DNA from: Tropicimonas isoalkanivorans
GTDB lineage: Bacteria; Pseudomonadota; Alphaproteobacteria; Rhodobacterales; Rhodobacteraceae
Assembly: GCF_900112335.1 (NCBI RefSeq)
Contig: NZ_FOLG01000003.1
Coordinates: 186,001 to 250,000 of the forward strand
Direction: 5' to 3'
DNA: 64,000 nucleotides
Position 1 is the stretch's first letter, and each line of letters begins with the position of its first letter. Positions 1-64,000 of the stretch are shown here, piece by piece. The notes under the pieces were generated by a model. It saw nothing but the letters and a program-made list of their open reading frames with translations, had not been told where the DNA came from and searched no databases. The position numbers and the translations under genes are program-made.

Positions 1-254
1 GCCCGGCCATCGCAGCGCTCTCGGTGCTGATCTTCACCTTCATCTGGAACGACTACTTCTGGGCGACCGTCCTGACGACGTCCAAAGAGACGCAGCCCGT
101 CACCGCCGGCCTCTATTCCCTCAACGGGCAATGGATCGCGCAGTGGCAGCTCGTTTCGGCCGGCGCCATCGTCGCAGCCCTTCCGCCAGTTGCGATGTTC
201 TTCCTGATGCAGCGCCACTTCATTGCCGGTCTGACGCTCGGAGCCGTGAAATGA
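1..254 (+). CDS. ABC sugar transporter permease, MalG type (3' end only)
   Basis: Only the last 84 codons are present; the gene starts before the window. The reading frame begins at base 3. Two hydrophobic segments are visible (around AALSVLIFTFIWNDYFWA and GAIVAALPPVAMFFLMQ), and the protein ends FIAGLTLGAVK, the usual C-terminus of MalG-type carbohydrate permeases. The inner-membrane EAA loop that contacts the ATPase lies upstream and is not seen. The stop codon overlaps the start of the alpha-galactosidase (ATGA), so the two are translationally coupled. This suggests that the transporter imports the galactosides that the downstream hydrolases cut. Substrate assignment is inference from context. 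Confidence 0.9.
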   Translation, partial: PAIAALSVLIFTFIWNDYFWATVLTTSKETQPVTAGLYSLNGQWIAQWQLVSAGAIVAALPPVAMFFLMQRHFIAGLTLGAVK

Positions 255-2335
255 TCCAGACATGGCGCGTCGATGGCCCCGGCCAGACGCTCGTTCTGGG
301 CTCCCGGGACGGCCGCCTCGCAGAGGTGGTCTACTGGGGGCCACGCCTGCCCGAGCGGGAGGATCTGGAGACGGTCTTCAAGGCGCACCGAAGCGACGTG
401 ACCGGCGGCATGCTTGACGAAAACCCGGAGCTATCGATCTGCCCGGAGGCCTCCCGGTCATTCCCCGGCCAGCCCGGCCTCGTCGTCTCGGACGGCAACG
501 GCGCGCCGCTGACACCTTCCTTCCAATACGAAGCCGAGGTTGCAGGTCCCGGCCGTCTTACACTCACCTATGCCGATGCCGACACCAGCCTCGTCTACCA
601 TGCGCACTTCGCGATGGATGAAGAAACGAACGTGCTCACCGCCTGGTCCGTGCTCGAGGCCGACCGGCCCGTACGTCTCCACTGGCTCGCCGCGCCCGTG
701 TTGCCGGCACCGCAAGCGTCCAACGAGACGATCGAGATCTCTGGCCGCTGGTGCGGGGAGTTCCAGCTCTCCCGCCACCCGTGGTCCACGGGGGCCCGAC
801 TGCGCGACAACCGCACCGGTCGGACCGATCACGCGCACTTTCCCGGCGTAATCCTGCCCTGCCGCAGCGCAACGAACACCGCTGGTGAGGCATATGCTTT
901 ACACTATGGATGGTCGGGCGGGCACCGCATGGTGACGGAGGAACTGCCCGACGGCCGCCGCCAGGTTCAGTTCGGCCATGCCGGCGGCTCCGAAACGATG
1001 TCGGGAACCCGTTTCGAGTCGGCCAGGCTCTATGCCTGCTATTCCGACAGCGGCCTGAACGGATGCGCCGTCGACTTCCAGCGTCACCTTCGCGACCGGA
1101 TCGTGACGTGGCCCGATGCGGCCCGCCCGCGCCCGGTGCATTACAACTGCTGGGAGGCGGTCTATTTCGAGCACGACCTCACCACGCTGAAGGACATCGC
1201 GAGCCGCGCCGCCGCCATCGGGGCGGAACGCTTCGTTCTGGACGACGGCTGGTTCGGGCGGAGGGGCGACGACACGTCCTCGCTCGGCGACTGGACACTG
1301 GACGAGCGCAAGTTCCCCGACGGACTGGGGCCGCTGATCGACCATGTAAAGGCCTGCGGGATGACCTTCGGTCTCTGGTTCGAGCCGGAGATGGTCAACG
1401 AGGATAGCGACCTCTGCCGCGCCCACCCGGACTGGGTGCTGGGCCCGCCCGACCAGATCCGGGGGCGGCAGCAGCTTTGCCTCGACATGGCAAATCCCGA
1501 GGTGCGGGCGTACCTTTACGACCACATCGCGGACCTGCTTGCCGGCAACGACATTGACTACATCAAATGGGACCACAACCGCGTCCTGCCCACACCGGAC
1601 GCCGCCCAGACGCGCGGCACCTATGACCTGCTCGACCGCCTTCGCGCCGATTTCCCGGCGGTGGAGATCGAAAGCTGCTCGTCCGGCGGCGGCCGGATCG
1701 ACTTCGGCATTCTTGAGCGAACGCAGCGGGTCTGGCTGTCAGACAGCAACGACGCGCTGGAGCGGCTGCGGATCCAGCACAACGCCGCGCTCTTCCTGCC
1801 GCTTGCCGTGACGGGGTCCCACGTTGGTCCACGGGAGTGCCACACGTCGGGCCGAGTCTTCGACATCCGGTTTCGGGCCTGGGTAGCGGCCCAGCGGCAC
1901 CTCGGCTTCGAGATGGACCCCCGGGAGCTGACCGACGCGGAGACGGAGGTTCTGAAACAGGTCACCGCTTGGTGGAAAGCGAACCGGGACTGGATGACCG
2001 CGGCGGACATCCTGCGCCTGGACAGCGCGGACCCGGCGGTAATTGCCGAACAGCAACTTGCGCGGGACGGCGCGCGCTTCGTGGTGTTTGCCGGCCAGGC
2101 GGATACGTCCGCCCAGATTGCGCCGCGCCCCCTGCGACTGACCCGGTTGGACCCGGAGGCGCGGTACCGCATTCACCTCGTCAACCGCAAGGATGCCGTG
2201 CGGCTTAGCCGCGGTGCACCGGCGCTCAAGTCTGGCCCCCTGGAGATCAGCGGGCAATACCTCATGCGGCATGGCATCACCTTGCCCTGGTCCTTCCCCG
2301 GCAGGATTTGGGTCGTCGAGGGAACGCGCCTATGA
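251..2335 (+). CDS. Alpha-galactosidase, GH36 family
   Basis: Hydrolyses terminal alpha-galactosyl bonds, as in melibiose or raffinose. The 694-residue length is normal for bacterial GH36 enzymes. The order matches the family: an N-terminal beta-sandwich, then a TIM barrel with DDGWFG, the nucleophile motif DYIKWDHNR (Asp about 441), and the acid/base region WLSDSND (Asp about 498 to 501), followed by a C-terminal beta domain. There is no signal peptide, so it acts in the cytoplasm on imported sugar. I chose the ATG at 251 because it overlaps the permease stop and gives the normal family N-terminus (MIQTWRVDG); the frame also stays open upstream to 131, inside the permease gene. It is the second gene of the galactoside operon. 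Confidence 0.95.
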   Translation: MIQTWRVDGPGQTLVLGSRDGRLAEVVYWGPRLPEREDLETVFKAHRSDVTGGMLDENPELSICPEASRSFPGQPGLVVSDGNGAPLTPSFQYEAEVAGPGRLTLTYADADTSLVYHAHFAMDEETNVLTAWSVLEADRPVRLHWLAAPVLPAPQASNETIEISGRWCGEFQLSRHPWSTGARLRDNRTGRTDHAHFPGVILPCRSATNTAGEAYALHYGWSGGHRMVTEELPDGRRQVQFGHAGGSETMSGTRFESARLYACYSDSGLNGCAVDFQRHLRDRIVTWPDAARPRPVHYNCWEAVYFEHDLTTLKDIASRAAAIGAERFVLDDGWFGRRGDDTSSLGDWTLDERKFPDGLGPLIDHVKACGMTFGLWFEPEMVNEDSDLCRAHPDWVLGPPDQIRGRQQLCLDMANPEVRAYLYDHIADLLAGNDIDYIKWDHNRVLPTPDAAQTRGTYDLLDRLRADFPAVEIESCSSGGGRIDFGILERTQRVWLSDSNDALERLRIQHNAALFLPLAVTGSHVGPRECHTSGRVFDIRFRAWVAAQRHLGFEMDPRELTDAETEVLKQVTAWWKANRDWMTAADILRLDSADPAVIAEQQLARDGARFVVFAGQADTSAQIAPRPLRLTRLDPEARYRIHLVNRKDAVRLSRGAPALKSGPLEISGQYLMRHGITLPWSFPGRIWVVEGTRL

Positions 2336-2403
2336 CCATCAACGCGCCCCCCAATGCCCTCGCCCCCGGCAGAGGCTCGAACGACAGAAAGGCACGACGA
2401 TGA
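2332..2403 (+). CDS. Possible 23-codon bridging ORF between the two galactosidase genes
   Basis: An ATG at 2332 overlaps the alpha-galactosidase stop (ATGA), and the frame ends in a TGA at 2401 that overlaps the beta-galactosidase ATG (again ATGA). The peptide would be rich in Pro, Ala, Gly and Arg and resembles no family I know. It could be a coupling leader that hands ribosomes from one gene to the next across a 64-base gap, or simply chance. I see no strong ribosome binding site of its own. Confidence 0.2.
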   Translation: MTINAPPNALAPGRGSNDRKARR

Positions 2404-4328
2404 AACGCGCTCTCGGTGTCTGTTACTACCCAGAGCACTGGCCGGAGGAGATCTGGACCGAGGATGCCGCCCGTATGGCGGAGGCCGGCCTGAGTTGGGT
2501 CCGGATCGGCGAGTTCGCATGGTCGCGAATGGAGCCGGTGCCCGGCGAGTACCACTTCGACTGGCTCGACCGGGCGATCGACACGCTAGGCGCGGCCGGA
2601 TTGAAGGTGGTGCTCGGCACCCCCACCGCCACCCCGCCGCGATGGATGGCAGACAGGCACCCGGACATGTTCGCTCGGGCCCCAGAAGGGCGCGTGCGCG
2701 GTTTCGGCTCGCGCAGGCACTACTGCTTCAGCCACCGGGGCTACCGGCGGGAGTGCGCGCGGATCGTGACGGAGATGGCGAAGCGCTACGGCACCAACCC
2801 GCACGTTCAGGCCTGGCAGATCGACAACGAATACGGCTGCCACGACACGGTTCTGAGCTATTCCGACGCCGCGCTGACGGCCTTCCGCGAGTGGCTGGCG
2901 CAGAAGTACCAGTCGCCGCAGGCGCTGAACCGGGCATGGGGCAACGTCTTCTGGTCGATGGAGGTTGCGAGCTTTGACGAGGTCGGTCTGCCGAACCTGA
3001 CGGTGACTGAGCCCAACCCCTCCCACGTTATGGACTTCCGTCGCTTCGCCTCCGACGAGGTCGTGGCGTTCAACCGCGTTCAGACGGAGATCCTGCGCCG
3101 GCACACGAACGCGCCGCTGCTCCACAATTACATGGGCCGCGAGACCGCCTTCGATCACTACGACGTCGGCGCCGACCTCGATGTTGCAAGCTGGGACAGC
3201 TACCCGCTCGGGTTCCTCTCCGACCGGCTCAAGGTGTCCGACCAACATCGCGCACAGTTCATGAGGCAGGGTGATCCGGACCTGCAGGCCTTTCACCACG
3301 ATCTCTACCGCGCTGTCGGCCGGGGCCGCTGGTGGGTCATGGAGCAGCAGCCCGGCCCGGTGAACTGGGCGCCATGGAACCCTGCGCCGCTGCCGGGAAT
3401 GGCGCGGCTCTGGGCGTGGGAAGCCTTTGCCCACGGGGCGGAGGCGGTGTGCTATTTCCGCTGGCGTCAGGCGCCGTTCGCGCAGGAGCAGATGCATGCG
3501 GGGCTGCTCCGCCCCGACAGCGCGCCAGCGCCAGCGCTGGCCGAAGCGGCGCAGGTCGCCGGGGAGCTTGCCGACCACGGCGAAGCGGGCTGCGCGCCCG
3601 CCGCGGTGGCGCTCGTCTTCGACTACGAAAGTGCGTGGGCGTGGCAGACCCAACCGCAGGGGCGGGATTTCGATTACTTCCGGCTGGCCTTCGAGGTCTA
3701 CAAGGGTCTGCGAAAGCTGGGGCTGGACATCGACATCCTGCCGCCGGACGCGGCGGACCTGTCGCAGTACCGTTTGGTCATGGTCCCAGGGTTGGCGACG
3801 CTGCGGGACCCGCTCCGTCAAGCGCTGAGCCGTTTCGAAGGGGTGGCAATCGTCGGTCCGCGGGCCAACGCCAAGACGCCGGACTTTGCCACGCCGGTGC
3901 CCCTGCCCCCGAACCTGCCAGGGTTCGATTGCATCGTCGCCAGGGTCGAGAGCCTGCCGCCCGATTGCGCCATGCCGCTCGAAACCGGCGGCGCCTTTCG
4001 GCACTGGCGCGAGTTCCTCGAGGGCGACGGACAGGTGGTCCTGCGGAGCGAGGACGGACAGCCCGCGATGATGGCCGCCGGATCGCTCCGCTACCTCGGC
4101 GGCTGGCCCGACCCTGAAGCGTTGGACGCCATTCTGCGGGACGCGGCCGGAATCGTCGACCTGGAGACCCAAACCCTGCCCGAGGGCCTTCGCTGCCGAT
4201 GCACCGCCACACACCGGATCTGGCTGAACTACACCGCCGACCCGATCCGCCACGGCGGAATGGACGTGCCGGGTTGCGGCGTGGCCTTCGAAAGGCTGGA
4301 GGCATCGCCAGAGGCAGCAGGCACATGA
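2400..4328 (+). CDS. Beta-galactosidase, GH42 family
   Basis: Hydrolyses beta-galactosides such as lactose in the cytoplasm. The 642 residues match GH42 length. The N-terminus MKRALGVCYYPEHWPEE is typical of the family. The acid/base glutamate sits in WQIDNEYGCHD (Glu about 144) and the nucleophile in WVMEQQPGPVNW (Glu about 315). A trimerisation domain and a short C-terminal domain follow. The start at 2400 is preceded by AAAGG and gives the conserved N-terminus. With the neighbouring GH36 gene, the operon covers both anomers of galactosides. There is no signal peptide. Confidence 0.95.
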   Translation: MKRALGVCYYPEHWPEEIWTEDAARMAEAGLSWVRIGEFAWSRMEPVPGEYHFDWLDRAIDTLGAAGLKVVLGTPTATPPRWMADRHPDMFARAPEGRVRGFGSRRHYCFSHRGYRRECARIVTEMAKRYGTNPHVQAWQIDNEYGCHDTVLSYSDAALTAFREWLAQKYQSPQALNRAWGNVFWSMEVASFDEVGLPNLTVTEPNPSHVMDFRRFASDEVVAFNRVQTEILRRHTNAPLLHNYMGRETAFDHYDVGADLDVASWDSYPLGFLSDRLKVSDQHRAQFMRQGDPDLQAFHHDLYRAVGRGRWWVMEQQPGPVNWAPWNPAPLPGMARLWAWEAFAHGAEAVCYFRWRQAPFAQEQMHAGLLRPDSAPAPALAEAAQVAGELADHGEAGCAPAAVALVFDYESAWAWQTQPQGRDFDYFRLAFEVYKGLRKLGLDIDILPPDAADLSQYRLVMVPGLATLRDPLRQALSRFEGVAIVGPRANAKTPDFATPVPLPPNLPGFDCIVARVESLPPDCAMPLETGGAFRHWREFLEGDGQVVLRSEDGQPAMMAAGSLRYLGGWPDPEALDAILRDAAGIVDLETQTLPEGLRCRCTATHRIWLNYTADPIRHGGMDVPGCGVAFERLEASPEAAGT

Positions 4329-7514
<3,186 letters not shown>

Positions 7515-7516
<2 letters not shown>

Positions 7517-7540
7517 GGAGCCGCGTTTCGGCGGTTCCTC
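7515..7540 (+). terminator. Hairpin at the end of the galactoside operon
   Basis: GAGGAGCCGC (7515-7524) pairs with GCGGTTCCTC (7531-7540) around a 6-base loop, with one G-U pair. The stem begins inside the galK stop codon. No T-run follows, so it may be a weak or Rho-assisted terminator, or an mRNA-stabilising end that sets the LacI gene apart. Confidence 0.45.
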
Positions 7541-7625
7541 CTACCGGGATTGTTGCTCGCGCCGCTTCCGCGCGGTACGACCCGCGGGGGGAGGACGACG
7601 GAACGCAAGCCACACGGGAGCGGTC

Positions 7626-8708
7626 ATGAACAAGGAAGAACGTAAGCCCGGGATCGGAAAGGTCAGTGGCCGAAAGCGCGTGACCATGCAGGATGTCGCC
7701 CGGGTGGCCGGGTGTTCGCAGTCCACCGTCTCCTTCGTTCTGAGTGGAAACACCTCGGCGAACATCTCGGAACCGACCCGCTTGCGCGTGCTCGACGCGG
7801 TCCGCGACCTTGGCTACCGGCCGATGCAGGCCGCCGGGGCACGCCGCACCCAGGACGCCACGTCCGGGACCATCGCGCTCGTCATCGACAAGATCACAAC
7901 CAGCCCCGAGGGCATCGTGATGCTGGATGGCGTGCGGGAGATCGCCCGGTCCGCCGACGCCATCGTCTTGGTGACGGAGACGGACAACGACCCCTCGCTG
8001 GAGCCGCGCACCGTCGAGTTGTTCGTCGAGATGGGCGTGCGGGCGATCGTCTATGCCTGCATCTTCACCCGCGAGGTGGAAATTCCCAACGCCTTGCGCG
8101 AAACCAGCGTTCCCGTCGTTCTACTGAACTGTTACGCGCGCGGCGAGGATCTTCCGGCGATCATCCCCGGTGAGGTGGCGGGCGGACATCGGGCTACCAA
8201 CGCGCTGCTGCAGGCCGGACACCGCCGGATCGGCACAATCACCGGCGAGATTTTCATGGAAGCCGCCCGGGACCGGCTGCAAGGCTATCGCAACGCACTG
8301 GCCACGGCAGATCTGCCCTTCGACCCCGCACTCGTCGTCGAGGGCGACTGGTCACCGAGCGCGGGTTACCGCGGCACCCGCGCCCTCCTGTCGCTCGATG
8401 CCCCGCCGACCGCGATCTTCTGCCAGAACGACCGCATGGCCATTGGCTGTTATGAGGCATTGAAAGAGATGGGAAAGAGGATCCCCGACGATATTTCCGT
8501 CATCGGCTACGACGACGCGGAGATCGCGCTGCACATGTCCCCGCCGCTCACTTCGCTGATCCTGCCGAGCCGCGCGATGGGCCGTTGGGCGGCGGAACAC
8601 GCCCTTGCCGCCTCGTCACGGGACGAAGCCGACATGCGCCTCGTCAAGCTGGAGTGCGAACTGGTCGAACGGGAGTCGATCGGTCCACCGCCCGCAACCA
8701 CGGGATAA
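7626..8708 (+). CDS. LacI-family transcriptional regulator
   Basis: Probable sugar-responsive repressor of 360 residues. An N-terminal helix-turn-helix (RVTMQDVARVAGCSQSTVSFVL, about residues 18 to 39) is followed by a hinge and a periplasmic-binding-protein-like effector domain with the family pattern ISVIGYDDAEIALHMSPPLTS. ATG 7626 is preceded by GGGAG. It lies immediately after the gal genes on the same strand, so it most likely controls the galactoside operon. Its operator is not visible because the operon promoter is outside the window. The effector is unknown; galactose or a galactoside is a guess. Confidence 0.93.
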   Translation: MNKEERKPGIGKVSGRKRVTMQDVARVAGCSQSTVSFVLSGNTSANISEPTRLRVLDAVRDLGYRPMQAAGARRTQDATSGTIALVIDKITTSPEGIVMLDGVREIARSADAIVLVTETDNDPSLEPRTVELFVEMGVRAIVYACIFTREVEIPNALRETSVPVVLLNCYARGEDLPAIIPGEVAGGHRATNALLQAGHRRIGTITGEIFMEAARDRLQGYRNALATADLPFDPALVVEGDWSPSAGYRGTRALLSLDAPPTAIFCQNDRMAIGCYEALKEMGKRIPDDISVIGYDDAEIALHMSPPLTSLILPSRAMGRWAAEHALAASSRDEADMRLVKLECELVERESIGPPPATTG

Positions 8709-8856
8709 CCGAGAAGGGCGCGCACGCGGGCTGTCGAAACAGAAGTCTGCGACGCCGGATTGTCGGACATTCCCGGCTCGATCGCCTGCCCTCTGGTCGC
8801 CGCCGAGCATCATCCCGATGGATCGACAGCCCGCAATGCATTAAGAATCAGGACAG

Positions 8857-8937
8857 ATCAGGCGGCGGGGCAGGTTGATCCCCTGCCCTGCTCCGCCTGA
8901 TGTGACCCGACTCCGCCTTAGCGCGGTGTGGGTCGGG
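8857..8937. other. Two consecutive intergenic hairpins
   Basis: The first hairpin pairs ATCAGGCGG (8857-8865) with CCGCCTGAT (8893-8901) and, inside it, GGGCAGG (8868-8874) with CCTGCCC (8882-8888). The second pairs CCCGAC (8906-8911) with GTCGGG (8932-8937), with an inner CCGC/GCGG. No T-run follows either. They sit in the 284-base gap between the LacI gene and the LacI-like sensor gene. They could be a terminator pair, a structured leader of the downstream gene, or a small RNA. Confidence 0.5.
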
Positions 8938-8992
8938 CGTTGAGGGGGAACGCCTGAGGTGTGGGCGCCGCGCAGAATTGTGGGAGGAATGC

Positions 8993-9901
8993 ATGGATGA
9001 ACACGCCTCACGGCCACAGACGGACCATCGGAGGTTCATCGGCGCCATCGTGCCGGACTTGGAGACTCCGTTTTTCGGTGCATTGGTCACCCGCCTGGAA
9101 AATGCCGCGGAGGCAGCCGGCTACCGCGTTATTACCGCATCCAGCCACGAGAACGAGGAGCGCGAGGCCGATCTGGTCGCCAGCATGAACGACCTGGGCG
9201 TCGCTGGGACGGCGCTGGTACCGGCCCGCTCGGAACGCGGCGCCGGGCCGCAAAAGCTGCGGGAGCTCGACATGCAGGCGGTCCTGGTCGACCGGGTCTC
9301 CGCCGACGATAGATACGACACGGTGACTGCGGACAACTACGCGGCCTCGTCCGCCGCGGCGGACTACCTCTTGGGATTGGGGCACAGGCATATTCTGCTG
9401 CACGGAGCGACGCGGATTTCAATGGCCGTGCGTTTGCGTCTCGCGGGGTTCGTGGAGCGCGCCACCACCATCGATCCGGACGTTCAACTGGACGAGTTGC
9501 TGTCGGACGGCGACCCGGACACCCAACGGAAGGCGATCAACGACTATCTCGATACCCGACGGATCGCGGCCGCCACACCGAGCGCTGTATTTTCGCTATC
9601 GCAGCATTCCACGCTTTTGGTGTTTTCGGAACTCCGCCGCCGCAACCTGCAGGTTCCGCAGGAAATCTCGCTCGTGGGATTTGACGATGCGGACTGGATG
9701 CAGGCCACCTGGCCGCCGATCACCGCCGTTGAACAACCCATCAAGACCATGGCGCAAAAGGCCGTGGAGGTGTTGGTGTCGCGTATCGAGGGGCGCACCA
9801 CCGGGGCGCCGGTGCAGCATCTGGAGGCGTGCACCATGCTGATGCGGGAGTCCGTCGGGCCGGAAAAGGCAGCCTCCCTCGTCGGCGGTCACCACAACTG
9901 A
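8993..9901 (+). CDS. LacI-like sugar-binding protein without DNA-binding domain
   Basis: The protein has 302 residues and begins almost directly with the effector domain (FIGAIVPDLETPFFGALV), ending with the canonical SLVGFDDADWMQATWPPITAVEQP segment. LacI proteins normally carry about 60 extra N-terminal residues with a helix-turn-helix, and none is present here. I read the three upstream frames back to 8709 and found no displaced HTH, so this is not a simple frameshift. ATG 8993 has GGAGGA just upstream; a TTG at 8978 is an alternative. No signal peptide is present, so it is cytoplasmic. It may heterodimerise with a LacI regulator, act as a sugar sensor, or be a decaying paralog. Confidence 0.8.
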   Translation: MDEHASRPQTDHRRFIGAIVPDLETPFFGALVTRLENAAEAAGYRVITASSHENEEREADLVASMNDLGVAGTALVPARSERGAGPQKLRELDMQAVLVDRVSADDRYDTVTADNYAASSAAADYLLGLGHRHILLHGATRISMAVRLRLAGFVERATTIDPDVQLDELLSDGDPDTQRKAINDYLDTRRIAAATPSAVFSLSQHSTLLVFSELRRRNLQVPQEISLVGFDDADWMQATWPPITAVEQPIKTMAQKAVEVLVSRIEGRTTGAPVQHLEACTMLMRESVGPEKAASLVGGHHN

Positions 9902-9980
9902 GAGCAGTGCGGCACGCTCGATCGCTGAGGCGGCCCGTTAGAGCAATCTGAACGCGGCTTTCCAACCACGTCACGTCGTT

Positions 9981-10003
9981 CGCCGCCGGTCATCCCGGCG
10001 GCG
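9981..10003. terminator. Hairpin between convergent genes
   Basis: CGCCGCCGG (9981-9989) pairs perfectly with CCGGCGGCG (9995-10003) around a 5-base loop. It lies between the ends of the LacI-like gene (+) and the ABC ATPase gene (-), where a bidirectional terminator is expected. No T-run is present on either side. Confidence 0.5.
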
Positions 10004-10009
10004 CGCGCG

Positions 10010-10804
10010 TCAGACGGTGCCGCCGAGGGAGCCTTCCAGCTCTACCAGTTCCTGCCCCCCGGCCATCATGTCCTGCAACTCCTCTGGCGTGATCTGTCCC
10101 CGTTGCGCGGTGCCCAACGTCTTGCCACGATTGAGCACCGTGAACCGGTCTCCCACCGCAAGGGCATGGCGCACGTTGTGCGTGATGAAGACGACCGCGA
10201 TGTCCTGCTTTCTGACCTTGTCGATCGTCGCCAACACATTGGCCGTCTGACGCACGCCCAGCGCCGACGTCGGCTCATCGAGGATCAGGACTTTGGCGCC
10301 GAAATAGACGGCGCGTGCGATGGCGACGGTCTGCCGCTCGCCGCCCGACAGCGTCCCGACCGCCTGATCGGGACCGCGCAGGTTGATGCCCATCTTTTGC
10401 ATCTCTTCCATGGTGACGCGGTTTGCGAATTCATGGTCGAAGAACTTCATCGGGCCGACCTTCTTCAGCGGCTCGTTCCCCATGAAGAAATTTCGGCTGA
10501 CAGACATCAGCGGGATCATCGCGAGGTGCTGGTGCACGGTCGCGATCCCCGCGGCGATGGCGTCGCGCGGATCCTCGAAATGCATGGGCTTGTCTTCGAA
10601 GTAGATTTCCCCGGCCGTGGGCTTGTACACGCCCGACATCGTCTTGATGAACGTCGACTTCCCGGCACCATTATCCCCAAGAAGGCAGTGGCACTCGCCG
10701 GGATAAACGTCGACCGACACACCTGCCAAGGCGATGACCGAGCCGAAGTGTTTCTCGATTTTGACCATGCGAATGATCGGTTCGTGCGTCGTGCGGCTGT
10801 TCAT
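10010..10804 (-). CDS. ABC transporter ATPase, ribose/inositol type (single domain)
   Basis: Powers the sugar importer encoded with it. The 264-residue protein has Walker A GDNGAGKST, signature LSGGERQ, Walker B VLILDEPTSALG and switch His in FITHN. Most ribose- or inositol-type importers (RbsA, IatA) use a 500-residue tandem ATPase; this is the short single-domain form, as in the rhizobial FrcA type. It begins 2 bases after the permease stop and is the last gene of the importer operon. By context it probably carries myo-inositol into the cell. Confidence 0.9.
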   Translation of the reverse strand: MNSRTTHEPIIRMVKIEKHFGSVIALAGVSVDVYPGECHCLLGDNGAGKSTFIKTMSGVYKPTAGEIYFEDKPMHFEDPRDAIAAGIATVHQHLAMIPLMSVSRNFFMGNEPLKKVGPMKFFDHEFANRVTMEEMQKMGINLRGPDQAVGTLSGGERQTVAIARAVYFGAKVLILDEPTSALGVRQTANVLATIDKVRKQDIAVVFITHNVRHALAVGDRFTVLNRGKTLGTAQRGQITPEELQDMMAGGQELVELEGSLGGTV

Positions 10805-10805
10805 G

Positions 10806-11930
10806 TCAGCGTTCCCCCGTGATGAGGCGACGGATGTACGTGTTCAGGATCACGGCTCCGAGCAGGATGATCCCGAGGAAGACGCGGAAGAGCGAGCTTT
10901 CGACCCCGGCGAAGAAGAGGCCCTGCTGCACCACGCCGAAGATCAACGCGCCGAGCGCGGCGCCGATGACCGACCCATACCCGCCGGTCAGAAGCGCGCC
11001 GCCGATGACCACCGCGATGATTGCCTCGAACTCCTTCAGAAGCCCACGGTCGGCACCGGCCGATCCGAACTCCATCACCTGGCAGGTCGCAAAGACGCAG
11101 GCACAGAAGGCCGTGAACATGAACATCAGGATCTTGACCTGGCTGACCGGAACACCGGAATTCCGGGCCGCTTCCGCGTCACCGCCGGCAGCGAAGATCC
11201 AGTTTCCGAACCGCGTCTTGGTCAACAGGACATGTCCGAAAACCATCAGGGCAAGCGCCCAGATAATCAGCATCGGGATGCCGTCCACCACGGGCTCGCC
11301 CTGCCGGGTGCCCCGCTCGAACACCTCGATGATTCCGGCATTGCCCATCCAGGTGAACAATCCGCCGAGGATCTTGCCGCCGAACAGCGCGGCCAGCCAG
11401 TCGCCCTCCGCGACGTCCCGCACGCCACCGATAATCGTCTTCCGTTCGATGGTCTGCGGCAGGTAGATCGTAAAACCGCGCAGAATGAACAGGAACGCGA
11501 GCGTCACGATGAAGCTCGGCAGGCCGGTGCGAACCACGATCAGGCCATTGAGCGCGCCGATGGCGACGCATCCGGCAAAGGTGACGATGATGGCGATCCA
11601 GACCGGCCATCCGAGTGTCACCGACAGGATGGCAATCATCATGCCCGAGAAGCCGATCATGGAGCCGACCGACAAGTCGAACTCCCCGGCAATCATCAGA
11701 AGACACGCACCGACCGCTATGATCATGAACTGCGCGGAAACGGTCGACCAGTTCAGGATACCTTGGCTGTTGAACATGCCGCTGTCATGGGCGAACAGCA
11801 GGAAGAAGGTGAACACGGCAATCGTTCCGACGATACCCCCCAGTTCCGGCCGGATCAGGGCGCGGCGGACGGCCGACATCTCCTTGACCCGTTCATCGGC
11901 AACAGGCTGTTGTGGCGCTGTCTGTGACAT
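10806..11930 (-). CDS. ABC transporter permease, RbsC/inositol type
   Basis: Forms the membrane channel of the importer. The 374-residue protein is strongly hydrophobic, with about ten predicted membrane segments starting near residue 33 (GIVGTIAVFTFFLLF), and contains the family stretch GEFDLSVGSMIGFSGM. I chose ATG 11930 (MSQTAPQQPV), because codons further upstream in the frame read into a hairpin and look non-coding. It sits between the binding-protein gene and the ATPase gene. The extra-long loop around residues 170 to 215 (ERKTIIGGVRDVAEGDW) resembles inositol/fructose-type permeases. The inositol assignment is from context. Confidence 0.92.
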   Translation of the reverse strand: MSQTAPQQPVADERVKEMSAVRRALIRPELGGIVGTIAVFTFFLLFAHDSGMFNSQGILNWSTVSAQFMIIAVGACLLMIAGEFDLSVGSMIGFSGMMIAILSVTLGWPVWIAIIVTFAGCVAIGALNGLIVVRTGLPSFIVTLAFLFILRGFTIYLPQTIERKTIIGGVRDVAEGDWLAALFGGKILGGLFTWMGNAGIIEVFERGTRQGEPVVDGIPMLIIWALALMVFGHVLLTKTRFGNWIFAAGGDAEAARNSGVPVSQVKILMFMFTAFCACVFATCQVMEFGSAGADRGLLKEFEAIIAVVIGGALLTGGYGSVIGAALGALIFGVVQQGLFFAGVESSLFRVFLGIILLGAVILNTYIRRLITGER

Positions 11931-11971
11931 CGCTCGGGCTCCGTTTTGATTTCTTCGATAGCGCAAGACAT

Positions 11972-11998
11972 GGAAGGCGCCGGTATGCGGCGCCTTCC
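11972..11998 (-). promoter_or_regulatory. Intercistronic hairpin between binding-protein and permease genes
   Basis: GGAAGGCGCC (11972-11981) and GGCGCCTTCC (11989-11998) form a perfect 10-base-pair stem with a 7-base loop. It sits in the 77-base gap after the binding-protein stop. In ABC operons such hairpins often stop part of the transcription or protect the upstream message, so that binding protein is made in excess over membrane subunits. That role is inferred. Confidence 0.55.
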
Positions 11999-12007
11999 TG
12001 GTCTGGC

Positions 12008-12958
12008 TCAGCGATATTCGCCGGCGAACTTTTCGACCATCTCGAGCGCGTCCTTGGTCACGAAGCCCGGGCCGGAGTTGACGTTGTTGCCCGGCAGGAC
12101 GCCGTAGCGGTGGTAGTTCGTCAACACGACGATCGGCAGGTAGCCCTGTAGGAAGGGTTGCTGGTCGATGCCCCACTGGATCACGTCGGACTGGATGGCC
12201 TTCACGATCTCGGCGCCCAGATCGAACGTGCCGAAGTAGATGTCACCGGCCATGCCGTTCTCCTCAAGCGCGAGGATCGTCGGATCGGCGGAAACGGGGC
12301 CGAGCGTCAGGATCGCGTCGGTGTCCGGGTTGGCGGAGAGATAGGCCAGAACCTTGTTCTTGATTTCCGCCGGGTCGGCACCGCTGTCGAGCATGGAATT
12401 GCCGAGTTCGACGCCGAGGCCATCCGCAAAGCCCTGACAACGGTCGACGAGGGTCGGCTGTTGAATCGAGTGGTTCACGCAGAGGAACGACGTCACACCG
12501 TCGTCCTTGGCGCGCTGACCGGCGGCGTAGCCGGCATCGTATTCCGGTTGACCGACATACATCAGCGCACCAACCTCGCGCGCCTGATCCCCGGTGCCGG
12601 TGTTCATGATGATAACGTCCACGCCAGACGCGACGGCATCCATGATCGGCCCCTTGAGGACGTCGAAATCGGCCAGCGTGGTCACGATACCATTCGGCCC
12701 GGAGGCGGCCGCTTGCTCGATGATCCGCGCCATGTCAGCGATGTCGCCAGTCGGCGGGTTGCGGTACTCCACCTCGACGTCCATCTGCTCGCCGGCGAGC
12801 GCGATGGCGTTCTTGATGGTGTTCCACCAGCTATCGGAGTCCGGTGCGTGGCTGACGAGCACATATTTCTCGCCCTCTGCCGAAGCGGCGGTCGCGCCGA
12901 CCATCGGCAGCACCGAAACCGCGGTGCCGACAATCAGCGAGAGTAGATTGCGTTTCAT
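12008..12958 (-). CDS. Periplasmic sugar-binding protein of the inositol-type importer
   Basis: Captures sugar in the periplasm and delivers it to the permease. The 316-residue protein has a Sec signal peptide (MKRNLLSLIVGTAVSVL, cleavage near ATAASA-EG) and a type I periplasmic-binding fold (PBP_4/ribose-binding group), with segments such as VLVSHAPDSDSWWNTIKNA and LGPVSADPTILALEENG. I chose ATG 12958: a strong GGGAGGA lies just upstream, and earlier in-frame codons would precede the signal peptide. It is the first gene of the importer operon and lies 81 bases from an 18-bp palindromic operator. The neighbouring iol genes make myo-inositol the likely ligand. Confidence 0.92.
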   Translation of the reverse strand: MKRNLLSLIVGTAVSVLPMVGATAASAEGEKYVLVSHAPDSDSWWNTIKNAIALAGEQMDVEVEYRNPPTGDIADMARIIEQAAASGPNGIVTTLADFDVLKGPIMDAVASGVDVIIMNTGTGDQAREVGALMYVGQPEYDAGYAAGQRAKDDGVTSFLCVNHSIQQPTLVDRCQGFADGLGVELGNSMLDSGADPAEIKNKVLAYLSANPDTDAILTLGPVSADPTILALEENGMAGDIYFGTFDLGAEIVKAIQSDVIQWGIDQQPFLQGYLPIVVLTNYHRYGVLPGNNVNSGPGFVTKDALEMVEKFAGEYR

Positions 12959-13028
12959 GGTGTCCTCCCAAATGTCCTTAGTCTTTCTCGGAGCGGTCCT
13001 GTTCAGCGCTCTCGGACAGCAAACCACA

Positions 13029-13057
13029 AACCGGTTAAATTTGCAACCGGTTGCAAA
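13029..13057. promoter_or_regulatory. LacI-type operator at importer/regulator divergent promoter
   Basis: TTTGCAACCGGTTGCAAA at 13040-13057 is a perfect 18-bp palindrome with the central CpG typical of LacI-family sites. A shorter AACCGGTT core lies just upstream at 13029-13036. The site stands between the binding-protein gene (start 12958, minus) and the LacI gene (start 13148, plus). An identical 18-mer occurs at 17347-17364. Confidence 0.85.
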
Positions 13058-13147
13058 AAAGTCCCGAGGATTTCACACTGTACGCGCAGGCCGGCTGGTG
13101 TAGAAGCGCCCCGGTCAAGACGACGGGAACAGACGGAGGGCCGCATC

Positions 13148-14146
13148 ATGCCGGTCACGTTGAAGGATGTTGCGGAAAAGGCGGGTGTTTCCCGGTCTGC
13201 CGTGTCGCGCACTTTTACCGCCGGCGCGTCTGTCTCCGCGAAGACCCGGCGCAAGGTCGAAAAGGCGGCCGCGGAACTCGGCTACAGCCCGAACGCGCTG
13301 GCCAGCAGCCTGACCACTGGCCGGACCAAACTCATCGGACTGGTCTCCGACAACTTCCACAACCCGACGTTTCTGGAAGTCTTCGACCTGTTTACCCGCG
13401 GGCTCCAGGAACGCGGCCTGCGCCCGCTTCTGGTAAACCTGTCCGAAGTCACGGAGCCGGAGAATTCTGTGCGGATGCTGCGGCAGTATTCGGTGGACGG
13501 CGTGATCGTCGCCTCCTCCACCCTGGCGCCGGACTTCGCCCGTGCCTTCCGCGATGCCGGGATTCCGGTGGTCCACAGCTTCGGTCGGTATTCCGATTCC
13601 CCCCAGGTCCATGTCGCCGGAATCGACAATGTGGAATGCGGGCGCATGGCAGCGCGCACGCTGGTCGCCCGCGGCTACAAACGGGTGGCCTTCCTCGGCG
13701 GCCCCGCAAGCGCGACTTCGACGCAGGACCGGTTTGCCGGTTTCCGCGAGGAACTGGCGCATTTCCCGGCTGTCGAGATGAGTCACAGCTTCGCAACGGC
13801 CTATTCGTTCAGAGCAGGGCGGACCGAGATGCAACGGCTGTTGGCGGAGGGTCCGTCCGAGGCGTATTTCTGCGGCGACGACATTCTCTCCATCGGAGCG
13901 CTCAGCGCCGTGCGGGACGCCGGGATGCGCGTGCCGGACGACATCGGCCTTCTAGGGCTGAACGACATGGAAATGGCAGGCTGGGAACTCGTCAATCTCA
14001 CGACGATCCGTCAGCCGATCCAACAGATCATCCGCTCCTCGATCGAACTCGTCGTGGCGATGCTGGAAGAACCGGACCGCTACCCGGAGGCCCGGATCTT
14101 TCCTTGCGCGCTGGTGGAGCGGGGCACTCTGCGCCCGCTCCCCTGA
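13148..14146 (+). CDS. LacI-family regulator of the inositol regulon
   Basis: Probable repressor of 332 residues. The helix-turn-helix is TLKDVAEKAGVSRSAVSRTF (residues 4 to 23), followed by the hinge region GYSPNALASSLTTGRT and a full effector-binding domain ending IGLLGLNDMEMAGWELVNLTT. ATG 13148 is preceded by GGAGGG. The gene is divergent from the importer operon and convergent with the dehydrogenase gene (10-base gap). The palindrome upstream implies autoregulation, and its exact copy before iolD implies control of the catabolic genes. The inducer is presumably inositol or an iol intermediate. Confidence 0.93.
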   Translation: MPVTLKDVAEKAGVSRSAVSRTFTAGASVSAKTRRKVEKAAAELGYSPNALASSLTTGRTKLIGLVSDNFHNPTFLEVFDLFTRGLQERGLRPLLVNLSEVTEPENSVRMLRQYSVDGVIVASSTLAPDFARAFRDAGIPVVHSFGRYSDSPQVHVAGIDNVECGRMAARTLVARGYKRVAFLGGPASATSTQDRFAGFREELAHFPAVEMSHSFATAYSFRAGRTEMQRLLAEGPSEAYFCGDDILSIGALSAVRDAGMRVPDDIGLLGLNDMEMAGWELVNLTTIRQPIQQIIRSSIELVVAMLEEPDRYPEARIFPCALVERGTLRPLP

Positions 14147-14155
14147 GACCCTTCC

Positions 14156-15289
14156 CTAACGGAACATCGGCGGGCGAGCGTCCACCCACGCGCCATGCTG
14201 ACGGGCGGAGTCCACCGCGGCGTGAACGGCGGCCATCGAGCGCACGCCGTCGGCGGCACCCGGTAGCCCGTCCCGCGTCTCCCCCCGGATCGCATCGGCA
14301 AGATCGCAGTAAATGTTCGCCACCGCGAGCGGGAAGCCCTCGGGATGGGCAATCGCCACACGCGACAGGCGCCGGGCCTCCTCGTGGAGCCCCGCCTCGC
14401 CCTTCTCGATGATCTGGGTCCGCCCGCCAACGGGCGTGGAGATCAACTGGTTGGGCTGCTCCGACGCCCAGCGAAGCCCGCCGGTCTCGCCAAACACCTG
14501 AATGTCGAACCCATGCTGCCGGCCAATCGCCACGGACGATGTCCAGAGCCGTCCGACCGTTCCTCCGGTCATGCGGAAGTTGACCATCGCATCGTCCTCG
14601 AGTTCCCGGCTCGGAATGGTCGAGGCGAAATCGGCGGACAACCTGTCCACCGCGTCATCGCAGATGAAGCTGGCCATATGCAGCGCGTGGATGCCGCAAT
14701 CCGCGAACTGGCCCGACACTCCGGCCATTGCCGGGTCGTACCGCCACCGCACCCGCGGGTTATCGGCGTCGGTGGCATCCCCATGATGTCCATGGCTGAA
14801 GTTCGTCACCACAAGGCGCACCTTGCCGATCTCGCCATTGCGCACCATCGCTCGCGCCTGACGCACCATTGGGTAGGCCGAGTAGCAGTAATTCACCGCG
14901 CAAATTTTGCCCGACGCTTCGGCCACCCGCACGATCTCTTCGCCCTCCTCCACCGTCAGAGTCATCGGCTTCTCACAGAGAACGTTAAAACCCGCCTCAA
15001 GGAAGGCCTTCGTGATCTCGAAATGCGTCGAATTCGGCGTGGCGACGGTGACCAGGTCGATGCGGTCGGCTCGGTCACGCTCCCCCTCGAGCATCTCCCG
15101 CCAGTCTCCGTAGGCGCGATCCTCCGCGATACCGAGACGTTGGGCATAGGCCCGACCCTCTACGGGGCGGTGATCCAGCGCGCCGGCGGCAAATTCGAAC
15201 AGCCCGTCCGCCTGTGCTCCGAGACGGTGCGCCGGGCCGATCTGGCTGCCGTCACCCCCGCCGATCATGCCCCATTTCAGTTTCGTCAT
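14156..15289 (-). CDS. Gfo/Idh/MocA-family NAD(P)-dependent dehydrogenase
   Basis: Likely oxidises an inositol or related cyclic polyol. The 377-residue protein has an N-terminal Rossmann fold starting KLKWGMIGGGDGSQIG, the conserved EKP motif (NVLCEKPMTLT), and a C-terminal GFO_IDH_MocA domain. Positions after NYCYSAYPMVRQAR and DCGIHALHMASFI fit the active-site Lys/Asp/His pattern of the family only loosely. I chose ATG 15289 (MTKLKWG), since residues further upstream belong to the antisense of iolE. It is third in a minus-strand set with the other dehydrogenase and iolE, and ends 10 bases from the LacI gene. Which stereoisomer it uses cannot be read from sequence. Confidence 0.88.
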   Translation of the reverse strand: MTKLKWGMIGGGDGSQIGPAHRLGAQADGLFEFAAGALDHRPVEGRAYAQRLGIAEDRAYGDWREMLEGERDRADRIDLVTVATPNSTHFEITKAFLEAGFNVLCEKPMTLTVEEGEEIVRVAEASGKICAVNYCYSAYPMVRQARAMVRNGEIGKVRLVVTNFSHGHHGDATDADNPRVRWRYDPAMAGVSGQFADCGIHALHMASFICDDAVDRLSADFASTIPSRELEDDAMVNFRMTGGTVGRLWTSSVAIGRQHGFDIQVFGETGGLRWASEQPNQLISTPVGGRTQIIEKGEAGLHEEARRLSRVAIAHPEGFPLAVANIYCDLADAIRGETRDGLPGAADGVRSMAAVHAAVDSARQHGAWVDARPPMFR

Positions 15290-15302
15290 CTTTCGAGTCC
15301 TC

Positions 15303-16196
15303 TTATTTGAAGCCGATGGATTCGAGGTATTCGCGGTTGTAGCGGGCATCCGCCATCGGGGTGACATCGAGCGTCGGGTCGCAATCCTGCTCCACCGTGC
15401 ACCATCCGTCGAATCCCGCATCCAAAAGCACTTGCCGCACCGCCGGGAAGTCGACGTCTCCCAGTCCCAGCTTGCAAAAGATCCCCTGCCCGCAGGCATC
15501 GTAAAAGCCTGTTCGGTTGGCGATCGCGTCGGCTTTCACAGTGGGGTCTATATCCTTGAAGTGCATGTAGGAAATGCGGTCGATGTGACGCTTGATGAAG
15601 GCCACAGGGTCGAAGCCCGCATAGGAATGGTGGCCGGTGTCGAAGCAGATCTTGAGGATCTTCTCGTCCACCTCGTTAAGCAACCTCTCAAGTTCCGGCT
15701 CGAAGTCCATGAAGCCGCCGGCATGGGCGTGTATCCCCACGATCAGGCCGTAGTCCTCGGTTCCTATCCGCGCCGCTTCGGCAAGCCGGTCGCTAAAAGC
15801 GCTCCATTCGGCCGCGTCCATCTGCTCGGACTCGTTTGCGCGACCGGCGGTCGGGGCACGGCGCTCGGAGATCGAGTCGATCAGCACCAGATGTTTCGCC
15901 CCGTGCGCGTTGAGCGCCTTGCAGGTGCGGTGGGTGCCGTCCAACACGTCGTCCCATTGCGCCGGATCGTGGAAGGCACGAAAGACGACACCGCCGATCA
16001 GCTCCAGATCGTGCTCCGCCAGCGCCTCCACCAGCACGGCGGGATCCTCCGGCATGAAGCCCACGGGCCCCAATTCGATGCCCTTGTAGCCAGCCTCGGC
16101 GCAATCTTGCAGCACCTTCCGCCAGGGCGGGTTTCGCGGATCGTCGGCGAACTCGACACCCCAGGAGCAAGGCGCATTGCCAATGCGAATAGTCAT
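15303..16196 (-). CDS. iolE: Inosose dehydratase-like TIM-barrel protein
   Basis: Probable 2-keto-myo-inositol dehydratase, the step that yields the substrate of IolD. The 297-residue protein of the xylose-isomerase-like TIM-barrel family begins IRIGNAPCSWGVEF, the IolE hallmark. Likely metal ligands lie in GIELGPVGF, GIHAHAGGFM, CFDTGHHSYAG and the C-terminal WCTVEQDCD. It lies between two dehydrogenase genes, 12 and 13 bases from each, so the three form one transcription unit divergent from iolD. A generic sugar-phosphate isomerase/epimerase name is the alternative, but the context supports IolE. Confidence 0.85.
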   Translation of the reverse strand: MTIRIGNAPCSWGVEFADDPRNPPWRKVLQDCAEAGYKGIELGPVGFMPEDPAVLVEALAEHDLELIGGVVFRAFHDPAQWDDVLDGTHRTCKALNAHGAKHLVLIDSISERRAPTAGRANESEQMDAAEWSAFSDRLAEAARIGTEDYGLIVGIHAHAGGFMDFEPELERLLNEVDEKILKICFDTGHHSYAGFDPVAFIKRHIDRISYMHFKDIDPTVKADAIANRTGFYDACGQGIFCKLGLGDVDFPAVRQVLLDAGFDGWCTVEQDCDPTLDVTPMADARYNREYLESIGFK

Positions 16197-16208
16197 TTTC
16201 CCAGCCTT

Positions 16209-17321
16209 TCAATTACTCGGATCAGTGGGAACGTCCTGCCAGCATTTGCCACGACTGGAGGTCATTGCAGCATGGACGACGCGGTTTACGGCCAGACCAT
16301 CGCGGAAGGTCGGCCAGACGGACTCGCCCGTTTCGATGGCACGGAGGAAGTCGCGCGCCTCGATGATGATCTGGTCCTGGTAGCCGGTGCCATGCCCCGG
16401 CCCCTGGCAGAACGGCAGGTAGTCCGGGTGCTCCGGGCCGGTCAGGATCTTGCGGAACCCCCGCTCCGCCTCCGGCCCGTCAGCGCGATAGAGCCAGAGG
16501 GCGTTCTGGTCCTCCTGGTCGAAACGGATGGCGCCGCGGGTGCCGTGAACCTCGTAGGCGTAGCCCATCTTTCGCCCCGTCGCGATCCGGCTGAAATGCA
16601 TCTGGCCCATGGCGCCGTTCGCGAATCGGCACATGATCTGCGCCTGGTCGTCATTGTCCACCTTGCCACCCGGCCGCTCGGAATGGACGGTCTCGACCTC
16701 CGCAATCAGCGACGTCACAGGCCCGATCAGCGCCAGCGCTGCGTTGATCATGTGCGGCGCGAGGTCTCCCATGGTGCCGTTGGCCTCGCCGGATGTTCGC
16801 CAGGAGGCCGGGGCTGACGGATCGGCATAGAAATCTTCAGTATGCTCGCCGCGAAACCACGTCACCGTGCCGATCTCGCCGTCGGCGATGAGGTCGCGGG
16901 CAAACTGACTCGCCGGTGTGCGGATGTAGTTGTAGGCGACCATATTGGCCGCGCCGCTGGCCTCGGCGGCTGCGACCATCGCCTCGGAGTCGGCCAATGA
17001 GGCCCCCATCGGTTTTTCGCACATCACCGGTTTACCGCGCGCGAAAGCGGCCTCCGTAATATCGCGGTGCAGCGCCTGCGGAGTGGCGATCACGATGGCC
17101 TGGACGTCCGGGTCGTCCACGAGCTGTCGCCAGTCGCCCGTGCCCCGCCGAAAGCCGAAGGATCGCCGGTAACGCTCTGCAGAGTCTTCGGAACTGGCGG
17201 CGATCATTTCCAGCCTCGGGCGCAGGCCGGTGTCGAAAACAGCGCCGACCGCCGCCATGGCAACGGAATGCGCCTTGCCCATGTAGCCCCCCCCGACGAT
17301 GCCGATACCGATCTCGGACAT
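16209..17321 (-). CDS. Gfo/Idh/MocA-family dehydrogenase (second)
   Basis: The 370-residue oxidoreductase has the Rossmann motif IGIVGGGYMGKAH at the start, EKP in VMCEKPMGAS, and a C-terminal substrate domain with TMGDLAPHMINAALAL. It may be the inositol 2-dehydrogenase step or act on scyllo- or chiro-inositol. I chose ATG 17321 because a strong GGGGGAGGG precedes it and it begins the fold at once. It is the first gene of the minus-strand unit and faces iolD across a promoter region containing the LacI palindrome. Neither dehydrogenase here is an obvious B. subtilis-type IolG, so roles are not assigned. Confidence 0.88.
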   Translation of the reverse strand: MSEIGIGIVGGGYMGKAHSVAMAAVGAVFDTGLRPRLEMIAASSEDSAERYRRSFGFRRGTGDWRQLVDDPDVQAIVIATPQALHRDITEAAFARGKPVMCEKPMGASLADSEAMVAAAEASGAANMVAYNYIRTPASQFARDLIADGEIGTVTWFRGEHTEDFYADPSAPASWRTSGEANGTMGDLAPHMINAALALIGPVTSLIAEVETVHSERPGGKVDNDDQAQIMCRFANGAMGQMHFSRIATGRKMGYAYEVHGTRGAIRFDQEDQNALWLYRADGPEAERGFRKILTGPEHPDYLPFCQGPGHGTGYQDQIIIEARDFLRAIETGESVWPTFRDGLAVNRVVHAAMTSSRGKCWQDVPTDPSN

Positions 17322-17346
17322 GGCGATGCCCTCCCCCAAAATACGA

Positions 17347-17364
17347 TTTGCAACCGGTTGCAAA
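17347..17364. promoter_or_regulatory. LacI-type operator at dehydrogenase/iolD divergent promoter
   Basis: TTTGCAACCGGTTGCAAA is a perfect 18-bp palindrome, base-for-base identical to the one at 13040-13057. It lies 26 bases before the dehydrogenase start and 83 before iolD. Binding here would repress both divergent units. Confidence 0.88.
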
Positions 17365-17446
17365 ACTAGTATCCTCGGAATAGGGATTACGCAAGCGGTG
17401 ATCGCTTCGAGTGCGCCGCGAGGGACGAGAGGAAGGACCGACCGTG

Positions 17447-19312
17447 ATGAGCGAGGGCACACTCCGCCTGACCACCGCGCAGGCCATCGTTCGCTGGCTG
17501 GCGAACCAATTCATCGAGATCGACGGCACGGAATACCGTCTGTGCGGCGGCGGTTTCGGCATCTTTGGCCATGGCAACGTGACGTGCCTGGGAGAGGCGC
17601 TTTACAATCACCGTGACGTGCTCCCGCTCTATCGCGGGCAAAACGAGCAGAGCATGGGCTTCGCCGCCGCCGGATATGCAAAGACCTGGCTGCGCCGCCG
17701 GTTCATGTTCTGTACCGCGTCGGCCGGCCCGGGCACATCGAACCTCGCAACCTCATCGGCCCTGGCGCACGCCAACCGGCTGCCACTGCTGATGTTGTGC
17801 GGCGACAACTACGTCACGCGCCTGCCGGACCCGGTGTTGCAGCAGATGGAGAACTTCAACGACCCCACCTTCGGCGTCACTGATGCCTTCCGGCCGATCA
17901 CGCGTTACTGGGATCGCATCACCCACCCCGCCCAGGTGATCCAGTCCCTGCCGGCCGCTCTGGCCACAATGCTCGATCCGGGCGATTGCGGGCCCGCCTT
18001 CATTGGCCTGCCGCAGGATGTGCAGGGGTGGGCCTACGATTATCCGGCGGCGTTCTTCGAGAAGAAATTGCACCGCATCCGTCGGGTCACGCCAGACGCC
18101 GCCGAGATCGCCGATGCCGCAGCCCTGCTCCAATCCGCTGAGCGGCCGATGATCATTGCCGGCGGAGGGGTGCAATATTCCGGCGCCGTGGCCGAACTGA
18201 CCGCGTTCGCCGAGGCGCGCCACATCCCGTTGGTGGAAACCATCGCCGGACGGGCGAACATGGTAGCGACCCATCCGCTCAATATCGGCCCCATCGGCGC
18301 AACCGGGTCCGACAGCGCCAATGCCATCGCCGAGCAGGCGGACGTGATACTGGCCGTCGGCACGCGGTTGCAGGATTTCACCACGGGATCGTGGACGGCC
18401 TTTTCCAAAGCCGCGAAGCTGATCTCGGTCAACGCGGCGCGTCACGACGCGGGCAAACACTTGTCGCTGCCGGTGGTGGGCGACGCAAAGCGCGCACTGG
18501 AAGCGCTTCTCCTGGCGACCGGCGACTACAAGGCGCCCGAGGCATGGGTGGGCAAGGCGCAGGAGGAACGCCGGAATTGGGATGACTATGTTGCCGAAAA
18601 CGTCGCCCATGGAAACAAGCCCAACTCCTACGCCCAAGCCATCGGCGTGGTGAACGATCTGTGCGATCCGCGCGACAGGATCGTGACCGCCTCTGGCGGG
18701 CTGCCCGCCGAGATCACGGCAAACTGGCGGACGCTGGACATCGGGACAGTGGATGTCGAGTTCGGCTTCTCCTGCATGGGGTATGAAATCGCCGGCGGCT
18801 GGGGCGCCCGCATCGCTCAGGAGGAGCGGGAGCCGGATCAGGACACGATCGTCTTCGTCGGCGACGGCGCCTACATGCTGATGAACTCCGACATCTATTC
18901 CTCGGTCCTGACCCGGAAGAAGATGATCGTCCTCGTGCTCGACAACGGCGGATGGGCGGTCATCAACAAACTGCAGAACAACGTCGGCAGCGAAAGCTAC
19001 AACTGTCTCTACGAGGACGCGCCGACCATTCCCGAGCCATTCGACGTCGATTTCGAAGCCCACGCGGCGGCCATGGGCGCATCGGCCGAGACGGTCGCCA
19101 ACCCCGAGGAACTGGCCGAGGCATTCAAGCGGGCGAAGGCGTCCGACAAGACCTGCGTGATCTGCATGAAGGTCGCCGCCTACGACGCCTGGACCGACCG
19201 CGGTCACACCTGGTGGGAATGCGGCACCCCCGAGGTGAGCGAGAGCGAAAAAGTGCGCGCGGCTCATGACGACTGGGAATCGGCCCGCGTGCGGCAGAGG
19301 CAGGGCGTCTGA
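17447..19312 (+). CDS. iolD: 3D-(3,5/4)-trihydroxycyclohexane-1,2-dione hydrolase
   Basis: Thiamine-diphosphate enzyme that opens the inositol ring in myo-inositol catabolism. The 621 residues fit the family. The N-terminal Pyr domain has GQNEQSMGFAAAGYAKTW, with a catalytic Glu in the QNEQSM stretch; a central domain follows, and the C-terminal ThDP-binding motif is VGDGAYMLMNSDIYSS then LDNGGWAVINKLQ. ATG 17447 follows GAGGAAGGA at a good distance; GTG 17444 and GTG 17411 are alternatives. The stop shares a base with the iolC start (TGATG), showing coupling. It is the first gene of the plus-strand iolDCBJ unit. Confidence 0.95.
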   Translation: MSEGTLRLTTAQAIVRWLANQFIEIDGTEYRLCGGGFGIFGHGNVTCLGEALYNHRDVLPLYRGQNEQSMGFAAAGYAKTWLRRRFMFCTASAGPGTSNLATSSALAHANRLPLLMLCGDNYVTRLPDPVLQQMENFNDPTFGVTDAFRPITRYWDRITHPAQVIQSLPAALATMLDPGDCGPAFIGLPQDVQGWAYDYPAAFFEKKLHRIRRVTPDAAEIADAAALLQSAERPMIIAGGGVQYSGAVAELTAFAEARHIPLVETIAGRANMVATHPLNIGPIGATGSDSANAIAEQADVILAVGTRLQDFTTGSWTAFSKAAKLISVNAARHDAGKHLSLPVVGDAKRALEALLLATGDYKAPEAWVGKAQEERRNWDDYVAENVAHGNKPNSYAQAIGVVNDLCDPRDRIVTASGGLPAEITANWRTLDIGTVDVEFGFSCMGYEIAGGWGARIAQEEREPDQDTIVFVGDGAYMLMNSDIYSSVLTRKKMIVLVLDNGGWAVINKLQNNVGSESYNCLYEDAPTIPEPFDVDFEAHAAAMGASAETVANPEELAEAFKRAKASDKTCVICMKVAAYDAWTDRGHTWWECGTPEVSESEKVRAAHDDWESARVRQRQGV

Positions 19313-20295
19313 TGAGCGCGCTGATCGACGGGATTCGCAAGAACCGCTTTGTGGTTTTCGGACGCGCCGGCATGGACATGTTTGCCGACCCGCCGGGCAC
19401 GAAGGCCGAAGCGGCGGAGAGTTTCCGCTCGGACCTTGGCGGCTCCTCGGCCAATATCTGCGCCGGGCTTTGCAAGCTCGGCGCACAATCGGCGCTGGTC
19501 ACGGCGGTCTCGAACGACTGCGTGGGTCGGTTCTGCACCAACCGGCTGAAGCACTACGGCGTCGACACCCAATATCTCCGGGTTCTGGACGGGGAATACC
19601 GTATTTCCCTCGCCGTGTACGAAAGCACGATGGACGACTTCCAGCTCTGCATCTATCGCAACAACGCTGTGGATTTTCAGGTGACGGCGGATCACGTCGA
19701 CGCGGTGGACTACGGTGCCTACGGCGCGCTGATCACCGCCGGCACGGTTTTCGCCGCCGAACCCTCGCGCGGGTCGACATTTCGCGCTTTCGAGAATGCG
19801 CGCGCGGCGGGCATTCCGCGGATCTTCGACATCGACTACCGCCCCTATTCCTGGCCCTCGCCGGACGTCGCCGAAGAGGTGCTGTCCCGCGCCGGGGAGC
19901 AGAGCGACCTCATCGTCGGGAATGACGAGGAATTCGGATTCATGGCCGGCGGCAGGGACAAAGGGCTGAACAAGGCCCGCGATCTCGCCTCCAAACCGGG
20001 CCGTATCGTGATCTACAAGATGGGTCAGGAGGGGGCCGTGACGCTGGCGGACGGACAGGAGATCCGCACCGGCATCTACCCCGTCACGGCGGTCAAGCCC
20101 AATGGCGCGGGCGACAGCTTCATGGCCGGCTTGCTGGCTGGGATCGCCGAAGGGCGCGACCTGCGCGACGCCGTACTGCGCGGGTCCGCCTGCGCGTCCA
20201 TCGTCGTCTCGCAGCCGGGCTGCGCGCCCGCCATGCCCACCACAGCACAACTCGATGACTTCCTTGCCAATCACCCCGGCCCGACGGAGGTCTGA
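19312..20295 (+). CDS. iolC: 5-dehydro-2-deoxygluconokinase
   Basis: PfkB-family kinase that phosphorylates 2-deoxy-5-keto-gluconate in inositol catabolism. The 327-residue protein has the first PfkB signature around LGGSSANICAGLCKLG and the second, with the catalytic Asp, in VKPNGAGDSFMAGLLAG. The segment FDIDYRPYSWPS is typical of IolC. It is coupled to iolD by overlapping stop and start, and iolB follows after 23 bases. There is no fusion to a C-terminal DUF2090 domain as seen in some species. Confidence 0.93.
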   Translation: MSALIDGIRKNRFVVFGRAGMDMFADPPGTKAEAAESFRSDLGGSSANICAGLCKLGAQSALVTAVSNDCVGRFCTNRLKHYGVDTQYLRVLDGEYRISLAVYESTMDDFQLCIYRNNAVDFQVTADHVDAVDYGAYGALITAGTVFAAEPSRGSTFRAFENARAAGIPRIFDIDYRPYSWPSPDVAEEVLSRAGEQSDLIVGNDEEFGFMAGGRDKGLNKARDLASKPGRIVIYKMGQEGAVTLADGQEIRTGIYPVTAVKPNGAGDSFMAGLLAGIAEGRDLRDAVLRGSACASIVVSQPGCAPAMPTTAQLDDFLANHPGPTEV

Positions 20296-20318
20296 CCGGC
20301 CCGAACGGAGCAGCCCAC

Positions 20319-21161
20319 ATGCACATCCCCCCCTTTGACAACGCCAACGCGCCCATCGTCGATGCCGACGATCCGCGGGTGCCGCTCAACTACTTCAATA
20401 TCGTGAAGCTCAAGGCGGGCGAGGCCTTCGAGTACCAGGTCCCCGGCTACGAGACGTGCATCGTTCCGGCAACGGGCACCGTGGACGTCGATATCGAGGG
20501 CGCGCGCTTCGCGGCTCTCGGCAACCGGAGCCGCGATGTCTGGGACGGCGAGCCGGAGGGCGTCTATGTTCCCTCCGGCGCGAGGGCGCTGATCGTTTGT
20601 GTTTCGGATGCTGCGGAAGTCTTCGTCGCCGGTGCCAGGTTCGACGAGACCTTGGACCCCTTCGACGTGCGGGCAGACGCCCTTGACGTTGTGCAATACG
20701 GCTCCGACGACACCAAGACCCATCGCAAGATCAAACACATCCTCGGCCAGAAACAACATGGCAAGGTCGGCCGGCTGCTGGTCTCCGAACTCTTTACCGT
20801 CGGCCAGGGGGGCTGGTCGGGTTTCCCGTCGCACAAGCACGACACGGACCGCCTGCCGGAGGAAACCCGACACGACGAGACGTACAACTTCCGCTTCCGG
20901 CCCAATCACGGCTCTGGGGTGCAAATGATGCAACGTGTCGATAACGAGCCCGGAGACGCCTATCACATCGTCGACGGGTCCACGATCCTGATCGACAAGG
21001 GGTACCACCCTTGCTGCGTTCTCCCGGGCTACGAGATGTACTATTTCACGATCCTGGGCGGATTGAGCCAGCGCCCGCTGGTGCAGTATTTTCAACCCAC
21101 GCATGCCTACCAGATCGAAACGATCCCCGGCATCAAGGACATGGTGGCGAAGTTCAAATGA
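20319..21161 (+). CDS. iolB: 5-deoxy-glucuronate isomerase
   Basis: Isomerises 5-deoxy-glucuronate to 2-deoxy-5-keto-gluconate, the IolC substrate. The bicupin protein has 280 residues. The second cupin carries the metal-binding pattern SGFPSHKHDTDRLPEETRHDE, followed by GYHPCCVLPGYEMYYF, both characteristic of IolB. It starts at ATG 20319 after GGAG. The stop overlaps the aldolase start (ATGA). It is placed after iolC in the same operon. Confidence 0.95.
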   Translation: MHIPPFDNANAPIVDADDPRVPLNYFNIVKLKAGEAFEYQVPGYETCIVPATGTVDVDIEGARFAALGNRSRDVWDGEPEGVYVPSGARALIVCVSDAAEVFVAGARFDETLDPFDVRADALDVVQYGSDDTKTHRKIKHILGQKQHGKVGRLLVSELFTVGQGGWSGFPSHKHDTDRLPEETRHDETYNFRFRPNHGSGVQMMQRVDNEPGDAYHIVDGSTILIDKGYHPCCVLPGYEMYYFTILGGLSQRPLVQYFQPTHAYQIETIPGIKDMVAKFK

Positions 21162-21997
21162 CGTTGGCCACCCTCGCAGAGGTCCTGCAACCCGCATTGA
21201 AGCAGGGGTACGCCGTCGGCGGACTGGTGACCCTGGGCTGGGAAGATATGCGCGCCTACGTGGCCGCAGCCGAGGCAGAGGGGGTGCCCGTTATCCTGCA
21301 AGCCGGGCCGGGCTGCCGCGCATACACACCGCTGCCGATCCTCGGCAAGATGTTCCGTCACCTGGCGGAGGGCGCCTCGGTGCCCGTGGTTGCGCATCTC
21401 GACCACGGCTATTCCATGGAGGACTGCAGGATCGCGCTGGACAGCGGCTTCACCTCGCTGATGTTCGATGGCTCCCGCCTGCCGCTCGAACAGAACATCG
21501 CGGATACGGCAGCCGTGGTCGAACTTGCGCATGGCGCGGGTGTCTCCTGCGAGGGCGAAATCGGGTTTGTTGGATATTCGGGCGGAGAGGCGTCCGCCGG
21601 CACGGACCCGGAGGAAGCCGCGCGCTTTGCACGGGAGACGGGCGTCGATGCCATGGCGATTTCCGTCGGTAACGTGCACCTCCAGCAGGACCGGGGCGGT
21701 ATGCTGGACGAAGGGCGAATTCGGGAGATCGAGGCCGTTACGGACGTTCCGCTCGTCATCCACGGTGGCTCCGGCGTGCCGGAAGCGCAGCGCAGGACGC
21801 TGGCGCAGAATTCCGCCATCTGCAAGTTCAACATCGGCACAGAATTGCGCATGGCCTTCGGCGCGGCCCTGCGGGAGGCCGTCAACAAGGACCCCAAACG
21901 CTTCGACCGGGTGGAGATCCTCTCGGAGACCCATGGGCCGCTCGTCGAAGCGACACGCAACGTTCTGCGCACCCTCCGAGCACCCGAAAACCCTTGA
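21158..21997 (+). CDS. iolJ: Class II aldolase, probable 2-deoxy-5-keto-gluconate-6-phosphate aldolase
   Basis: By context, cleaves the IolC product to dihydroxyacetone phosphate and malonate semialdehyde. The 279-residue class II (zinc) fructose-bisphosphate aldolase-family protein has VPVVAHLDHGYSMED (catalytic Asp and zinc His), CEGEIGFVG, a second His in VGNVHLQ, and IHGGSGVPEAQ with the third zinc His and phosphate site. I chose ATG 21158, overlapping the iolB stop; the frame is open further upstream inside iolB only. A fructose- or tagatose-bisphosphate aldolase cannot be excluded by sequence alone, but the operon argues for IolJ. No iolA follows. Confidence 0.85.
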   Translation: MTLATLAEVLQPALKQGYAVGGLVTLGWEDMRAYVAAAEAEGVPVILQAGPGCRAYTPLPILGKMFRHLAEGASVPVVAHLDHGYSMEDCRIALDSGFTSLMFDGSRLPLEQNIADTAAVVELAHGAGVSCEGEIGFVGYSGGEASAGTDPEEAARFARETGVDAMAISVGNVHLQQDRGGMLDEGRIREIEAVTDVPLVIHGGSGVPEAQRRTLAQNSAICKFNIGTELRMAFGAALREAVNKDPKRFDRVEILSETHGPLVEATRNVLRTLRAPENP

Positions 21998-22227
21998 GGG
22001 CGAATGGATTAGCATCGCCGCCGTCCCTGCCCTCGTGTTTCGTTGGGATTGCTTCAACGAGCCGCAGCCAGAACGCCCGTGCCATTCGGCTGGTTCGGGG
22101 CGCGCGCTGGCTTGCGCCGACGAAATTGCAAACCGAAAACGCCAGCCTAGATACTTCAGCGTGACTAGTGAACATTGGATCATTTCGGCTAGCCCTAGAG
22201 GAAATGCCGGATGGAGGAGGTTTATTC

Positions 22228-24045
22228 ATGCGCTCCAAGTTTCTTGCGACACTGATAATGGTGCTGGCCGCCAATGGCGCGGCCGCGCAGGAGGGCACGT
22301 CGCTCCTCCGCCCAGTTCAAAGGCCAGATAACGCCCAGGACTCCGCCGCGCGCATCAAGGCCATTCTGGAGGGCAGCAACTCGCCCTATGCCGATCAACT
22401 GCAACAGGTGGCGGGTTCGACCGCCGTGCTGCCGATGACGGCCAGCGAACTGGATCGCATCGTGGCGCCCGTCGCTCTCTATCCCGATCCCCTGTTGGCG
22501 CAGATCCTCGTCGCGTCGACCTTTCCGTCGGACGTGGTGGAGGCCGACCGGCTTCTGACCCAGACCGAGTACATGTCCGACGCCGAACTCAGCACGGCAC
22601 TTCAGGAACAGACCTGGGACCCGAGCGTGGTCGTTCTGCTCTCCGGCTTCCCGACCGTCCTGAAACGGATGGCAGAGGATCTCGACTGGACCAAGACGCT
22701 CGGCGACGCGATCCTGTATCAGGAAGACGATGTGCTGACGGCCGTGCAGCGGATGCGCGCCGAGGCGAAGACAATCGGCAACCTGGAGACCAACGAGGCG
22801 CAGGTCGTCGAAGAGGAAGACGAACAGATCTACATCCGGCCCGCAAATCCGGAAGTGGTCTACGTGCCGAGCTATGACCCGGTTACGACCTACAGCACCA
22901 AGAACGTTCCGTATTCCACTGGGTCCACGTATGGCACCGGCTACAATAGCGGAACGACCTATGGCACCGGATACAATACTGGATACACCACCGGGACCGG
23001 AACGGGTATTGGTGGCCTGCTCGGCAATCCTATTGTCGCCGGCGCGCTTGGCTTTGGTTCCGCCCTTCTGGTCGACGAACTCTTCAATAACGATGATGAC
23101 GACGACGACGATGATGACGACGGCTGGGACGATTACTGGAAACAGCGCCAGACGATCGACTGGAACGATCGCCGCTTCTATCCCCGGCCGCGCTACACGA
23201 ACGACGGGCAACGCCTGTCCTGGGATCAGGAACGCGACCGGTATTACGACCGCGAGGCCCGTCGCTGGCGGCGCGATGCAGACGTGGAGCGTGCCCGTCT
23301 GGACGAGCGGCGTCAGGCCCTGAAATGGCTCGATCATCAATCTGACGTCCGGGAAGACCGGCTGAAGGCCCTTCGCAAGCGCGAGCGCGAAGCAGAGCAG
23401 GCCGTGGCACGCCAGAGGGAGGCCATTCAGGCTGCGCGCGAAGAAGCCCGCGAGGCCGAGAGCGAAGCCGACCGCCTGCGGGAGAAACGGCGCAATCAGG
23501 CGGAGCGTCTGGATGAGCGCGAGGCGGAACGCGAACGCGAGGCCCGGCGGGAGGAGCGCCAGCTCGAGAGACAGCGTGAGGCCGAACGCGAGGCGCGCCG
23601 GCAAGCGCGGGCTGAAGAGCAGGCGGCCGAGGAAAGGCGGGAAAGACGGGAACGTCGCCAACAGGAGGCGGACCGTCAGAACAAGCAGCAAATGCAGGTC
23701 TCGACCGAAGCTGACAAGCAGCGCAAGACCGCAGACGACGACCGCAAGAAACAGCAGGCCGCGTCCGATACGAAAAAGCGCCAACAGACTGAACAGACCG
23801 CCAAGAAAGACGACGGCGGAAACAAGAAAAGCGCAAACAAGGCCGACGACAGCCAGAAGAAGAAGGCCAACGACGCCCAGAAGCAGGGTGGCAAGAAGGC
23901 TGACAACAACAAACAGAATTCGAAAAAACAGCAGGATAAGAACCAGCAGAAGCAAGCCTCGAAGAAGGACGACAAGAAGTCCGGCAAAGGCAAGCGCGCA
24001 AACTGTGATGATGGGAAAAAAGGCGACTGCAAGAAAGGGAACTGA
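22228..24045 (+). CDS. DUF3300 protein with poly-Asp run and long charged tail
   Basis: Exported protein of unknown function, 605 residues. A signal peptide (MRSKFLATLIMVLAANGAAAQ) is followed by a DUF3300 domain, roughly residues 68 to 240, with LDRIVAPVALYPDPLLAQIL. Then come a Gly-Thr-Tyr-rich stretch with tandem repeats, a short hydrophobic glycine segment, an acidic run of ten Asp (about residues 289 to 298), and a long Arg/Glu-rich region likely to form a coiled coil (about 345 to 495). The tail to the end is rich in Lys, Gln, Asn and Asp. ATG 22228 has an excellent GGAGGAGG at 22212-22219. It is monocistronic, with a terminator downstream. A link to E. coli YacH-type proteins is at the domain level only. 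Confidence 0.85.
   Translation: MRSKFLATLIMVLAANGAAAQEGTSLLRPVQRPDNAQDSAARIKAILEGSNSPYADQLQQVAGSTAVLPMTASELDRIVAPVALYPDPLLAQILVASTFPSDVVEADRLLTQTEYMSDAELSTALQEQTWDPSVVVLLSGFPTVLKRMAEDLDWTKTLGDAILYQEDDVLTAVQRMRAEAKTIGNLETNEAQVVEEEDEQIYIRPANPEVVYVPSYDPVTTYSTKNVPYSTGSTYGTGYNSGTTYGTGYNTGYTTGTGTGIGGLLGNPIVAGALGFGSALLVDELFNNDDDDDDDDDDGWDDYWKQRQTIDWNDRRFYPRPRYTNDGQRLSWDQERDRYYDREARRWRRDADVERARLDERRQALKWLDHQSDVREDRLKALRKREREAEQAVARQREAIQAAREEAREAESEADRLREKRRNQAERLDEREAEREREARREERQLERQREAEREARRQARAEEQAAEERRERRERRQQEADRQNKQQMQVSTEADKQRKTADDDRKKQQAASDTKKRQQTEQTAKKDDGGNKKSANKADDSQKKKANDAQKQGGKKADNNKQNSKKQQDKNQQKQASKKDDKKSGKGKRANCDDGKKGDCKKGN
22927..22986 (+). repeat. Two 30-base tandem repeats within the DUF3300 gene
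   Basis: Two near-identical 30-base units encode the repeated peptide YGTGYN-(S/T)-G. They lie in the linker between the DUF3300 domain and the poly-Asp run. Expansion or contraction would keep the frame. Confidence 0.7.
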
Positions 24046-24147
24046 CCTACGGTCCGTGCTTTTCACGATCCGGCACGCACTTCGCCGAAGACGTGGCGGG
24101 ACGGGTGCCGGGCGCTAGCCAAGGGCCAAGCATCTCGCCTTCGGATT

Positions 24148-24174
24148 GGGCGCCGCATCGCGGCGCCCTTTTTT
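24148..24174 (+). terminator. Rho-independent terminator after the DUF3300 gene
   Basis: GGGCGCCG (24148-24155) pairs with CGGCGCCC (24161-24168) around a short loop, followed at once by six T. This is the clearest intrinsic terminator in the window. It stands about 100 bases after the DUF3300 stop, before the convergent dehydrogenase gene. Confidence 0.9.
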
Positions 24175-24306
24175 CATTCACCCCGCCGGGGAAATGAAAT
24201 CCCGAACGGGGACTCTTCCGGATCGGCGGGAGCTGCACTGACGGACTGGTCATCTCCCTCGACTGACACGGGGACTGATGCACCTGCGTGGGCGCGACGC
24301 CGACTG

Positions 24307-25296
24307 TCAGGCTCCGATCTTGCCATCCAGTTCGTCGTCGATGTGAATCCGGATGATCTCCTCGAAGTCGTCCTCGGCGGTGAACCCCAACTCCAGCGCC
24401 CGCTTCGGATCGAAGTCGCGCGCCCAGCTGCCGACGATGCCTTCGATCACCGGGTCAGGTTCGCGGCGGATCAGCGAGACGGCCTTCGATCCGGCGACCG
24501 TTTCCAGCGCCGCGATCTGTTCGGCGACGGTGGCGGACAGGCCCGGCATGATCAGGTTGCAGCGCGGGCCGACCTTGGAGAGGTCCAACGTGGCAGCATG
24601 GGTGAAGAAACCAACTGCGGAACGCGGGCTGACGAACCAGTGGCGCACGCTGTCATCGACCGGAAGAACGGCCTCCTTGCCCGACAGCGGCTCCCGGATG
24701 ATGTTGGAAAAGAAGCCCGACGCGGCCGCGTTCGGCTTTCCGGGGCGCACGCAGATGGTGGGCAGGCGGATGCCGATACCGTCGAGAAACCCGCGCCGCG
24801 CGTAGTCTGCGAGCAGGAGTTCCATGATGGCCTTTTGCGTCCCGTAGCTGGTGAGCGGCGTCGCGAAGAACTCGTCGCCGATCTTCTCCGGGAAGGGCGC
24901 CCCCAGAACTGCAACCGACGAGGCGAAGACGAGCCGTGGACGATAGGGGGCGCTTTGCCCCTCCTGGCGGATCGCCTCAAGCAGAGCGCGGCCGCCGTCG
25001 AGATTCACACGGTACCCCTTCTCGAAATCCGCTTCCGCTTCGCCGGACACCACCGCGGCAAGGTGGAAGATGAGGTCAGGGCGGCCCGCTATGAGGGACG
25101 CTGCAGCGCCGTCAGTCGACAGGTCGATGGCCTTGCAGGAGGCGACACTGGCCAAGGCTTCGGGCGCCGTCGGTTCGATAACGTCCACGAGCGTGAGCGC
25201 GTCGATATCGCCTCCGAGAACGTCGGGGGATGCCGCGACCTGCTCCAGAAGTTTGCGCCCGACCATACCGGCCGCGCCGATTACGAGTACTTTCAT
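24307..25296 (-). CDS. denD: D-erythronate dehydrogenase-like SDR
   Basis: Extended short-chain dehydrogenase/epimerase family, 329 residues. The NAD-binding motif is VLVIGAAGMVGRKL at the N-terminus. The stretch IFHLAAVVSGEAEADFEKGY and the active-site region with FASSVAVLG and Tyr-x3-Lys in TSYGTQKAIME match the DenD group, which oxidises D-erythronate to the 2-keto acid. ATG 25296 gives the fold start. The gene stands alone: no erythronate kinase, isomerase or transporter is beside it, so the substrate is uncertain. It converges on the DUF3300 gene. A general sugar-acid dehydrogenase is the fallback description. Confidence 0.8.
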   Translation of the reverse strand: MKVLVIGAAGMVGRKLLEQVAASPDVLGGDIDALTLVDVIEPTAPEALASVASCKAIDLSTDGAAASLIAGRPDLIFHLAAVVSGEAEADFEKGYRVNLDGGRALLEAIRQEGQSAPYRPRLVFASSVAVLGAPFPEKIGDEFFATPLTSYGTQKAIMELLLADYARRGFLDGIGIRLPTICVRPGKPNAAASGFFSNIIREPLSGKEAVLPVDDSVRHWFVSPRSAVGFFTHAATLDLSKVGPRCNLIMPGLSATVAEQIAALETVAGSKAVSLIRREPDPVIEGIVGSWARDFDPKRALELGFTAEDDFEEIIRIHIDDELDGKIGA

Positions 25297-25732
25297 GTGA
25301 CTATTCTCTTCCTATACGACCTGTCAGCGGGCACGCGGACTTGCGCGCGCCTCCGACGGATTGGCACGGCGTCTCTGCGACACGACGCGGGAGGCGTCGC
25401 CGATCTGCTCTCGCAGGATGTATCTCTCCTGACATCCATCGCAGAACGTGTCCGCTGCGCGGCGGCGACCGCGGTCGCCCCAGTTCTGATCCCCCGCACA
25501 CCGTCCGCGATCTTGAAGACCGGCAACGCAATTTGCAGCGACAGACTCTCTTCCATGCCCGATGTATGATCCGGTGACCGAGCCTCCACAACACCGAATG
25601 CACGCCACGGGGCTGCGGGGGGACGATGCCAACGGCGAAGCGCGCGCCTAAGGTCAACCCAGGCGCGCAGACACAGGGTCGGCCACATCGTGCGGGCCCA
25701 CTGGGCCCTGAAAGCTCACCCCGTCCGAGCCG
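25297..25732. other. Gap with two hairpins but no recognisable gene
   Basis: Both strands carry short open frames here, but none resembles a known protein or has a good start. Near the right side, GCGCGCCT (25642-25649) pairs with AGGCGCGC (25661-25668), and GGGCCC (25694-25699) with GGGCCC (25703-25708). The latter lies just past the RND pump stop and may end that transcript. The left part presumably holds the promoter of the dehydrogenase gene. Confidence 0.5.
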
Positions 25733-28700
25733 TCATTCGGCGGGGTCGGACAGACTCCCCTCCGCCGGCGACTTTCCCGCGCCGCGTCGCTTCACACGCT
25801 CCCGCATGGACTGAAACACCACGTAAAGGGGCGGGATTGCGAAGATGCCCAGGGCCGAGGCAAAGATCATCCCACCGAACACCGGCGTGCCCACCGCCCG
25901 CCTTGCGAGTTCGGCCGCGCCCTCGGCTGTCACCAGAGGAACGAGCCCCAGGATGAAGGCAAGCGAGGTCATGATGACCGGGCGGAACCTCAGCCGAGCA
26001 CCGTCTATCGCTGCCTCGCGCAATGGTACGCCGGCGTCGCGGCGCTCCTTGGCGAACTCCACGATCAGGATGGCGTTCTTCACGGCAAGGCCGATCAGAA
26101 CCACCATGCCGATCTGGGCGTAGAGGTCGAGCGGTAGGCCCGTCAGGAGCAAGGCACCGAACGAGCCCGCGACCCCGATGGAGACCGACAGCAAGACCGG
26201 GATCGGAATGGTCCAGCTTTCGTAAAGGGCCACGAGACAGAGGAAAGCGAAGAGCACCGCAAGCCCGAGAACGACCGGCAATGTCCCTTCGGTCTTCTTC
26301 TCCTGGTAGGCGGTGTCGGTCCAACTGCCGGAGAAGCCGGGGGGCAGCGTCTTGGCCGAGACCGCTTCCATTGCCCGGAGTGCGGTGCCCGACGCCACGC
26401 CCGGGGCCGGACCACCGAGCACCGAGACGGCCTCGCTGTTGTTGTAGCGGATGATGGCGGGCGGCCCGGTGACCAGCCGGGCGGTGACCAGAGAACGCAT
26501 CGGCACCATGTCGCCCTTCGCGCTGCGGACGTGGATGCGGTAGATATCGCTGATCTGATCGCGGTCGGCGGCTTCCGCCTCCAACTGGACCTGCCATGTC
26601 CGGCCGTAGAGGTTCAGATCGTTCACATAGTAGCCGCCGAGGACGGCCTGGAGCGATTGGAAGATATCGCTGACGTTCACCCCGAGGAGCTGCGCCTTGT
26701 CCCGGTCGATATCGAGGTAGATTGAGGGGTTGTTGGGGGAGTAGGTGGAAAAAACCCGCTGGAGATAGGGCACCTGGTTGGCCGCAATCACAAGTCCGCG
26801 AACCGCTTGGGCGAAGGTCTGCGGATCCGCGGCGCGGTCGTTCTGCACCATGTAGGTGAAACCGCCGCCGGTGCCGAGTCCGATGATCGGCGGCGGCGCC
26901 ATGGGCACCGCGATCCCGCCGCGCAGGCCGGCAAGTTCCTTGCTTAGCCGCTCGATGACATCCGCAGCACCCTGCCCTTCGCCAAGGCGCTCGTCGAACG
27001 GCTTGAGCGTGACTACCGAAAAGGCCGCGTTGGCCTGGCTGTAACTGTCGATGAAGTTCAGCCCAACGACCGAGGTGACGTCCGCCACAGTCTCATCCTG
27101 CAGGATGATCTGTTCCGCCTGCGCCACCACGTCCGCCGTGCGGGAAACAGAGGCGTCGGCCGGCAGTTTCATCACCACGAAAAACGCGCCCTGGTCGTCG
27201 TTCGGCAAGAACCCCGTCGGCGTCGCCCGGAGCATGCCCCAGATCGCCGCGCCGGCCACCGCCACCAGGACCAGGCCGATGACAGAGATCCGAACCAGCC
27301 GCGCCACAGTCGATCCGTAAGCGTTGCGAATGCCGTCTATCCCGCGCGAGATCTTGGCCATCACACCGCGCCGGGGCCCGTGATGGGGCTTCAGCAGCAG
27401 GGCGCAGAGAGCGGGCGAAAGCGTCAGAGCGTTGATTGCCGAGATCGCCATGGCGAAGGCGATGGTGACTGCGAACTGCCGGAAGAGCTCACCGGTGATG
27501 CCGGGAATAAACCCGATGGGCACGAAGACAGAGAGCAGGACAAGCGTGATTGCAACGATGGGCGCCGTGATCTCCTGCATCGCAAGCTTGGTGGCGTCGG
27601 CCGGGGAAAGCTCGGGGCGTTCCTCCATGACCCGCTCCACGTTTTCCACCACCACGATGGCGTCATCCACCACGATGCCGATGGCCAGCACGAGCGCCAG
27701 CAGTGAGACCGTATTGGCCGAATAGCCGAGCGCGTTCAGCGCGACGAAGGCGCCGATGAGGCTGACCGGAACGGCGATGGTCGGGATCAGGGTGGCGCGC
27801 AGGTTGCCGAGGAACAGGAACACCACCAGGACGACCAGCACGAAGGCCTCGATCAGGGTACGTTGCACCTCCTCAATGGTGGCGGTCACGAACTTGGTCG
27901 GGTCGTAGGTCACCTTCCATTCCATATCTCCGGGGAAGGTTTTGGCTATCTCGCTGACCTTCTCCCGCACCCCGTCGAGGGTGGTCAGCGCGTTGGCGCC
28001 CGGGCTTTGGTAGATGGCGATGGCCGCGGCGGGTTTGCCATTCAGCGTCGTGTCCCGGTCGAGATTGCGGGCGCCCAGTTCCACCCGCGCCACGTAGCCC
28101 AGCCGCAGGATAGACCCGTCGTCGCCGGTACGGATGACGATGTCGTTGAACTCCTCCACCGAGGCCAGCCGCCCCTTGGTCTGGATATTCAGTTGCACCC
28201 GCTGGTCGTTGTTGACCGGCCTTGCGCCGATCCGGCCGACCGCCGCCTGCACGTTCTGGCTTCGGATGGCGGCGATTAGGTCGTTGGTCGTCAGTCCGAG
28301 AGTCGTCAGCCGGTCCGTGTCCACCCAAACCCGCATGGAATAGTCCTGCGCCGCCCAGAGCGTCGCGTCGCCCACGCCGGGGATGGAGCGGATCTGGTCC
28401 AGCAGGTTGATGGTGGCGAAATTGGAGATGAAGAGCGGGTCGTGGGTGCCTTCCGGCGAGGAGACCGCAATCACGCCAAGCAGGGCGGACGACTTCTTCT
28501 TTACCACTAGGCCTGCCCGCTGAACCTCGTCGGGCAATTGCGAGAGAGCCTGTTGCACCCGGTTGTTCACGTTGACGGTATTGATGTCCGGGTCCGTCCC
28601 GAGCTCGAAGGAGACGGTGAGTGTGTAGCTGCCGTCGTCGCCGCTCACGCTCTTCATGTAGATCGCCTTGTCGACACCGACGACCTTGGCCTCGATGGGC

Positions 28701-28891
28701 TGGGCCACAGTCTCAGCCACCACCTTTCCCGAAGCGCCCGGATAGGCCGTGGAGACCTGGACCTGCGGCGGTACGATGTCGGGATACTGGGCCACCGGAA
28801 GCGTCATCAGCGCCAGAAGCCCGGCGATGGTGGTGAGAATGGCGATGACGAGGGCGAAGCGGGGGCGGTCGACGAAGATGGCGGAGAGCAT
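25733..28891 (-). CDS. RND efflux pump inner-membrane transporter, HAE1 type
   Basis: Proton-driven exporter of hydrophobic or amphiphilic compounds, 1052 residues, close to AcrB. The start [21 protein letters not shown] gives TM1. Two large periplasmic domains and twelve membrane helices are expected. The proton-relay aspartates lie in [17 protein letters not shown] (TM4), and the TM10 lysine in [15 protein letters not shown]. The start lies 3 bases after the adaptor stop, so the pair is coupled. No outer-membrane factor gene adjoins, so it must use a TolC-type channel encoded elsewhere. Substrate unknown. Confidence 0.95.
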
Positions 28892-28894
28892 GGA

Positions 28895-30094
28895 TTACCC
28901 CTTGTCGTCGGCAGCGGCGGGAGCCGCATCGGCCTCCGTCTCCGCGGCGGGGATTTGTCCGGACGACGCGGCATCGGGCGCCGGCTGCGCCAAAACCGGC
29001 GCGCCGGGGCGCACCCGCTCCAGCCCGTCGATGATCACCATGTCCCCCTCTGCGAGCCCGTCACGCACCACCACATCCGTGTCGACGGTATTGCCGATCT
29101 TGATCGTCCGGCGGGCTGCCTTTCCATCCTCCACGACGAAGACGTAAAGCCCGCCCTGATCGGCGATGATCGCCCCTTGGGCAACCAGCGCCCGCTCTTC
29201 CGGCGTGCCGCTCTCCAGCTTGACCCGCACCAGTTGTCCGTCCCTGAGAACACCGTCCGCGTTCGGGAACTGTGCCCGGCCGAGGATCGTGTCGGTGCTT
29301 TGGTTCACCGTCGCGTCGATAAAGTCGATGCTGCCGGTCTGGTCGTATTCGGTGCCGTCCGAAAACCCGACGGTAACTTTCACGTTGTCCGGATCGGCAG
29401 AAGCGCGATCCCGCAAATTGCGGAAGTCCGTCTCGCTGATCTGGAACAGGGCGTGGATCGGGTCCTGACTGACGATGGTGGTCAGGGGGCCGCTTGCGGG
29501 GCCGACCACATTGCCCTTGGTGATTGCCGCCCGACCGACCACGCCCGCCACTGGCGCGGTGATCGTGGTGTAGCCGAGATTAATCTGCGCCGACCGCAGG
29601 GCGCCCTCGCTCACTTTCACCTCGGCGACGGCGGAATCGTAGGCAGCCTTTGCCTGATCCCGAGTCATCTGGCTGTCCACCTTCTTGTCGAGGAGCTGCT
29701 GCGCCCGGTCGAGTTGCACTTGCGCCAGAGATTGCTGGGCGACGGCGGCGTCGAGCTGCCCCTGTGCCTGCGTGACCGCCGCCTCGAACTCGTCCGGCTC
29801 GATGCGGAACAGCACGTCGCCTTCGGCCACGGTGCCGCCTTCCTCGAAGGAGACGTCCTGCAGAAAGCCTTCGACGCGCGCCTGAATGTCGACCCGGTCA
29901 ATGGCGGAGATCTTGCCGACCACGTCGAGCGCCCCGGCCACGGGCCGCATCTCTACCGGGGCCACGACGACGGGAACCGCTTGCGGCGTGCCCTCCTGCC
30001 CGGCCTGCTGGGCGATGGCAAAAGTGGGAAGGCTGCCAGCCATGGCGAGAAGCCCGAGGGCGGCGAGCAAGCCTCGCCCGCTGTTCAAAGTCAT
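28895..30094 (-). CDS. RND efflux periplasmic adaptor (membrane fusion protein)
   Basis: Links the RND pump to an outer-membrane channel. The 399-residue protein has a signal peptide (GLLAALGLLAMAGSLPTFAIA), a lipoyl/barrel-sandwich hybrid part (VDIQARVEGFLQDVSFEEGG), a helical hairpin with Gln/Ala-rich coiled coil (residues about 105 to 165), a beta-barrel, and a C-terminal membrane-proximal domain. No lipobox Cys follows the signal, so it is probably not lipidated. It is the first gene of the two-gene unit and lies downstream of the giant autotransporter on the same strand, separated by a strong hairpin. Confidence 0.93.
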   Translation of the reverse strand: MTLNSGRGLLAALGLLAMAGSLPTFAIAQQAGQEGTPQAVPVVVAPVEMRPVAGALDVVGKISAIDRVDIQARVEGFLQDVSFEEGGTVAEGDVLFRIEPDEFEAAVTQAQGQLDAAVAQQSLAQVQLDRAQQLLDKKVDSQMTRDQAKAAYDSAVAEVKVSEGALRSAQINLGYTTITAPVAGVVGRAAITKGNVVGPASGPLTTIVSQDPIHALFQISETDFRNLRDRASADPDNVKVTVGFSDGTEYDQTGSIDFIDATVNQSTDTILGRAQFPNADGVLRDGQLVRVKLESGTPEERALVAQGAIIADQGGLYVFVVEDGKAARRTIKIGNTVDTDVVVRDGLAEGDMVIIDGLERVRPGAPVLAQPAPDAASSGQIPAAETEADAAPAAADDKG

Positions 30095-30128
30095 GCCGGT
30101 CTCCAGATGTCGTCAGGTTCAATCGCGC

Positions 30129-30164
30129 GACGGCCGCAGGTTGTCCTTCCCAACCGCGGCCGTC
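30129..30164 (-). terminator. Strong hairpin after the autotransporter gene
   Basis: GACGGCCGC (30129-30137) pairs perfectly with GCGGCCGTC (30156-30164), and GGTTG (30139-30143) pairs with CAACC (30151-30155) inside, giving 14 base pairs with one bulge. It lies 16 bases past the autotransporter stop on its downstream side. There is no T-run. It probably separates the autotransporter transcript from the efflux genes. Confidence 0.6.
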
Positions 30165-30179
30165 CCTTCACTTTACCGC

Positions 30180-33100
30180 TCAAAACCGCCACGTCATCCC
30201 AACTTGGGCAGAATGGGCCGTAAAATCGCTGGAGAACGTTCCATCGTAGCCCACGTCGACGGAGAAGGACTCGCCGTCCATGATCCGTGCACCCAACGAC
30301 AGCCTGCCCGCAGTCTGTGCGAGGGCGATGCCGGTATCGAGCGATCCCCAGTTCGGGTCGACCGCGGCAAAGCGGGTCGTGGCGTCAAAGCTGTCCTCGC
30401 TCGCGAAGCTCACCTCAGCCCGGGCGAAGGCGTTGAGCGTCCGGTCCCCGCCAAGGGCGTAGGTGCCGCCCACTTCCACCGCCGGGGCGAGGCGCCAGAT
30501 CGTTTCCTCGCTGTCGTCCACCTTGAGGTTGAGCTTGCCTGCCCCGCTCTCGGTATACCCGTCCGCCGTGACGTGGATCACGTCGAGGTCCAGCATCGGC
30601 CGCAGGTAGGTCGCGCCGCGGTCCATCGTATAGGCTGCCCGGATACGGCCCGCGATGCTGCCGGTGTCGTAGTCCCCCTTCGCGGTGCCGCCTTCTCCGG
30701 CCACATTGACTGGCCGTCGCACGTCAAAGCTGCTGCGGCTCGCCGCGACGCCGAAGGACAGATCCAGTGGGCCGAAGTCTCGGGTCAGCGCGACGCCACC
30801 GAAGACCCCGTCGCCGTCCGAGGTCACGCCATTGCCCTCCCCGTTAAAATCCGAGGTCTCGACACCGAAGGCCGCACTGAAGCTCCAGTCGCCGGAGCTC
30901 GCGAACCGGCCCGCGACGCCGCCGGTCGAGACACCGCCCGAGTAGCCGAAGAGGCTGTCCGTTCCATCCTGGTCGAAATACTGCCGCGAGGCCAGAAGCT
31001 CGATGCAGGGGCGTGTGGTGTCCACCTGAGCGCCAGCCGCATAGTCGCATCCGAACAGCGCATCGAACCGCCCGCGCGACAGCTCCACGTTGGCCGCTGC
31101 GCCGACGAGCGACGCACCGGGTGACAGGTCCAGCAGCGTATCGCCGAACGATCCGGCGGTTGCAGCAAGCCCTTCGCTCTCGAACCCCGCGAAGAATGTC
31201 CCGAAGGACGGATCGGCCGCCTCGAAAACGTCGTCCAGATACCGCGCCACGTCCCGCTCCCGGTCGTCGAGCCCGCGGGCGGCTTCGGCGAAACGCGATC
31301 CAGTAGCCCGCAATGTCAGGTCCGTGTCGGTGAGGCTCTGCTCGATCTGGAACAACTCCGGCGTCAGGCGGCCAAAGAGGCCATCAATGCCCTGGTCTGC
31401 CGTGAGCACGGTCACCTCGCCCCCCTTGACGATCGATTTGAGGCGCAGGCCCATGGTTCCCGCGAGCGCCGCCGTGCCGTCGACCTGGATCACGTCGCCA
31501 GTCCCTTCCGCGAAGTGCACGGCAGCGATCGTCCGGCCACGGCCGCCCTGGGCGAAATCTCCCGCGACCTTCAGCCGGTCGATGCCGCGCTCTTCGCCGA
31601 CGATTAGCGTGCCCTGGTTGATGACATCGGCCATGTACCGCCGCGCGCCGGTCAGGACGCCATCGCGGTTATTCTTCAGGCGAAGCGCAGCGATGCGCTT
31701 GGGCCAGGCAAGGGCGCGCTTTGCGGCCGTGCCGCCATCCCCCTCAAGGATGGCATCGCCGTTCGCGTAGTATCCCACGACGTCGCCGTCGATCACGCCA
31801 CTGTTGCTCACGGCCATGCCGCTGGAGGTGGAGGACGTGCTGCCTTCGTACCGGATTGCGTGACCGGAGGCGGCACTCACCGACCCGCCCGAAGCGACGG
31901 CGATGAAGTTGTTCTCGATGTTCGTGCCCGAGATCCCGCCGGAGACGAAGATGCCGTTGGCCGTTTCGCCGCCCGTGCCGCCAGAAATGTCGCCCGAGAC
32001 CGATATTTGCACCGCGCCGCGGTCGGACTGGCCCAGGCTCTGTGCGAACAGGCCCACGGAATTTTCGCCCGTCGCGGCTATCGTCCCGAACGAGTCGATC
32101 ATGATGGAGCCGCCAGTGTTGAGGACCGGGCCGGCGTTGTCCTCCAAGGCATTGGAGCCGAAGAACACGCCGTCCTTGTCACCGCCGATGCCGCCGCCGC
32201 CGGCGATCGACTGCGCCACGACGCCGTGCGCCCCGTCGCCGGAGGTCCGGATCGACCCGTCGAGTTCCATGACGATATTGCCTGCGGTTGTGTAGGCACT
32301 CAGGTCGTCCCCGTAGACCCTGGCAGTCGTCCCGGACGCTGCGGTCGTATCGCCAAGTATACCGCCCCCGCCCGCAATGCTTTGGGCAATCACACCATGG
32401 GCGCCGTCGCCGGTGGTGCCGATGTCGGTGCTCTGCATCATGATGCTGAGATCTCCGGACTCCGCGTACTTGCCGTCGATACCGCTGAAGCCCTTGAACT
32501 CGATGCCGCGGATGCCGGACTTGTCACCGGTTGCGATGCCACCCCCCCCTTCGATGGACTGCGCCACCAGCCCGAAGGACCGTGCGCCGGCGGTGGCGAT
32601 GGACGAATAATCCAGCGCGACGGCGACGCTGTCTGCACCCACCGCGCTCAGTGACGCGCCACTCGCCTTCGCGCCACCGATCACATAGTCGAGGCTGTAG
32701 CTCCCCGGCTCGCCCTGATCCGTCACCAGGCTCGACCCAACGCCCGCCAGCCCGCCGCCGCCACCAATGGACTGCGCAACCAGCCCAAAGGCATCGTCGC
32801 CCCGCGTCGCGATAGACACACCACCACCGTCGACGGTAAGCGCGCCACCGCCGGCACCCTGGGCGTCGTTGCCGCTGACCGAGCCGGAGTAATCGCCGCC
32901 GAGCCAGATGCCCTGGCCTTTTTCCCCGTTCACCATGGTCGCGCCACGCAGAGCATTGGCGTTGCGGGCGCCGCTTTGCGCGATGCCGCCGCCGCCGCCG
33001 ATGGACTGGATCACCACCCCGCTGGCGCCGTACCCTTGTGTCGAAACTACGATGCCCTCGTCTACGCCGGTGTTGAGAGCAACATCGACCCCCTTGGCGC

Positions 33101-36100
33101 CGCCGCTCGCGCTGCCACTGGCTCCCACGTGCATGGACAGATCAGCCGTTGCATCGCTGGTGGGATCGTACGACAAGCCCGCCAGTCCCCCACCGCCGCC
33201 GATGGATTGAACGATCAATCCCTCCGCAAAGTCGCCGTATGTGGCGACCGAGCCATGAAACAGGGGCTGAGCGCCGCCTGTCGCGAATTCCCCCCCGCGG
33301 CCGCTGCCGGTCTTTGCGCCAAGCTCTATTGTCAAAGCATAGTCGGTGTCGTCGCCGGTCACTGTGACCGGCCCGGCGGCCGAGACCGTTCCCGACGCAT
33401 CTGCCGTGGCGGTGGCTCCACCCGCCGACCCGGCAATGCCGCCGCCGCCGCCGATGGCCTGAGCAACAATTCCATCAGCATCCGCGCCGAGGGTGACGAC
33501 GTCGCCCGCGATGGAGAGCTTGCTTTGCCCGAAGGTGTCGCCGCTCGCCCCGGATTGCACGTCGATGGTCAGTTCGACCGGATCGGTCTCTCCCAGGCTG
33601 GCGCGCTGCGCTTCCTCGAAGCCGGCGATCACACCGCCGCCGCCGCCGATGGACTGCGAAACGAGGCCGCGTGCGCCCGCGCCTCGGGTCACCAGCTGCG
33701 AGCCGGCGCTTTGGCTGAGGTTGGCCGGGGTGCCGTTGAATGTGGAGCCGTCGCCGAACGTATTTTCCGCGCCGAGCGTCACCACGCCCTGATCGAGCAC
33801 CGCCCCCTTGGTGCGGTCATACTCCGGCTGGGTAACGGAAACCGTACCGCCGCCACCGAGAACGACCTGGCTCACAGCGCCATAGGCATAGTCGCCCGAG
33901 GTGTCGATCACGCCATCGGCGACAAGCGTGGACGATGGTGGCGTGTCGCCGGAGGTCTGCGCGTCGTAGTCTGAGTCAGAGACTGTGGCGTAGTCCCCGC
34001 CCAGCTTGAAGGCATAGCTCAGGGCAGTTGCCACGTCCTCAGGGTCGTCGCGATCCACGCTGCGCAGCGCCGAACCATAGGCGATGGTGGCCGCCGTGGT
34101 GCCGCCGCCGCCGCTCACGCTCTGCGCGATAACGCCATGGGCGCCGATACCGCCGGTCGCGATGGTGCTGGCCTTATCGAGCGTCACGTCGACACCGGAG
34201 CCATAGCCGACGGTGCCGACGGCCCCGTGATACATCTGGCCCACGCCTTCCAGCCCGCCGACGCCGCCGCCGCCGCCAACCGACTGCGCAATCATGCCGA
34301 AGCTGCGCGCTCCGGCCGTGACAATGTCGTAGGTGCCGGAGACGTCCACGGACTTGCCCGCACCGCCGCGCCCTCCATCGCCGCCGTTGATGAAGTCCAG
34401 GTGCGCCCCCCGGAAATCATAGTTGAACAGATCGACGATGGCCTCCACGACGTCGTCGTCCTCGAAGGTTTCGGCGGCCAGTTCCGCACCGGTCAGGGGC
34501 GCCGTGCCGATCCCGGCCGCGCCACCGCCACCACCGACCGACTGCGCCAGAACGCCGAAGGCGTGATTTCCAGCGGTGGAAATGCGGCTGCCGCCAGCGG
34601 AGGTGAGCGTGACCGCGCCGCCAGACGTTCCCGCGCCGCCGTCTCCGCTTGCGCCGATGCCGAGCCGGATGATCGCCGGGTCGGTGTATTCTCCATTCTC
34701 ATGGGGATCGTACGGTTCGACGTCTTCGCCCGCTTCCTCGTCGGACGCGTCGGCATTCAGCCCGAGACTGGCGACCGACCGGGACGCGGTGCCGCCCATC
34801 CCGCCGCCGCCGCCGATGGACTGCATGACGAGCCCGTGTGCTCCGTAGCCGGCGGTGCTGACGTCGGCATCGCTGGCCAGGCCGAAATTGACCTGCCCGC
34901 CGGTTCCGCCGTCCCCGCCCGCGCCGCCGGTGCGGAAGGACAGATCGAGGATTCCGATGGAGTCGTTCGGAACCGCCACGCCGCCGGTCCCGCCGCCGCC
35001 GCCGATGGATTGCAGCACGACGCCGTCGGCATAGTCGCCGTACGTCGCCACGGAACCGTGCAGGGTGTTCGCGCCTGGCGAGATGTTGCCGCCATTGCCG
35101 CCGGAGCCGCCCGCACCGCCCGCCAGGAAGCTTGCTGCCCACGGCCGTTCGACCTGTTCCTTGATCTCTACGATCTCGAGGCCGAAATCGATGGTCTTCT
35201 TGACGATGCCGCCGTCCTCGTCCTCCTCGCTGCCGCCACCGCCGAACGATCCACCGGCACCGCCGCCGCCGCCAATGCTCTGGATGAGCACCCCATCCGC
35301 GTCCGCGCCGAGCGTGAGCACGCTCCCGTCCAAGGACAGATCGCCGTAGGTGCCGCCGTTGCCGCCCTGCCCGCCGGTCATGCCGACGCCCACGGTGAAG
35401 CGGGGTGCCTTCAGCACGCCCTTGCTGACGGTGCTGAAGAACTTGTCCGTGAGGGGCGAGGAAAAACTGACCGAGTTTGTTTGCGACGTGCCGCCGCCGC
35501 CACCGACGCTCTGTATGGCGATCGCGCGCGCGGTGTCGCCGTGGGTGGTGATGACCGTATCGGAGGCCGTCGTCAGGTTGACCGACCCGCCGTTGCCGCC
35601 GGAATTGCCCCTGCCGCCCACGTCGATGCTCATCTTGAGGCCCATGCCCTCGCCGTACTTGCTGGTACTGGCGGACCCCACCCCTCCGTCACCGCCGCCA
35701 CCGCCGAGCGACTGGGCATTGATGGCGTTGGCCGATGGGCCGAAGGTCTCCAGCAGAGTGCCGCCCGAAAGGGTCAGATCGACGGTTCCGCCATCGCTTC
35801 CGGCCCCGCTGGATCCACCGACAGCCGCGGAGATGCTGGTGTTGATGGTGGGCTTCTTGGCCGACGGCTTTCCGTCTGGCTTTTTGCCGATGTCCTTGAT
35901 CTTTTCCTTGATCTTTTCCTTTAGCGAGACCGCGACCGCATGGGCGGTCGCATCGCCCCCGGCACCGCCACCGCCACCGATGGATTCCGCCAGGATGGCG
36001 TGACCGGTGTCGCCATGGGTGGTGACCTGGGTATCGGAGAGCGTCAACGTCACCGGCCCCCCGTCCCCGCCATTGGCGCCGCTGCCGCCCACGCCCACCG

Positions 36101-39020
36101 AGGCCGCAATTGCGATGGTGACGTCAGATTTGGGGATCTTGAGCTGCCGAGCAAGCGCCCCTGCGGTGGCGGAGCCGCCCGTGCCGCCACCGCCGCCAAC
36201 GGAGTGGGCGACGATCCCGGTTCCGAACGTAGCGATGTCCGGGTCGCCCTCAATGCCGGTGGTGATGCGTAGCTTCGAGAGATCGATGTTGACCGGGCCG
36301 CCGTTCCCGCCCTCGCCGCCCTGCCCGCCGATGGAAACGGCCGTCGAGATGCCTTTGCCCACGTTCAGAGCACTGGCCGCGCCGCCGGTTCCGCCCCCGT
36401 TGCCGATCGATTGAGCGATCAACCCGCGAGCCGTATCGCCGGTGGTCGTCAGGCTCAGCCGCTTGAGGTCCACGTCTACCTCGCCACCGTTGCCGGCTGA
36501 ATTTCCGCCGCCGGCCATGGCGATGGCGGCCAGGGAGCCGATCTCGAGGCTGTCGCTACGCGCATCGCCCCCCGCGCCGCCGCCGCCGCCGATCGATTGC
36601 AGGACCATGGCGTGCGCCTTGCTGCCCGCTGTGGTGATGGACGTGGAAATCGACGTGCTGTCGTCCTCATAGGTCGTGACGTTCACCTTGCCGCCGTTAC
36701 CGCCGACGCCGCCATCGCCGCCCACTGCCACGTTCGGCACCCGAGCGGTGATGTTGAAGACAGCGCCACCATTGCCGCCCCCGCCGCCGATGGATTGCAG
36801 CAGCGTGCCGAACGCATAATCGCCCGACGTGGTGATGGAGCTGTTGGGCACCGTCTCCAGCCCCACCTGCCCACCATCACCCCCTTCGCCGCCCTGGCCG
36901 CCGATAGTGACGACGCCGGCCGTGCCCGACCCGTCGCCATAAACGTCGCCGCCGCCACCGCCGATGGACTGGACGACAACCCCTATCGAGGCCTCGCCCT
37001 GCGTCACGATATTGCCCCAGGGGTAGACCGAGGCTGAACCGCCAGCCATTCCGTCGCCCCCTGAGCCCGCAACAGCGATCAGCCCCTCGCTCGTGGCGAG
37101 GGTTCCGCCATCGCCTGCGATGGACTGGGCAAGGATGCCGTGGGAATTGTCGCCCTCGGTGGTGATATCGACTTCGCCGTTCATGAAGATCCCACCCGGC
37201 GCGCCACCGTTGCCGGCATTCGGCGGTTCGGTGTCGAACACAACGTAGTTGTTCTCCGTGCCGCCGCCGGTGCCGCCGAAGCTCTGCATCACCACACCGA
37301 TGGACCTGTCGCCCTTGGTGGTGATCACGGCACTCGGCCCGTTCAAGCCTTGCGGCCCTTTCATCCGGATGTGGCTCCCCGTCCCGCCCTCACCCGCGCG
37401 GTCGGAGCTGAAGTCGAAGATGCCGCTCGCAGCCAACAGCGGCCCGCCAGGGCCACCCTCGGAATGAATGACGAGCCCGTGGCCGTTCAGCCCATCGGTG
37501 GTGATCCGCGAATTTTGGTCCATGTTGACGTTGAAGTCGCCGACGCTGCCGCCGTCACCGCCGTCATGGTCGCTCCCTCGACCGGCGCCGCCGTCGCCGC
37601 CCTGGCCGTAGAGGCCGACGCCGATCAGGTTGTCACCACTCACCTCAACTGTGGAATTCTCGCTGAGTTGGACGGTGGAGGCCGCCAGGGTCTTGCCGTC
37701 CAACGTGCTGGCATTCCCGCCGTGCCCCCCGCAGGGATCGGTGCTCTCGTCCCTGCCGCAGGAACTGCTTCCGTCGTCGGAAGCCGCCGCCGCCGCACCG
37801 ACGGTGACGCCGACAATCCCGCCGGACTGCCACACGAAACCGGGAATGTAGTCGTTCGGGATCTTGCTTTCGCCCCCGTTGGACCGGTCGACAAATTCAT
37901 CCTCCGCCTCCAGAACGCCGCTGGCAGTGAGCGTAACCGCCCCGTTGTTGGTGAGCGTGATGGCCTTGCCACCGCCACCGTCGCCGCCCGGAATGCCACT
38001 CTCCGTTGCGGCATTGTCGGCGTAGCCTCCATGGCTGAGACCGTACATGCCCCAGGCCGAACTGCCCTCGCTGGAACCATTCGTGACACGGATCGTGCCG
38101 CCGGTGTCGTTGGTCAGGTTGATCAGCGCGCCATTGCCGCCCTTGGCGCCCGTCTCGCCGCCCTGGCCCGACAGACCCTCGGCATAGATCCCGGCAGCCA
38201 GTTGAACCGGATTGGCCGAGGCGTCCACCGTGACCGCGCCCGTGTTCCGAATGGTCACTGTCTTTGCGTCGCCGCTGGCGCCGCCCTTGTGGCTGTCCGT
38301 CGATTTGTCCAGATCGCCGCCCGCTCCACCAGTCGAACTGCCGAACATCGCAATCGCCCCGACACGGGACGCATCGGACGCGACCGAGCCGGTCGTTGTC
38401 AGTGCGATACTGCCCGTGTTGGTGAGCGTTACGATTGCGCCATCACCGGCCCGCCCGCCATCGCTGCCACCCACCTCTTCATACACGGCGTCGACGCCGT
38501 TCTGACCGACGGCCGCGCCGAAAAGGCCATAGACGATCCCCTGATCGTCCCAGATCCCCGACTGCGCCCCATTCCCAGCGGAGGTGTTGAACTCCAGCCG
38601 ATCGAGCGTCAGCGCGCCCGAGTTTGAGATCGTGATATCGCCGCCGTCGCCGCTCGCCGTCGCATCCGTGTTGTTTGCGCTGTAGCCAAAGCCGCCGCGC
38701 AGCATGACCTCCAGCGCCGAGTACTGGCCGGAAGAGTGGGACGAGATGTCCGCGTTGTTGGTGAGCGAATAGGGTCCGGCGTCGTCGCCTCTCTCATCGC
38801 CGTCTGCGTTCGGGGCGTTGTATCTCACCCGCGCACCGCTCGTCGTGGTCCCCGCCGGAATGGTGCAGGATGCGCCACCGTCGGACGTTGTGCCGTTGGG
38901 GCAGTTGTAGACCTGTGCCGCAGCCACAACCGGCCAGCCCAGAACGGGAAGCAACGCGAGGGTCGAAACACTCGCCTTGAAGAGGCTGGACATGGGAGCG
39001 GCAGACGGACGGCGGATCAT
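30180..39020 (-). CDS. Giant autotransporter with Gly-rich repeat passenger
   Basis: Type V secreted surface protein of about 2,946 residues. The N-terminus has a long basic signal region (IRRPSAAPMSSLFKASVSTL, then LLPVLGWPVVAAAQ). The passenger is dominated by about 26 modules, each centred on a sequence like VAQSIGGGGGxGG, spaced 60 to 130 residues apart and separated by Thr/Gly/Asp-rich beta stretches, which suggests a very long beta-helix. The last 260 or so residues form the autotransporter barrel and end in GMTWRF with the terminal Phe needed for outer-membrane assembly. Start: ATG 39020 has TGAGG upstream; GTG 39035 and ATG 38993 are alternatives. Adhesion, aggregation or a surface coat are likely roles by family, but unproven. 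Confidence 0.92.
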   Translation of the reverse strand: MIRRPSAAPMSSLFKASVSTLALLPVLGWPVVAAAQVYNCPNGTTSDGGASCTIPAGTTTSGARVRYNAPNADGDERGDDAGPYSLTNNADISSHSSGQYSALEVMLRGGFGYSANNTDATASGDGGDITISNSGALTLDRLEFNTSAGNGAQSGIWDDQGIVYGLFGAAVGQNGVDAVYEEVGGSDGGRAGDGAIVTLTNTGSIALTTTGSVASDASRVGAIAMFGSSTGGAGGDLDKSTDSHKGGASGDAKTVTIRNTGAVTVDASANPVQLAAGIYAEGLSGQGGETGAKGGNGALINLTNDTGGTIRVTNGSSEGSSAWGMYGLSHGGYADNAATESGIPGGDGGGGKAITLTNNGAVTLTASGVLEAEDEFVDRSNGGESKIPNDYIPGFVWQSGGIVGVTVGAAAAASDDGSSSCGRDESTDPCGGHGGNASTLDGKTLAASTVQLSENSTVEVSGDNLIGVGLYGQGGDGGAGRGSDHDGGDGGSVGDFNVNMDQNSRITTDGLNGHGLVIHSEGGPGGPLLAASGIFDFSSDRAGEGGTGSHIRMKGPQGLNGPSAVITTKGDRSIGVVMQSFGGTGGGTENNYVVFDTEPPNAGNGGAPGGIFMNGEVDITTEGDNSHGILAQSIAGDGGTLATSEGLIAVAGSGGDGMAGGSASVYPWGNIVTQGEASIGVVVQSIGGGGGDVYGDGSGTAGVVTIGGQGGEGGDGGQVGLETVPNSSITTSGDYAFGTLLQSIGGGGGNGGAVFNITARVPNVAVGGDGGVGGNGGKVNVTTYEDDSTSISTSITTAGSKAHAMVLQSIGGGGGAGGDARSDSLEIGSLAAIAMAGGGNSAGNGGEVDVDLKRLSLTTTGDTARGLIAQSIGNGGGTGGAASALNVGKGISTAVSIGGQGGEGGNGGPVNIDLSKLRITTGIEGDPDIATFGTGIVAHSVGGGGGTGGSATAGALARQLKIPKSDVTIAIAASVGVGGSGANGGDGGPVTLTLSDTQVTTHGDTGHAILAESIGGGGGAGGDATAHAVAVSLKEKIKEKIKDIGKKPDGKPSAKKPTINTSISAAVGGSSGAGSDGGTVDLTLSGGTLLETFGPSANAINAQSLGGGGGDGGVGSASTSKYGEGMGLKMSIDVGGRGNSGGNGGSVNLTTASDTVITTHGDTARAIAIQSVGGGGGTSQTNSVSFSSPLTDKFFSTVSKGVLKAPRFTVGVGMTGGQGGNGGTYGDLSLDGSVLTLGADADGVLIQSIGGGGGAGGSFGGGGSEEDEDGGIVKKTIDFGLEIVEIKEQVERPWAASFLAGGAGGSGGNGGNISPGANTLHGSVATYGDYADGVVLQSIGGGGGTGGVAVPNDSIGILDLSFRTGGAGGDGGTGGQVNFGLASDADVSTAGYGAHGLVMQSIGGGGGMGGTASRSVASLGLNADASDEEAGEDVEPYDPHENGEYTDPAIIRLGIGASGDGGAGTSGGAVTLTSAGGSRISTAGNHAFGVLAQSVGGGGGAAGIGTAPLTGAELAAETFEDDDVVEAIVDLFNYDFRGAHLDFINGGDGGRGGAGKSVDVSGTYDIVTAGARSFGMIAQSVGGGGGVGGLEGVGQMYHGAVGTVGYGSGVDVTLDKASTIATGGIGAHGVIAQSVSGGGGTTAATIAYGSALRSVDRDDPEDVATALSYAFKLGGDYATVSDSDYDAQTSGDTPPSSTLVADGVIDTSGDYAYGAVSQVVLGGGGTVSVTQPEYDRTKGAVLDQGVVTLGAENTFGDGSTFNGTPANLSQSAGSQLVTRGAGARGLVSQSIGGGGGVIAGFEEAQRASLGETDPVELTIDVQSGASGDTFGQSKLSIAGDVVTLGADADGIVAQAIGGGGGIAGSAGGATATADASGTVSAAGPVTVTGDDTDYALTIELGAKTGSGRGGEFATGGAQPLFHGSVATYGDFAEGLIVQSIGGGGGLAGLSYDPTSDATADLSMHVGASGSASGGAKGVDVALNTGVDEGIVVSTQGYGASGVVIQSIGGGGGIAQSGARNANALRGATMVNGEKGQGIWLGGDYSGSVSGNDAQGAGGGALTVDGGGVSIATRGDDAFGLVAQSIGGGGGLAGVGSSLVTDQGEPGSYSLDYVIGGAKASGASLSAVGADSVAVALDYSSIATAGARSFGLVAQSIEGGGGIATGDKSGIRGIEFKGFSGIDGKYAESGDLSIMMQSTDIGTTGDGAHGVIAQSIAGGGGILGDTTAASGTTARVYGDDLSAYTTAGNIVMELDGSIRTSGDGAHGVVAQSIAGGGGIGGDKDGVFFGSNALEDNAGPVLNTGGSIMIDSFGTIAATGENSVGLFAQSLGQSDRGAVQISVSGDISGGTGGETANGIFVSGGISGTNIENNFIAVASGGSVSAASGHAIRYEGSTSSTSSGMAVSNSGVIDGDVVGYYANGDAILEGDGGTAAKRALAWPKRIAALRLKNNRDGVLTGARRYMADVINQGTLIVGEERGIDRLKVAGDFAQGGRGRTIAAVHFAEGTGDVIQVDGTAALAGTMGLRLKSIVKGGEVTVLTADQGIDGLFGRLTPELFQIEQSLTDTDLTLRATGSRFAEAARGLDDRERDVARYLDDVFEAADPSFGTFFAGFESEGLAATAGSFGDTLLDLSPGASLVGAAANVELSRGRFDALFGCDYAAGAQVDTTRPCIELLASRQYFDQDGTDSLFGYSGGVSTGGVAGRFASSGDWSFSAAFGVETSDFNGEGNGVTSDGDGVFGGVALTRDFGPLDLSFGVAASRSSFDVRRPVNVAGEGGTAKGDYDTGSIAGRIRAAYTMDRGATYLRPMLDLDVIHVTADGYTESGAGKLNLKVDDSEETIWRLAPAVEVGGTYALGGDRTLNAFARAEVSFASEDSFDATTRFAAVDPNWGSLDTGIALAQTAGRLSLGARIMDGESFSVDVGYDGTFSSDFTAHSAQVGMTWRF
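32010..37470 (-). repeat. Coding repeat: QSIGGGGG-type modules in the autotransporter passenger
   Basis: I counted about 26 copies of the pattern hydrophobic-x-Q-S-(I/V/L)-G-G-G-G-G between these positions. On the plus strand they read as recurring CCGCCGCCGCCGATGGA-like blocks. The units are diverged outside the core, so the array is old rather than freshly duplicated. The first copies (HSEGGPGG, QSFGGTGG) and the last (QSLGQSDRG) are degenerate. Same-length GC-rich repeats like these could recombine or mis-assemble. Confidence 0.85.
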
Positions 39021-39164
39021 GCGAATTGACCTCACGGACAGAACAGTTTCGTTAAAAAGGGGTTTGCGGCAGCTTATTGGCCACGCCCGTGGGCGGCGAA
39101 ACGCTATTCGATGAACCTGTCGGAAAACTCGATGAACGGCCGGAGCACGCCCCGGAGGCCCCGC

Positions 39165-39896
39165 TCAGAGGCCGGCAACCGCCTTGCGGAGCCGCTGTGT
39201 CGCTGCCCGGCCCAAGGCAACCGGCCGGCGGTTGCCGTTCATATGCAGCAGCGATCCGCCGCTGCCACGTGCCTCGATGCGGTCCACGTGGCTAAGGTTG
39301 GCAATCAGCGAGCGGCCGAGGCGGACGAAAGGCGGCGATGGCAGGTCGTCCTCGAACTGGCCGAGCCGCCGGCAGACCAGGTGATCGCGGCCGTTGAGAA
39401 GCAGGATGCGCGTGAAATCAGCATCGGCACTCAAAAGGCCGATCTCGTCGCAGGACACAATGATGGTGTTCCCCCCCTCAGAGATCACCATGCGACCCGA
39501 TTGCATCGTGCCCCCTTCGGCGATGGCGCGCCCACCCTCGCCGGACAGCGCATTGCGTACCCGGTCCATCGTCAGCGCCAGACGTTCGGGCGCAACGGGC
39601 TTCAGAAGAAAATCGAGCGCCCCAACCTCGAACGCTCGAATGGCATGCGCCGCGCTCGCCGTCACCAAAACGATGAGAGGCATAGGGCTAAGACGGTCCA
39701 GCAGGTCGAAGCCCTCCCCGTCTACCAGGGTCACGTCGAGCAGGATCAGATCGGGCCGCTGCACGTCGCAAACCTCCGCGGCCTCTGCCACGCTTTCGGC
39801 CGTTCCCACGATCTCCACATCCCCATGGGCGTCAAGCAGACGCCGAAGCCCGCGGCGTGCGGGGGGTTCATCGTCGACAACGATCACACGAAGCAC
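39165..39896 (-). CDS. LytTR-type response regulator
   Basis: DNA-binding response regulator of 243 residues. The receiver domain has VIVVDDEPPARRGLRRLL, phosphorylation site Asp54 in LILLDVTLVDG, and the conserved Lys in FLLKPV. A C-terminal LytTR domain (about 140 to 240) has IIVSCDEIGLLSADADF and PPFVRLGRSLIANLSHVDRIE. GTG 39896 is chosen because GGAGG lies 7 bases upstream; no ATG is available nearby. It overlaps the kinase gene by 13 bases, so the pair is coupled. The next gene downstream on the same strand is the giant autotransporter, 144 bases on, the obvious candidate target. Confidence 0.92.
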   Translation of the reverse strand: MLRVIVVDDEPPARRGLRRLLDAHGDVEIVGTAESVAEAAEVCDVQRPDLILLDVTLVDGEGFDLLDRLSPMPLIVLVTASAAHAIRAFEVGALDFLLKPVAPERLALTMDRVRNALSGEGGRAIAEGGTMQSGRMVISEGGNTIIVSCDEIGLLSADADFTRILLLNGRDHLVCRRLGQFEDDLPSPPFVRLGRSLIANLSHVDRIEARGSGGSLLHMNGNRRPVALGRAATQRLRKAVAGL

Positions 39897-41026
39897 GGCG
39901 CGCCCTCCAGGCGAAGGCGCACCAAAACCTCGGGGCCCTGCTGCCGTATCTCGAGATCGTGACGACCCGCATAGGCTATCTCGAGCCGCCGGCGGGTGTT
40001 TTCGATCCCAACGCCGGTTCCAAGCTTATCGAGAGGATAGAGGCTCCCGCGGTTCGTCACCTCTATCGCCAGAACGTCCCCCTCGCGGTCGGCCTGCACC
40101 TGAACCACGAGCAATCCATTTTCGTCGCGCGAACCGTGCTTGATCGCATTCTCGACAAAGCCTTGGAGGATGAAGCAGGGAACGAGCGTTTCACACGCAC
40201 TTTCGGTCACATCAATCTGGCAAGAAAGGTGATCCTCGAACCGCAACTCCTGGATTCGAAGGAAGTCCTTTACGTGTTCCAACTCCGTCCTCAGCCGGCA
40301 CACCTCATTCCCGTCGCACTCCAGTCCGATGCGGAGATAGGACGCGACGGCATGGGTCATCTCCAATGCGGTGTCAGGACGATCCGGTATCTCGGCCGCA
40401 ATGGTGTTGAGCGCATTGAACAGGAAGTGCGGGTCGAGTTGGCTTTGGAGAAACCGCAACTCGCTTCGCAAGGCGGTCGTTTCGGCCTGGCTCCGGCGCA
40501 AGCTCTCCGACCGCGCCGCAGAGCGCGCGCCGATCCAGAAGTAGGCGATCGACCAGGCCAGGAAGACCGGAACGTAGAAGAACGCCGCCATGAAGGGCGT
40601 GCCATACCCATCGCGAATGGGGCCATCGGTAATGTCCCGGACCGTATCCGCGAGGAAAGATTGACCAAACCCGCCCAGCAGGCTCAACACGCAGGCGAGA
40701 ACGCCGACGAGCACAACCCGGTGCGGCAGGCCGACGAACCGCCGATAGATGAGGTGCAGCAGCCACGTGTAGGTGAAGCCCGCTGGCTCCAGTACGAGCA
40801 TCAGGAAAAAGGAGGTCTCCAGCTTGTCGTAGAACACCACCCGGAGGAGCGTCGTTACCACGGCGATGGCCGCCCACGTGGCAGCGTTCACCCGCAAGAA
40901 TGTGTCGGGTGACTCACGATCCAGGCGCCGCTCCTCGGGTCCCGTTGATTGGGCCCGGCCGAGGCGGTCTTCGCCGGCTATGTCACTTTCGAGGGACCGG
41001 GCACGGGCCGGCGCTACCTGGGACAT
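39884..41026 (-). CDS. LytS-type sensor histidine kinase
   Basis: Membrane sensor kinase partner of the LytTR regulator. From ATG 41026 it has 380 residues. Four hydrophobic segments lie between about residues 51 and 165 (AAIAVVTTLLRVVF, FFLMLVLEPAGFTYTWLLHLIY, VVLVGVLACVLSLLGGF, FMAAFFYVPVFLAWSIAYFW). Next comes the His_kinase domain, with phospho-acceptor His200 in LDPHFLFNALNTIA, then an HATPase with ENAIKHG and GTGVGIENTRRRL. The start is uncertain: a TTG at 41056 would add ten residues. No periplasmic ligand-binding domain is present, so the signal may be sensed within the membrane. Confidence 0.88.
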   Translation of the reverse strand: MSQVAPARARSLESDIAGEDRLGRAQSTGPEERRLDRESPDTFLRVNAATWAAIAVVTTLLRVVFYDKLETSFFLMLVLEPAGFTYTWLLHLIYRRFVGLPHRVVLVGVLACVLSLLGGFGQSFLADTVRDITDGPIRDGYGTPFMAAFFYVPVFLAWSIAYFWIGARSAARSESLRRSQAETTALRSELRFLQSQLDPHFLFNALNTIAAEIPDRPDTALEMTHAVASYLRIGLECDGNEVCRLRTELEHVKDFLRIQELRFEDHLSCQIDVTESACETLVPCFILQGFVENAIKHGSRDENGLLVVQVQADREGDVLAIEVTNRGSLYPLDKLGTGVGIENTRRRLEIAYAGRHDLEIRQQGPEVLVRLRLEGAPCFV

Positions 41027-41575
41027 CACAGTGTCGGTTTGCTGACGGGGTGCCAACGTTCATGTCGGACGGCACCTGAGCAGGCAAGCATTTTCTCATG
41101 CCGTCAGACGGAATCGATGCCGTGCCTATCCCGCGCCGTACCGGTGTCCGACGTTCCGGGTGCAGCAGATCACAGCGTCGCCGTCTCGCGGCGCCAGCGT
41201 TCCGCTTGAAACAGGCCCAGCCTGTGAGCGGTCAGATAAGCCGGGACCACAGTCGTTCGGGCACGGTTCAGCGGCCCCTTTCCCTGCTGTGAAATGCGCA
41301 GTTTCGACCTCGTCGCTTTCTGTGCAAGAGCGGAGATTTTCGTTCAAACAGAGAACAATATGTTGCGAAGCTGACATGGAACACAGCCACTTTCCGCCCA
41401 GCCCCTCGCCCCTGTTGGGCCGTTATCTGCGCACCGGCAGTGATGCCCCCCGGTGCCGACCTGAGGGGCCGGAACGAAATGGAGGGATCGGCATTCTTCC
41501 TCACACATCCGGCGATGTCGGAAGCAACCGAATATCGAAAAACGAAGATGTTTGTACCTGGAAAGGAAATGTCAC
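41027..41575. other. Intergenic region without recognisable gene
   Basis: About 550 bases between the divergent kinase gene and the SH3/DUF1236 gene. The plus strand is open from about 41160 to 41579, but the translation is low in coherent features and has no homology I recognise. The promoters of both flanking genes must lie here; I could not fix them. Confidence 0.5.
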
Positions 41576-42226
41576 ATGAAGCGTTTTATCATCGGAACCA
41601 CCGCTCTTTCTCTCCTCACCGCCGGCGCGGCCGCCGCGCAGGTTGCGGCGACGGCGACCACCGATCTCAATTTCCGCGCTGACCCGAATGGTCAGGCGGA
41701 GATCATTGACGTTATCGCGTCGGGCGATTCCGTGGACGTGCTCCGCTGTGCGGAAGAAGCCAGTTGGTGCGAAGTGTCCCATGGGGGCCAAACCGGCTGG
41801 GTCTATTCCGAGTACCTCAGCTCCGAGCATGAGGGTGCACCGGTCATCGTGGCCGAAAACCCGAGCGTTCTGTCCGTCGAGACGGTCGTCATCGAAAAGG
41901 ACAAGCTCGAACCGGTGCTCGGTCTCGGTACGATGGGCGCCATTGCGGGCGGCATCGTCGGCGGCCCCATCGGGGCCGTTGCGGGCGGCGTGATCGGCAG
42001 CGGCGCGGGTTCCACGGTGGACGTCAAGCCTGAAGTGGTGACTTATGTCCGGGAGAATCCGGTCGAGCCGATCTATCTCAACGGCGAGGTCGTTGTCGGC
42101 GCCACCGTCCCGCAGGAGGTCGTCCTCACGCCGGTGCCGGATGCCGAGTACGAATATCTCTATGTGAATGGCGTGCCGGCAGTGGTCGATCCGTCCAGCC
42201 GGACCATCGTTACCATCGTACGCTGA
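41576..42226 (+). CDS. Exported SH3-like/DUF1236 envelope protein
   Basis: The 216-residue protein has a signal peptide (MKRFIIGTTALSLLTAGAAAAQ), a bacterial SH3 domain (about residues 24 to 80: TDLNFRADPNGQAEIIDVI then GWVYSEYLS), a glycine-rich hydrophobic hairpin (about 122 to 148, IAGGIVGGPIGAVAGGVIG) and a C-terminal DUF1236 segment (YVRENPVEPIYLNGEVVVG to the end). The glycine segment may insert in or lie on a membrane. SH3 domains in the periplasm often bind peptidoglycan. ATG 41576 follows AAAGGA. It is monocistronic with a hairpin after it. This architecture is common in alphaproteobacteria, and its function is not established. Confidence 0.88.
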   Translation: MKRFIIGTTALSLLTAGAAAAQVAATATTDLNFRADPNGQAEIIDVIASGDSVDVLRCAEEASWCEVSHGGQTGWVYSEYLSSEHEGAPVIVAENPSVLSVETVVIEKDKLEPVLGLGTMGAIAGGIVGGPIGAVAGGVIGSGAGSTVDVKPEVVTYVRENPVEPIYLNGEVVVGATVPQEVVLTPVPDAEYEYLYVNGVPAVVDPSSRTIVTIVR

Positions 42227-42241
42227 TACCAAACCAAATCC

Positions 42242-42265
42242 GGTCCGCGCCACTCGGCGCGGACC
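42242..42265 (+). terminator. Terminator hairpin after the SH3/DUF1236 gene
   Basis: GGTCCGCGCC (42242-42251) and GGCGCGGACC (42256-42265) form a perfect 10-base-pair stem with a 4-base loop, followed by a T-rich stretch (ATCCTTATTTC). It sits between convergent genes. Confidence 0.8.
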
Positions 42266-42335
42266 ATCCTTATTTCAAAAACCCGTGGATTGCCTCCTGG
42301 GCGCGGTATCCTCCCCGCGTCGTACCCAGTTCGAT

Positions 42336-43538
42336 CTATTGAGCAGGTGCGCGGCCGTTGGGTGAGCGCCGGGCTTCCTTTTCCCGCAAAAGCCACGGCG
42401 CGAGGCGAAAGACGAGGAGCGCAAAAGCTGCCGTCCAAAAGACGCCCGCAAGCAAGATACCGTCGACACCTGGCCAAAATTCCATCGTTCCCGCGATACG
42501 CGTGATCGTAGCTGCAAGGACGAAGGCGAATGCCGTCGTCAGCACGGGCCCGGCGGAGAGCGCGCGCCCCGTGTGACCCATTGTGGCCCGCATCATCACG
42601 GCTACGGTCATGCCTCCGACCGCACCAATCCCGAAGACGTGGACCGGAACACTGGCGCCGACCCAGCCCATCGCTGCAACAGCGGCCGCGAGAAGACCGA
42701 ACGGTATCGTCAGATAGGCCACGTGAAGCATCCACAGCAACGGTGACCGCCAGGTTGCAACGCCGCGCCAGCGGAGAAGACGCGCCAGATGGAGCGCGGC
42801 AGCGACACTGGCGATGATGGCCGTCGCCACCGCCTCGGGCGCCAGGCTCCAGATCAGGAGCGCGACGACCCCGACGGCGATACAGAGCGCATCGAAGCGG
42901 TTCGGCGGCACCGGCATCCGCTGGATGCCCGCCTTGGCCAGCCAGTTTCGGGTGAAACTCGGAACAATGCGGCCACCTATGAGCATGATCAGGAAGACCA
43001 GGATGGCGATCCCAAGCCGGCGCACGGCCTCCGTCGATCCGTCTGACATCACCTGAAAATGAAACGCAACGTTCGTCACCCACAGCAGCGCGACAGGAAT
43101 GACGACCCTGAGATTGCGCCAGTTCCTGCCGGCGACGATCTCTCGCACGATCATCGCGACTACGGCGAGCAGGAAAGCTTGATCGACGAAGAAGACGCCA
43201 ATGCCCGGAATGCCGAGCGCGCCCCAAACAGCCATCCGCCCGGCGAGCCACAACAGGAGCAACAGGGCAAGCGGCCAGCCGCGGGCAGGCATTCGGCCGG
43301 TCCAGTTCGGCACCGCCGTGAACAGGAAGCCGGCCAACACCGCGGCGCCATAGCCAAAGATCATTTCGTGGACATGCCAGTCGATGGCGGGAAAGGGCCC
43401 GGCAAGGGCGATGTCGCCCCGCCAGACGAAGAGCCAGACCGGCACCACACAGAGCCCGAACAGGGTCGCGGCCAGAAAGAATGGTCGGAAGCCACCGGAA
43501 AACAGGGCCGGCCCGCTGTAGTCACGTCGCTCGGTCAA
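42336..43538 (-). CDS. nnrS: NnrS family membrane protein
   Basis: Haem- and copper-containing membrane protein linked to nitric oxide resistance during denitrification. The 400-residue protein has about twelve hydrophobic segments and the family start YSGPALFSGGFRPFFLAATLFG, then WHVHEMIFGYGAAVLAGFLFTAVPNWTG. Further conserved His residues lie in VHVFGIGAVGG and TMGHTGRAL. I chose TTG 43538 because GCGGAGG lies 6 bases upstream and this gives the usual NnrS length; the frame remains open to 43748 with no family similarity. It lies 71 bases after pseudoazurin on the same strand, probably one transcript. Confidence 0.93.
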   Translation of the reverse strand: MTERRDYSGPALFSGGFRPFFLAATLFGLCVVPVWLFVWRGDIALAGPFPAIDWHVHEMIFGYGAAVLAGFLFTAVPNWTGRMPARGWPLALLLLLWLAGRMAVWGALGIPGIGVFFVDQAFLLAVVAMIVREIVAGRNWRNLRVVIPVALLWVTNVAFHFQVMSDGSTEAVRRLGIAILVFLIMLIGGRIVPSFTRNWLAKAGIQRMPVPPNRFDALCIAVGVVALLIWSLAPEAVATAIIASVAAALHLARLLRWRGVATWRSPLLWMLHVAYLTIPFGLLAAAVAAMGWVGASVPVHVFGIGAVGGMTVAVMMRATMGHTGRALSAGPVLTTAFAFVLAATITRIAGTMEFWPGVDGILLAGVFWTAAFALLVFRLAPWLLREKEARRSPNGRAPAQ

Positions 43539-43609
43539 CGGTGCCTCCGCTCGTTCAAACGCATCGCCGGGGTTATGAAATTCGCGCGCATGAAACCGAT
43601 CGTGCCAGC

Positions 43610-44038
43610 CTACTCGACTTGCGCGATCAGATCCGCCATGCGGCCCTTCGCTTTTCCCCGTTGCTTCACGGCCGCCGCCCCGTCGAGATTCACCGGCTCG
43701 CCGACTTTGATCAACGCGACCATGCCCATGCCGTAATGCGGCGTGCATTTCACGCCATATACGCCTTCTTCGCTTACCGTCAGATCGAAATCCTCGTTGG
43801 GCTTGGATTTGAAGGCCTCAACTCCCTCGGGAAGCATTCCCTCGATGCTCTCGGCGTTGTGTCCCTTGTCGACCGACACGAAATGAATCACGTCGCCGGG
43901 TTCGGCGCTTACGAAGGCCGGCTCGAAGACCATCAATCCCGCCTCGCCCTTGTTGAGCATGTGCACCTCATGGGTCGCCGCATTCGCAGCCCCTGCGGCA
44001 AATGCAAAAACAGCGGCGATCGTCAACGGTGTCTTCAT
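43610..44038 (-). CDS. Pseudoazurin (blue copper electron carrier)
   Basis: Periplasmic type 1 copper protein that passes electrons to nitrite or nitrous oxide reductase. The 142-residue precursor has a signal peptide ([20 protein letters not shown]). The copper ligands are His60 (DKGHNAES), Cys98, His101 and Met106 ([11 protein letters not shown]), exactly the pseudoazurin pattern. The C-terminal helices follow. It is next to the nos genes and the Crp/Fnr regulator. A Crp/Fnr-type box lies 72 bases upstream of its start. Confidence 0.95.
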
Positions 44039-44109
44039 GATAGGTTCCTTTGGGTTGTGTCCCGTCTTTCGGTTCGCCCCCGTTCTGCGGTAGAAGCACC
44101 GCGCGAACG

Positions 44110-44123
44110 TTGCTCTTACTCAA
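44110..44123. promoter_or_regulatory. Crp/Fnr-type box between pseudoazurin and its regulator
   Basis: TTGCTCTTACTCAA matches the Fnr pattern TTGAT-N4-ATCAA at 8 of 10 positions. Its centre is 78.5 bases from the pseudoazurin start. If it acts at -41.5, transcription would begin near 44075, giving a leader of about 37 bases. It is too close to the TTG start of the regulator gene to activate it in the same way. Confidence 0.55.
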
Positions 44124-44138
44124 ACTTGCGGACAGGTC

Positions 44139-44834
44139 TTGCAGAAACTCGACGAAAGCCTCCTGACCGGCCTGCCGCCCTTCTCACGGCTGGACCGTGG
44201 GCAGATTCGTGAGATTCTCGATAAGTCGACGTCGCGGCGCTACGAAGAGGGCGCGGAAATCTTCCACGAAGGGCACGACGCCGAGCGCTTCTTCCTGCTG
44301 CTCGACGGCTATCTGAGGGTGATCCGCTCTACGCCCGGCGGCGACCAGGTCATCGTTCTGCACATCTCGCCCGGCCAGCTATTCGGAATAGCCCCCGCGC
44401 TGCAACGCACTACTTATCCGGCGACGGCTGTGGCGGCGGCGGAGTCCATCGCACTTTCCTGGCCCGTCCACCTCTGGCAACCGTTCGTGACGGCTTATGA
44501 TGGCTTCGCCACCGAAGGTTACAAGACACTCGGCCAGCGCCTCGGCGAGATCCAGACGACACTGACCGAGATGGCGACGCAGGCGGTGGAGCAGCGGGTG
44601 GCCGCCGTTCTGCTTCGAATGGTAAACCAAAGTGGCCAGAAGACGGAGGACGGGATCGCGATCGGGTTTCCTGTCACCCGGAACAACATCTCCGAGATGA
44701 CAGGCACAACGCTGCATACGGTCAGCCGGCTGCTCTCGGCCTGGGAGAAGGATGGGATCGTGCGCTCGACCCGGAAGCGGATCGTGGTGACCGACGCGCA
44801 CCGCCTCGTTCTGATCAGCGAGCCTCGCGGCTGA
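44139..44834 (+). CDS. Crp/Fnr-family regulator, NnrR/Dnr-like
   Basis: Probable nitric oxide-responsive activator of denitrification genes, 231 residues. The cyclic-nucleotide-binding-like sensor fold is at the N-terminus (FHEGHDAERFFLLLDGYLRVIR), followed by a dimer helix and a C-terminal winged HTH (PVTRNNISEMTGTTLHTVSRLLSAWEKDGIV). It has no Cys cluster of the Fnr type, which argues for the NnrR/Dnr class rather than an oxygen-sensing Fnr. The start is a TTG at 44139; no nearby ATG gives the expected N-terminus. It is divergent from pseudoazurin and nnrS and convergent with the nos operon end. Assignment as NnrR rests on context. Confidence 0.9.
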   Translation: MQKLDESLLTGLPPFSRLDRGQIREILDKSTSRRYEEGAEIFHEGHDAERFFLLLDGYLRVIRSTPGGDQVIVLHISPGQLFGIAPALQRTTYPATAVAAAESIALSWPVHLWQPFVTAYDGFATEGYKTLGQRLGEIQTTLTEMATQAVEQRVAAVLLRMVNQSGQKTEDGIAIGFPVTRNNISEMTGTTLHTVSRLLSAWEKDGIVRSTRKRIVVTDAHRLVLISEPRG

Positions 44835-44849
44835 CGTCGCTCCGTCGCA

Positions 44850-45062
44850 TTAGGCGGACCGGATCGCTTGCATCAGCGCGGCGCGGAATTCGGTCTCGTT
44901 CAGTCCATACTCCGTGCAGACATCGGCGACGGTGTGAAACGGGGCGATGGGGCAGCCGGGGCAGAGCATGCGTCGCTCCCAGAACACCGTGGCCAAGCCG
45001 GGCCATTCCGCCAGCAACGTGGCGAGTGGCAGATCCGGGTTTTCGGGATCGGGGTGTCGCAT
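44850..45062 (-). CDS. DUF1858 small redox-disulfide protein
   Basis: The 70-residue cytoplasmic protein has a CPGC pair (Cys34 and Cys37) in RMLCPGCPIAPFHTVADVC, the pattern of DUF1858 or hybrid-cluster-associated disulfide proteins. A third Cys lies in ADVCTEYG. ATG 45062 has GGGAGG a few bases upstream; a GTG at 45080 or ATG at 45074 would add up to six residues. It follows nosX by 53 bases on the same strand, so it appears to end the nos operon. A role in copper or redox chemistry of N2O respiration is plausible but not shown. Confidence 0.85.
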   Translation of the reverse strand: MRHPDPENPDLPLATLLAEWPGLATVFWERRMLCPGCPIAPFHTVADVCTEYGLNETEFRAALMQAIRSA

Positions 45063-45115
45063 CGGCCCTCCCATTGGCACGTCGGCTGCCGCGCGGCCCG
45101 CTCAACCCCTCGGCC

Positions 45116-46021
45116 CTATAGCTCGAGGTCGACATCGAGCCGTTTCAGGAGGGCGAGTTGCCGGTCGGTCATCACGACCGCTGCGGTGGAGGCGGCGTCG
45201 GCAATGGCGGCGCTCTCGTGGAATGCCGTCACGGGTGCGGTCCGCAACGTGACGTCCTTCCCCGACGGATCGAAGATGTGACTGACCTGCCGGACCGGGT
45301 CGAGACGCGTTCCGAAGAGCGCCGACGTGGCGACGGCACAGTTCTCCAGTCTGCAAACGCGTCCACCGGGAAGGCGGACCGGCCAGCCCTTCGCGTCACC
45401 GCCGTTCCCCATTCCGCGGATCTCGCCCGCGTTCACCATCACGTCCCTGAGCCCTGAATCCTTCAGGAGAGTCGCGAGCCGATCCGTGGCGAAGCCCTGC
45501 GCAATCCCGTTCAGCGTCATTGCCATGCCGGGGCGATCGAAACGCACCGAGGTCGCATCGAACGACACCTGGTCGAAGCCGACGCGGCGGCGTGCCTCAA
45601 GGAGCGCGTCCGCGTCCACGGCGCGACCAGCGGCAGCGGCTTCGGCATGGAGGGCGAAGATCGGTTGCACCGTGGGATCGAAGGCACCTTCGGTCACGTG
45701 GTAGACCGACCGCGTCAACGTCAGAAGGGCCAGCATGTCCGGCGGTGCATCCGGCAGACTGCCCTCGCGGTTCAACCGCATGATCGCACTGTCCGTCCGG
45801 TAGAGCGAAAAGAGCGTGTCGATGCGGGCGAGTTCGGCCTCCACAGCGCGAAAGACCGGTGCAGCCTCCTCCCGGTCGAGGCCCACAAGCTGCACATCTG
45901 CGCGGGTGCCAAGCGCCTGACCGCGCCAGATGGCGGTGGGCGTGGCGGCGGTGACCTGTGTCGCCGCGCAGGCTGCAGCAGACATCAGCAGGAATCGCCG
46001 TCTGGACAGGGGCAGCCGCAT
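45116..46021 (-). CDS. nosX: NosX, ApbE-like FAD:protein FMN transferase
   Basis: Attaches FMN covalently to the periplasmic domain of NosR, supporting N2O reduction. The 301-residue protein has a twin-arginine signal (SRRRFLLMSAAACAATQVTA). ApbE-family motifs are ALGTRADVQLV near the mature start, DTLFSLYRTDSAIMRLN, GIAQGFATDR, and VNAGEIRGMG. Its ATG shares a base with the nosL stop. NosX-bearing nos operons are typical of alphaproteobacteria. The target threonine is visible in NosR (SGATVT). Confidence 0.92.
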   Translation of the reverse strand: MRLPLSRRRFLLMSAAACAATQVTAATPTAIWRGQALGTRADVQLVGLDREEAAPVFRAVEAELARIDTLFSLYRTDSAIMRLNREGSLPDAPPDMLALLTLTRSVYHVTEGAFDPTVQPIFALHAEAAAAGRAVDADALLEARRRVGFDQVSFDATSVRFDRPGMAMTLNGIAQGFATDRLATLLKDSGLRDVMVNAGEIRGMGNGGDAKGWPVRLPGGRVCRLENCAVATSALFGTRLDPVRQVSHIFDPSGKDVTLRTAPVTAFHESAAIADAASTAAVVMTDRQLALLKRLDVDLEL

Positions 46022-46551
46022 CAGTGCATTCCCCCGTTCATGGCATCCGCGTTCATCGTGTCCATCTGAGGATGCGCATAGGACTGCGGAACCTCGGTAA
46101 AACCGACGATCCGGCCGCCGTGTTCCTGCACGAAAGCATCGGCGTCTGCAGGGTCGGAAAACGGGATCGCCTCCGGCAGCCCCATACCGCCCGCTTGCTC
46201 GCTTTCGATGACCAACCGCACTGTGTCTGCTGCGGCCCAGTTGTCGGCGCCGGGTACCGCCCAGCTCTCCGCATGGCCCATGTCGGAAACGTAAATCGCG
46301 GCAATCTCGCCGTCCCGCTCGGGGTCGTGGACATAGGACACCGCATCGGTCACCTGGCTGAACCAGAGCGGTGCCTCATACCCCTTTAAGTGAATCTGCG
46401 CCTTCGGGCCGGGATGGTCAGCAACGAACATCTGACAGAAATGGCCGAGCGCCTCGTCCGTCATCCGGGTGGGAGTTGGCACGGCAGCGGTCTCCTCCCT
46501 GCACCCGGCAAGTGCCAGCGCAACGACCAGTGGCATGACGATGCGGTTCAT
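46021..46551 (-). CDS. nosL: NosL copper-chaperone lipoprotein
   Basis: Lipoprotein that supplies copper(I) for NosZ assembly. The 176-residue precursor has a lipobox LALAGC (acylated Cys at 17), then the NosL pattern ALGHFCQMFVADHPGPKAQIHL with Cys and Met copper ligands, and a Met-rich end (MDTMNADAMNGGMH). ATG 46551 overlaps the nosY stop. The frame stays open far upstream through nosY and nosF, but only this part codes for NosL. It is sixth of seven in nosRZDFYLX order. Confidence 0.93.
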   Translation of the reverse strand: MNRIVMPLVVALALAGCREETAAVPTPTRMTDEALGHFCQMFVADHPGPKAQIHLKGYEAPLWFSQVTDAVSYVHDPERDGEIAAIYVSDMGHAESWAVPGADNWAAADTVRLVIESEQAGGMGLPEAIPFSDPADADAFVQEHGGRIVGFTEVPQSYAHPQMDTMNADAMNGGMH

Positions 46552-47375
46552 GGGACGATCCTTTTCGTGCGGGCGATGCCGATGCCGATAGTCGCCGCCA
46601 GCCAAAGCAGGAGCGCGCCGAGTGCGGCGGCGGGTGGGAATGGCAGGGTACGGGCGAGCCCGTCGATGCCGGCCACCGGCGCGGCGTGGAGGGAAGCGAG
46701 GTTGAAGAGACGGAAGGCGTCGGCCGGGTTCGCCATCACCAACCAGGGGAACACGTGAGAGGCGAAAGTGCCCTCGCCGGAGGCCATGATCGCCCCGAGA
46801 AGCGCGAGATCGTAGAGGACGACAAGGAGGAGCCAAGTGCCGATAGCAAAGGCGGCGGCACGGGCCGTTCGACTGGAGAGCGCCGAGAGCGTGAGGCCCA
46901 CGGCCACAAACACGGCCCCGAGAGCGACCGAGGACGCCATAAGGCGCAGCCAGGCGGCAATGCCTTCCGCTTCGGCGCCGTGGAACGGCAGGACGGCGAG
47001 GCCGGTCACCGCGTAGGCCGACACGATAGAGACGCTGACCGCCGCGGTTTGCGCCAGGAACTTGGCGACGAATACCTCCCACCGACGCACCGGCGTTGCG
47101 AAGGTGAGCGCCAGCGCACCGCGTTCGATCTCGCCCGCGAAGGAGTCGTAGGACATGAGCAATGCGATGAGCGGGATCAGGTAGACGGACAACGTGGCGA
47201 GGCTGGCGGAGGTGAGGGTCAGTACGTCGGCGTCGAGCGCGCCACCCTGACCGGCGACGAAAAATGCGAGCGCGAGGGCAAAAAGGGCGAGCACGATGGT
47301 GGCCAGCAAAACCCAGAGGTTGCGGCGGGCCATGCAGAACTCCTGAGCGAATATCGTGGCGATGCGGGCGGTCAT
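46548..47375 (-). CDS. nosY: NosY ABC transporter permease
   Basis: Membrane subunit of the NosDFY complex that delivers sulfur or supports CuZ formation in NosZ. The 275-residue protein has six hydrophobic segments, starting with WVLLATIVLALFALALAFF. The family stretch LMSYDSFAGEIERGALALTF follows. Start and stop overlap both neighbours (ATGA), showing tight coupling to nosF and nosL. Confidence 0.93.
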   Translation of the reverse strand: MTARIATIFAQEFCMARRNLWVLLATIVLALFALALAFFVAGQGGALDADVLTLTSASLATLSVYLIPLIALLMSYDSFAGEIERGALALTFATPVRRWEVFVAKFLAQTAAVSVSIVSAYAVTGLAVLPFHGAEAEGIAAWLRLMASSVALGAVFVAVGLTLSALSSRTARAAAFAIGTWLLLVVLYDLALLGAIMASGEGTFASHVFPWLVMANPADAFRLFNLASLHAAPVAGIDGLARTLPFPPAAALGALLLWLAATIGIGIARTKRIVP

Positions 47376-48283
47376 TCGCTTTCCTCCATGTCGCTACGTC
47401 GGGAGTGGTGGCGGTATATGTCGTCGAGACCGGGGGCGGCCACGTCGATGTCCTGCAACACGTCGCGATGGGTGCCGAGGCGGGCCAACAGGGCAAGCTT
47501 GGCCTCGGGCGTGCAGTCGATTTCCAGCCGGCAACCGTTGAGCCGGCGGCCGCCGAGTTCGGAGTGGAGGCGGTCGGCTTCGCCTTGCAGCGCGGTGACA
47601 CGGATCGTTGTCGGCAGGGCCGCCTCCCGCGCGAGGTCCTCCATGGTGCCGACAGCGCGGAGGGACCCACCCGAGAGGATCGCCACGCGGTCCGTGCGGC
47701 TCTGGATCTCTTCCAGCCCGTGCGAGGAGAGCAGCACCGCGGCGCCGCGGGCGGCGGCCTCGGCAATCACTTCGTAAAAGTCGTGACGGGAGACCGGATC
47801 AAGCCCGCTGGTTGGTTCGTCCAGCAACAGGAGCCGCGGCGCGCCGATCAGCGCCTGCGCGAGGCCGAGCCGTTGCCGCATGCCCTTGGAATACGTGCCG
47901 ACCGCCCGATCGGCAGCCTCGGTCAGTCCGACGCGGTCGAGCAGATCCGATATCTGCGCCTTCGGTGCGTTCCTCAGACCGGAGAAATAGGCCAGAACTT
48001 CGCGCCCGCTGAGACTCCGGGGGAAAGCGACGACTTCGGGCAGGTAGGTTATGGCGATCCGCGCCGCGTCTGTGCCAGGGATGTGTCCGGCAACCGATAT
48101 GGCGCCCGCCTTGGGAGAGAGGAACCCCAGCACCGCCTTGAAGAGCGTCGATTTCCCCGCGCCGTTGTGGCCGATAAGCGCCAGCCTTTCACCGGCAGCG
48201 ACCATGAAGGACACATCGTCGAGCGCGCGTAGCCTGCCGAACGAGACCGAGAGATTGCGGATATCGAGAATTGGGTCGGTCAT
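47372..48283 (-). CDS. nosF: NosF ABC transporter ATPase
   Basis: ATPase of the NosDFY complex. The 303-residue protein has Walker A GHNGAGKST, signature YSKGMRQR, Walker B LLLLDEPTSGLD and switch His in SSHGLEEI. A C-terminal domain of about 90 residues follows. ATG 48283 overlaps the nosD stop. The longer frame upstream is the antisense or overlap of nosD and not coding. Confidence 0.93.
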   Translation of the reverse strand: MTDPILDIRNLSVSFGRLRALDDVSFMVAAGERLALIGHNGAGKSTLFKAVLGFLSPKAGAISVAGHIPGTDAARIAITYLPEVVAFPRSLSGREVLAYFSGLRNAPKAQISDLLDRVGLTEAADRAVGTYSKGMRQRLGLAQALIGAPRLLLLDEPTSGLDPVSRHDFYEVIAEAAARGAAVLLSSHGLEEIQSRTDRVAILSGGSLRAVGTMEDLAREAALPTTIRVTALQGEADRLHSELGGRRLNGCRLEIDCTPEAKLALLARLGTHRDVLQDIDVAAPGLDDIYRHHSRRSDMEESE

Positions 48284-49536
48284 GACCGTTCCTCCTCTGT
48301 CGGGACCCCGGCGCCTTCGGGCGACACCAGCGGACGGCTGTCGATCACGCCGCCGGGCAGCAGGCCGGGAAACCGCGACTGCGACCAGCGGATGAGTTGC
48401 ATGGCGGGGGTGCCCATCAGGAGCTTTGCCATGGGTTGCGACCAGACGAGCCGATCGATGCTGTCGTTCGGGCGGTAGGGGCTGTCGGCCGTTCCGTCGC
48501 CATTGACGTCGAACGCGACATGGTCGGACCAGTAATTTCCGCGGCCTCCGTCCGACCATTCGAGCCAGCGCGTGCCAACGTATTTCACCTGCGTCCGGTT
48601 GCCGACAAAAGCGTTTCCACTCAGCGTGTTGCCCTGGCTTCCTGCAGTAAAATGCACACCGATGGCGCACCCCTGGAAGCGGTTGGCGTCGAAGTCATTG
48701 TTGTTCGAATTGTAAATGAAGAGACACTTCTCGCCGCCATTCCGAACCTCGTTTTGGACCAGGTCCGCCCGGTTGGCGAAGTTCATGAAGAACCCGTGGT
48801 TGGTGTCGCCATCGGAAAGGTTGCGCTCGACCTTGAGGCGGGTCGAGTACATGAAAGCGAACCCCATGTCGTTGTTCCGGCTGACGTTGTCAGTGACCTC
48901 GATCCGGTTGGCGTACATGGAGTGGAAGGCAAAGCGGAGGTCGGTGAACGTATTGCGGCGATAGACGGCCTTGTCGGACGTGGTGATGAAGACGCCGTCG
49001 CGGCCTTTCGAAATCCGGTTGTCCTCCACAGTCAGGCCAGGGGAATTCCAGACGTAGATGCCGGGTCCGCGTTCGGGCACGCGCAGATCATTGCGACCGA
49101 TTATGTGGTTGCCCCGGAGGCTGACATTCTTCGCCCCGTGGACGTCGATGCCGATCAGGTTGCCGTCGAGACTGACGCCCTCCACCTGCGCGTTATCGGC
49201 GCCCTTCATCAGGCGAATGCCGCTATCGAGCGTATCGAGCCGTGCGCCGGCGCCAGCGATCGTGACGCCGGTGATGGTCACATCCGGCGCGGTGACGGTG
49301 ATGACAGAGCCCTCGCCCGGACCTTCGATCCTGGCGAGAGCGCCCGTGAGTGTGAGGGGCTTTTCGATGACCACCGGCCCGGCGAAAAGACCTTCCTGAA
49401 GGGCCAATTCATCGCCGGGCCGGGCTGCGGATATGGCCTGCACCAGCGCCCCCGGCCCCGGCCGCACCTCGATCGTCGCCGCGAGACATGCGGACGGGAC
49501 CATCGTCAGGAGCAGGGCAAGGACCGGAAGGCGCAT
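48280..49536 (-). CDS. nosD: NosD periplasmic copper-maturation protein
   Basis: Periplasmic beta-helix protein needed for CuZ cluster assembly in NosZ. The 418-residue protein has a signal peptide (MRLPVLALLLTMVPSACLA) and a CASH/parallel beta-helix with repeats such as VTITGVTIAGAGARLDTLDSG and the Asn-rich stretch FIYNSNNNDFDANRF. It starts 15 bases after nosZ, with GGAGGGGG upstream. The stop overlaps nosF. Confidence 0.94.
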   Translation of the reverse strand: MRLPVLALLLTMVPSACLAATIEVRPGPGALVQAISAARPGDELALQEGLFAGPVVIEKPLTLTGALARIEGPGEGSVITVTAPDVTITGVTIAGAGARLDTLDSGIRLMKGADNAQVEGVSLDGNLIGIDVHGAKNVSLRGNHIIGRNDLRVPERGPGIYVWNSPGLTVEDNRISKGRDGVFITTSDKAVYRRNTFTDLRFAFHSMYANRIEVTDNVSRNNDMGFAFMYSTRLKVERNLSDGDTNHGFFMNFANRADLVQNEVRNGGEKCLFIYNSNNNDFDANRFQGCAIGVHFTAGSQGNTLSGNAFVGNRTQVKYVGTRWLEWSDGGRGNYWSDHVAFDVNGDGTADSPYRPNDSIDRLVWSQPMAKLLMGTPAMQLIRWSQSRFPGLLPGGVIDSRPLVSPEGAGVPTEEERS

Positions 49537-49551
49537 TGTGGACCCCCTCCC

Positions 49552-51453
49552 CTACGCGACTGGCTTGACCAGCATCCGGCCGCGCATCTCCATGTGGAGC
49601 GCGTGGCAGAACCACTGGCAGTAGTACCAATGCACGCCCGGCCGGTCGGCGGTGAAGGTGACCGACGCAGTGGCCTGCGGTCCGATCTCCATGGCGACTC
49701 CATGGTTGCCGAGGGTGAAGCCATGGGTCAGGTCGTCGACTTCATCCATGTTCGTGATGTAGATCGTCACCTCGTCGCCCTGATTGACCTCGAAGCTCTC
49801 GAGGCTGAAGGCTGGCGCGACAGAGGACATGTAGACCCGCACCTTGTTGCCGTCGCGGATCACGTCCTCGCCCCAGTCCAGGTCCACCCCATCGGCCTCG
49901 GCCTGTTTGCGGGCCTCTTCCCACATCGGGTCGTTGCGGTCGTAGATCGAAACCGGGTTCACCACATCCGCGCGCACAAGGATGCAGTCGTGCGGTTCGG
50001 CAAAGGTCGGTCCGTCGTGAACCAGCGCCATCCCGTCGCCCGAGATGTCGATGAGCTGATCGTTCTCCGGCTTCAGGGGGCCAACGTTCAGGAAGCGGTC
50101 CTTGGAGAACTTGTTGAGCGATATGAGCCACTTGCCATCGGCCTCCAGGGTCTCGCCCATGGTGGTGTGGTTGTGGCCGGGCTGATAGTGAACGTCGATC
50201 TTCTCGATGATCGGATCGGCATCCTCGCCGGCGAAGGCGCGCACTGCGTCTTCGAGGTTCCACTTCACCATCTGGCTGTCCAGGAACAGCGTGGTGAATG
50301 CGTTGCCCTTTCCGTCAAAAGCGGTGTGAAGCGGACCGAGACCCAGTTCCGGTTCGGCCGCGACAGCCGACCGCGGCTCAGCGCCGTCGAAGACGTCCGG
50401 AAGCTTGGTCACATCCACCACGGTAACGGTGGGCGAGAGCTTGCCGTTGATGCACAGGTGCCGCTTGTCGGGCGCCATGTTGCAGCCATGCGGCGAGTTG
50501 GAGATGGGAATGTACGCGGTGTATTTGGAGCCGCGCCGGCCATCCAGCACCTTGACGCCCTTGTACTCCTTGAAGTCGCCGGCCTTCACGCCGGCCTCGA
50601 TCGCCTCGATGTTGAAAACGACGACCCAGTCCTGCTCGTTCGCTGTCATGTCAGCGAGCGTCACGCCTTCCTCGGAGTTATAGCAGGTCGAGAAGGCCCA
50701 TTTGCCTTCATAGTCGGCGTCGCAGTTGTCTAGGTTGCCGTCGACGATCACTTGCCAGGCGACTTCCATCGTGTCGCCGTCTATGGCGGTGAAGATGGAG
50801 TGGTACTGGGTCGGATCGTCCAGCACGGAGCCGTCGTTAGGCAGCGGAATACGGTGCTCGCCATTGGCGAAGACATAGCCGGTGCGCGGATATTTCTGCG
50901 GACGAAGGCCATGGATATCCGACGTGTTGGGGATCTCGATGATCTTGTCGGTCTTCATGATGTCGCAGCGGATACGGGCGACGCGGGTGTTGGCCTTGTC
51001 GTTGGCGAACAGGTAGCGCCCGTCATAGGTCCCTTCGGTGAAGGACATGTGCGGGTGGTGCAGGTCGCCGTTGTCGTAGGTAACGCGGCCGCGCTTGGCG
51101 AGAAACTCCTTGGTTTCAGGCAGCAGGCCCTCGGTCAGGACTTTCAGGCTTTCGTTGGTGGAGCCCCACCCGGTCGCGGAACAGCGGTTGAACACCGGGA
51201 TTCGCATGAGCTCCCGCATCGACGGCACGCCCACGATCCGGATCTCGCCCGACTGCCCGGACGACCAGAAGCCGTAGTAGTCGTCGAGCTGTCCCGGTGC
51301 GACCTCGATTGCGGCGCCGGCCGCGGCTGCCTTGCGCGGCGCGGCCATCAGTCCGAGTCCACCGCTCGTGCCTGCCACAGCGGCCAGTGCTGCGGCACCT
51401 GCCGAGCCTTTGAACAGACCACGGCGCGTCATGCCGTTGGGGGTGTCAGTCAT
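49552..51453 (-). CDS. nosZ: Nitrous oxide reductase (clade I, Tat-exported)
   Basis: Reduces N2O to N2 in the periplasm. The 633-residue precursor has a twin-arginine signal ([18 protein letters not shown]), which marks clade I NosZ. The CuZ region carries His ligands in DLHHPHMSF and further His in the seven-bladed propeller ([17 protein letters not shown]). The C-terminal CuA domain has Cys612, Cys616, His620 and Met623 in [18 protein letters not shown] 51453 follows GGAGGG; earlier in-frame codons overlap nosR. It overlaps the nosR end by 8 bases. Confidence 0.97.
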
Positions 51454-53644
51454 TGGATTCCCTCCGTTTGTTTTCTCTTGCGATCTGGTTGGGATGGCCC
51501 ACGTTCGGGCGTTCGGAATGCGCAGCCAGCGAGGCGGCGGACGCCGCGGCCTGCGCACGCCGCTTGTCGACCTTGATGACGACCGGGCAGCGGGCATGGT
51601 CCTGATAGAGCACTTGGCAATTCAGGCAGGAGATGCACTCGTTCGGGTTGATCTCGCCGGTTGGGTGAATGGCATCGACCGGGCAGTCCGTGGCGCAGAG
51701 TTGGCAGGGATTGCCGCACTCCTTGTACCGCTTGAGCCACTGGAACATGTGCAATCGCGCCGGGATCGCGAGCCCCCCGCCGAGCGGGCAGACGTAGCGG
51801 CAGTAGAAGCGCTCGATGAAGAGACCGGGCAGCAGGCAGGCAAGTGCGATCAGCACGTATGGCAGCGGACGGGCAAACTTAAGGATGATCGCCGTCTTGA
51901 AGGGTTCGATCTCGGCCAGGTGTTCGGCGAGTTCGAACGAATAGAGCGACACGCCGAAGAGCCCGAGAAAGAGCATGTACTTCACCGCCCAGAGCCGCTC
52001 GTGCAGCCCCCAGGGAAGTGTGATCTGCGGCACCCGGAAGGCGCGGGCGATCTTGTTGGTGAGTTCCTGCAGCGCCCCGAACGGGCAGAGCCAGCCGCAA
52101 TAGGCGCCGCGCGCCCAGAACAGCAGCGCAGCGGCGACCGCGAACCAAAGGATGAAAATCAGCGGGTCCATCAGGAAGGTTTCCCAGTGGAAATCGCTGA
52201 ACACCGCATTGGCCACCGCGAGAACGTTCACGACCGAAAGCTGCGCGTTGGCGATCCAGCCGATGAAGACCAGGGTAAAAACGAGATAGGCGGTGCGCAG
52301 GATGTCGAAGGTGCGGGCGTTCTTCGTCGCGAACGACTGGAAGAAGAAGATGATGGTGAGCAGCCCGAGGGCGGCGGCGAGCACGACGACCTCGATACGT
52401 TTGGTCTGCCAGATCCGCTTCCAGAGGGCGTCCCGGGCCTGAGAATCCGTAGCTGCGGCGATGGTTTCCGGCGCGGCTGCCGGCGCGACCGTGCGGGTGT
52501 ACACATCGGGCAGCTCATAGCCCAGGTCGTAGGTCAGGAAGGTCTTTTCGATCGGCCCGACGGCACGGCTCACCAGGAATTGGAGCCTAAAAGGTTTTGC
52601 CGGATCGAAGCCGGCCTCGGCTGGGACGATGAAAAGGTCCATCTCCGAAAAGGCCGGCGCGCCGTCGGCGGCGACGCGAACGATGCGGGTGTGGTTGCGG
52701 TCGCGGAAGCGGAACGAGGCCTCTTCCTGGATCAGGTGGAACCTGTCGAAGATCCCGCCCCTCACATACCCCGACCCCTTGAACGACCAGCGACCGGCGC
52801 CGAAGACGGCGATGGCTTCGTCTCCCGGGTCCAGGCGCTTCTCCAGGTTGGCATAGGCGGCGTCGCCAAGGAGCGAGCGGCCAATCGCAGGCTGGCTGAC
52901 AAGGGCGGTCCAGACGGCGACGACCGGGTCTGTATCCGGACCCGGCTCCGCGTTCTTCTCGGTGCGCGGATCGCCGAGGGCGGCGAAGTCAGCGTTGATC
53001 TCCGCGACGTCGAGAGAGATCTGCCGGAGCGCTCCGTTGCCGGCAAGCGTTTGCCAGTCGGTCACGGCACCCGCCTCCCGGTCGATCTCGCGCTCCGGCC
53101 CGCCCGCCTGCTCAGCCGCAAAGCCCGGCAGGCCGAGGGTGCGCGCGACCGCGACCCCGGCACGCAAGATCGAGTCGTCGATCACCATGATGGTGACGGT
53201 TGCTCCCGAAACGATCTCCAGGTCACCTGCCGCTCGCGGACCTGACACATCGTGCAGATCGAATCCGGTGTAGTGCTGGATCACCTTGACGATTTCACTT
53301 TCGGGGATGCCCACTAGCACGATCGGCTCGGAGTGCTTGACGAGCTTGGCCCCTGTCAGAACCGCGTCCGGCGAAATTCCCGCAACGATATGGATCGGTT
53401 TGCCGGAGTAGCCCGTGGTCGGCACGAAATCCGACGTGAGGAAGGCCCAGCCCAAAACGTCGTCACCCGCCGTCGCCGGCACCAGGCCATCCTCGGTCAT
53501 CTCGCCGAATGAGGTCGCGTCCGGGACGATTTCCGAGGGTGTGACGGCGTCGAGGAGGTCACCGATCAGGGGTTCCGCATCTGCCGGAGCCGCGAGGCAC
53601 AGCAGCAACAGACACGCGATGGTGCGCAGACAGGTTCCGATCAT
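51446..53644 (-). CDS. nosR: NosR, membrane flavo-iron-sulfur electron donor for N2O reduction
   Basis: Membrane protein that feeds electrons to NosZ and supports nos expression. The 732-residue protein has a signal peptide, a periplasmic FMN-binding domain with the flavinylation motif SGATVT (residues 146 to 151), five or more membrane helices, and C-x3-CP motifs on the cytoplasmic side ([21 protein letters not shown]). Two ferredoxin-like 4Fe-4S motifs ([19 protein letters not shown] and [18 protein letters not shown]) follow. It is first gene of the operon. A Crp/Fnr-type box is 73 bases upstream of its ATG. NosX in the same operon would load the FMN. Confidence 0.96.
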
Positions 53645-53716
53645 CGTTCATTCCGCTGAGGGTGCCCAAGTGGACCAGCTAACCAAGGTGATTAGCCGCT
53701 GCCGTCCGACGGAAGT

Positions 53717-53730
53717 TTGCGGTTGAACAA
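53717..53730. promoter_or_regulatory. NnrR/Fnr-type box upstream of nosR
   Basis: TTGCGGTTGAACAA has the Crp/Fnr half-sites TTG and CAA with the normal 8-base spacing, and the TTGCG left half known from NnrR sites in Rhodobacter. Its centre is 79.5 bases from the nosR start, almost the same distance as the box before pseudoazurin. At -41.5 this gives a leader of about 38 bases. Confidence 0.6.
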
Positions 53731-53862
53731 TGAATGCGGGGATTTCCGGAGCGGGGCAGACGCGCCGTCAGCGCAAGACCGACGGCCGTCGTTTACCCCG
53801 CATGGACGCATGGCGCTCGGCGCCCGCAGTCGAATGCACGGCGCCGAGGCAGAGACTGCGTG

Positions 53863-53888
53863 CGGTCCGCGCCCCCAAGAGCGGACCG
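53863..53888 (-). terminator. Hairpin after the SDR gene
   Basis: CGGTCCGC (53863-53870) pairs with GCGGACCG (53881-53888) around a 10-base loop. It lies 18 bases past the SDR stop on the minus strand and before the nosR promoter. No T-run follows. It probably ends the transport/catabolic operon and insulates nosR. Confidence 0.5.
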
Positions 53889-53905
53889 AGTGGTTTTGGG
53901 CCGAG

Positions 53906-54676
53906 CTAAAGGGACGCGATCATGCCGCCATCGACGCGCAACATAGATCCGGTGACGAAGCTTGCGCCGGAGGAACAGAGGAACGCGACCGCGGCGGCAA
54001 ACTCTTCGGGGCGGCCATAGCGGCCGGCCGGGATGGCAGCGCGGGACGCTTTCTCGATGTCAGCTACGTCAACACCCTGCTTCTTTGCCTTGATCGCATC
54101 CAACTCCGCCACCCTGTCGGTCGCGATCCGGCCGGGGAGCACCATGTTCACAGTGATCCCTAGGGACGCAACCTCGCGGGCAAGGGTCTTCGACCAGCCG
54201 GCAATGGCGCCGCGCACCCCATTGGAGAGCGCAAGGTTCGGGATCGGCGCCTGGACGCCTGACGAACCGATGGTCACGATGCGGCCCCAGCCTTGCGCTT
54301 CCATTCCGGGCAGAACGGCCTCGGTTATCGAAAAAATGGACAGGGCCATGGCGTCGAACGCCTTGGCCCAGGCCTCTGGTTTCAGTCCCCGCGCCGGGCC
54401 GGCTGCTGGTCCGCCACAATTGTTGACCAGGATCGAAACGCCCGCCTCGGAGAGCTCCGCGCAGAAGGCGTCCACCTCTTTCGTATCGGAGAGATCGAGG
54501 GCACGTCCTGACAACCGGGGGGCTGCTTCCGGAGATGCCCCTTGCGGCACGGTGCCCAACCGCGAAACCGCCAACACATCGGCGCCCTCGCCTGCCAGCG
54601 CCAGCGCCGACGCTGCCCCCAATCCGCGGCTGCCACCGAGAACGACAGCCTTCTTTCCGGTCAACCCGTAGTCCAT
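53906..54676 (-). CDS. SDR-family protein lacking the usual catalytic tyrosine
   Basis: The 256-residue short-chain dehydrogenase-like protein has a cofactor motif LGGSRGLGAAS (residues 13 to 23) and NNCGG in place of NNAG. In the active-site helix, the usual Y-x3-K is replaced: after IGSSGVQAPIP comes NLALSNGVRGAI, with Ser-Asn where Tyr is expected and Arg near the Lys position. A beta-ketoacyl-reductase-like subgroup with the same change is known. It could still reduce by another mechanism or act as a binding protein. ATG 54676 shares a base with the preceding stop. It is the last gene of the operon. Confidence 0.85.
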   Translation of the reverse strand: MDYGLTGKKAVVLGGSRGLGAASALALAGEGADVLAVSRLGTVPQGASPEAAPRLSGRALDLSDTKEVDAFCAELSEAGVSILVNNCGGPAAGPARGLKPEAWAKAFDAMALSIFSITEAVLPGMEAQGWGRIVTIGSSGVQAPIPNLALSNGVRGAIAGWSKTLAREVASLGITVNMVLPGRIATDRVAELDAIKAKKQGVDVADIEKASRAAIPAGRYGRPEEFAAAVAFLCSSGASFVTGSMLRVDGGMIASL

Positions 54677-55602
54677 CACACCAACTCCTTCAGTCGTTTG
54701 TCCTTGCGGGCGAGGAGGCGGTCCACCTCGTGCGCCGCCGCCCTGTCCAGCCCGGCACCGGGGGCCCGCAATGCGGGAGAGGCGATGGCCCCACGCGATG
54801 CGAGCACATATTTGCGCACGGCGAGCCCGAGGCCGGGCTGTTGTTCGTAGCGCATCAATGGCAAATAGGCGTCAAAGACATCCTGCGCCCGGTCCATCTG
54901 CCCCTGCCCTGCGCAGGAAACGACGTCGGCCAGCATCTCGGGGAAGGCGAAGCCCGTCATGGCCCCGTCGGCGCCACGTGCCATCTCCTCGGGCAGGAAG
55001 ACCCCACCGTTACCGCAGAGGATGGACACACGACGCGCGCCCTGACCCTCGGCTTCGCGCAGGGCGGAGACCTTGGCCAGCCCCGGCCAGTCCTCGTGCT
55101 TCAGCATCACGACATCGGTCTGGGCCGCGAAGATACGCAGCAGCACCGCAGCGTCGATTTGTACGCCGGTAGAGAGCGGAAAATCCTGGAGCACGACCGG
55201 CGTCCCCTTCCCCGCTGCTGTGCAGGCATGACCGTAGTAGGCCTCGATTTGGCTGTCGGTGCGCAGGTTGCCGGGTGGCGCGATCATCACACCCGCTGCA
55301 CCGAGGTCCATGACCGCTGCGGAAAGGTCCTTGATCGCGGCGAGCCCGGGAGCGGAGACGCCGACGACCACCGGCACGTCGCCTGCCCGTGCGATGACGC
55401 GCTCGGCAATGGTACGGGCCTCGGCCTGGGTCAGCTTCTGCGCCTCGCCCATCATGCCGAGAATGGTCAGCCCGGTTGCGCCGCGCTCGAGGTAGAAGTC
55501 GGTGACCCTGTCGAGGCTTTCAAAATCGATGGTGCCATCAGGCAGGAACGGCGTGACGGAGATGACGAAGACGCCGCTGGCGTCGGATGTGAGCAGGCTC
55601 AA
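54676..55602 (-). CDS. DapA/N-acetylneuraminate lyase-family aldolase or dehydratase
   Basis: Class I (Schiff-base) lyase of 308 residues. The family fold starts GVFVISVTPFLPDGTIDF, with GMMGEAQKL as the phosphate/carboxylate loop. The Schiff-base lysine is Lys168 in VVMLKHEDWPG. The usual catalytic Tyr of the Y-N-x-P motif is replaced by Gln139 (LQDFPLSTG), so it is unlikely to be dihydrodipicolinate synthase. I chose TTG 55602, because AAAGGAGG stands 5 bases upstream; the longer frame to 55668 has no family match. It follows the transporter genes and is coupled to the SDR. A keto-acid lyase or dehydratase in the catabolic route is likely. Confidence 0.87.
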   Translation of the reverse strand: MSLLTSDASGVFVISVTPFLPDGTIDFESLDRVTDFYLERGATGLTILGMMGEAQKLTQAEARTIAERVIARAGDVPVVVGVSAPGLAAIKDLSAAVMDLGAAGVMIAPPGNLRTDSQIEAYYGHACTAAGKGTPVVLQDFPLSTGVQIDAAVLLRIFAAQTDVVMLKHEDWPGLAKVSALREAEGQGARRVSILCGNGGVFLPEEMARGADGAMTGFAFPEMLADVVSCAGQGQMDRAQDVFDAYLPLMRYEQQPGLGLAVRKYVLASRGAIASPALRAPGAGLDRAAAHEVDRLLARKDKRLKELV

Positions 55603-55664
55603 GTTCGCCTCCTTTGATATGTCGGAAAATCCGGGCGGCGGTACGCGATCGCACGCCCGAAATG

Positions 55665-56486
55665 TCATTGAGGCGCGTTCACCGCCGCATTCGCCGCCAG
55701 TCGCCGGATCACCTCTCCGGCCAACATCGCCAGGCAGACGAGGGCCATGAGGAAGACACTGACCACCGCGATGGCAGGCGTCAGCTCGTACGTCACGGAG
55801 TCGTAGATCCGCACCGGCAGAGTCTCGATCCCCGGCCGGGTCAGGAACACCGCGATCAGCAGCTCGTCGAAGGCGATCAGAAAGCTGAGCGCGGCCGCGG
55901 AGACGATGCCGTGAATGGCCATGGGCAGGGTGACAAACGCGAACACCTGCCGCCGGTCGCCCCCGAGGCTGACTGCAGCGCGGATCACCGTGCCATCAAT
56001 CCCGCGCAGGCTGGCCGCGATGATGAGCGTCGCGACAGGCAGGCCAAGAAGCCCCTGCCCGACCGAGATCATCAGCCAGGTGGCATTCGCGGGCATCCAG
56101 GTGGCGAGAACATAAGTTGAAAAGGCGACGATGACCGTGGGCACCATCATCGGCATCAGCATCAGCACTTCCAGCATCCCCTTCAGGCGGGATTGCGAGT
56201 GCACGATGGCATAGGCTCCGAGATAGCCGATGGAGGTGGAAATCAGCGTGGCCACGGAGGCCGTCGCCAGGCTCCACCAGAAGGCGCTACGCCACTCGGC
56301 CCCGCCCAGCACCTCGCGATACCAGCGCAGCGAGAGCTTGTCGGGCAGCACGCTGACCGTGGGACTGTCGCCGAGCGAAATGGGGATCAACGCGATCAGC
56401 GGCAGCACCAGAAGGGCCAGAACGAGCCAGGCGTATCCGGCCAGCACGCGGTCGCCACGGGCGGCAGGTGTCATGCGGTCGCTCAT
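55665..56486 (-). CDS. ABC transporter permease, PotC type
   Basis: Second membrane subunit of a spermidine/putrescine-type (or opine-type) importer. The 273-residue protein has six hydrophobic segments, starting AGYAWLVLALLVLPLIALIPISL. The EAA-like loop is in AAVSLGGDRRQVFAFVTLPMA. ATG 56486 overlaps the preceding permease stop. Substrate is not evident from sequence. Confidence 0.92.
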   Translation of the reverse strand: MSDRMTPAARGDRVLAGYAWLVLALLVLPLIALIPISLGDSPTVSVLPDKLSLRWYREVLGGAEWRSAFWWSLATASVATLISTSIGYLGAYAIVHSQSRLKGMLEVLMLMPMMVPTVIVAFSTYVLATWMPANATWLMISVGQGLLGLPVATLIIAASLRGIDGTVIRAAVSLGGDRRQVFAFVTLPMAIHGIVSAAALSFLIAFDELLIAVFLTRPGIETLPVRIYDSVTYELTPAIAVVSVFLMALVCLAMLAGEVIRRLAANAAVNAPQ

Positions 56487-57370
56487 CCCTGGGGCCTCAT
56501 CAGTCGAGAAAGTCCGAGCCAGCGGGCCGCCGCAGCGTATGTGGTCAGAACGATGACCAACATGACGACCGAGATCGTCGCCGCGCCGGGCAGATCATAC
56601 ATCACCAGGATCCGCTGCTCGACCATCTGTGCAATCATCCGTTCCCCCGGGCCGCCCATCATTGCCGGCGTCACGAAGTAGCCGAAGCCGAGGATCGTGG
56701 TGATGATTGCCCCCGCCGCCACACCGGGCAGGCTGAGGGGGACGTAGACAGTCCAGAACACCCGCGCGCGGCTTGCGCCGAGGCTGCGGGCGGCATCGAG
56801 CAGCGTGTGGTCGATCTTGCGCATGGTGCCGATCAGCGACAGCAGCATGTAGGGCAGCAACACGTACGTCATGCCGATCACGACGCCAATCTGGTTGAAA
56901 AGCAGTTTGAACGGTGCCCCGGGAACCCCGAGCCATTCGAGCGCGGAGTTGAATACGCCGTTACGCCCCAGGAGCACGATGAAGACAAAGGTGCGCACCA
57001 GCGAGCTGGTGAGGAATGGAAAGAGAATGGCAACGCTGGTGAGGCTCGCTCTCCAGCCGTTCAGGCGCGACAGGTAGATCGCCGCCGGATAGCCGATAAC
57101 CAGGCAGGCAAGCGTGACCTCCAGCGAGGTCACGGCGGTTTGCAACAGCACCGGCCGCAGGCTGCTGGTGGCGAGAAGTCCACGGAAATTCTCAAGTGTC
57201 GCGCCGCCGTCGTCACCTGTGACACTGAGCAGAAGGACCTTGGCAAGCGGCGCGATGAAGGTGACGCCCAGGAACACCAGGATCACCGCGACGCCGAGCC
57301 ACTGCAGTTCCGCCAGCGAAGAGAGGAACCGTCGCGGGGCCACGGTCGGGGAAAGGCTTGCGTCAGACAT
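56483..57370 (-). CDS. ABC transporter permease, PotB type
   Basis: First membrane subunit of the same importer, 295 residues. Six hydrophobic segments are seen, with the EAA-like loop in AARSLGASRARVFWTVYVPLSLPG. ATG 57370 overlaps the ATPase stop by 8 bases; a GTG at 57379 is an alternative. It pairs with the PotC-type permease downstream. Confidence 0.92.
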   Translation of the reverse strand: MSDASLSPTVAPRRFLSSLAELQWLGVAVILVFLGVTFIAPLAKVLLLSVTGDDGGATLENFRGLLATSSLRPVLLQTAVTSLEVTLACLVIGYPAAIYLSRLNGWRASLTSVAILFPFLTSSLVRTFVFIVLLGRNGVFNSALEWLGVPGAPFKLLFNQIGVVIGMTYVLLPYMLLSLIGTMRKIDHTLLDAARSLGASRARVFWTVYVPLSLPGVAAGAIITTILGFGYFVTPAMMGGPGERMIAQMVEQRILVMYDLPGAATISVVMLVIVLTTYAAAARWLGLSRLMRPQG

Positions 57371-58511
57371 CACTGCCACCGGTGGGGATCAGGTGAATGT
57401 CGGCGGGGTCCCAACTGATGCGGGCTGACGTGCCCGGCGCAAGTTGTGCGTGGGCGGCGCGCGCGACCTGCTGCACCAGCAGGGGGGCTTCCGAAAGCCC
57501 AGTTTTGACCTCGTAGCGGATCGACTGACCGACGAACGCCATGTCGGTAACGACGCCGTCAACATGGCGGCCATCGGGGTGCGCGACCGCGTCCGCCGGC
57601 GTGGCGGTAAGCGCCTCGGGACGCAGCAGAGCGGCATAGGTTTGGCCGGTTTGCAGCCCGTCTTCTGCACCGGGGGCCAGCGCGAGCAACCGGCCTGACA
57701 CCCGGAGCGTCCCATCTTGAAGTTGCCCGGTGAGCAGGTTTGAATCACCAAGGAACTGTGCGGCGAACAGCGTCTTTGGACGTCGGTAGAGGTCCTGCGC
57801 CGGCCCGTACTGCTCGATCAGACCGTCCCGCATGAGCGCCACACGGTCCGAGAGCAACATGGCTTCGTTCTGGTCGTGGGTGACATAGATCACCGTTGCG
57901 CCGAGTTCGCGCTGAAGGCGGCGGATCTCCCACTGCAGCTCCTCCTTGAGCCGCACGTCGAGGGCCCCCATCGGCTCGTCCATCAGCAGCACGGACGGCT
58001 CGAACACCAGCGCCCGCGCCAGCGCGACCCGCTGTTGCTGACCACCGGAGAGGTGGGAGGGCTTGCGATGTGCCAGCGCATCGAGCTGCACAAGTTTAAG
58101 CACTTCCCCCACCCGCTTGTTGATCTCGGCCCGGGGGAGGCGGCGCACCTTCAACGGGTAGGCAACGTTCTGCGCCACCGTCATGTGCGGGAAGAGAGCG
58201 TAGTTCTGGAACACGATCCCCATGTCACGCTCCCGCCCCGGTGGCAGCGCCGTCACATCGCGCCCGCCAACCGTGATACGGCCGGCGTCGGGCGTCACGA
58301 AGCCTGCGATGGCCATGAGTGTCGAGGTCTTGCCCGAGCCCGACGGCCCCAGCAGGGTCACGAACTCGCCGGCCTTAACGTCGAGGTCGACACCCGCAAG
58401 AATGCGGGTGCCGCCAATCGACTTGGAAATCGCCTCGAGGTGGACCGAGGCGGATTTGGTCACCCGCACCGCCTCGGTATCTGCCACTGACATGTCCATC
58501 TTTGGGCTCAC
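57363..58511 (-). CDS. ABC transporter ATPase, PotA type
   Basis: ATPase of the importer, 382 residues. It has Walker A LGPSGSGKTST, Q-loop FQNYALFP, signature LSGGQQQRV, Walker B VLLMDEPMGALD, and switch His in VTHDQNEA. A C-terminal TOBE domain follows (about 285 to 370). GTG 58511 overlaps the binding-protein stop (GTGA), in the style of the other junctions. ATG 58499 or 58493 would shorten it by four or six residues. Confidence 0.93.
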   Translation of the reverse strand: MSPKMDMSVADTEAVRVTKSASVHLEAISKSIGGTRILAGVDLDVKAGEFVTLLGPSGSGKTSTLMAIAGFVTPDAGRITVGGRDVTALPPGRERDMGIVFQNYALFPHMTVAQNVAYPLKVRRLPRAEINKRVGEVLKLVQLDALAHRKPSHLSGGQQQRVALARALVFEPSVLLMDEPMGALDVRLKEELQWEIRRLQRELGATVIYVTHDQNEAMLLSDRVALMRDGLIEQYGPAQDLYRRPKTLFAAQFLGDSNLLTGQLQDGTLRVSGRLLALAPGAEDGLQTGQTYAALLRPEALTATPADAVAHPDGRHVDGVVTDMAFVGQSIRYEVKTGLSEAPLLVQQVARAAHAQLAPGTSARISWDPADIHLIPTGGSDV

Positions 58512-59587
58512 TGCGCCGCCCAGGTATTCCAGGCCTGGGTCACGGCCTCGGCGTTCTCACCCCACCATGCGACGTTCTGGGTGAAGCCCTTGTCGTTCCA
58601 CTCCGGGTTGGTGGGCAGCTTGGCCGCCATTTCAGGAGCAATCAGTTCGAAGGCCTTCTGGTTGGTCGGGCCATAGGGGATCTCCTCGACGAAACGCGCT
58701 TGGGTTTCGGGCGAAAGCGCGAAGTCGATGAATTTGTGCGCGTTCTCGAGGTTCACCGGGTTCTTCAGGATCGCGTAGGCACTCGGCATTTTCATGTGTT
58801 CATTCCACTCGATCGCATAGTCACCGCCCTCGTCGATCATCGGCTGGATGCGGCCGTTGGCGATGGCCTCGATGTCCACCTCGCCGGTCGACAGCAAGTT
58901 GGCCGAAATCGCATCGGTGTCGTAGAAGCTTACGATATCGTCGCGGATACGGCTGAAGGCGGCAAGCGCTCGGTCAATGTCGAGCGGGTAGAGTTCGTCC
59001 ATCGGCACGCCGTCGGCCAGCAGGGCAAATTCCAGATCGGGCATGTTAAGGTCAAGCCCAGAGATCGCACGCGCGCCGGGGAACTGTTCGACATCCCAGA
59101 ATTCGGCCCAGCTCGTGGGGGCACCGTCGGCGAAAGCCTTGGTGCTGTAGCCAAGCACCCGGGCATATACCATGCGGCGCACCATCAGTTCCTGAGCGGA
59201 ATCGGCGCCGATGTCGTCGACACTGAACATGGTGAAGCGGTTGTAGTCGACCGGCTCCAGCACGTCGTTGGCAGCGAGGGTCTGCAACAGGCCCTCGCTG
59301 GTGTCGACCACGTCGACCAGCGGCTGCTCGTTCTTGACGGACTGGATCAGTGGCGCCATGTCGCTTGGCGTCTTGACGACCTGAATGCCGGTCGCCTCGG
59401 TGAAGGGGCCATAGACCGCGCGCTCCATGGCATCGCCGTAGGAGCCGCCGGAACTGGTGCGGATAATCACCTGGTTCGATTGCGCGCGCGCCATGTGACC
59501 GCGCGAGATCATCGCGGCGGCGGGGAGTGTGGCTGCGCTGGCTTTAAGGAAGCCGCGACGTGTAAAGCCAGATCTATTCTGTGTCAT
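58508..59587 (-). CDS. Extracellular solute-binding protein, PotD/opine type, Tat-exported
   Basis: Periplasmic receptor of the importer, 359 residues. It has a twin-arginine signal (FTRRGFLKASAATLPAAAMI), then a type II binding fold starting VIIRTSSGGSYGDAMERAVYG and DMAPLIQSVKNEQPLVDVV. ATG 59587 follows AAGGAAA; the frame further upstream overlaps the M24 gene and is not coding. Tat export suggests folding before secretion. It is the second gene of the operon after the M24 gene. The ligand is probably a small amine or amino acid derivative. Confidence 0.92.
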   Translation of the reverse strand: MTQNRSGFTRRGFLKASAATLPAAAMISRGHMARAQSNQVIIRTSSGGSYGDAMERAVYGPFTEATGIQVVKTPSDMAPLIQSVKNEQPLVDVVDTSEGLLQTLAANDVLEPVDYNRFTMFSVDDIGADSAQELMVRRMVYARVLGYSTKAFADGAPTSWAEFWDVEQFPGARAISGLDLNMPDLEFALLADGVPMDELYPLDIDRALAAFSRIRDDIVSFYDTDAISANLLSTGEVDIEAIANGRIQPMIDEGGDYAIEWNEHMKMPSAYAILKNPVNLENAHKFIDFALSPETQARFVEEIPYGPTNQKAFELIAPEMAAKLPTNPEWNDKGFTQNVAWWGENAEAVTQAWNTWAAQ

Positions 59588-59643
59588 CGATGTGTTTCCT
59601 TTTTTCGAATAGCGTTTGGTTGGTCGATTGGTCTGCGCCCGCG

Positions 59644-60798
59644 TCAGACCCGGTACAGCCCGCCTCTGGTAAGGGCCTCGGGCCCCTCCGGGCCGAGTGC
59701 GGCGGTGGAGCCGATTGCGACGGCCTTGCCGTCGGGCAAGTGACCGACGCACACCACATGGAATGTCATCCCGATCTCCAGCGGCATCTCGACCACCGAA
59801 TTGAGTCCGAGCTGCCATTGCGCGCCCCAGGAGGGCGGAAAGCCGAGACCGAGGGAGTAACCTGAGCGGCGCGCGAGCGTGAGGCCATGGTTCATTCCAT
59901 CGAGAACGGCCATGGCAGCATCATTGATGACCCGCATCGGAGCACCCGGCTCCATCGCCGCCACGGCCGCCGCCTGCGCCTTCACCAAGGCCTCCGCGCC
60001 GCGTTCTATGGCCGGTTCGGGCTTGCCGACGAGCGTGACCCGCATGGATGGCGCGTGATACCGCCCGCGCACCCCTGTTACCTCCGTGACGACATGGTCG
60101 TCGGCCTCGATGACGGTGCCTTCCCAGGTCGCATGGATCAGCCCGGTGCGTATGCCGGATGTGATATTTGGCCAGCTCCCAGGATATTCCGACCCGTAGG
60201 CGATCATGGCGCTCAGGACCATCGCAGACAGGTCATTCTCGCTACGGCCTGCGGCGATCACCTGTCCCACGCTGTTGGAGACCTTATCGCCGATCCGGCC
60301 GGCTTCCCGCATTACGTCGAGTTCCGCGGGGCGCTTGACCAGCCGCATCCTGTCGATCAGCGAGGAGACATCGATCCAATCGACGCCCGTGTGGCTTGCG
60401 GTGATGTCCGCCGCCCTCTGGGCCGACATCGTCCAGCTTGCGAGTTCAAGACCAACTTTCTGCCCCGCACCGAGGCGGCGCGCGAGGAAGCCGCTAGAGA
60501 CCTCGATCGGATCTTCGTCATCCTGGAACACGACAAAGTCATCGAGGCCCCCTGCCCTCACGGCATCACGGGCGTTCACATATTCCATCTGGCGGGTGAA
60601 GAGTTCGAGCGGGCCGCTTCGGAGAAAGAGGAGGAACTGGAAAGTGAAGACCGCCTTGGTCTGGTAGCCCGTGAGGTAAAGGATATTTTCCGGCGCGCTG
60701 ACGACGATCGCGTCAAGCCGCTCGGCCTCCATTCGGGACCGGAGAGCCTCTTGTCGCGCCGCATATTCTTCGCGGCTGAATCCGGTGAACCTGTCCAT
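59644..60798 (-). CDS. M24-family hydrolase, creatinase/ectoine-hydrolase-like
   Basis: 'Pita-bread' fold protein of 384 residues with an N-terminal creatinase domain (VVSAPENILYLTGYQTKAVF) and a C-terminal M24 domain. The metal-binding residues of true aminopeptidases seem absent: the first Asp position is Glu (TEVTGV), the second reads HAPSMR without Asp, and the His motif GHxxGL is GYSLGLGFPPSWG. The GYSLGLG-FPP form is shared with creatinase-like C-N hydrolases. It therefore more likely opens a small non-peptide substrate. It is the first gene of the transporter operon, with a GntR operator about 95 bases upstream. Confidence 0.88.
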   Translation of the reverse strand: MDRFTGFSREEYAARQEALRSRMEAERLDAIVVSAPENILYLTGYQTKAVFTFQFLLFLRSGPLELFTRQMEYVNARDAVRAGGLDDFVVFQDDEDPIEVSSGFLARRLGAGQKVGLELASWTMSAQRAADITASHTGVDWIDVSSLIDRMRLVKRPAELDVMREAGRIGDKVSNSVGQVIAAGRSENDLSAMVLSAMIAYGSEYPGSWPNITSGIRTGLIHATWEGTVIEADDHVVTEVTGVRGRYHAPSMRVTLVGKPEPAIERGAEALVKAQAAAVAAMEPGAPMRVINDAAMAVLDGMNHGLTLARRSGYSLGLGFPPSWGAQWQLGLNSVVEMPLEIGMTFHVVCVGHLPDGKAVAIGSTAALGPEGPEALTRGGLYRV

Positions 60799-60885
60799 CG
60801 TCTTTGCTCCAGTCCGAGCTCCGCCCTCAAGACGGCTCCGTTAAGCAAGGTTTTCTCTCGCTACGTAAATCAGTGTGCCAGTTGT

Positions 60886-60901
60886 ATACCACCTGTCAAC
60901 C
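60886..60901 (-). promoter_or_regulatory. Probable GntR operator before the M24/transporter operon
   Basis: ATACCACCTGTCAACC occurs here and again, identical and in the same orientation, at 62786-62801. The flanks GTTG (60881-60884) and CAAC (60897-60900) form an outer inverted pair. The site is in the 194-base gap upstream of the M24 start (60798). Confidence 0.75.
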
Positions 60902-60992
60902 CGCAACATTCGATTGGAATATTGCGCACCGCGCTTCGCCCAGGGATTGATCGTGTCGCCAAGTCTTGAGGCGGCTAGCAAATTCGCCGGCG

Positions 60993-62075
60993 TCAGATGC
61001 CCCAAACGTCACGCCGAAGCCGGAATGTGTGGTCAGGGGCTTTCCTGGAGATCGCGAATTCCGATGCCGAATCGCCCGCGCAGGCGGATAGGCGCGAGAC
61101 AGCCGCGAGGAGATCCAACGTCGCCGCATCCGCTTCTGGCCCGGGGGTGTGCGTTTCGGCCAGGGACGCGAGCCAGTCGGTGTCCGACGTGCTGGCGGTG
61201 CCTTCGGATGTGGAGGCTTCACAGTGCATGAACCTCACAATGGATCCGGGCGATATCTGCGCAAAGCGGCCGAGATCCGGGTCAATGATCGTTCCAATCT
61301 TCGGATAGCCACCCATAGTGGCCGCATCGCACATTTGCACCACCGGCTGCCCGCCGTTTGGCAACTGGACGATACCCGGAACAATCCCATGCGAGCGCAG
61401 TTCGGGCACCCCTTTCATGGTCAGGACCGGACCTTCGAGCCGATGGCCCGCGCGGTTGCATTGCGCCGTCACCCGCCATGGCCCGTTCCAGAAATCCGCT
61501 CGGCTTTCTGGATCGAGGTAGGCATATTCCGCGGCCGGGATCACACGGAAGGGCGCCAAGCCGACCCGAGGCGGCGGTTGGATCGGGCAACAGAACGGAA
61601 ACCGCAGCGGCGCGGCGCCGACCGGGAGCCGGTCTCCGATCTTCAGCGGCCGACCCATGTGGCCCCCAAAACTGCCCCGCAACTGGGTGCTCCGAGAGCC
61701 TAAAACGAGCGGGACATCTATCCCGCCAGCCACCGTAAGATACGAATAGGTCCCCCCGGGACGCGGCTCGATCTCCAACACCTGGCCGGCGAACACGCTG
61801 AGCGTGGTCCAACTGTCGACGCAACGGTCCCCAAGGCCCGCAATCATGCTGGCGCCGGTCAGGGCGATGGAGGTATGTCGATGAAACCTCAAGGATATTA
61901 CTGCCCTCGGCAGCTCGATCCCCGCGAGCCCCTCGGGATTGCCGAGCACGATGTTACCTGCCGCCAACGCCGCCAAATCGGCTGCGCCCGCACGGGGAAC
62001 CCCTTCCGACAGATGCCCCAGTCGACCGTGGTCCTGTACTGTCACATGGGGCGTGGTAGCCAGCACCTCGATCAT
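60993..62075 (-). CDS. pxpC: 5-oxoprolinase-type subunit PxpC (biotin-dependent carboxyltransferase domain)
   Basis: Part of the PxpABC complex that, in characterised bacteria, hydrolyses 5-oxoproline to glutamate with ATP. The 360-residue protein belongs to the carboxyltransferase/allophanate-hydrolase subunit 2 family. Recognisable parts are VTVQDHGRLGHLSEGVPRAGA at the start, VAGGIDVPLVLGSRST, and the C-terminal LPNGGQPVVQMCDAATMGGYPKIG. ATG 62075 overlaps the pxpB stop. Proteins of this family have also been recruited to other cyclic amides and ureas, so the substrate here is open. Confidence 0.9.
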   Translation of the reverse strand: MIEVLATTPHVTVQDHGRLGHLSEGVPRAGAADLAALAAGNIVLGNPEGLAGIELPRAVISLRFHRHTSIALTGASMIAGLGDRCVDSWTTLSVFAGQVLEIEPRPGGTYSYLTVAGGIDVPLVLGSRSTQLRGSFGGHMGRPLKIGDRLPVGAAPLRFPFCCPIQPPPRVGLAPFRVIPAAEYAYLDPESRADFWNGPWRVTAQCNRAGHRLEGPVLTMKGVPELRSHGIVPGIVQLPNGGQPVVQMCDAATMGGYPKIGTIIDPDLGRFAQISPGSIVRFMHCEASTSEGTASTSDTDWLASLAETHTPGPEADAATLDLLAAVSRLSACAGDSASEFAISRKAPDHTFRLRRDVWGI

Positions 62076-62716
62076 GGCCGCGCCACCGGAACAAACCGCA
62101 CCCTGTCCCCCGCTGCAAGCAGCGCGGGCGGGTCACGGTCGGCCACGAACATGCGCAACGAGGTCCGCCCCAGAACATGCCAGCCCGTCGGGCCATCCGA
62201 CGCCGAGACGCCTGTCTGCGCGCCGGCGATGGAAACTGTGCCGGCCGGCATGCTGATGCGAGGCTCCGCCCGTCTGGGAACCTCAAGAACCGGGTCGAGC
62301 GGGCCGAGGTACCCAAACCCTGGATGGCTGCCGATGGCGAAGGCGCTGTACGTCGGGGCAGCGTGCCGAGCGATCACCTCGGCGGGGCTGAGACCAGAAA
62401 GCCGAGAAACGAGTTCGAGGTCGACACCATCGTAGACGACCGGGATTTCCAGCAGGCGGCCGGGCGCAACCTGCTTTTTGGGGAGCCGTCGAACCTCCTC
62501 CCAGGTCTCGAGGAGGCGTTCCTCCAGGTCCGCTGACGGACCCCACGTGACCACCGTCAAGTTGGTTACACCGGGACACGTCTCACGGACCTCGTCCCAT
62601 CCATCGACCTTGCGCGCCAGCGCCCAGATCCGTTCCTGAACCGTTAGCGAAAACGCGCCGCCCGCGTCGAACAGTAGCGCCCGCGCACCAAGTGAACTTA
62701 TGATAGGAGCGGTCAT
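62072..62716 (-). CDS. pxpB: 5-oxoprolinase-type subunit PxpB
   Basis: Partner of PxpC, 214 residues, allophanate-hydrolase subunit 1/KipI family. Motifs include ARALLFDAGG, EIPVVYDGVDLELVS and the strongly conserved IGSHPGFGYLGPLDPVLEVPRR. ATG 62716 has AGGAG upstream. The frame continues upstream to 62803 through the promoter and operator and is not likely to be translated. It is the first gene of the pxpBC unit, divergent from the GntR gene. Confidence 0.9.
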   Translation of the reverse strand: MTAPIISSLGARALLFDAGGAFSLTVQERIWALARKVDGWDEVRETCPGVTNLTVVTWGPSADLEERLLETWEEVRRLPKKQVAPGRLLEIPVVYDGVDLELVSRLSGLSPAEVIARHAAPTYSAFAIGSHPGFGYLGPLDPVLEVPRRAEPRISMPAGTVSIAGAQTGVSASDGPTGWHVLGRTSLRMFVADRDPPALLAAGDRVRFVPVARP

Positions 62717-62785
62717 GCGGCTCTCTGGGCTCCCGAAGCGTGGCCGGTTGGAGAAAAACGCTCTGGCTTTTGCCTGCCAAATGGA

Positions 62786-62801
62786 ATACCACCTGTCAAC
62801 C
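62786..62801 (-). promoter_or_regulatory. Probable GntR operator at the pxpB/gntR divergent promoter
   Basis: Second exact copy of ATACCACCTGTCAACC, lying 70 bases before pxpB and 32 before the GntR start. An overlapping inverted pair CAACC/GGTTG (62797-62809) adds dyad symmetry. Position suggests control of both pxpBC and the regulator itself. Confidence 0.78.
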
Positions 62802-62832
62802 AATGGTTGATGATTTTCTGGGAGGTCAATAA

Positions 62833-63504
62833 TTGGTGGACAAGGCAGAGAACGGGGGCGACCAGCGCCGGTCGATGGTGGCCTATGAGGTGCTGCTGGA
62901 AAAGATCCTCTCCGGTGAGCTCTTGCCCGGCTCGATCATTCAGGAACGGCGCTTGACCGAAGAGATTGGCGTGTCGCGTACGCCGGTCCGGGACGCCCTG
63001 CTGATGCTCGAAAACGAGGGCCTTCTGGTCCGCCGCGAACCGCGTATGCTTCAAGTCAAGCACATGGATACGCGGGAATACTTCGACAATCTTCATATCC
63101 GCCAAATTCTCGAGCCGGAGGCTGCGAGCCTTGCCGCCCAGCGCGTCGCCACCGCCGAAGTGGAGGCCTTGGAAGCCCGGATCGAAGCACTTGCCGCATC
63201 CGACGAGCCCGAACGGGCCGAAATTCGCGCCACCGACGAACGCCTGCATGAGATGATCGGCCTGAATTCGGGAAATCCGCAGTTGTGGCGCATTGTGCAG
63301 GGGTTGCGCCTTCAGACCCTCGTCTTCGACGTCAAGAGCTTGCCCGAAAGGCGCCAGGCCACCTTTGCCGAGCACCTCACAATCCTGGGGGCGCTCAAGG
63401 CACGTAACTCTGATGCTGCCCGAGACGCCATGTTCAGCCACCTCGAGAATGTGCGCAAAAGCATCATCGACCATCTGACCGGCGGCGGAGCCAGCGGCCG
63501 TTAG
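62833..63504 (+). CDS. GntR-family regulator, FCD subgroup
   Basis: Probable repressor of the surrounding catabolic genes, 223 residues. The winged HTH (LLPGSIIQERRLTEEIGVSRTPVRDALLMLENEGLL, about residues 30 to 65, written here only in part of its length) is followed by an all-helical FCD effector domain with His/Asp metal-binding positions around ATDERLHEMIGL and TFAEHLTILGAL. TTG 62833 has GGGAGG 7 bases upstream; GTG 62836 is an alternative. Its stop overlaps the convergent pxpA stop by 4 bases. FCD regulators usually sense carboxylic acids. Confidence 0.93.
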   Translation: MVDKAENGGDQRRSMVAYEVLLEKILSGELLPGSIIQERRLTEEIGVSRTPVRDALLMLENEGLLVRREPRMLQVKHMDTREYFDNLHIRQILEPEAASLAAQRVATAEVEALEARIEALAASDEPERAEIRATDERLHEMIGLNSGNPQLWRIVQGLRLQTLVFDVKSLPERRQATFAEHLTILGALKARNSDAARDAMFSHLENVRKSIIDHLTGGGASGR

Positions 63505-64000
63505 CCGTTGAGGTATTGGGCGCAAACCCGAAAGCCCGCCTCTTCCAGCGCCGCCCTCAGAGCTTTAGCGATGGTCAGGGCACCCGGGGTGTCGCCATGC
63601 ACACAAATCGAGTCGATCGCCGTCGGCAATCGTCTGCCGCTTTCGGCGATGAGTGCACCTTCGGAGAGCATCGCCTTGACCGCCGACATGATCTCTGCCG
63701 TGTCGTGGCGCACTGCTCCGGGCTGTCGCCTATCCGACAAATTGAAATTATCCGCATAAGTCCGGTCGGCATAAATTTCGCTGATCGGGGTCAGCCCAAG
63801 CTTCTCAGCCGCGCGTTCCGTCGCCTGCCCGGGCATCACCATGTAACGCAGCGCAGGGTCGACCGCTTTGATCCCCCGCCCGACGGCCATGGCCAGAGCG
63901 TCATCCTCCGCGCAAATATTGCCCAATGCCCCATGCGTTTTCACATGGGTCATGGGCACCCCTTCCAGCGCGGCAATTCCGGCGAGAGCGCCGACCTGGT
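63501..64000 (-). CDS. pxpA: 5-oxoprolinase-type subunit PxpA, LamB/YcsF family (5' part outside window)
   Basis: The gene enters from beyond base 64000; the last 166 codons are visible. Family features are QVGALAGIAALEG, then the motif MTHVKTHGALGN, where most relatives have HVKPHGALYN. ISEIYADRTYADNFNLSDRRQPGA and a C-terminal SICVHGDTPGAL match the YcsF/PxpA pattern well. It is on the same strand as pxpB and pxpC but separated from them by the gntR gene, so it must be transcribed from a promoter outside the window. Together the three subunits would make a complete PxpABC enzyme. Confidence 0.9.
   Translation of the reverse strand, partial: QVGALAGIAALEGVPMTHVKTHGALGNICAEDDALAMAVGRGIKAVDPALRYMVMPGQATERAAEKLGLTPISEIYADRTYADNFNLSDRRQPGAVRHDTAEIMSAVKAMLSEGALIAESGRRLPTAIDSICVHGDTPGALTIAKALRAALEEAGFRVCAQYLNG

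Follow-up and report, generated by a model that had tools for sequence, protein, structure and literature searches.

Gene content of the locus

The right-hand end of the window (the whole stretch of 64,000 nucleotides that was analysed) encodes on the minus strand an SDR without the catalytic Tyr and Lys (53906–54679; PIPNLALSNGVR; Pfam adh_short_C2, E 6.7e-40), a DapA-family lyase with the stretches GMMGEA, QDFP and LKHEDWPG (54676–55668; Pfam DHDPS, E 1e-25; best PDB match 3dz1, 335 bits), a PotC-like permease (55665–56486; BPD_transp_1; PotC NF007047 109.8 bits, cut-off 326), a PotB-like permease (56483–57379; PotB NF007044 157.1 bits, cut-off 348), a PotA-like ATPase (57363–58511; ABC_tran and TOBE_2), a solute-binding protein with a Tat signal (58508–59587; SBP_bac_8, E 2.5e-28) and a metal-less M24 protein similar to DoeA and creatinase (59644–60798; Creatinase_N and Peptidase_M24). 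The same strand carries a PxpC-like gene (60993–62075; CT_A_B, E 1.6e-77; TIGR00724 260 bits, cut-off 230) and a PxpB-like gene (62072–62716; CT_C_D, E 8.3e-57; TIGR00370 163 bits, cut-off 145.55); the listed reading frame of the latter starts at TTG 62803, and ATG 62716 is the likelier start. A GntR/FCD regulator lies on the plus strand (62833–63504; FCD 83.5 bits, GntR 56.3 bits), followed on the minus strand by PxpA (63501–64274; LamB_YcsF 312.6 bits), so that all three Pxp subunits are encoded here. Pfam and profile scans located every gene of the first-pass annotation at or near its reported position. The locus also reaches past the window end at 64000, where (in window-equivalent numbering, with the offset checked) the end of PxpA, a third putative regulatory site, a carbamoylase-type M20 amidohydrolase (64361–65650, plus strand; M20 73.9 bits) and a 2-hydroxyacid dehydrogenase (2HADH; 65647–66636, plus strand; 2-Hacid_dh_C 157.5 bits) are found.

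The binding protein begins with MTQNRSGFTRRGFLKASA, a twin-arginine-type signal in which we take TRRGFLK to be the twin-arginine motif. Its matches in the PDB are 4i1d (185 bits) and the agropine permease 6hly (148 bits); the predicted model is too poor for use (pLDDT 41). The polyamine profiles are missed by both PotA (TIGR01187, 340 bits, cut-off 355.6) and PotD (42.7, cut-off 582). Judged by its sequence, the importer is of the Pot transporter type, which does not imply a polyamine substrate, and it would take up a small nitrogen-containing compound.

Operator-like sites and regulation

Two operator-like sites, both annotated on the minus strand, mark the promoters: TTGACAGGTGGTATACAA ahead of M24-Pot-DapA-SDR (60882–60899) and TTGACAGGTGGTATTCCA between GntR and PxpB (62782–62799), with ATACCACCTGTCAACC common to both on the plus strand. 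A first reading had called them identical, and a search through all 4,976,641 bases of the assembly finds TTGACANNTGGTATNCNA perfectly matched just twice, once at each of these promoters. The core TGGTATWCMA, a pattern written after the sites had been seen, matches three times in the 19-kb locus (0.02 expected); the third site, TGGTATTCCA (64303–64312), is placed between PxpA and M20 and lacks the TTGACA that stands two bases ahead of the core at the other two. In the window as a whole the signal of TGGTATNCNA is weaker, with 2 matches against 0.41 expected, a number reached by 7 of 100 shuffles. A sigma-70 scan gave a promoter-like match at neither of the two operator-like sites. TGGTATACCA is an operator common among FCD regulators, a point that counts against the favoured reading. 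One GntR/FCD regulator may bind at, and control, a substrate-inducible catabolic regulon, its likely operator (the TGGTATNCNA core) being positioned between gntR and pxpB, ahead of M24-SBP-PotABC-DapA-SDR, and in the gap that separates pxpA from M20-2HADH.

Poseidonocella, Sodalis and Rhizobium likewise have the core ahead of orthologous genes, with three places in locus L004 (0.04 expected) and matches before related genes in L005 and L006. In a second M24 subclade none of seven plasmid loci has it, and it is missing from L055, L016, L124 and most of the DapA loci searched. Scanning 19 loci in relatives returned a single match, in L031 and far from its DapA gene, and a separate scan of seven loci, six of them also among the 19, returned the core in L011 only. 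Since it is absent from these loci, the core is no marker of the wider pathway. That the locus genes form one regulon with predicted operators nevertheless seems very probable, if slightly less so than before the second-subclade scan.

Active sites of the enzymes

The M24 protein had been called metal-less, and the alignment to prolidase agrees at the three of five ligand positions that are visible before it ends ahead of the last two: Glu239 occupies the position of the first metal Asp, Pro250 that of the second, and Tyr314 that of the metal His. DoeA likewise has Glu, Pro and Tyr there; its catalysis proceeds through a covalent Glu. The ectoine hydrolase DoeA is also the closest solved structure by sequence (117.5 bits, creatinase 35 bits), and DoeA entries make up the best five matches of a fold search with a model of moderate confidence (pLDDT 72.5). 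The M24 protein may open a C-N bond by chemistry of the DoeA or creatinase kind, with Glu and His in place of the metal. Creatinase and creatinine routes resemble the locus in their metal-free creatinase-family fold; however, the creatinase match is weaker than that to DoeA, and neither creatininase nor sarcosine oxidase occurs among the genes scanned.

The atypical active site ascribed to the DapA-family lyase is real: in all nine subfamily members aligned, the Schiff-base Lys (K in LKHEDWPG) is kept, whereas Met-Met replaces Thr44-Thr45 and Gln replaces Tyr133 (numbering of the standard site as in E. coli; the standard-type DapA of L016 was left out of these counts). The profile for DapA (4-hydroxy-tetrahydrodipicolinate synthase), TIGR00674, is missed at 91.2 against a cut-off of 206.15. 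In the SDR, for which the missing Tyr had already been remarked upon, the Tyr-x3-Lys pair is lost altogether, Tyr being absent and Lys replaced by Arg in nine of nine subfamily members aligned; a neighbouring paralogue, SDR2, retains both. A strict DapA pattern matched in 15 of 20 sampled loci, all 15 with the Lys, with QD[F/Y]P and without Thr-Thr, and only six with GMMGEA (L043–L047 were left out of the motif count). An Asp/Glu racemase occurs in 7 and a hydantoinase- or ErtD-like amidohydrolase in 8 of the 20 loci; one such amidohydrolase, from plasmid locus L009, scores 491.7 against ErtD (hydantoin-5-propionate amidohydrolase; cut-off 600). DapA and the Tyr-less SDR make up a second module, often near hydantoinase-like amidohydrolases and Asp/Glu/hydantoin racemases, in which the Schiff-base enzyme would cleave or dehydrate together with the SDR.

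The M20 protein passes the hydantoinase/carbamoylase family model (TIGR01879, 267.5, cut-off 204) and would hydrolyse an N-carbamoyl or N-acyl amide; among the loci opened for its relatives, dihydroorotate dehydrogenase is the neighbour in four and dihydropyrimidinase in one. Ergothioneine catabolism as such was dropped, M20 scoring 271 on ErtE (cut-off 520). Hydantoin and ureide catabolism (hydantoinase, racemase and carbamoylase, of the ErtD/ErtE type) also employs a carbamoylase-type M20, but neither a cyclic amidohydrolase nor a racemase is seen among the locus genes scanned; their part may be taken here by PxpABC and M24.

Conservation in other genomes

A joint occurrence of M24, PxpABC, DapA and a Pot importer, whose absence elsewhere would have refuted the first reading, is found in Sodalis sp. 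dw_96 (L005), where GntR and PxpA lie opposite PxpB-PxpC-DapA-M24-SBP-PotA-PotB-PotC and the core precedes PxpB. Its PxpB and PxpC are 34% and 36% identical to those of the window, values low enough to allow for repeated assembly of the set. L004 has M20, 2HADH, GntR, M24 and SBP-PotABC, and L006 has M24-SBP-PotABC with the core and no recognised PxpABC, M20 or DapA. The notion of one uncharacterised catabolic regulon stands, but not as a fixed unit: PxpABC was not detected in two of the four loci of the nearest M24 clade (L004 and L006). A related cluster of PxpABC, M24 and GntR, usually with 2HADH and M20, resides on alphaproteobacterial plasmids. In this second M24 subclade, PxpA, PxpB and PxpC lie within ~6 kb of M24 in all seven loci opened, and at least 14 of the 17 plasmid records of the subclade (≥64%) have an M20 hit within 6 kb, counted among the 30 matches listed. 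A D-amino-acid transaminase adjoins PxpA in five of the seven (L014, L048, L125, L126 and L128). In a variant seen in L124, L127 and L016, M20 and M24 occur together with an enolase-family gene.

By evenly drawn genome samples, the full set is rare. M24 matched in 71 of 387 genomes of the class at 1e-35, the own genome included and being the only one above 35% identity. Forty neighbourhoods were opened among the places listed, half of them with high scores (though not exactly the best 20) and half with low scores: PxpABC was found in none, nor an M20 labelled as window-type (in L065, L068 and L070 the best match of M20 is the amaB-annotated M20 of L013, at 33%), a 2HADH-like gene in four, and SBP with PotA/B/C-like genes near M24 in the low-scoring L094 and L095. 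M20 matched in 21 of 377 genomes, again counting the own, and neither M24 nor PxpABC was near it in the 20 of 23 other places opened; 2HADH is adjacent in L101–L103 and ~3 kb away in L104, a hydA-like gene is near in L113, L114 and L117, PotA/B/C-like genes occur in L105, L110 and L111, and a GntR relative (41%) stands beside M20 in L100. DapA matched in 38 of 337 genomes, own included; among 20 of the 38 other places (the first 19 and the 21st), PxpABC occurred in none and M24 in one (L030). Neighbours were labelled by BLASTP of reading frames against references drawn from the window and from annotated plasmid loci, and families not represented there are missed. The own genome was the sole holder of the nearest M24 clade among 60 (1e-60), 394 (1e-90) and 299 (1e-90) genomes in overlapping sets; peptide patterns recovered three loci of this clade in the genome collection.

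Four of eight congeners were compared over the stretch that follows the nos genes on the right, where DNA similarity ends at or before window position 53744; the ~17 kb past that break hold no further DNA match to the locus and, at protein level, only one 2HADH of 40%. M24 has no match in the eight congeners at 1e-60. Among the papers listed, no title points to this gene set.

Pathway reading and alternatives

A single regulator-controlled set probably imports a nitrogen-containing compound, opens its C-N bonds and degrades the product; some of its parts recur together in distant bacteria, so that it looks like a real breakdown pathway. We moderately favour a pathway under GntR control that degrades a cyclic ureide, an amidine or a lactam, and with a shade less assurance we lean towards C-N ring catabolism in that compound class. 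A substrate resembling a cyclic urea, a lactam or an amidine becomes likelier through the carbamoylase type of the regulon's M20 and through the hydantoinase and racemase neighbours of DapA elsewhere. In a possible order of reactions, ATP-dependent PxpABC would open a lactam or cyclic ureide, the combined C-N openings by M24, PxpABC and M20 would yield an amino acid, and its 2-oxo acid would pass to 2HADH and to the DapA-type enzyme with the Tyr-less SDR. We know of no compound that accounts for all enzymes. More tentatively, PxpABC and the metal-less M24 could have been recruited to open a cyclic guanidine or ureide (hydantoin- or glycocyamidine-like), feeding a common tail in which the Tyr-less DapA variant with QD[F/Y]P and the SDR lacking Tyr and Lys would carry out a reaction that neither family is known to catalyse; clusters whose ring openers are hydantoinase and racemase would share this tail.

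It is unlikely that two unrelated functions share the GntR regulator: PxpABC as a housekeeping 5-oxoprolinase that salvages pyroglutamate, and an M24-Pot-DapA-SDR operon. Like the 5-oxoprolinase operons (pxpBCA in E. coli; pxpTABC in C. glutamicum, PMC13274462), the locus has all three subunits, with PxpB above its cut-off. PxpA is the sole PxpA of the assembly, so PxpABC could be an ordinary 5-oxoprolinase; within the set compared, PxpB is nearest to E. coli pxpB (42%) and no sequence is closer to PxpC than E. coli pxpC (39%), and L004 and L006 do without detected PxpABC. In contrast to those operons, PxpABC is here embedded with M24, M20 and DapA, and its identity to E. coli is 39–43%. Against two separate functions, every unit carries the shared sites, PxpB-PxpC-DapA-M24 are contiguous in Sodalis, and PxpABC keeps close to M24 throughout the opened second-subclade loci, to whose PxpA that of the window is nearer (49–55%) than to E. 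coli (43%). PxpC falls below the 5-oxoprolinase equivalog cut-off (NF045499, 243.4 against 500), and PxpA misses its equivalogs (243.2 against 392, 241.2 against 337, 209 against 378) while passing subfamily models (333.4 against 226, 235.3 against 213).

Less probable still is a route for cyclic dipeptides or D-amino-acid peptides, with PxpABC opening diketopiperazines, M24 and M20 cleaving dipeptides and a D-amino-acid transaminase taking off the nitrogen. The transaminase beside PxpA and the enolase-family variant would suit it, but M24 has lost metal ligands required for dipeptidase action, no transaminase is recognised among the window-locus genes scanned, and the M20 is of the carbamoylase type.

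In ectoine utilisation (DoeA/EutD; PMC5924519), an M24 hydrolase first opens the cyclic amidine, and amide hydrolysis and nitrogen removal follow. A second ectoine/hydroxyectoine cluster with an unusual importer is very improbable: the locus shares with that system a regulator, an importer and an M24 whose nearest relative is DoeA (HxTW and E..GV..RYHAP in common), but the M24 is not filed as an ectoine hydrolase because it misses the curated cut-offs (TIGR02993 156.2 against 613; NF038259 216.1 against 575) and a separate DoeA above cut-off (701.7) lies elsewhere in the genome (C28), the later steps have other enzymes (PxpABC, M20, DapA and SDR), the importer is of the Pot type, and no ectoine-route partner is recognised among the 15 locus genes scanned.

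If the set is one pathway, it would provide functions for the PxpABC branch, the DoeA-like M24 branch, the DapA branch, which takes in the solved structure 3dz1, titled only dihydrodipicolinate synthase, and the SDR branch, in which the catalytic pair is lost and a conserved motif kept. The genes are few, candidate sites are at hand for the regulator, and the binding protein lends itself to direct screening, which makes the question of the substrate readily testable.

Composition of the locus and its hydrolases

The gene calls of the first-pass annotation were all borne out. From right to left, the locus (in the window, C48:186001-250000 of the 4.98-Mb assembly, and its right flank) comprises PxpA, a GntR/FCD regulator on the opposite strand, PxpB, PxpC, an M24 protein, a Tat-signal solute-binding protein (SBP, 58508-59587), PotA, PotB, PotC, a DapA-family lyase and an SDR, with M24 through SDR forming a single tightly packed run. 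PxpA, the only one found in the whole assembly, extends past the window to window-equivalent 64274; the next genes outward, transcribed divergently from it, encode an amidohydrolase of the M20 carbamoylase type and a D-2-hydroxyacid dehydrogenase (2HADH). Right of the regulon, a separate minus-strand run (window-equivalent 66777-68998; 16778-18999 of the extended stretch L002) holds an MhpD-like hydratase, an SDR with catalytic Tyr/Lys kept and a putative TRAP-type permease, named from its sequence. A second PxpB/PxpC-like pair is found at C20:432663-433439 of the genome G000 (L121; 31-33% to the proteins of locus L055).

The closest solved relative of M24 by sequence is the ectoine hydrolase DoeA (117.5 bits), which also occupies fold-match ranks 1-5 for the predicted model (pLDDT 72.5), and, at each of the three ligand positions that the alignment covers, the standard metal ligand is substituted in the same way as in DoeA. 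M24 is thus probably a metal-less C-N hydrolase of the DoeA kind, but it is not filed as an ectoine hydrolase; this assignment was rejected because M24 falls below both DoeA cut-offs and the same genome encodes a separate DoeA on contig C28 (score 701.7). On a Shinella plasmid (L015, 4498-14595), ectoine-type EhuABCD genes are grouped with sarcosine oxidase subunits and a pair of M24 genes, which suggests a creatine- or betaine-like route.

M20 scores above the hydantoinase/carbamoylase cut-off, its closest solved relative being the N-carbamoyl-L-amino acid hydrolase 3n5f (186 bits). Relatives with 41-44% identity have a dihydroorotate dehydrogenase gene next to them on plasmids of Klebsiella, Roseomonas, Agrobacterium and Nitratireductor, and a 48% relative in Neorhizobium is one gene away from a dihydropyrimidinase. 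With M20 as query, 539 Klebsiella plasmid records gave a match; on one Klebsiella pneumoniae plasmid (L053, NZ_CP050823.1, 8002-11309), genes for dihydroorotate dehydrogenase, an M20 hydrolase and a dihydroorotase are adjacent, a trio that is likely an orotate catabolic operon.

Transport and the DapA-SDR module

The SBP is closest to 4i1d (185 bits), followed by an agropine permease protein (148 bits), with GABA-sensor or mannopine-labelled chains also among its relatives, and it reaches 42.7 on the PotD model versus a cut-off of 582; a polyamine substrate is therefore not implied for the Pot-type importer.

The DapA motifs GMMGEA, QDFP and LKHEDWPG are present in 9/9 aligned proteins, as is the SDR motif PIP-x-L-x2-SN-x2-R, which lacks the Tyr and carries Arg in place of Lys. 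Since this loss of catalytic residues is conserved rather than random, it argues for an altered reaction, not for decay. On plasmids, an SDR gene immediately follows DapA by annotation in six of the 11 opened DapA loci (L007, L009, L010, L011, L048, L050); one does so in L012 by BLASTP, and one lies ~4 kb from DapA in L008. Among 20 DapA loci sampled from the class, a Tyr-less SDR of this kind occurs in 7/20; the fetched stretches hold an Asp/Glu racemase in 7/20 and a hydantoinase-like or ErtD-like (hydantoin-5-propionate) amidohydrolase in 8/20.

Operator-like sites

TTGACAGGTGGTAT is common to both promoters of the locus, where the next four bases are ACAA or TCCA. Without mismatch, TTGACANNTGGTATNCNA occurs in two places in the assembly, which are these two promoters; with up to two mismatches it occurs in 12, versus three for a reversed control pattern. 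Between PxpA and M20 there is a third site, which has the core TGGTATTCCA but no TTGACA. The core was found upstream of M20, of GntR and of M24 in Poseidonocella (L004), upstream of PxpB in Sodalis sp. dw_96 (L005) and upstream of M24 in Rhizobium smilacinae (L006); L005 has a second match at 20504, away from the genes considered here, and two matches were reached in one of 100 shuffles. A Labrenzia plasmid (L011) encodes a GntR relative (37.7%) and carries TGGTATACCA at 1106, upstream of a VOC-ABC-amidohydrolase-racemase-DapA-SDR run, and again at 310, within the GntR gene. Two results count against this picture: the core was not found in the six loci searched alongside L011, in L055 or in any of seven loci of a second M24 clade, and a sigma-70 scan of the candidate operator sites in the window gave no promoter-like match. 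Because TGGTATACCA is frequent for FCD regulators, the core by itself is weak evidence; the strong part of the regulatory case is the long site together with the placement of the sites.

Conservation and possible repeated assembly of the gene set

The nearest clade consists of four M24 loci (the window, L004, L005 and L006; M24 identity to the window 53-67%). PotABCD and the core site are present in all four, as is GntR (40-70% identity; the L006 match is 44% over 153 residues). PxpABC and DapA each occur in two (window, L005), and M20 with 2HADH likewise in two (window, L004), where the counts for L004 cover only the sequence up to the end of its contig, shortly past PotC. Identity of L005 to the window is 34% for PxpB, 36% for PxpC and 50% for PxpA.

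The second, Salipiger-type clade (M24 identity at least 64%) comprises 17 plasmid records, in 14 of which an M20 match, among the 30 matches listed, lies within 6 kb of M24; one of the remaining three, L125, has no M20 in the operon by annotation. Seven records were opened: L014, L048 and L054, met via other searches, and L125-L128, picked from the 17. All seven contain PxpA, PxpB and PxpC, with PxpA ~5-6 kb from M24; six contain 2HADH (exception L054), six M20 (exception L125), and in five a D-amino-acid transaminase adjoins PxpA. In L127 (Rhizobium lusitanum plasmid), the transaminase is more distant, next to a variant operon; here, two different M24/M20 operon types are adjacent (5723-25065), and the stretch also holds the transaminase and a VOC protein. 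Across the four loci that were compared, identity of the VOC protein to its L014 counterpart is 88-92%. The variant, which combines M24 with M20b and an enolase-family gene, occurs in A. fabrum C58 (L124), Shinella (L016) and L127, in L124 and L127 additionally with VOC, 2HADH and transaminase. Salipiger L048 has, in addition, a DapA (71.8%) together with the Tyr-less SDR, located at the opposite end of the cluster. A DUF1989-type protein adjoins the cluster in L014, L126 and L128 (Pfam assignment for L014); some members of this family are carboxyguanidine deiminases.

Among evenly drawn genomes, the gene set is rare. The locus adjoins NosZ- and NosR-like genes of nitrous oxide reduction (49552-53644), named from their sequence. 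In the four congeners opened, DNA similarity ends at these nos genes; the nosR-side DNA is kept and the adjacent catabolic genes are missing. The pathway picture as a whole is drawn from gene content and sequence comparison, and the patchy distribution together with the low PxpB and PxpC identity fit repeated assembly of the set through gene transfer.
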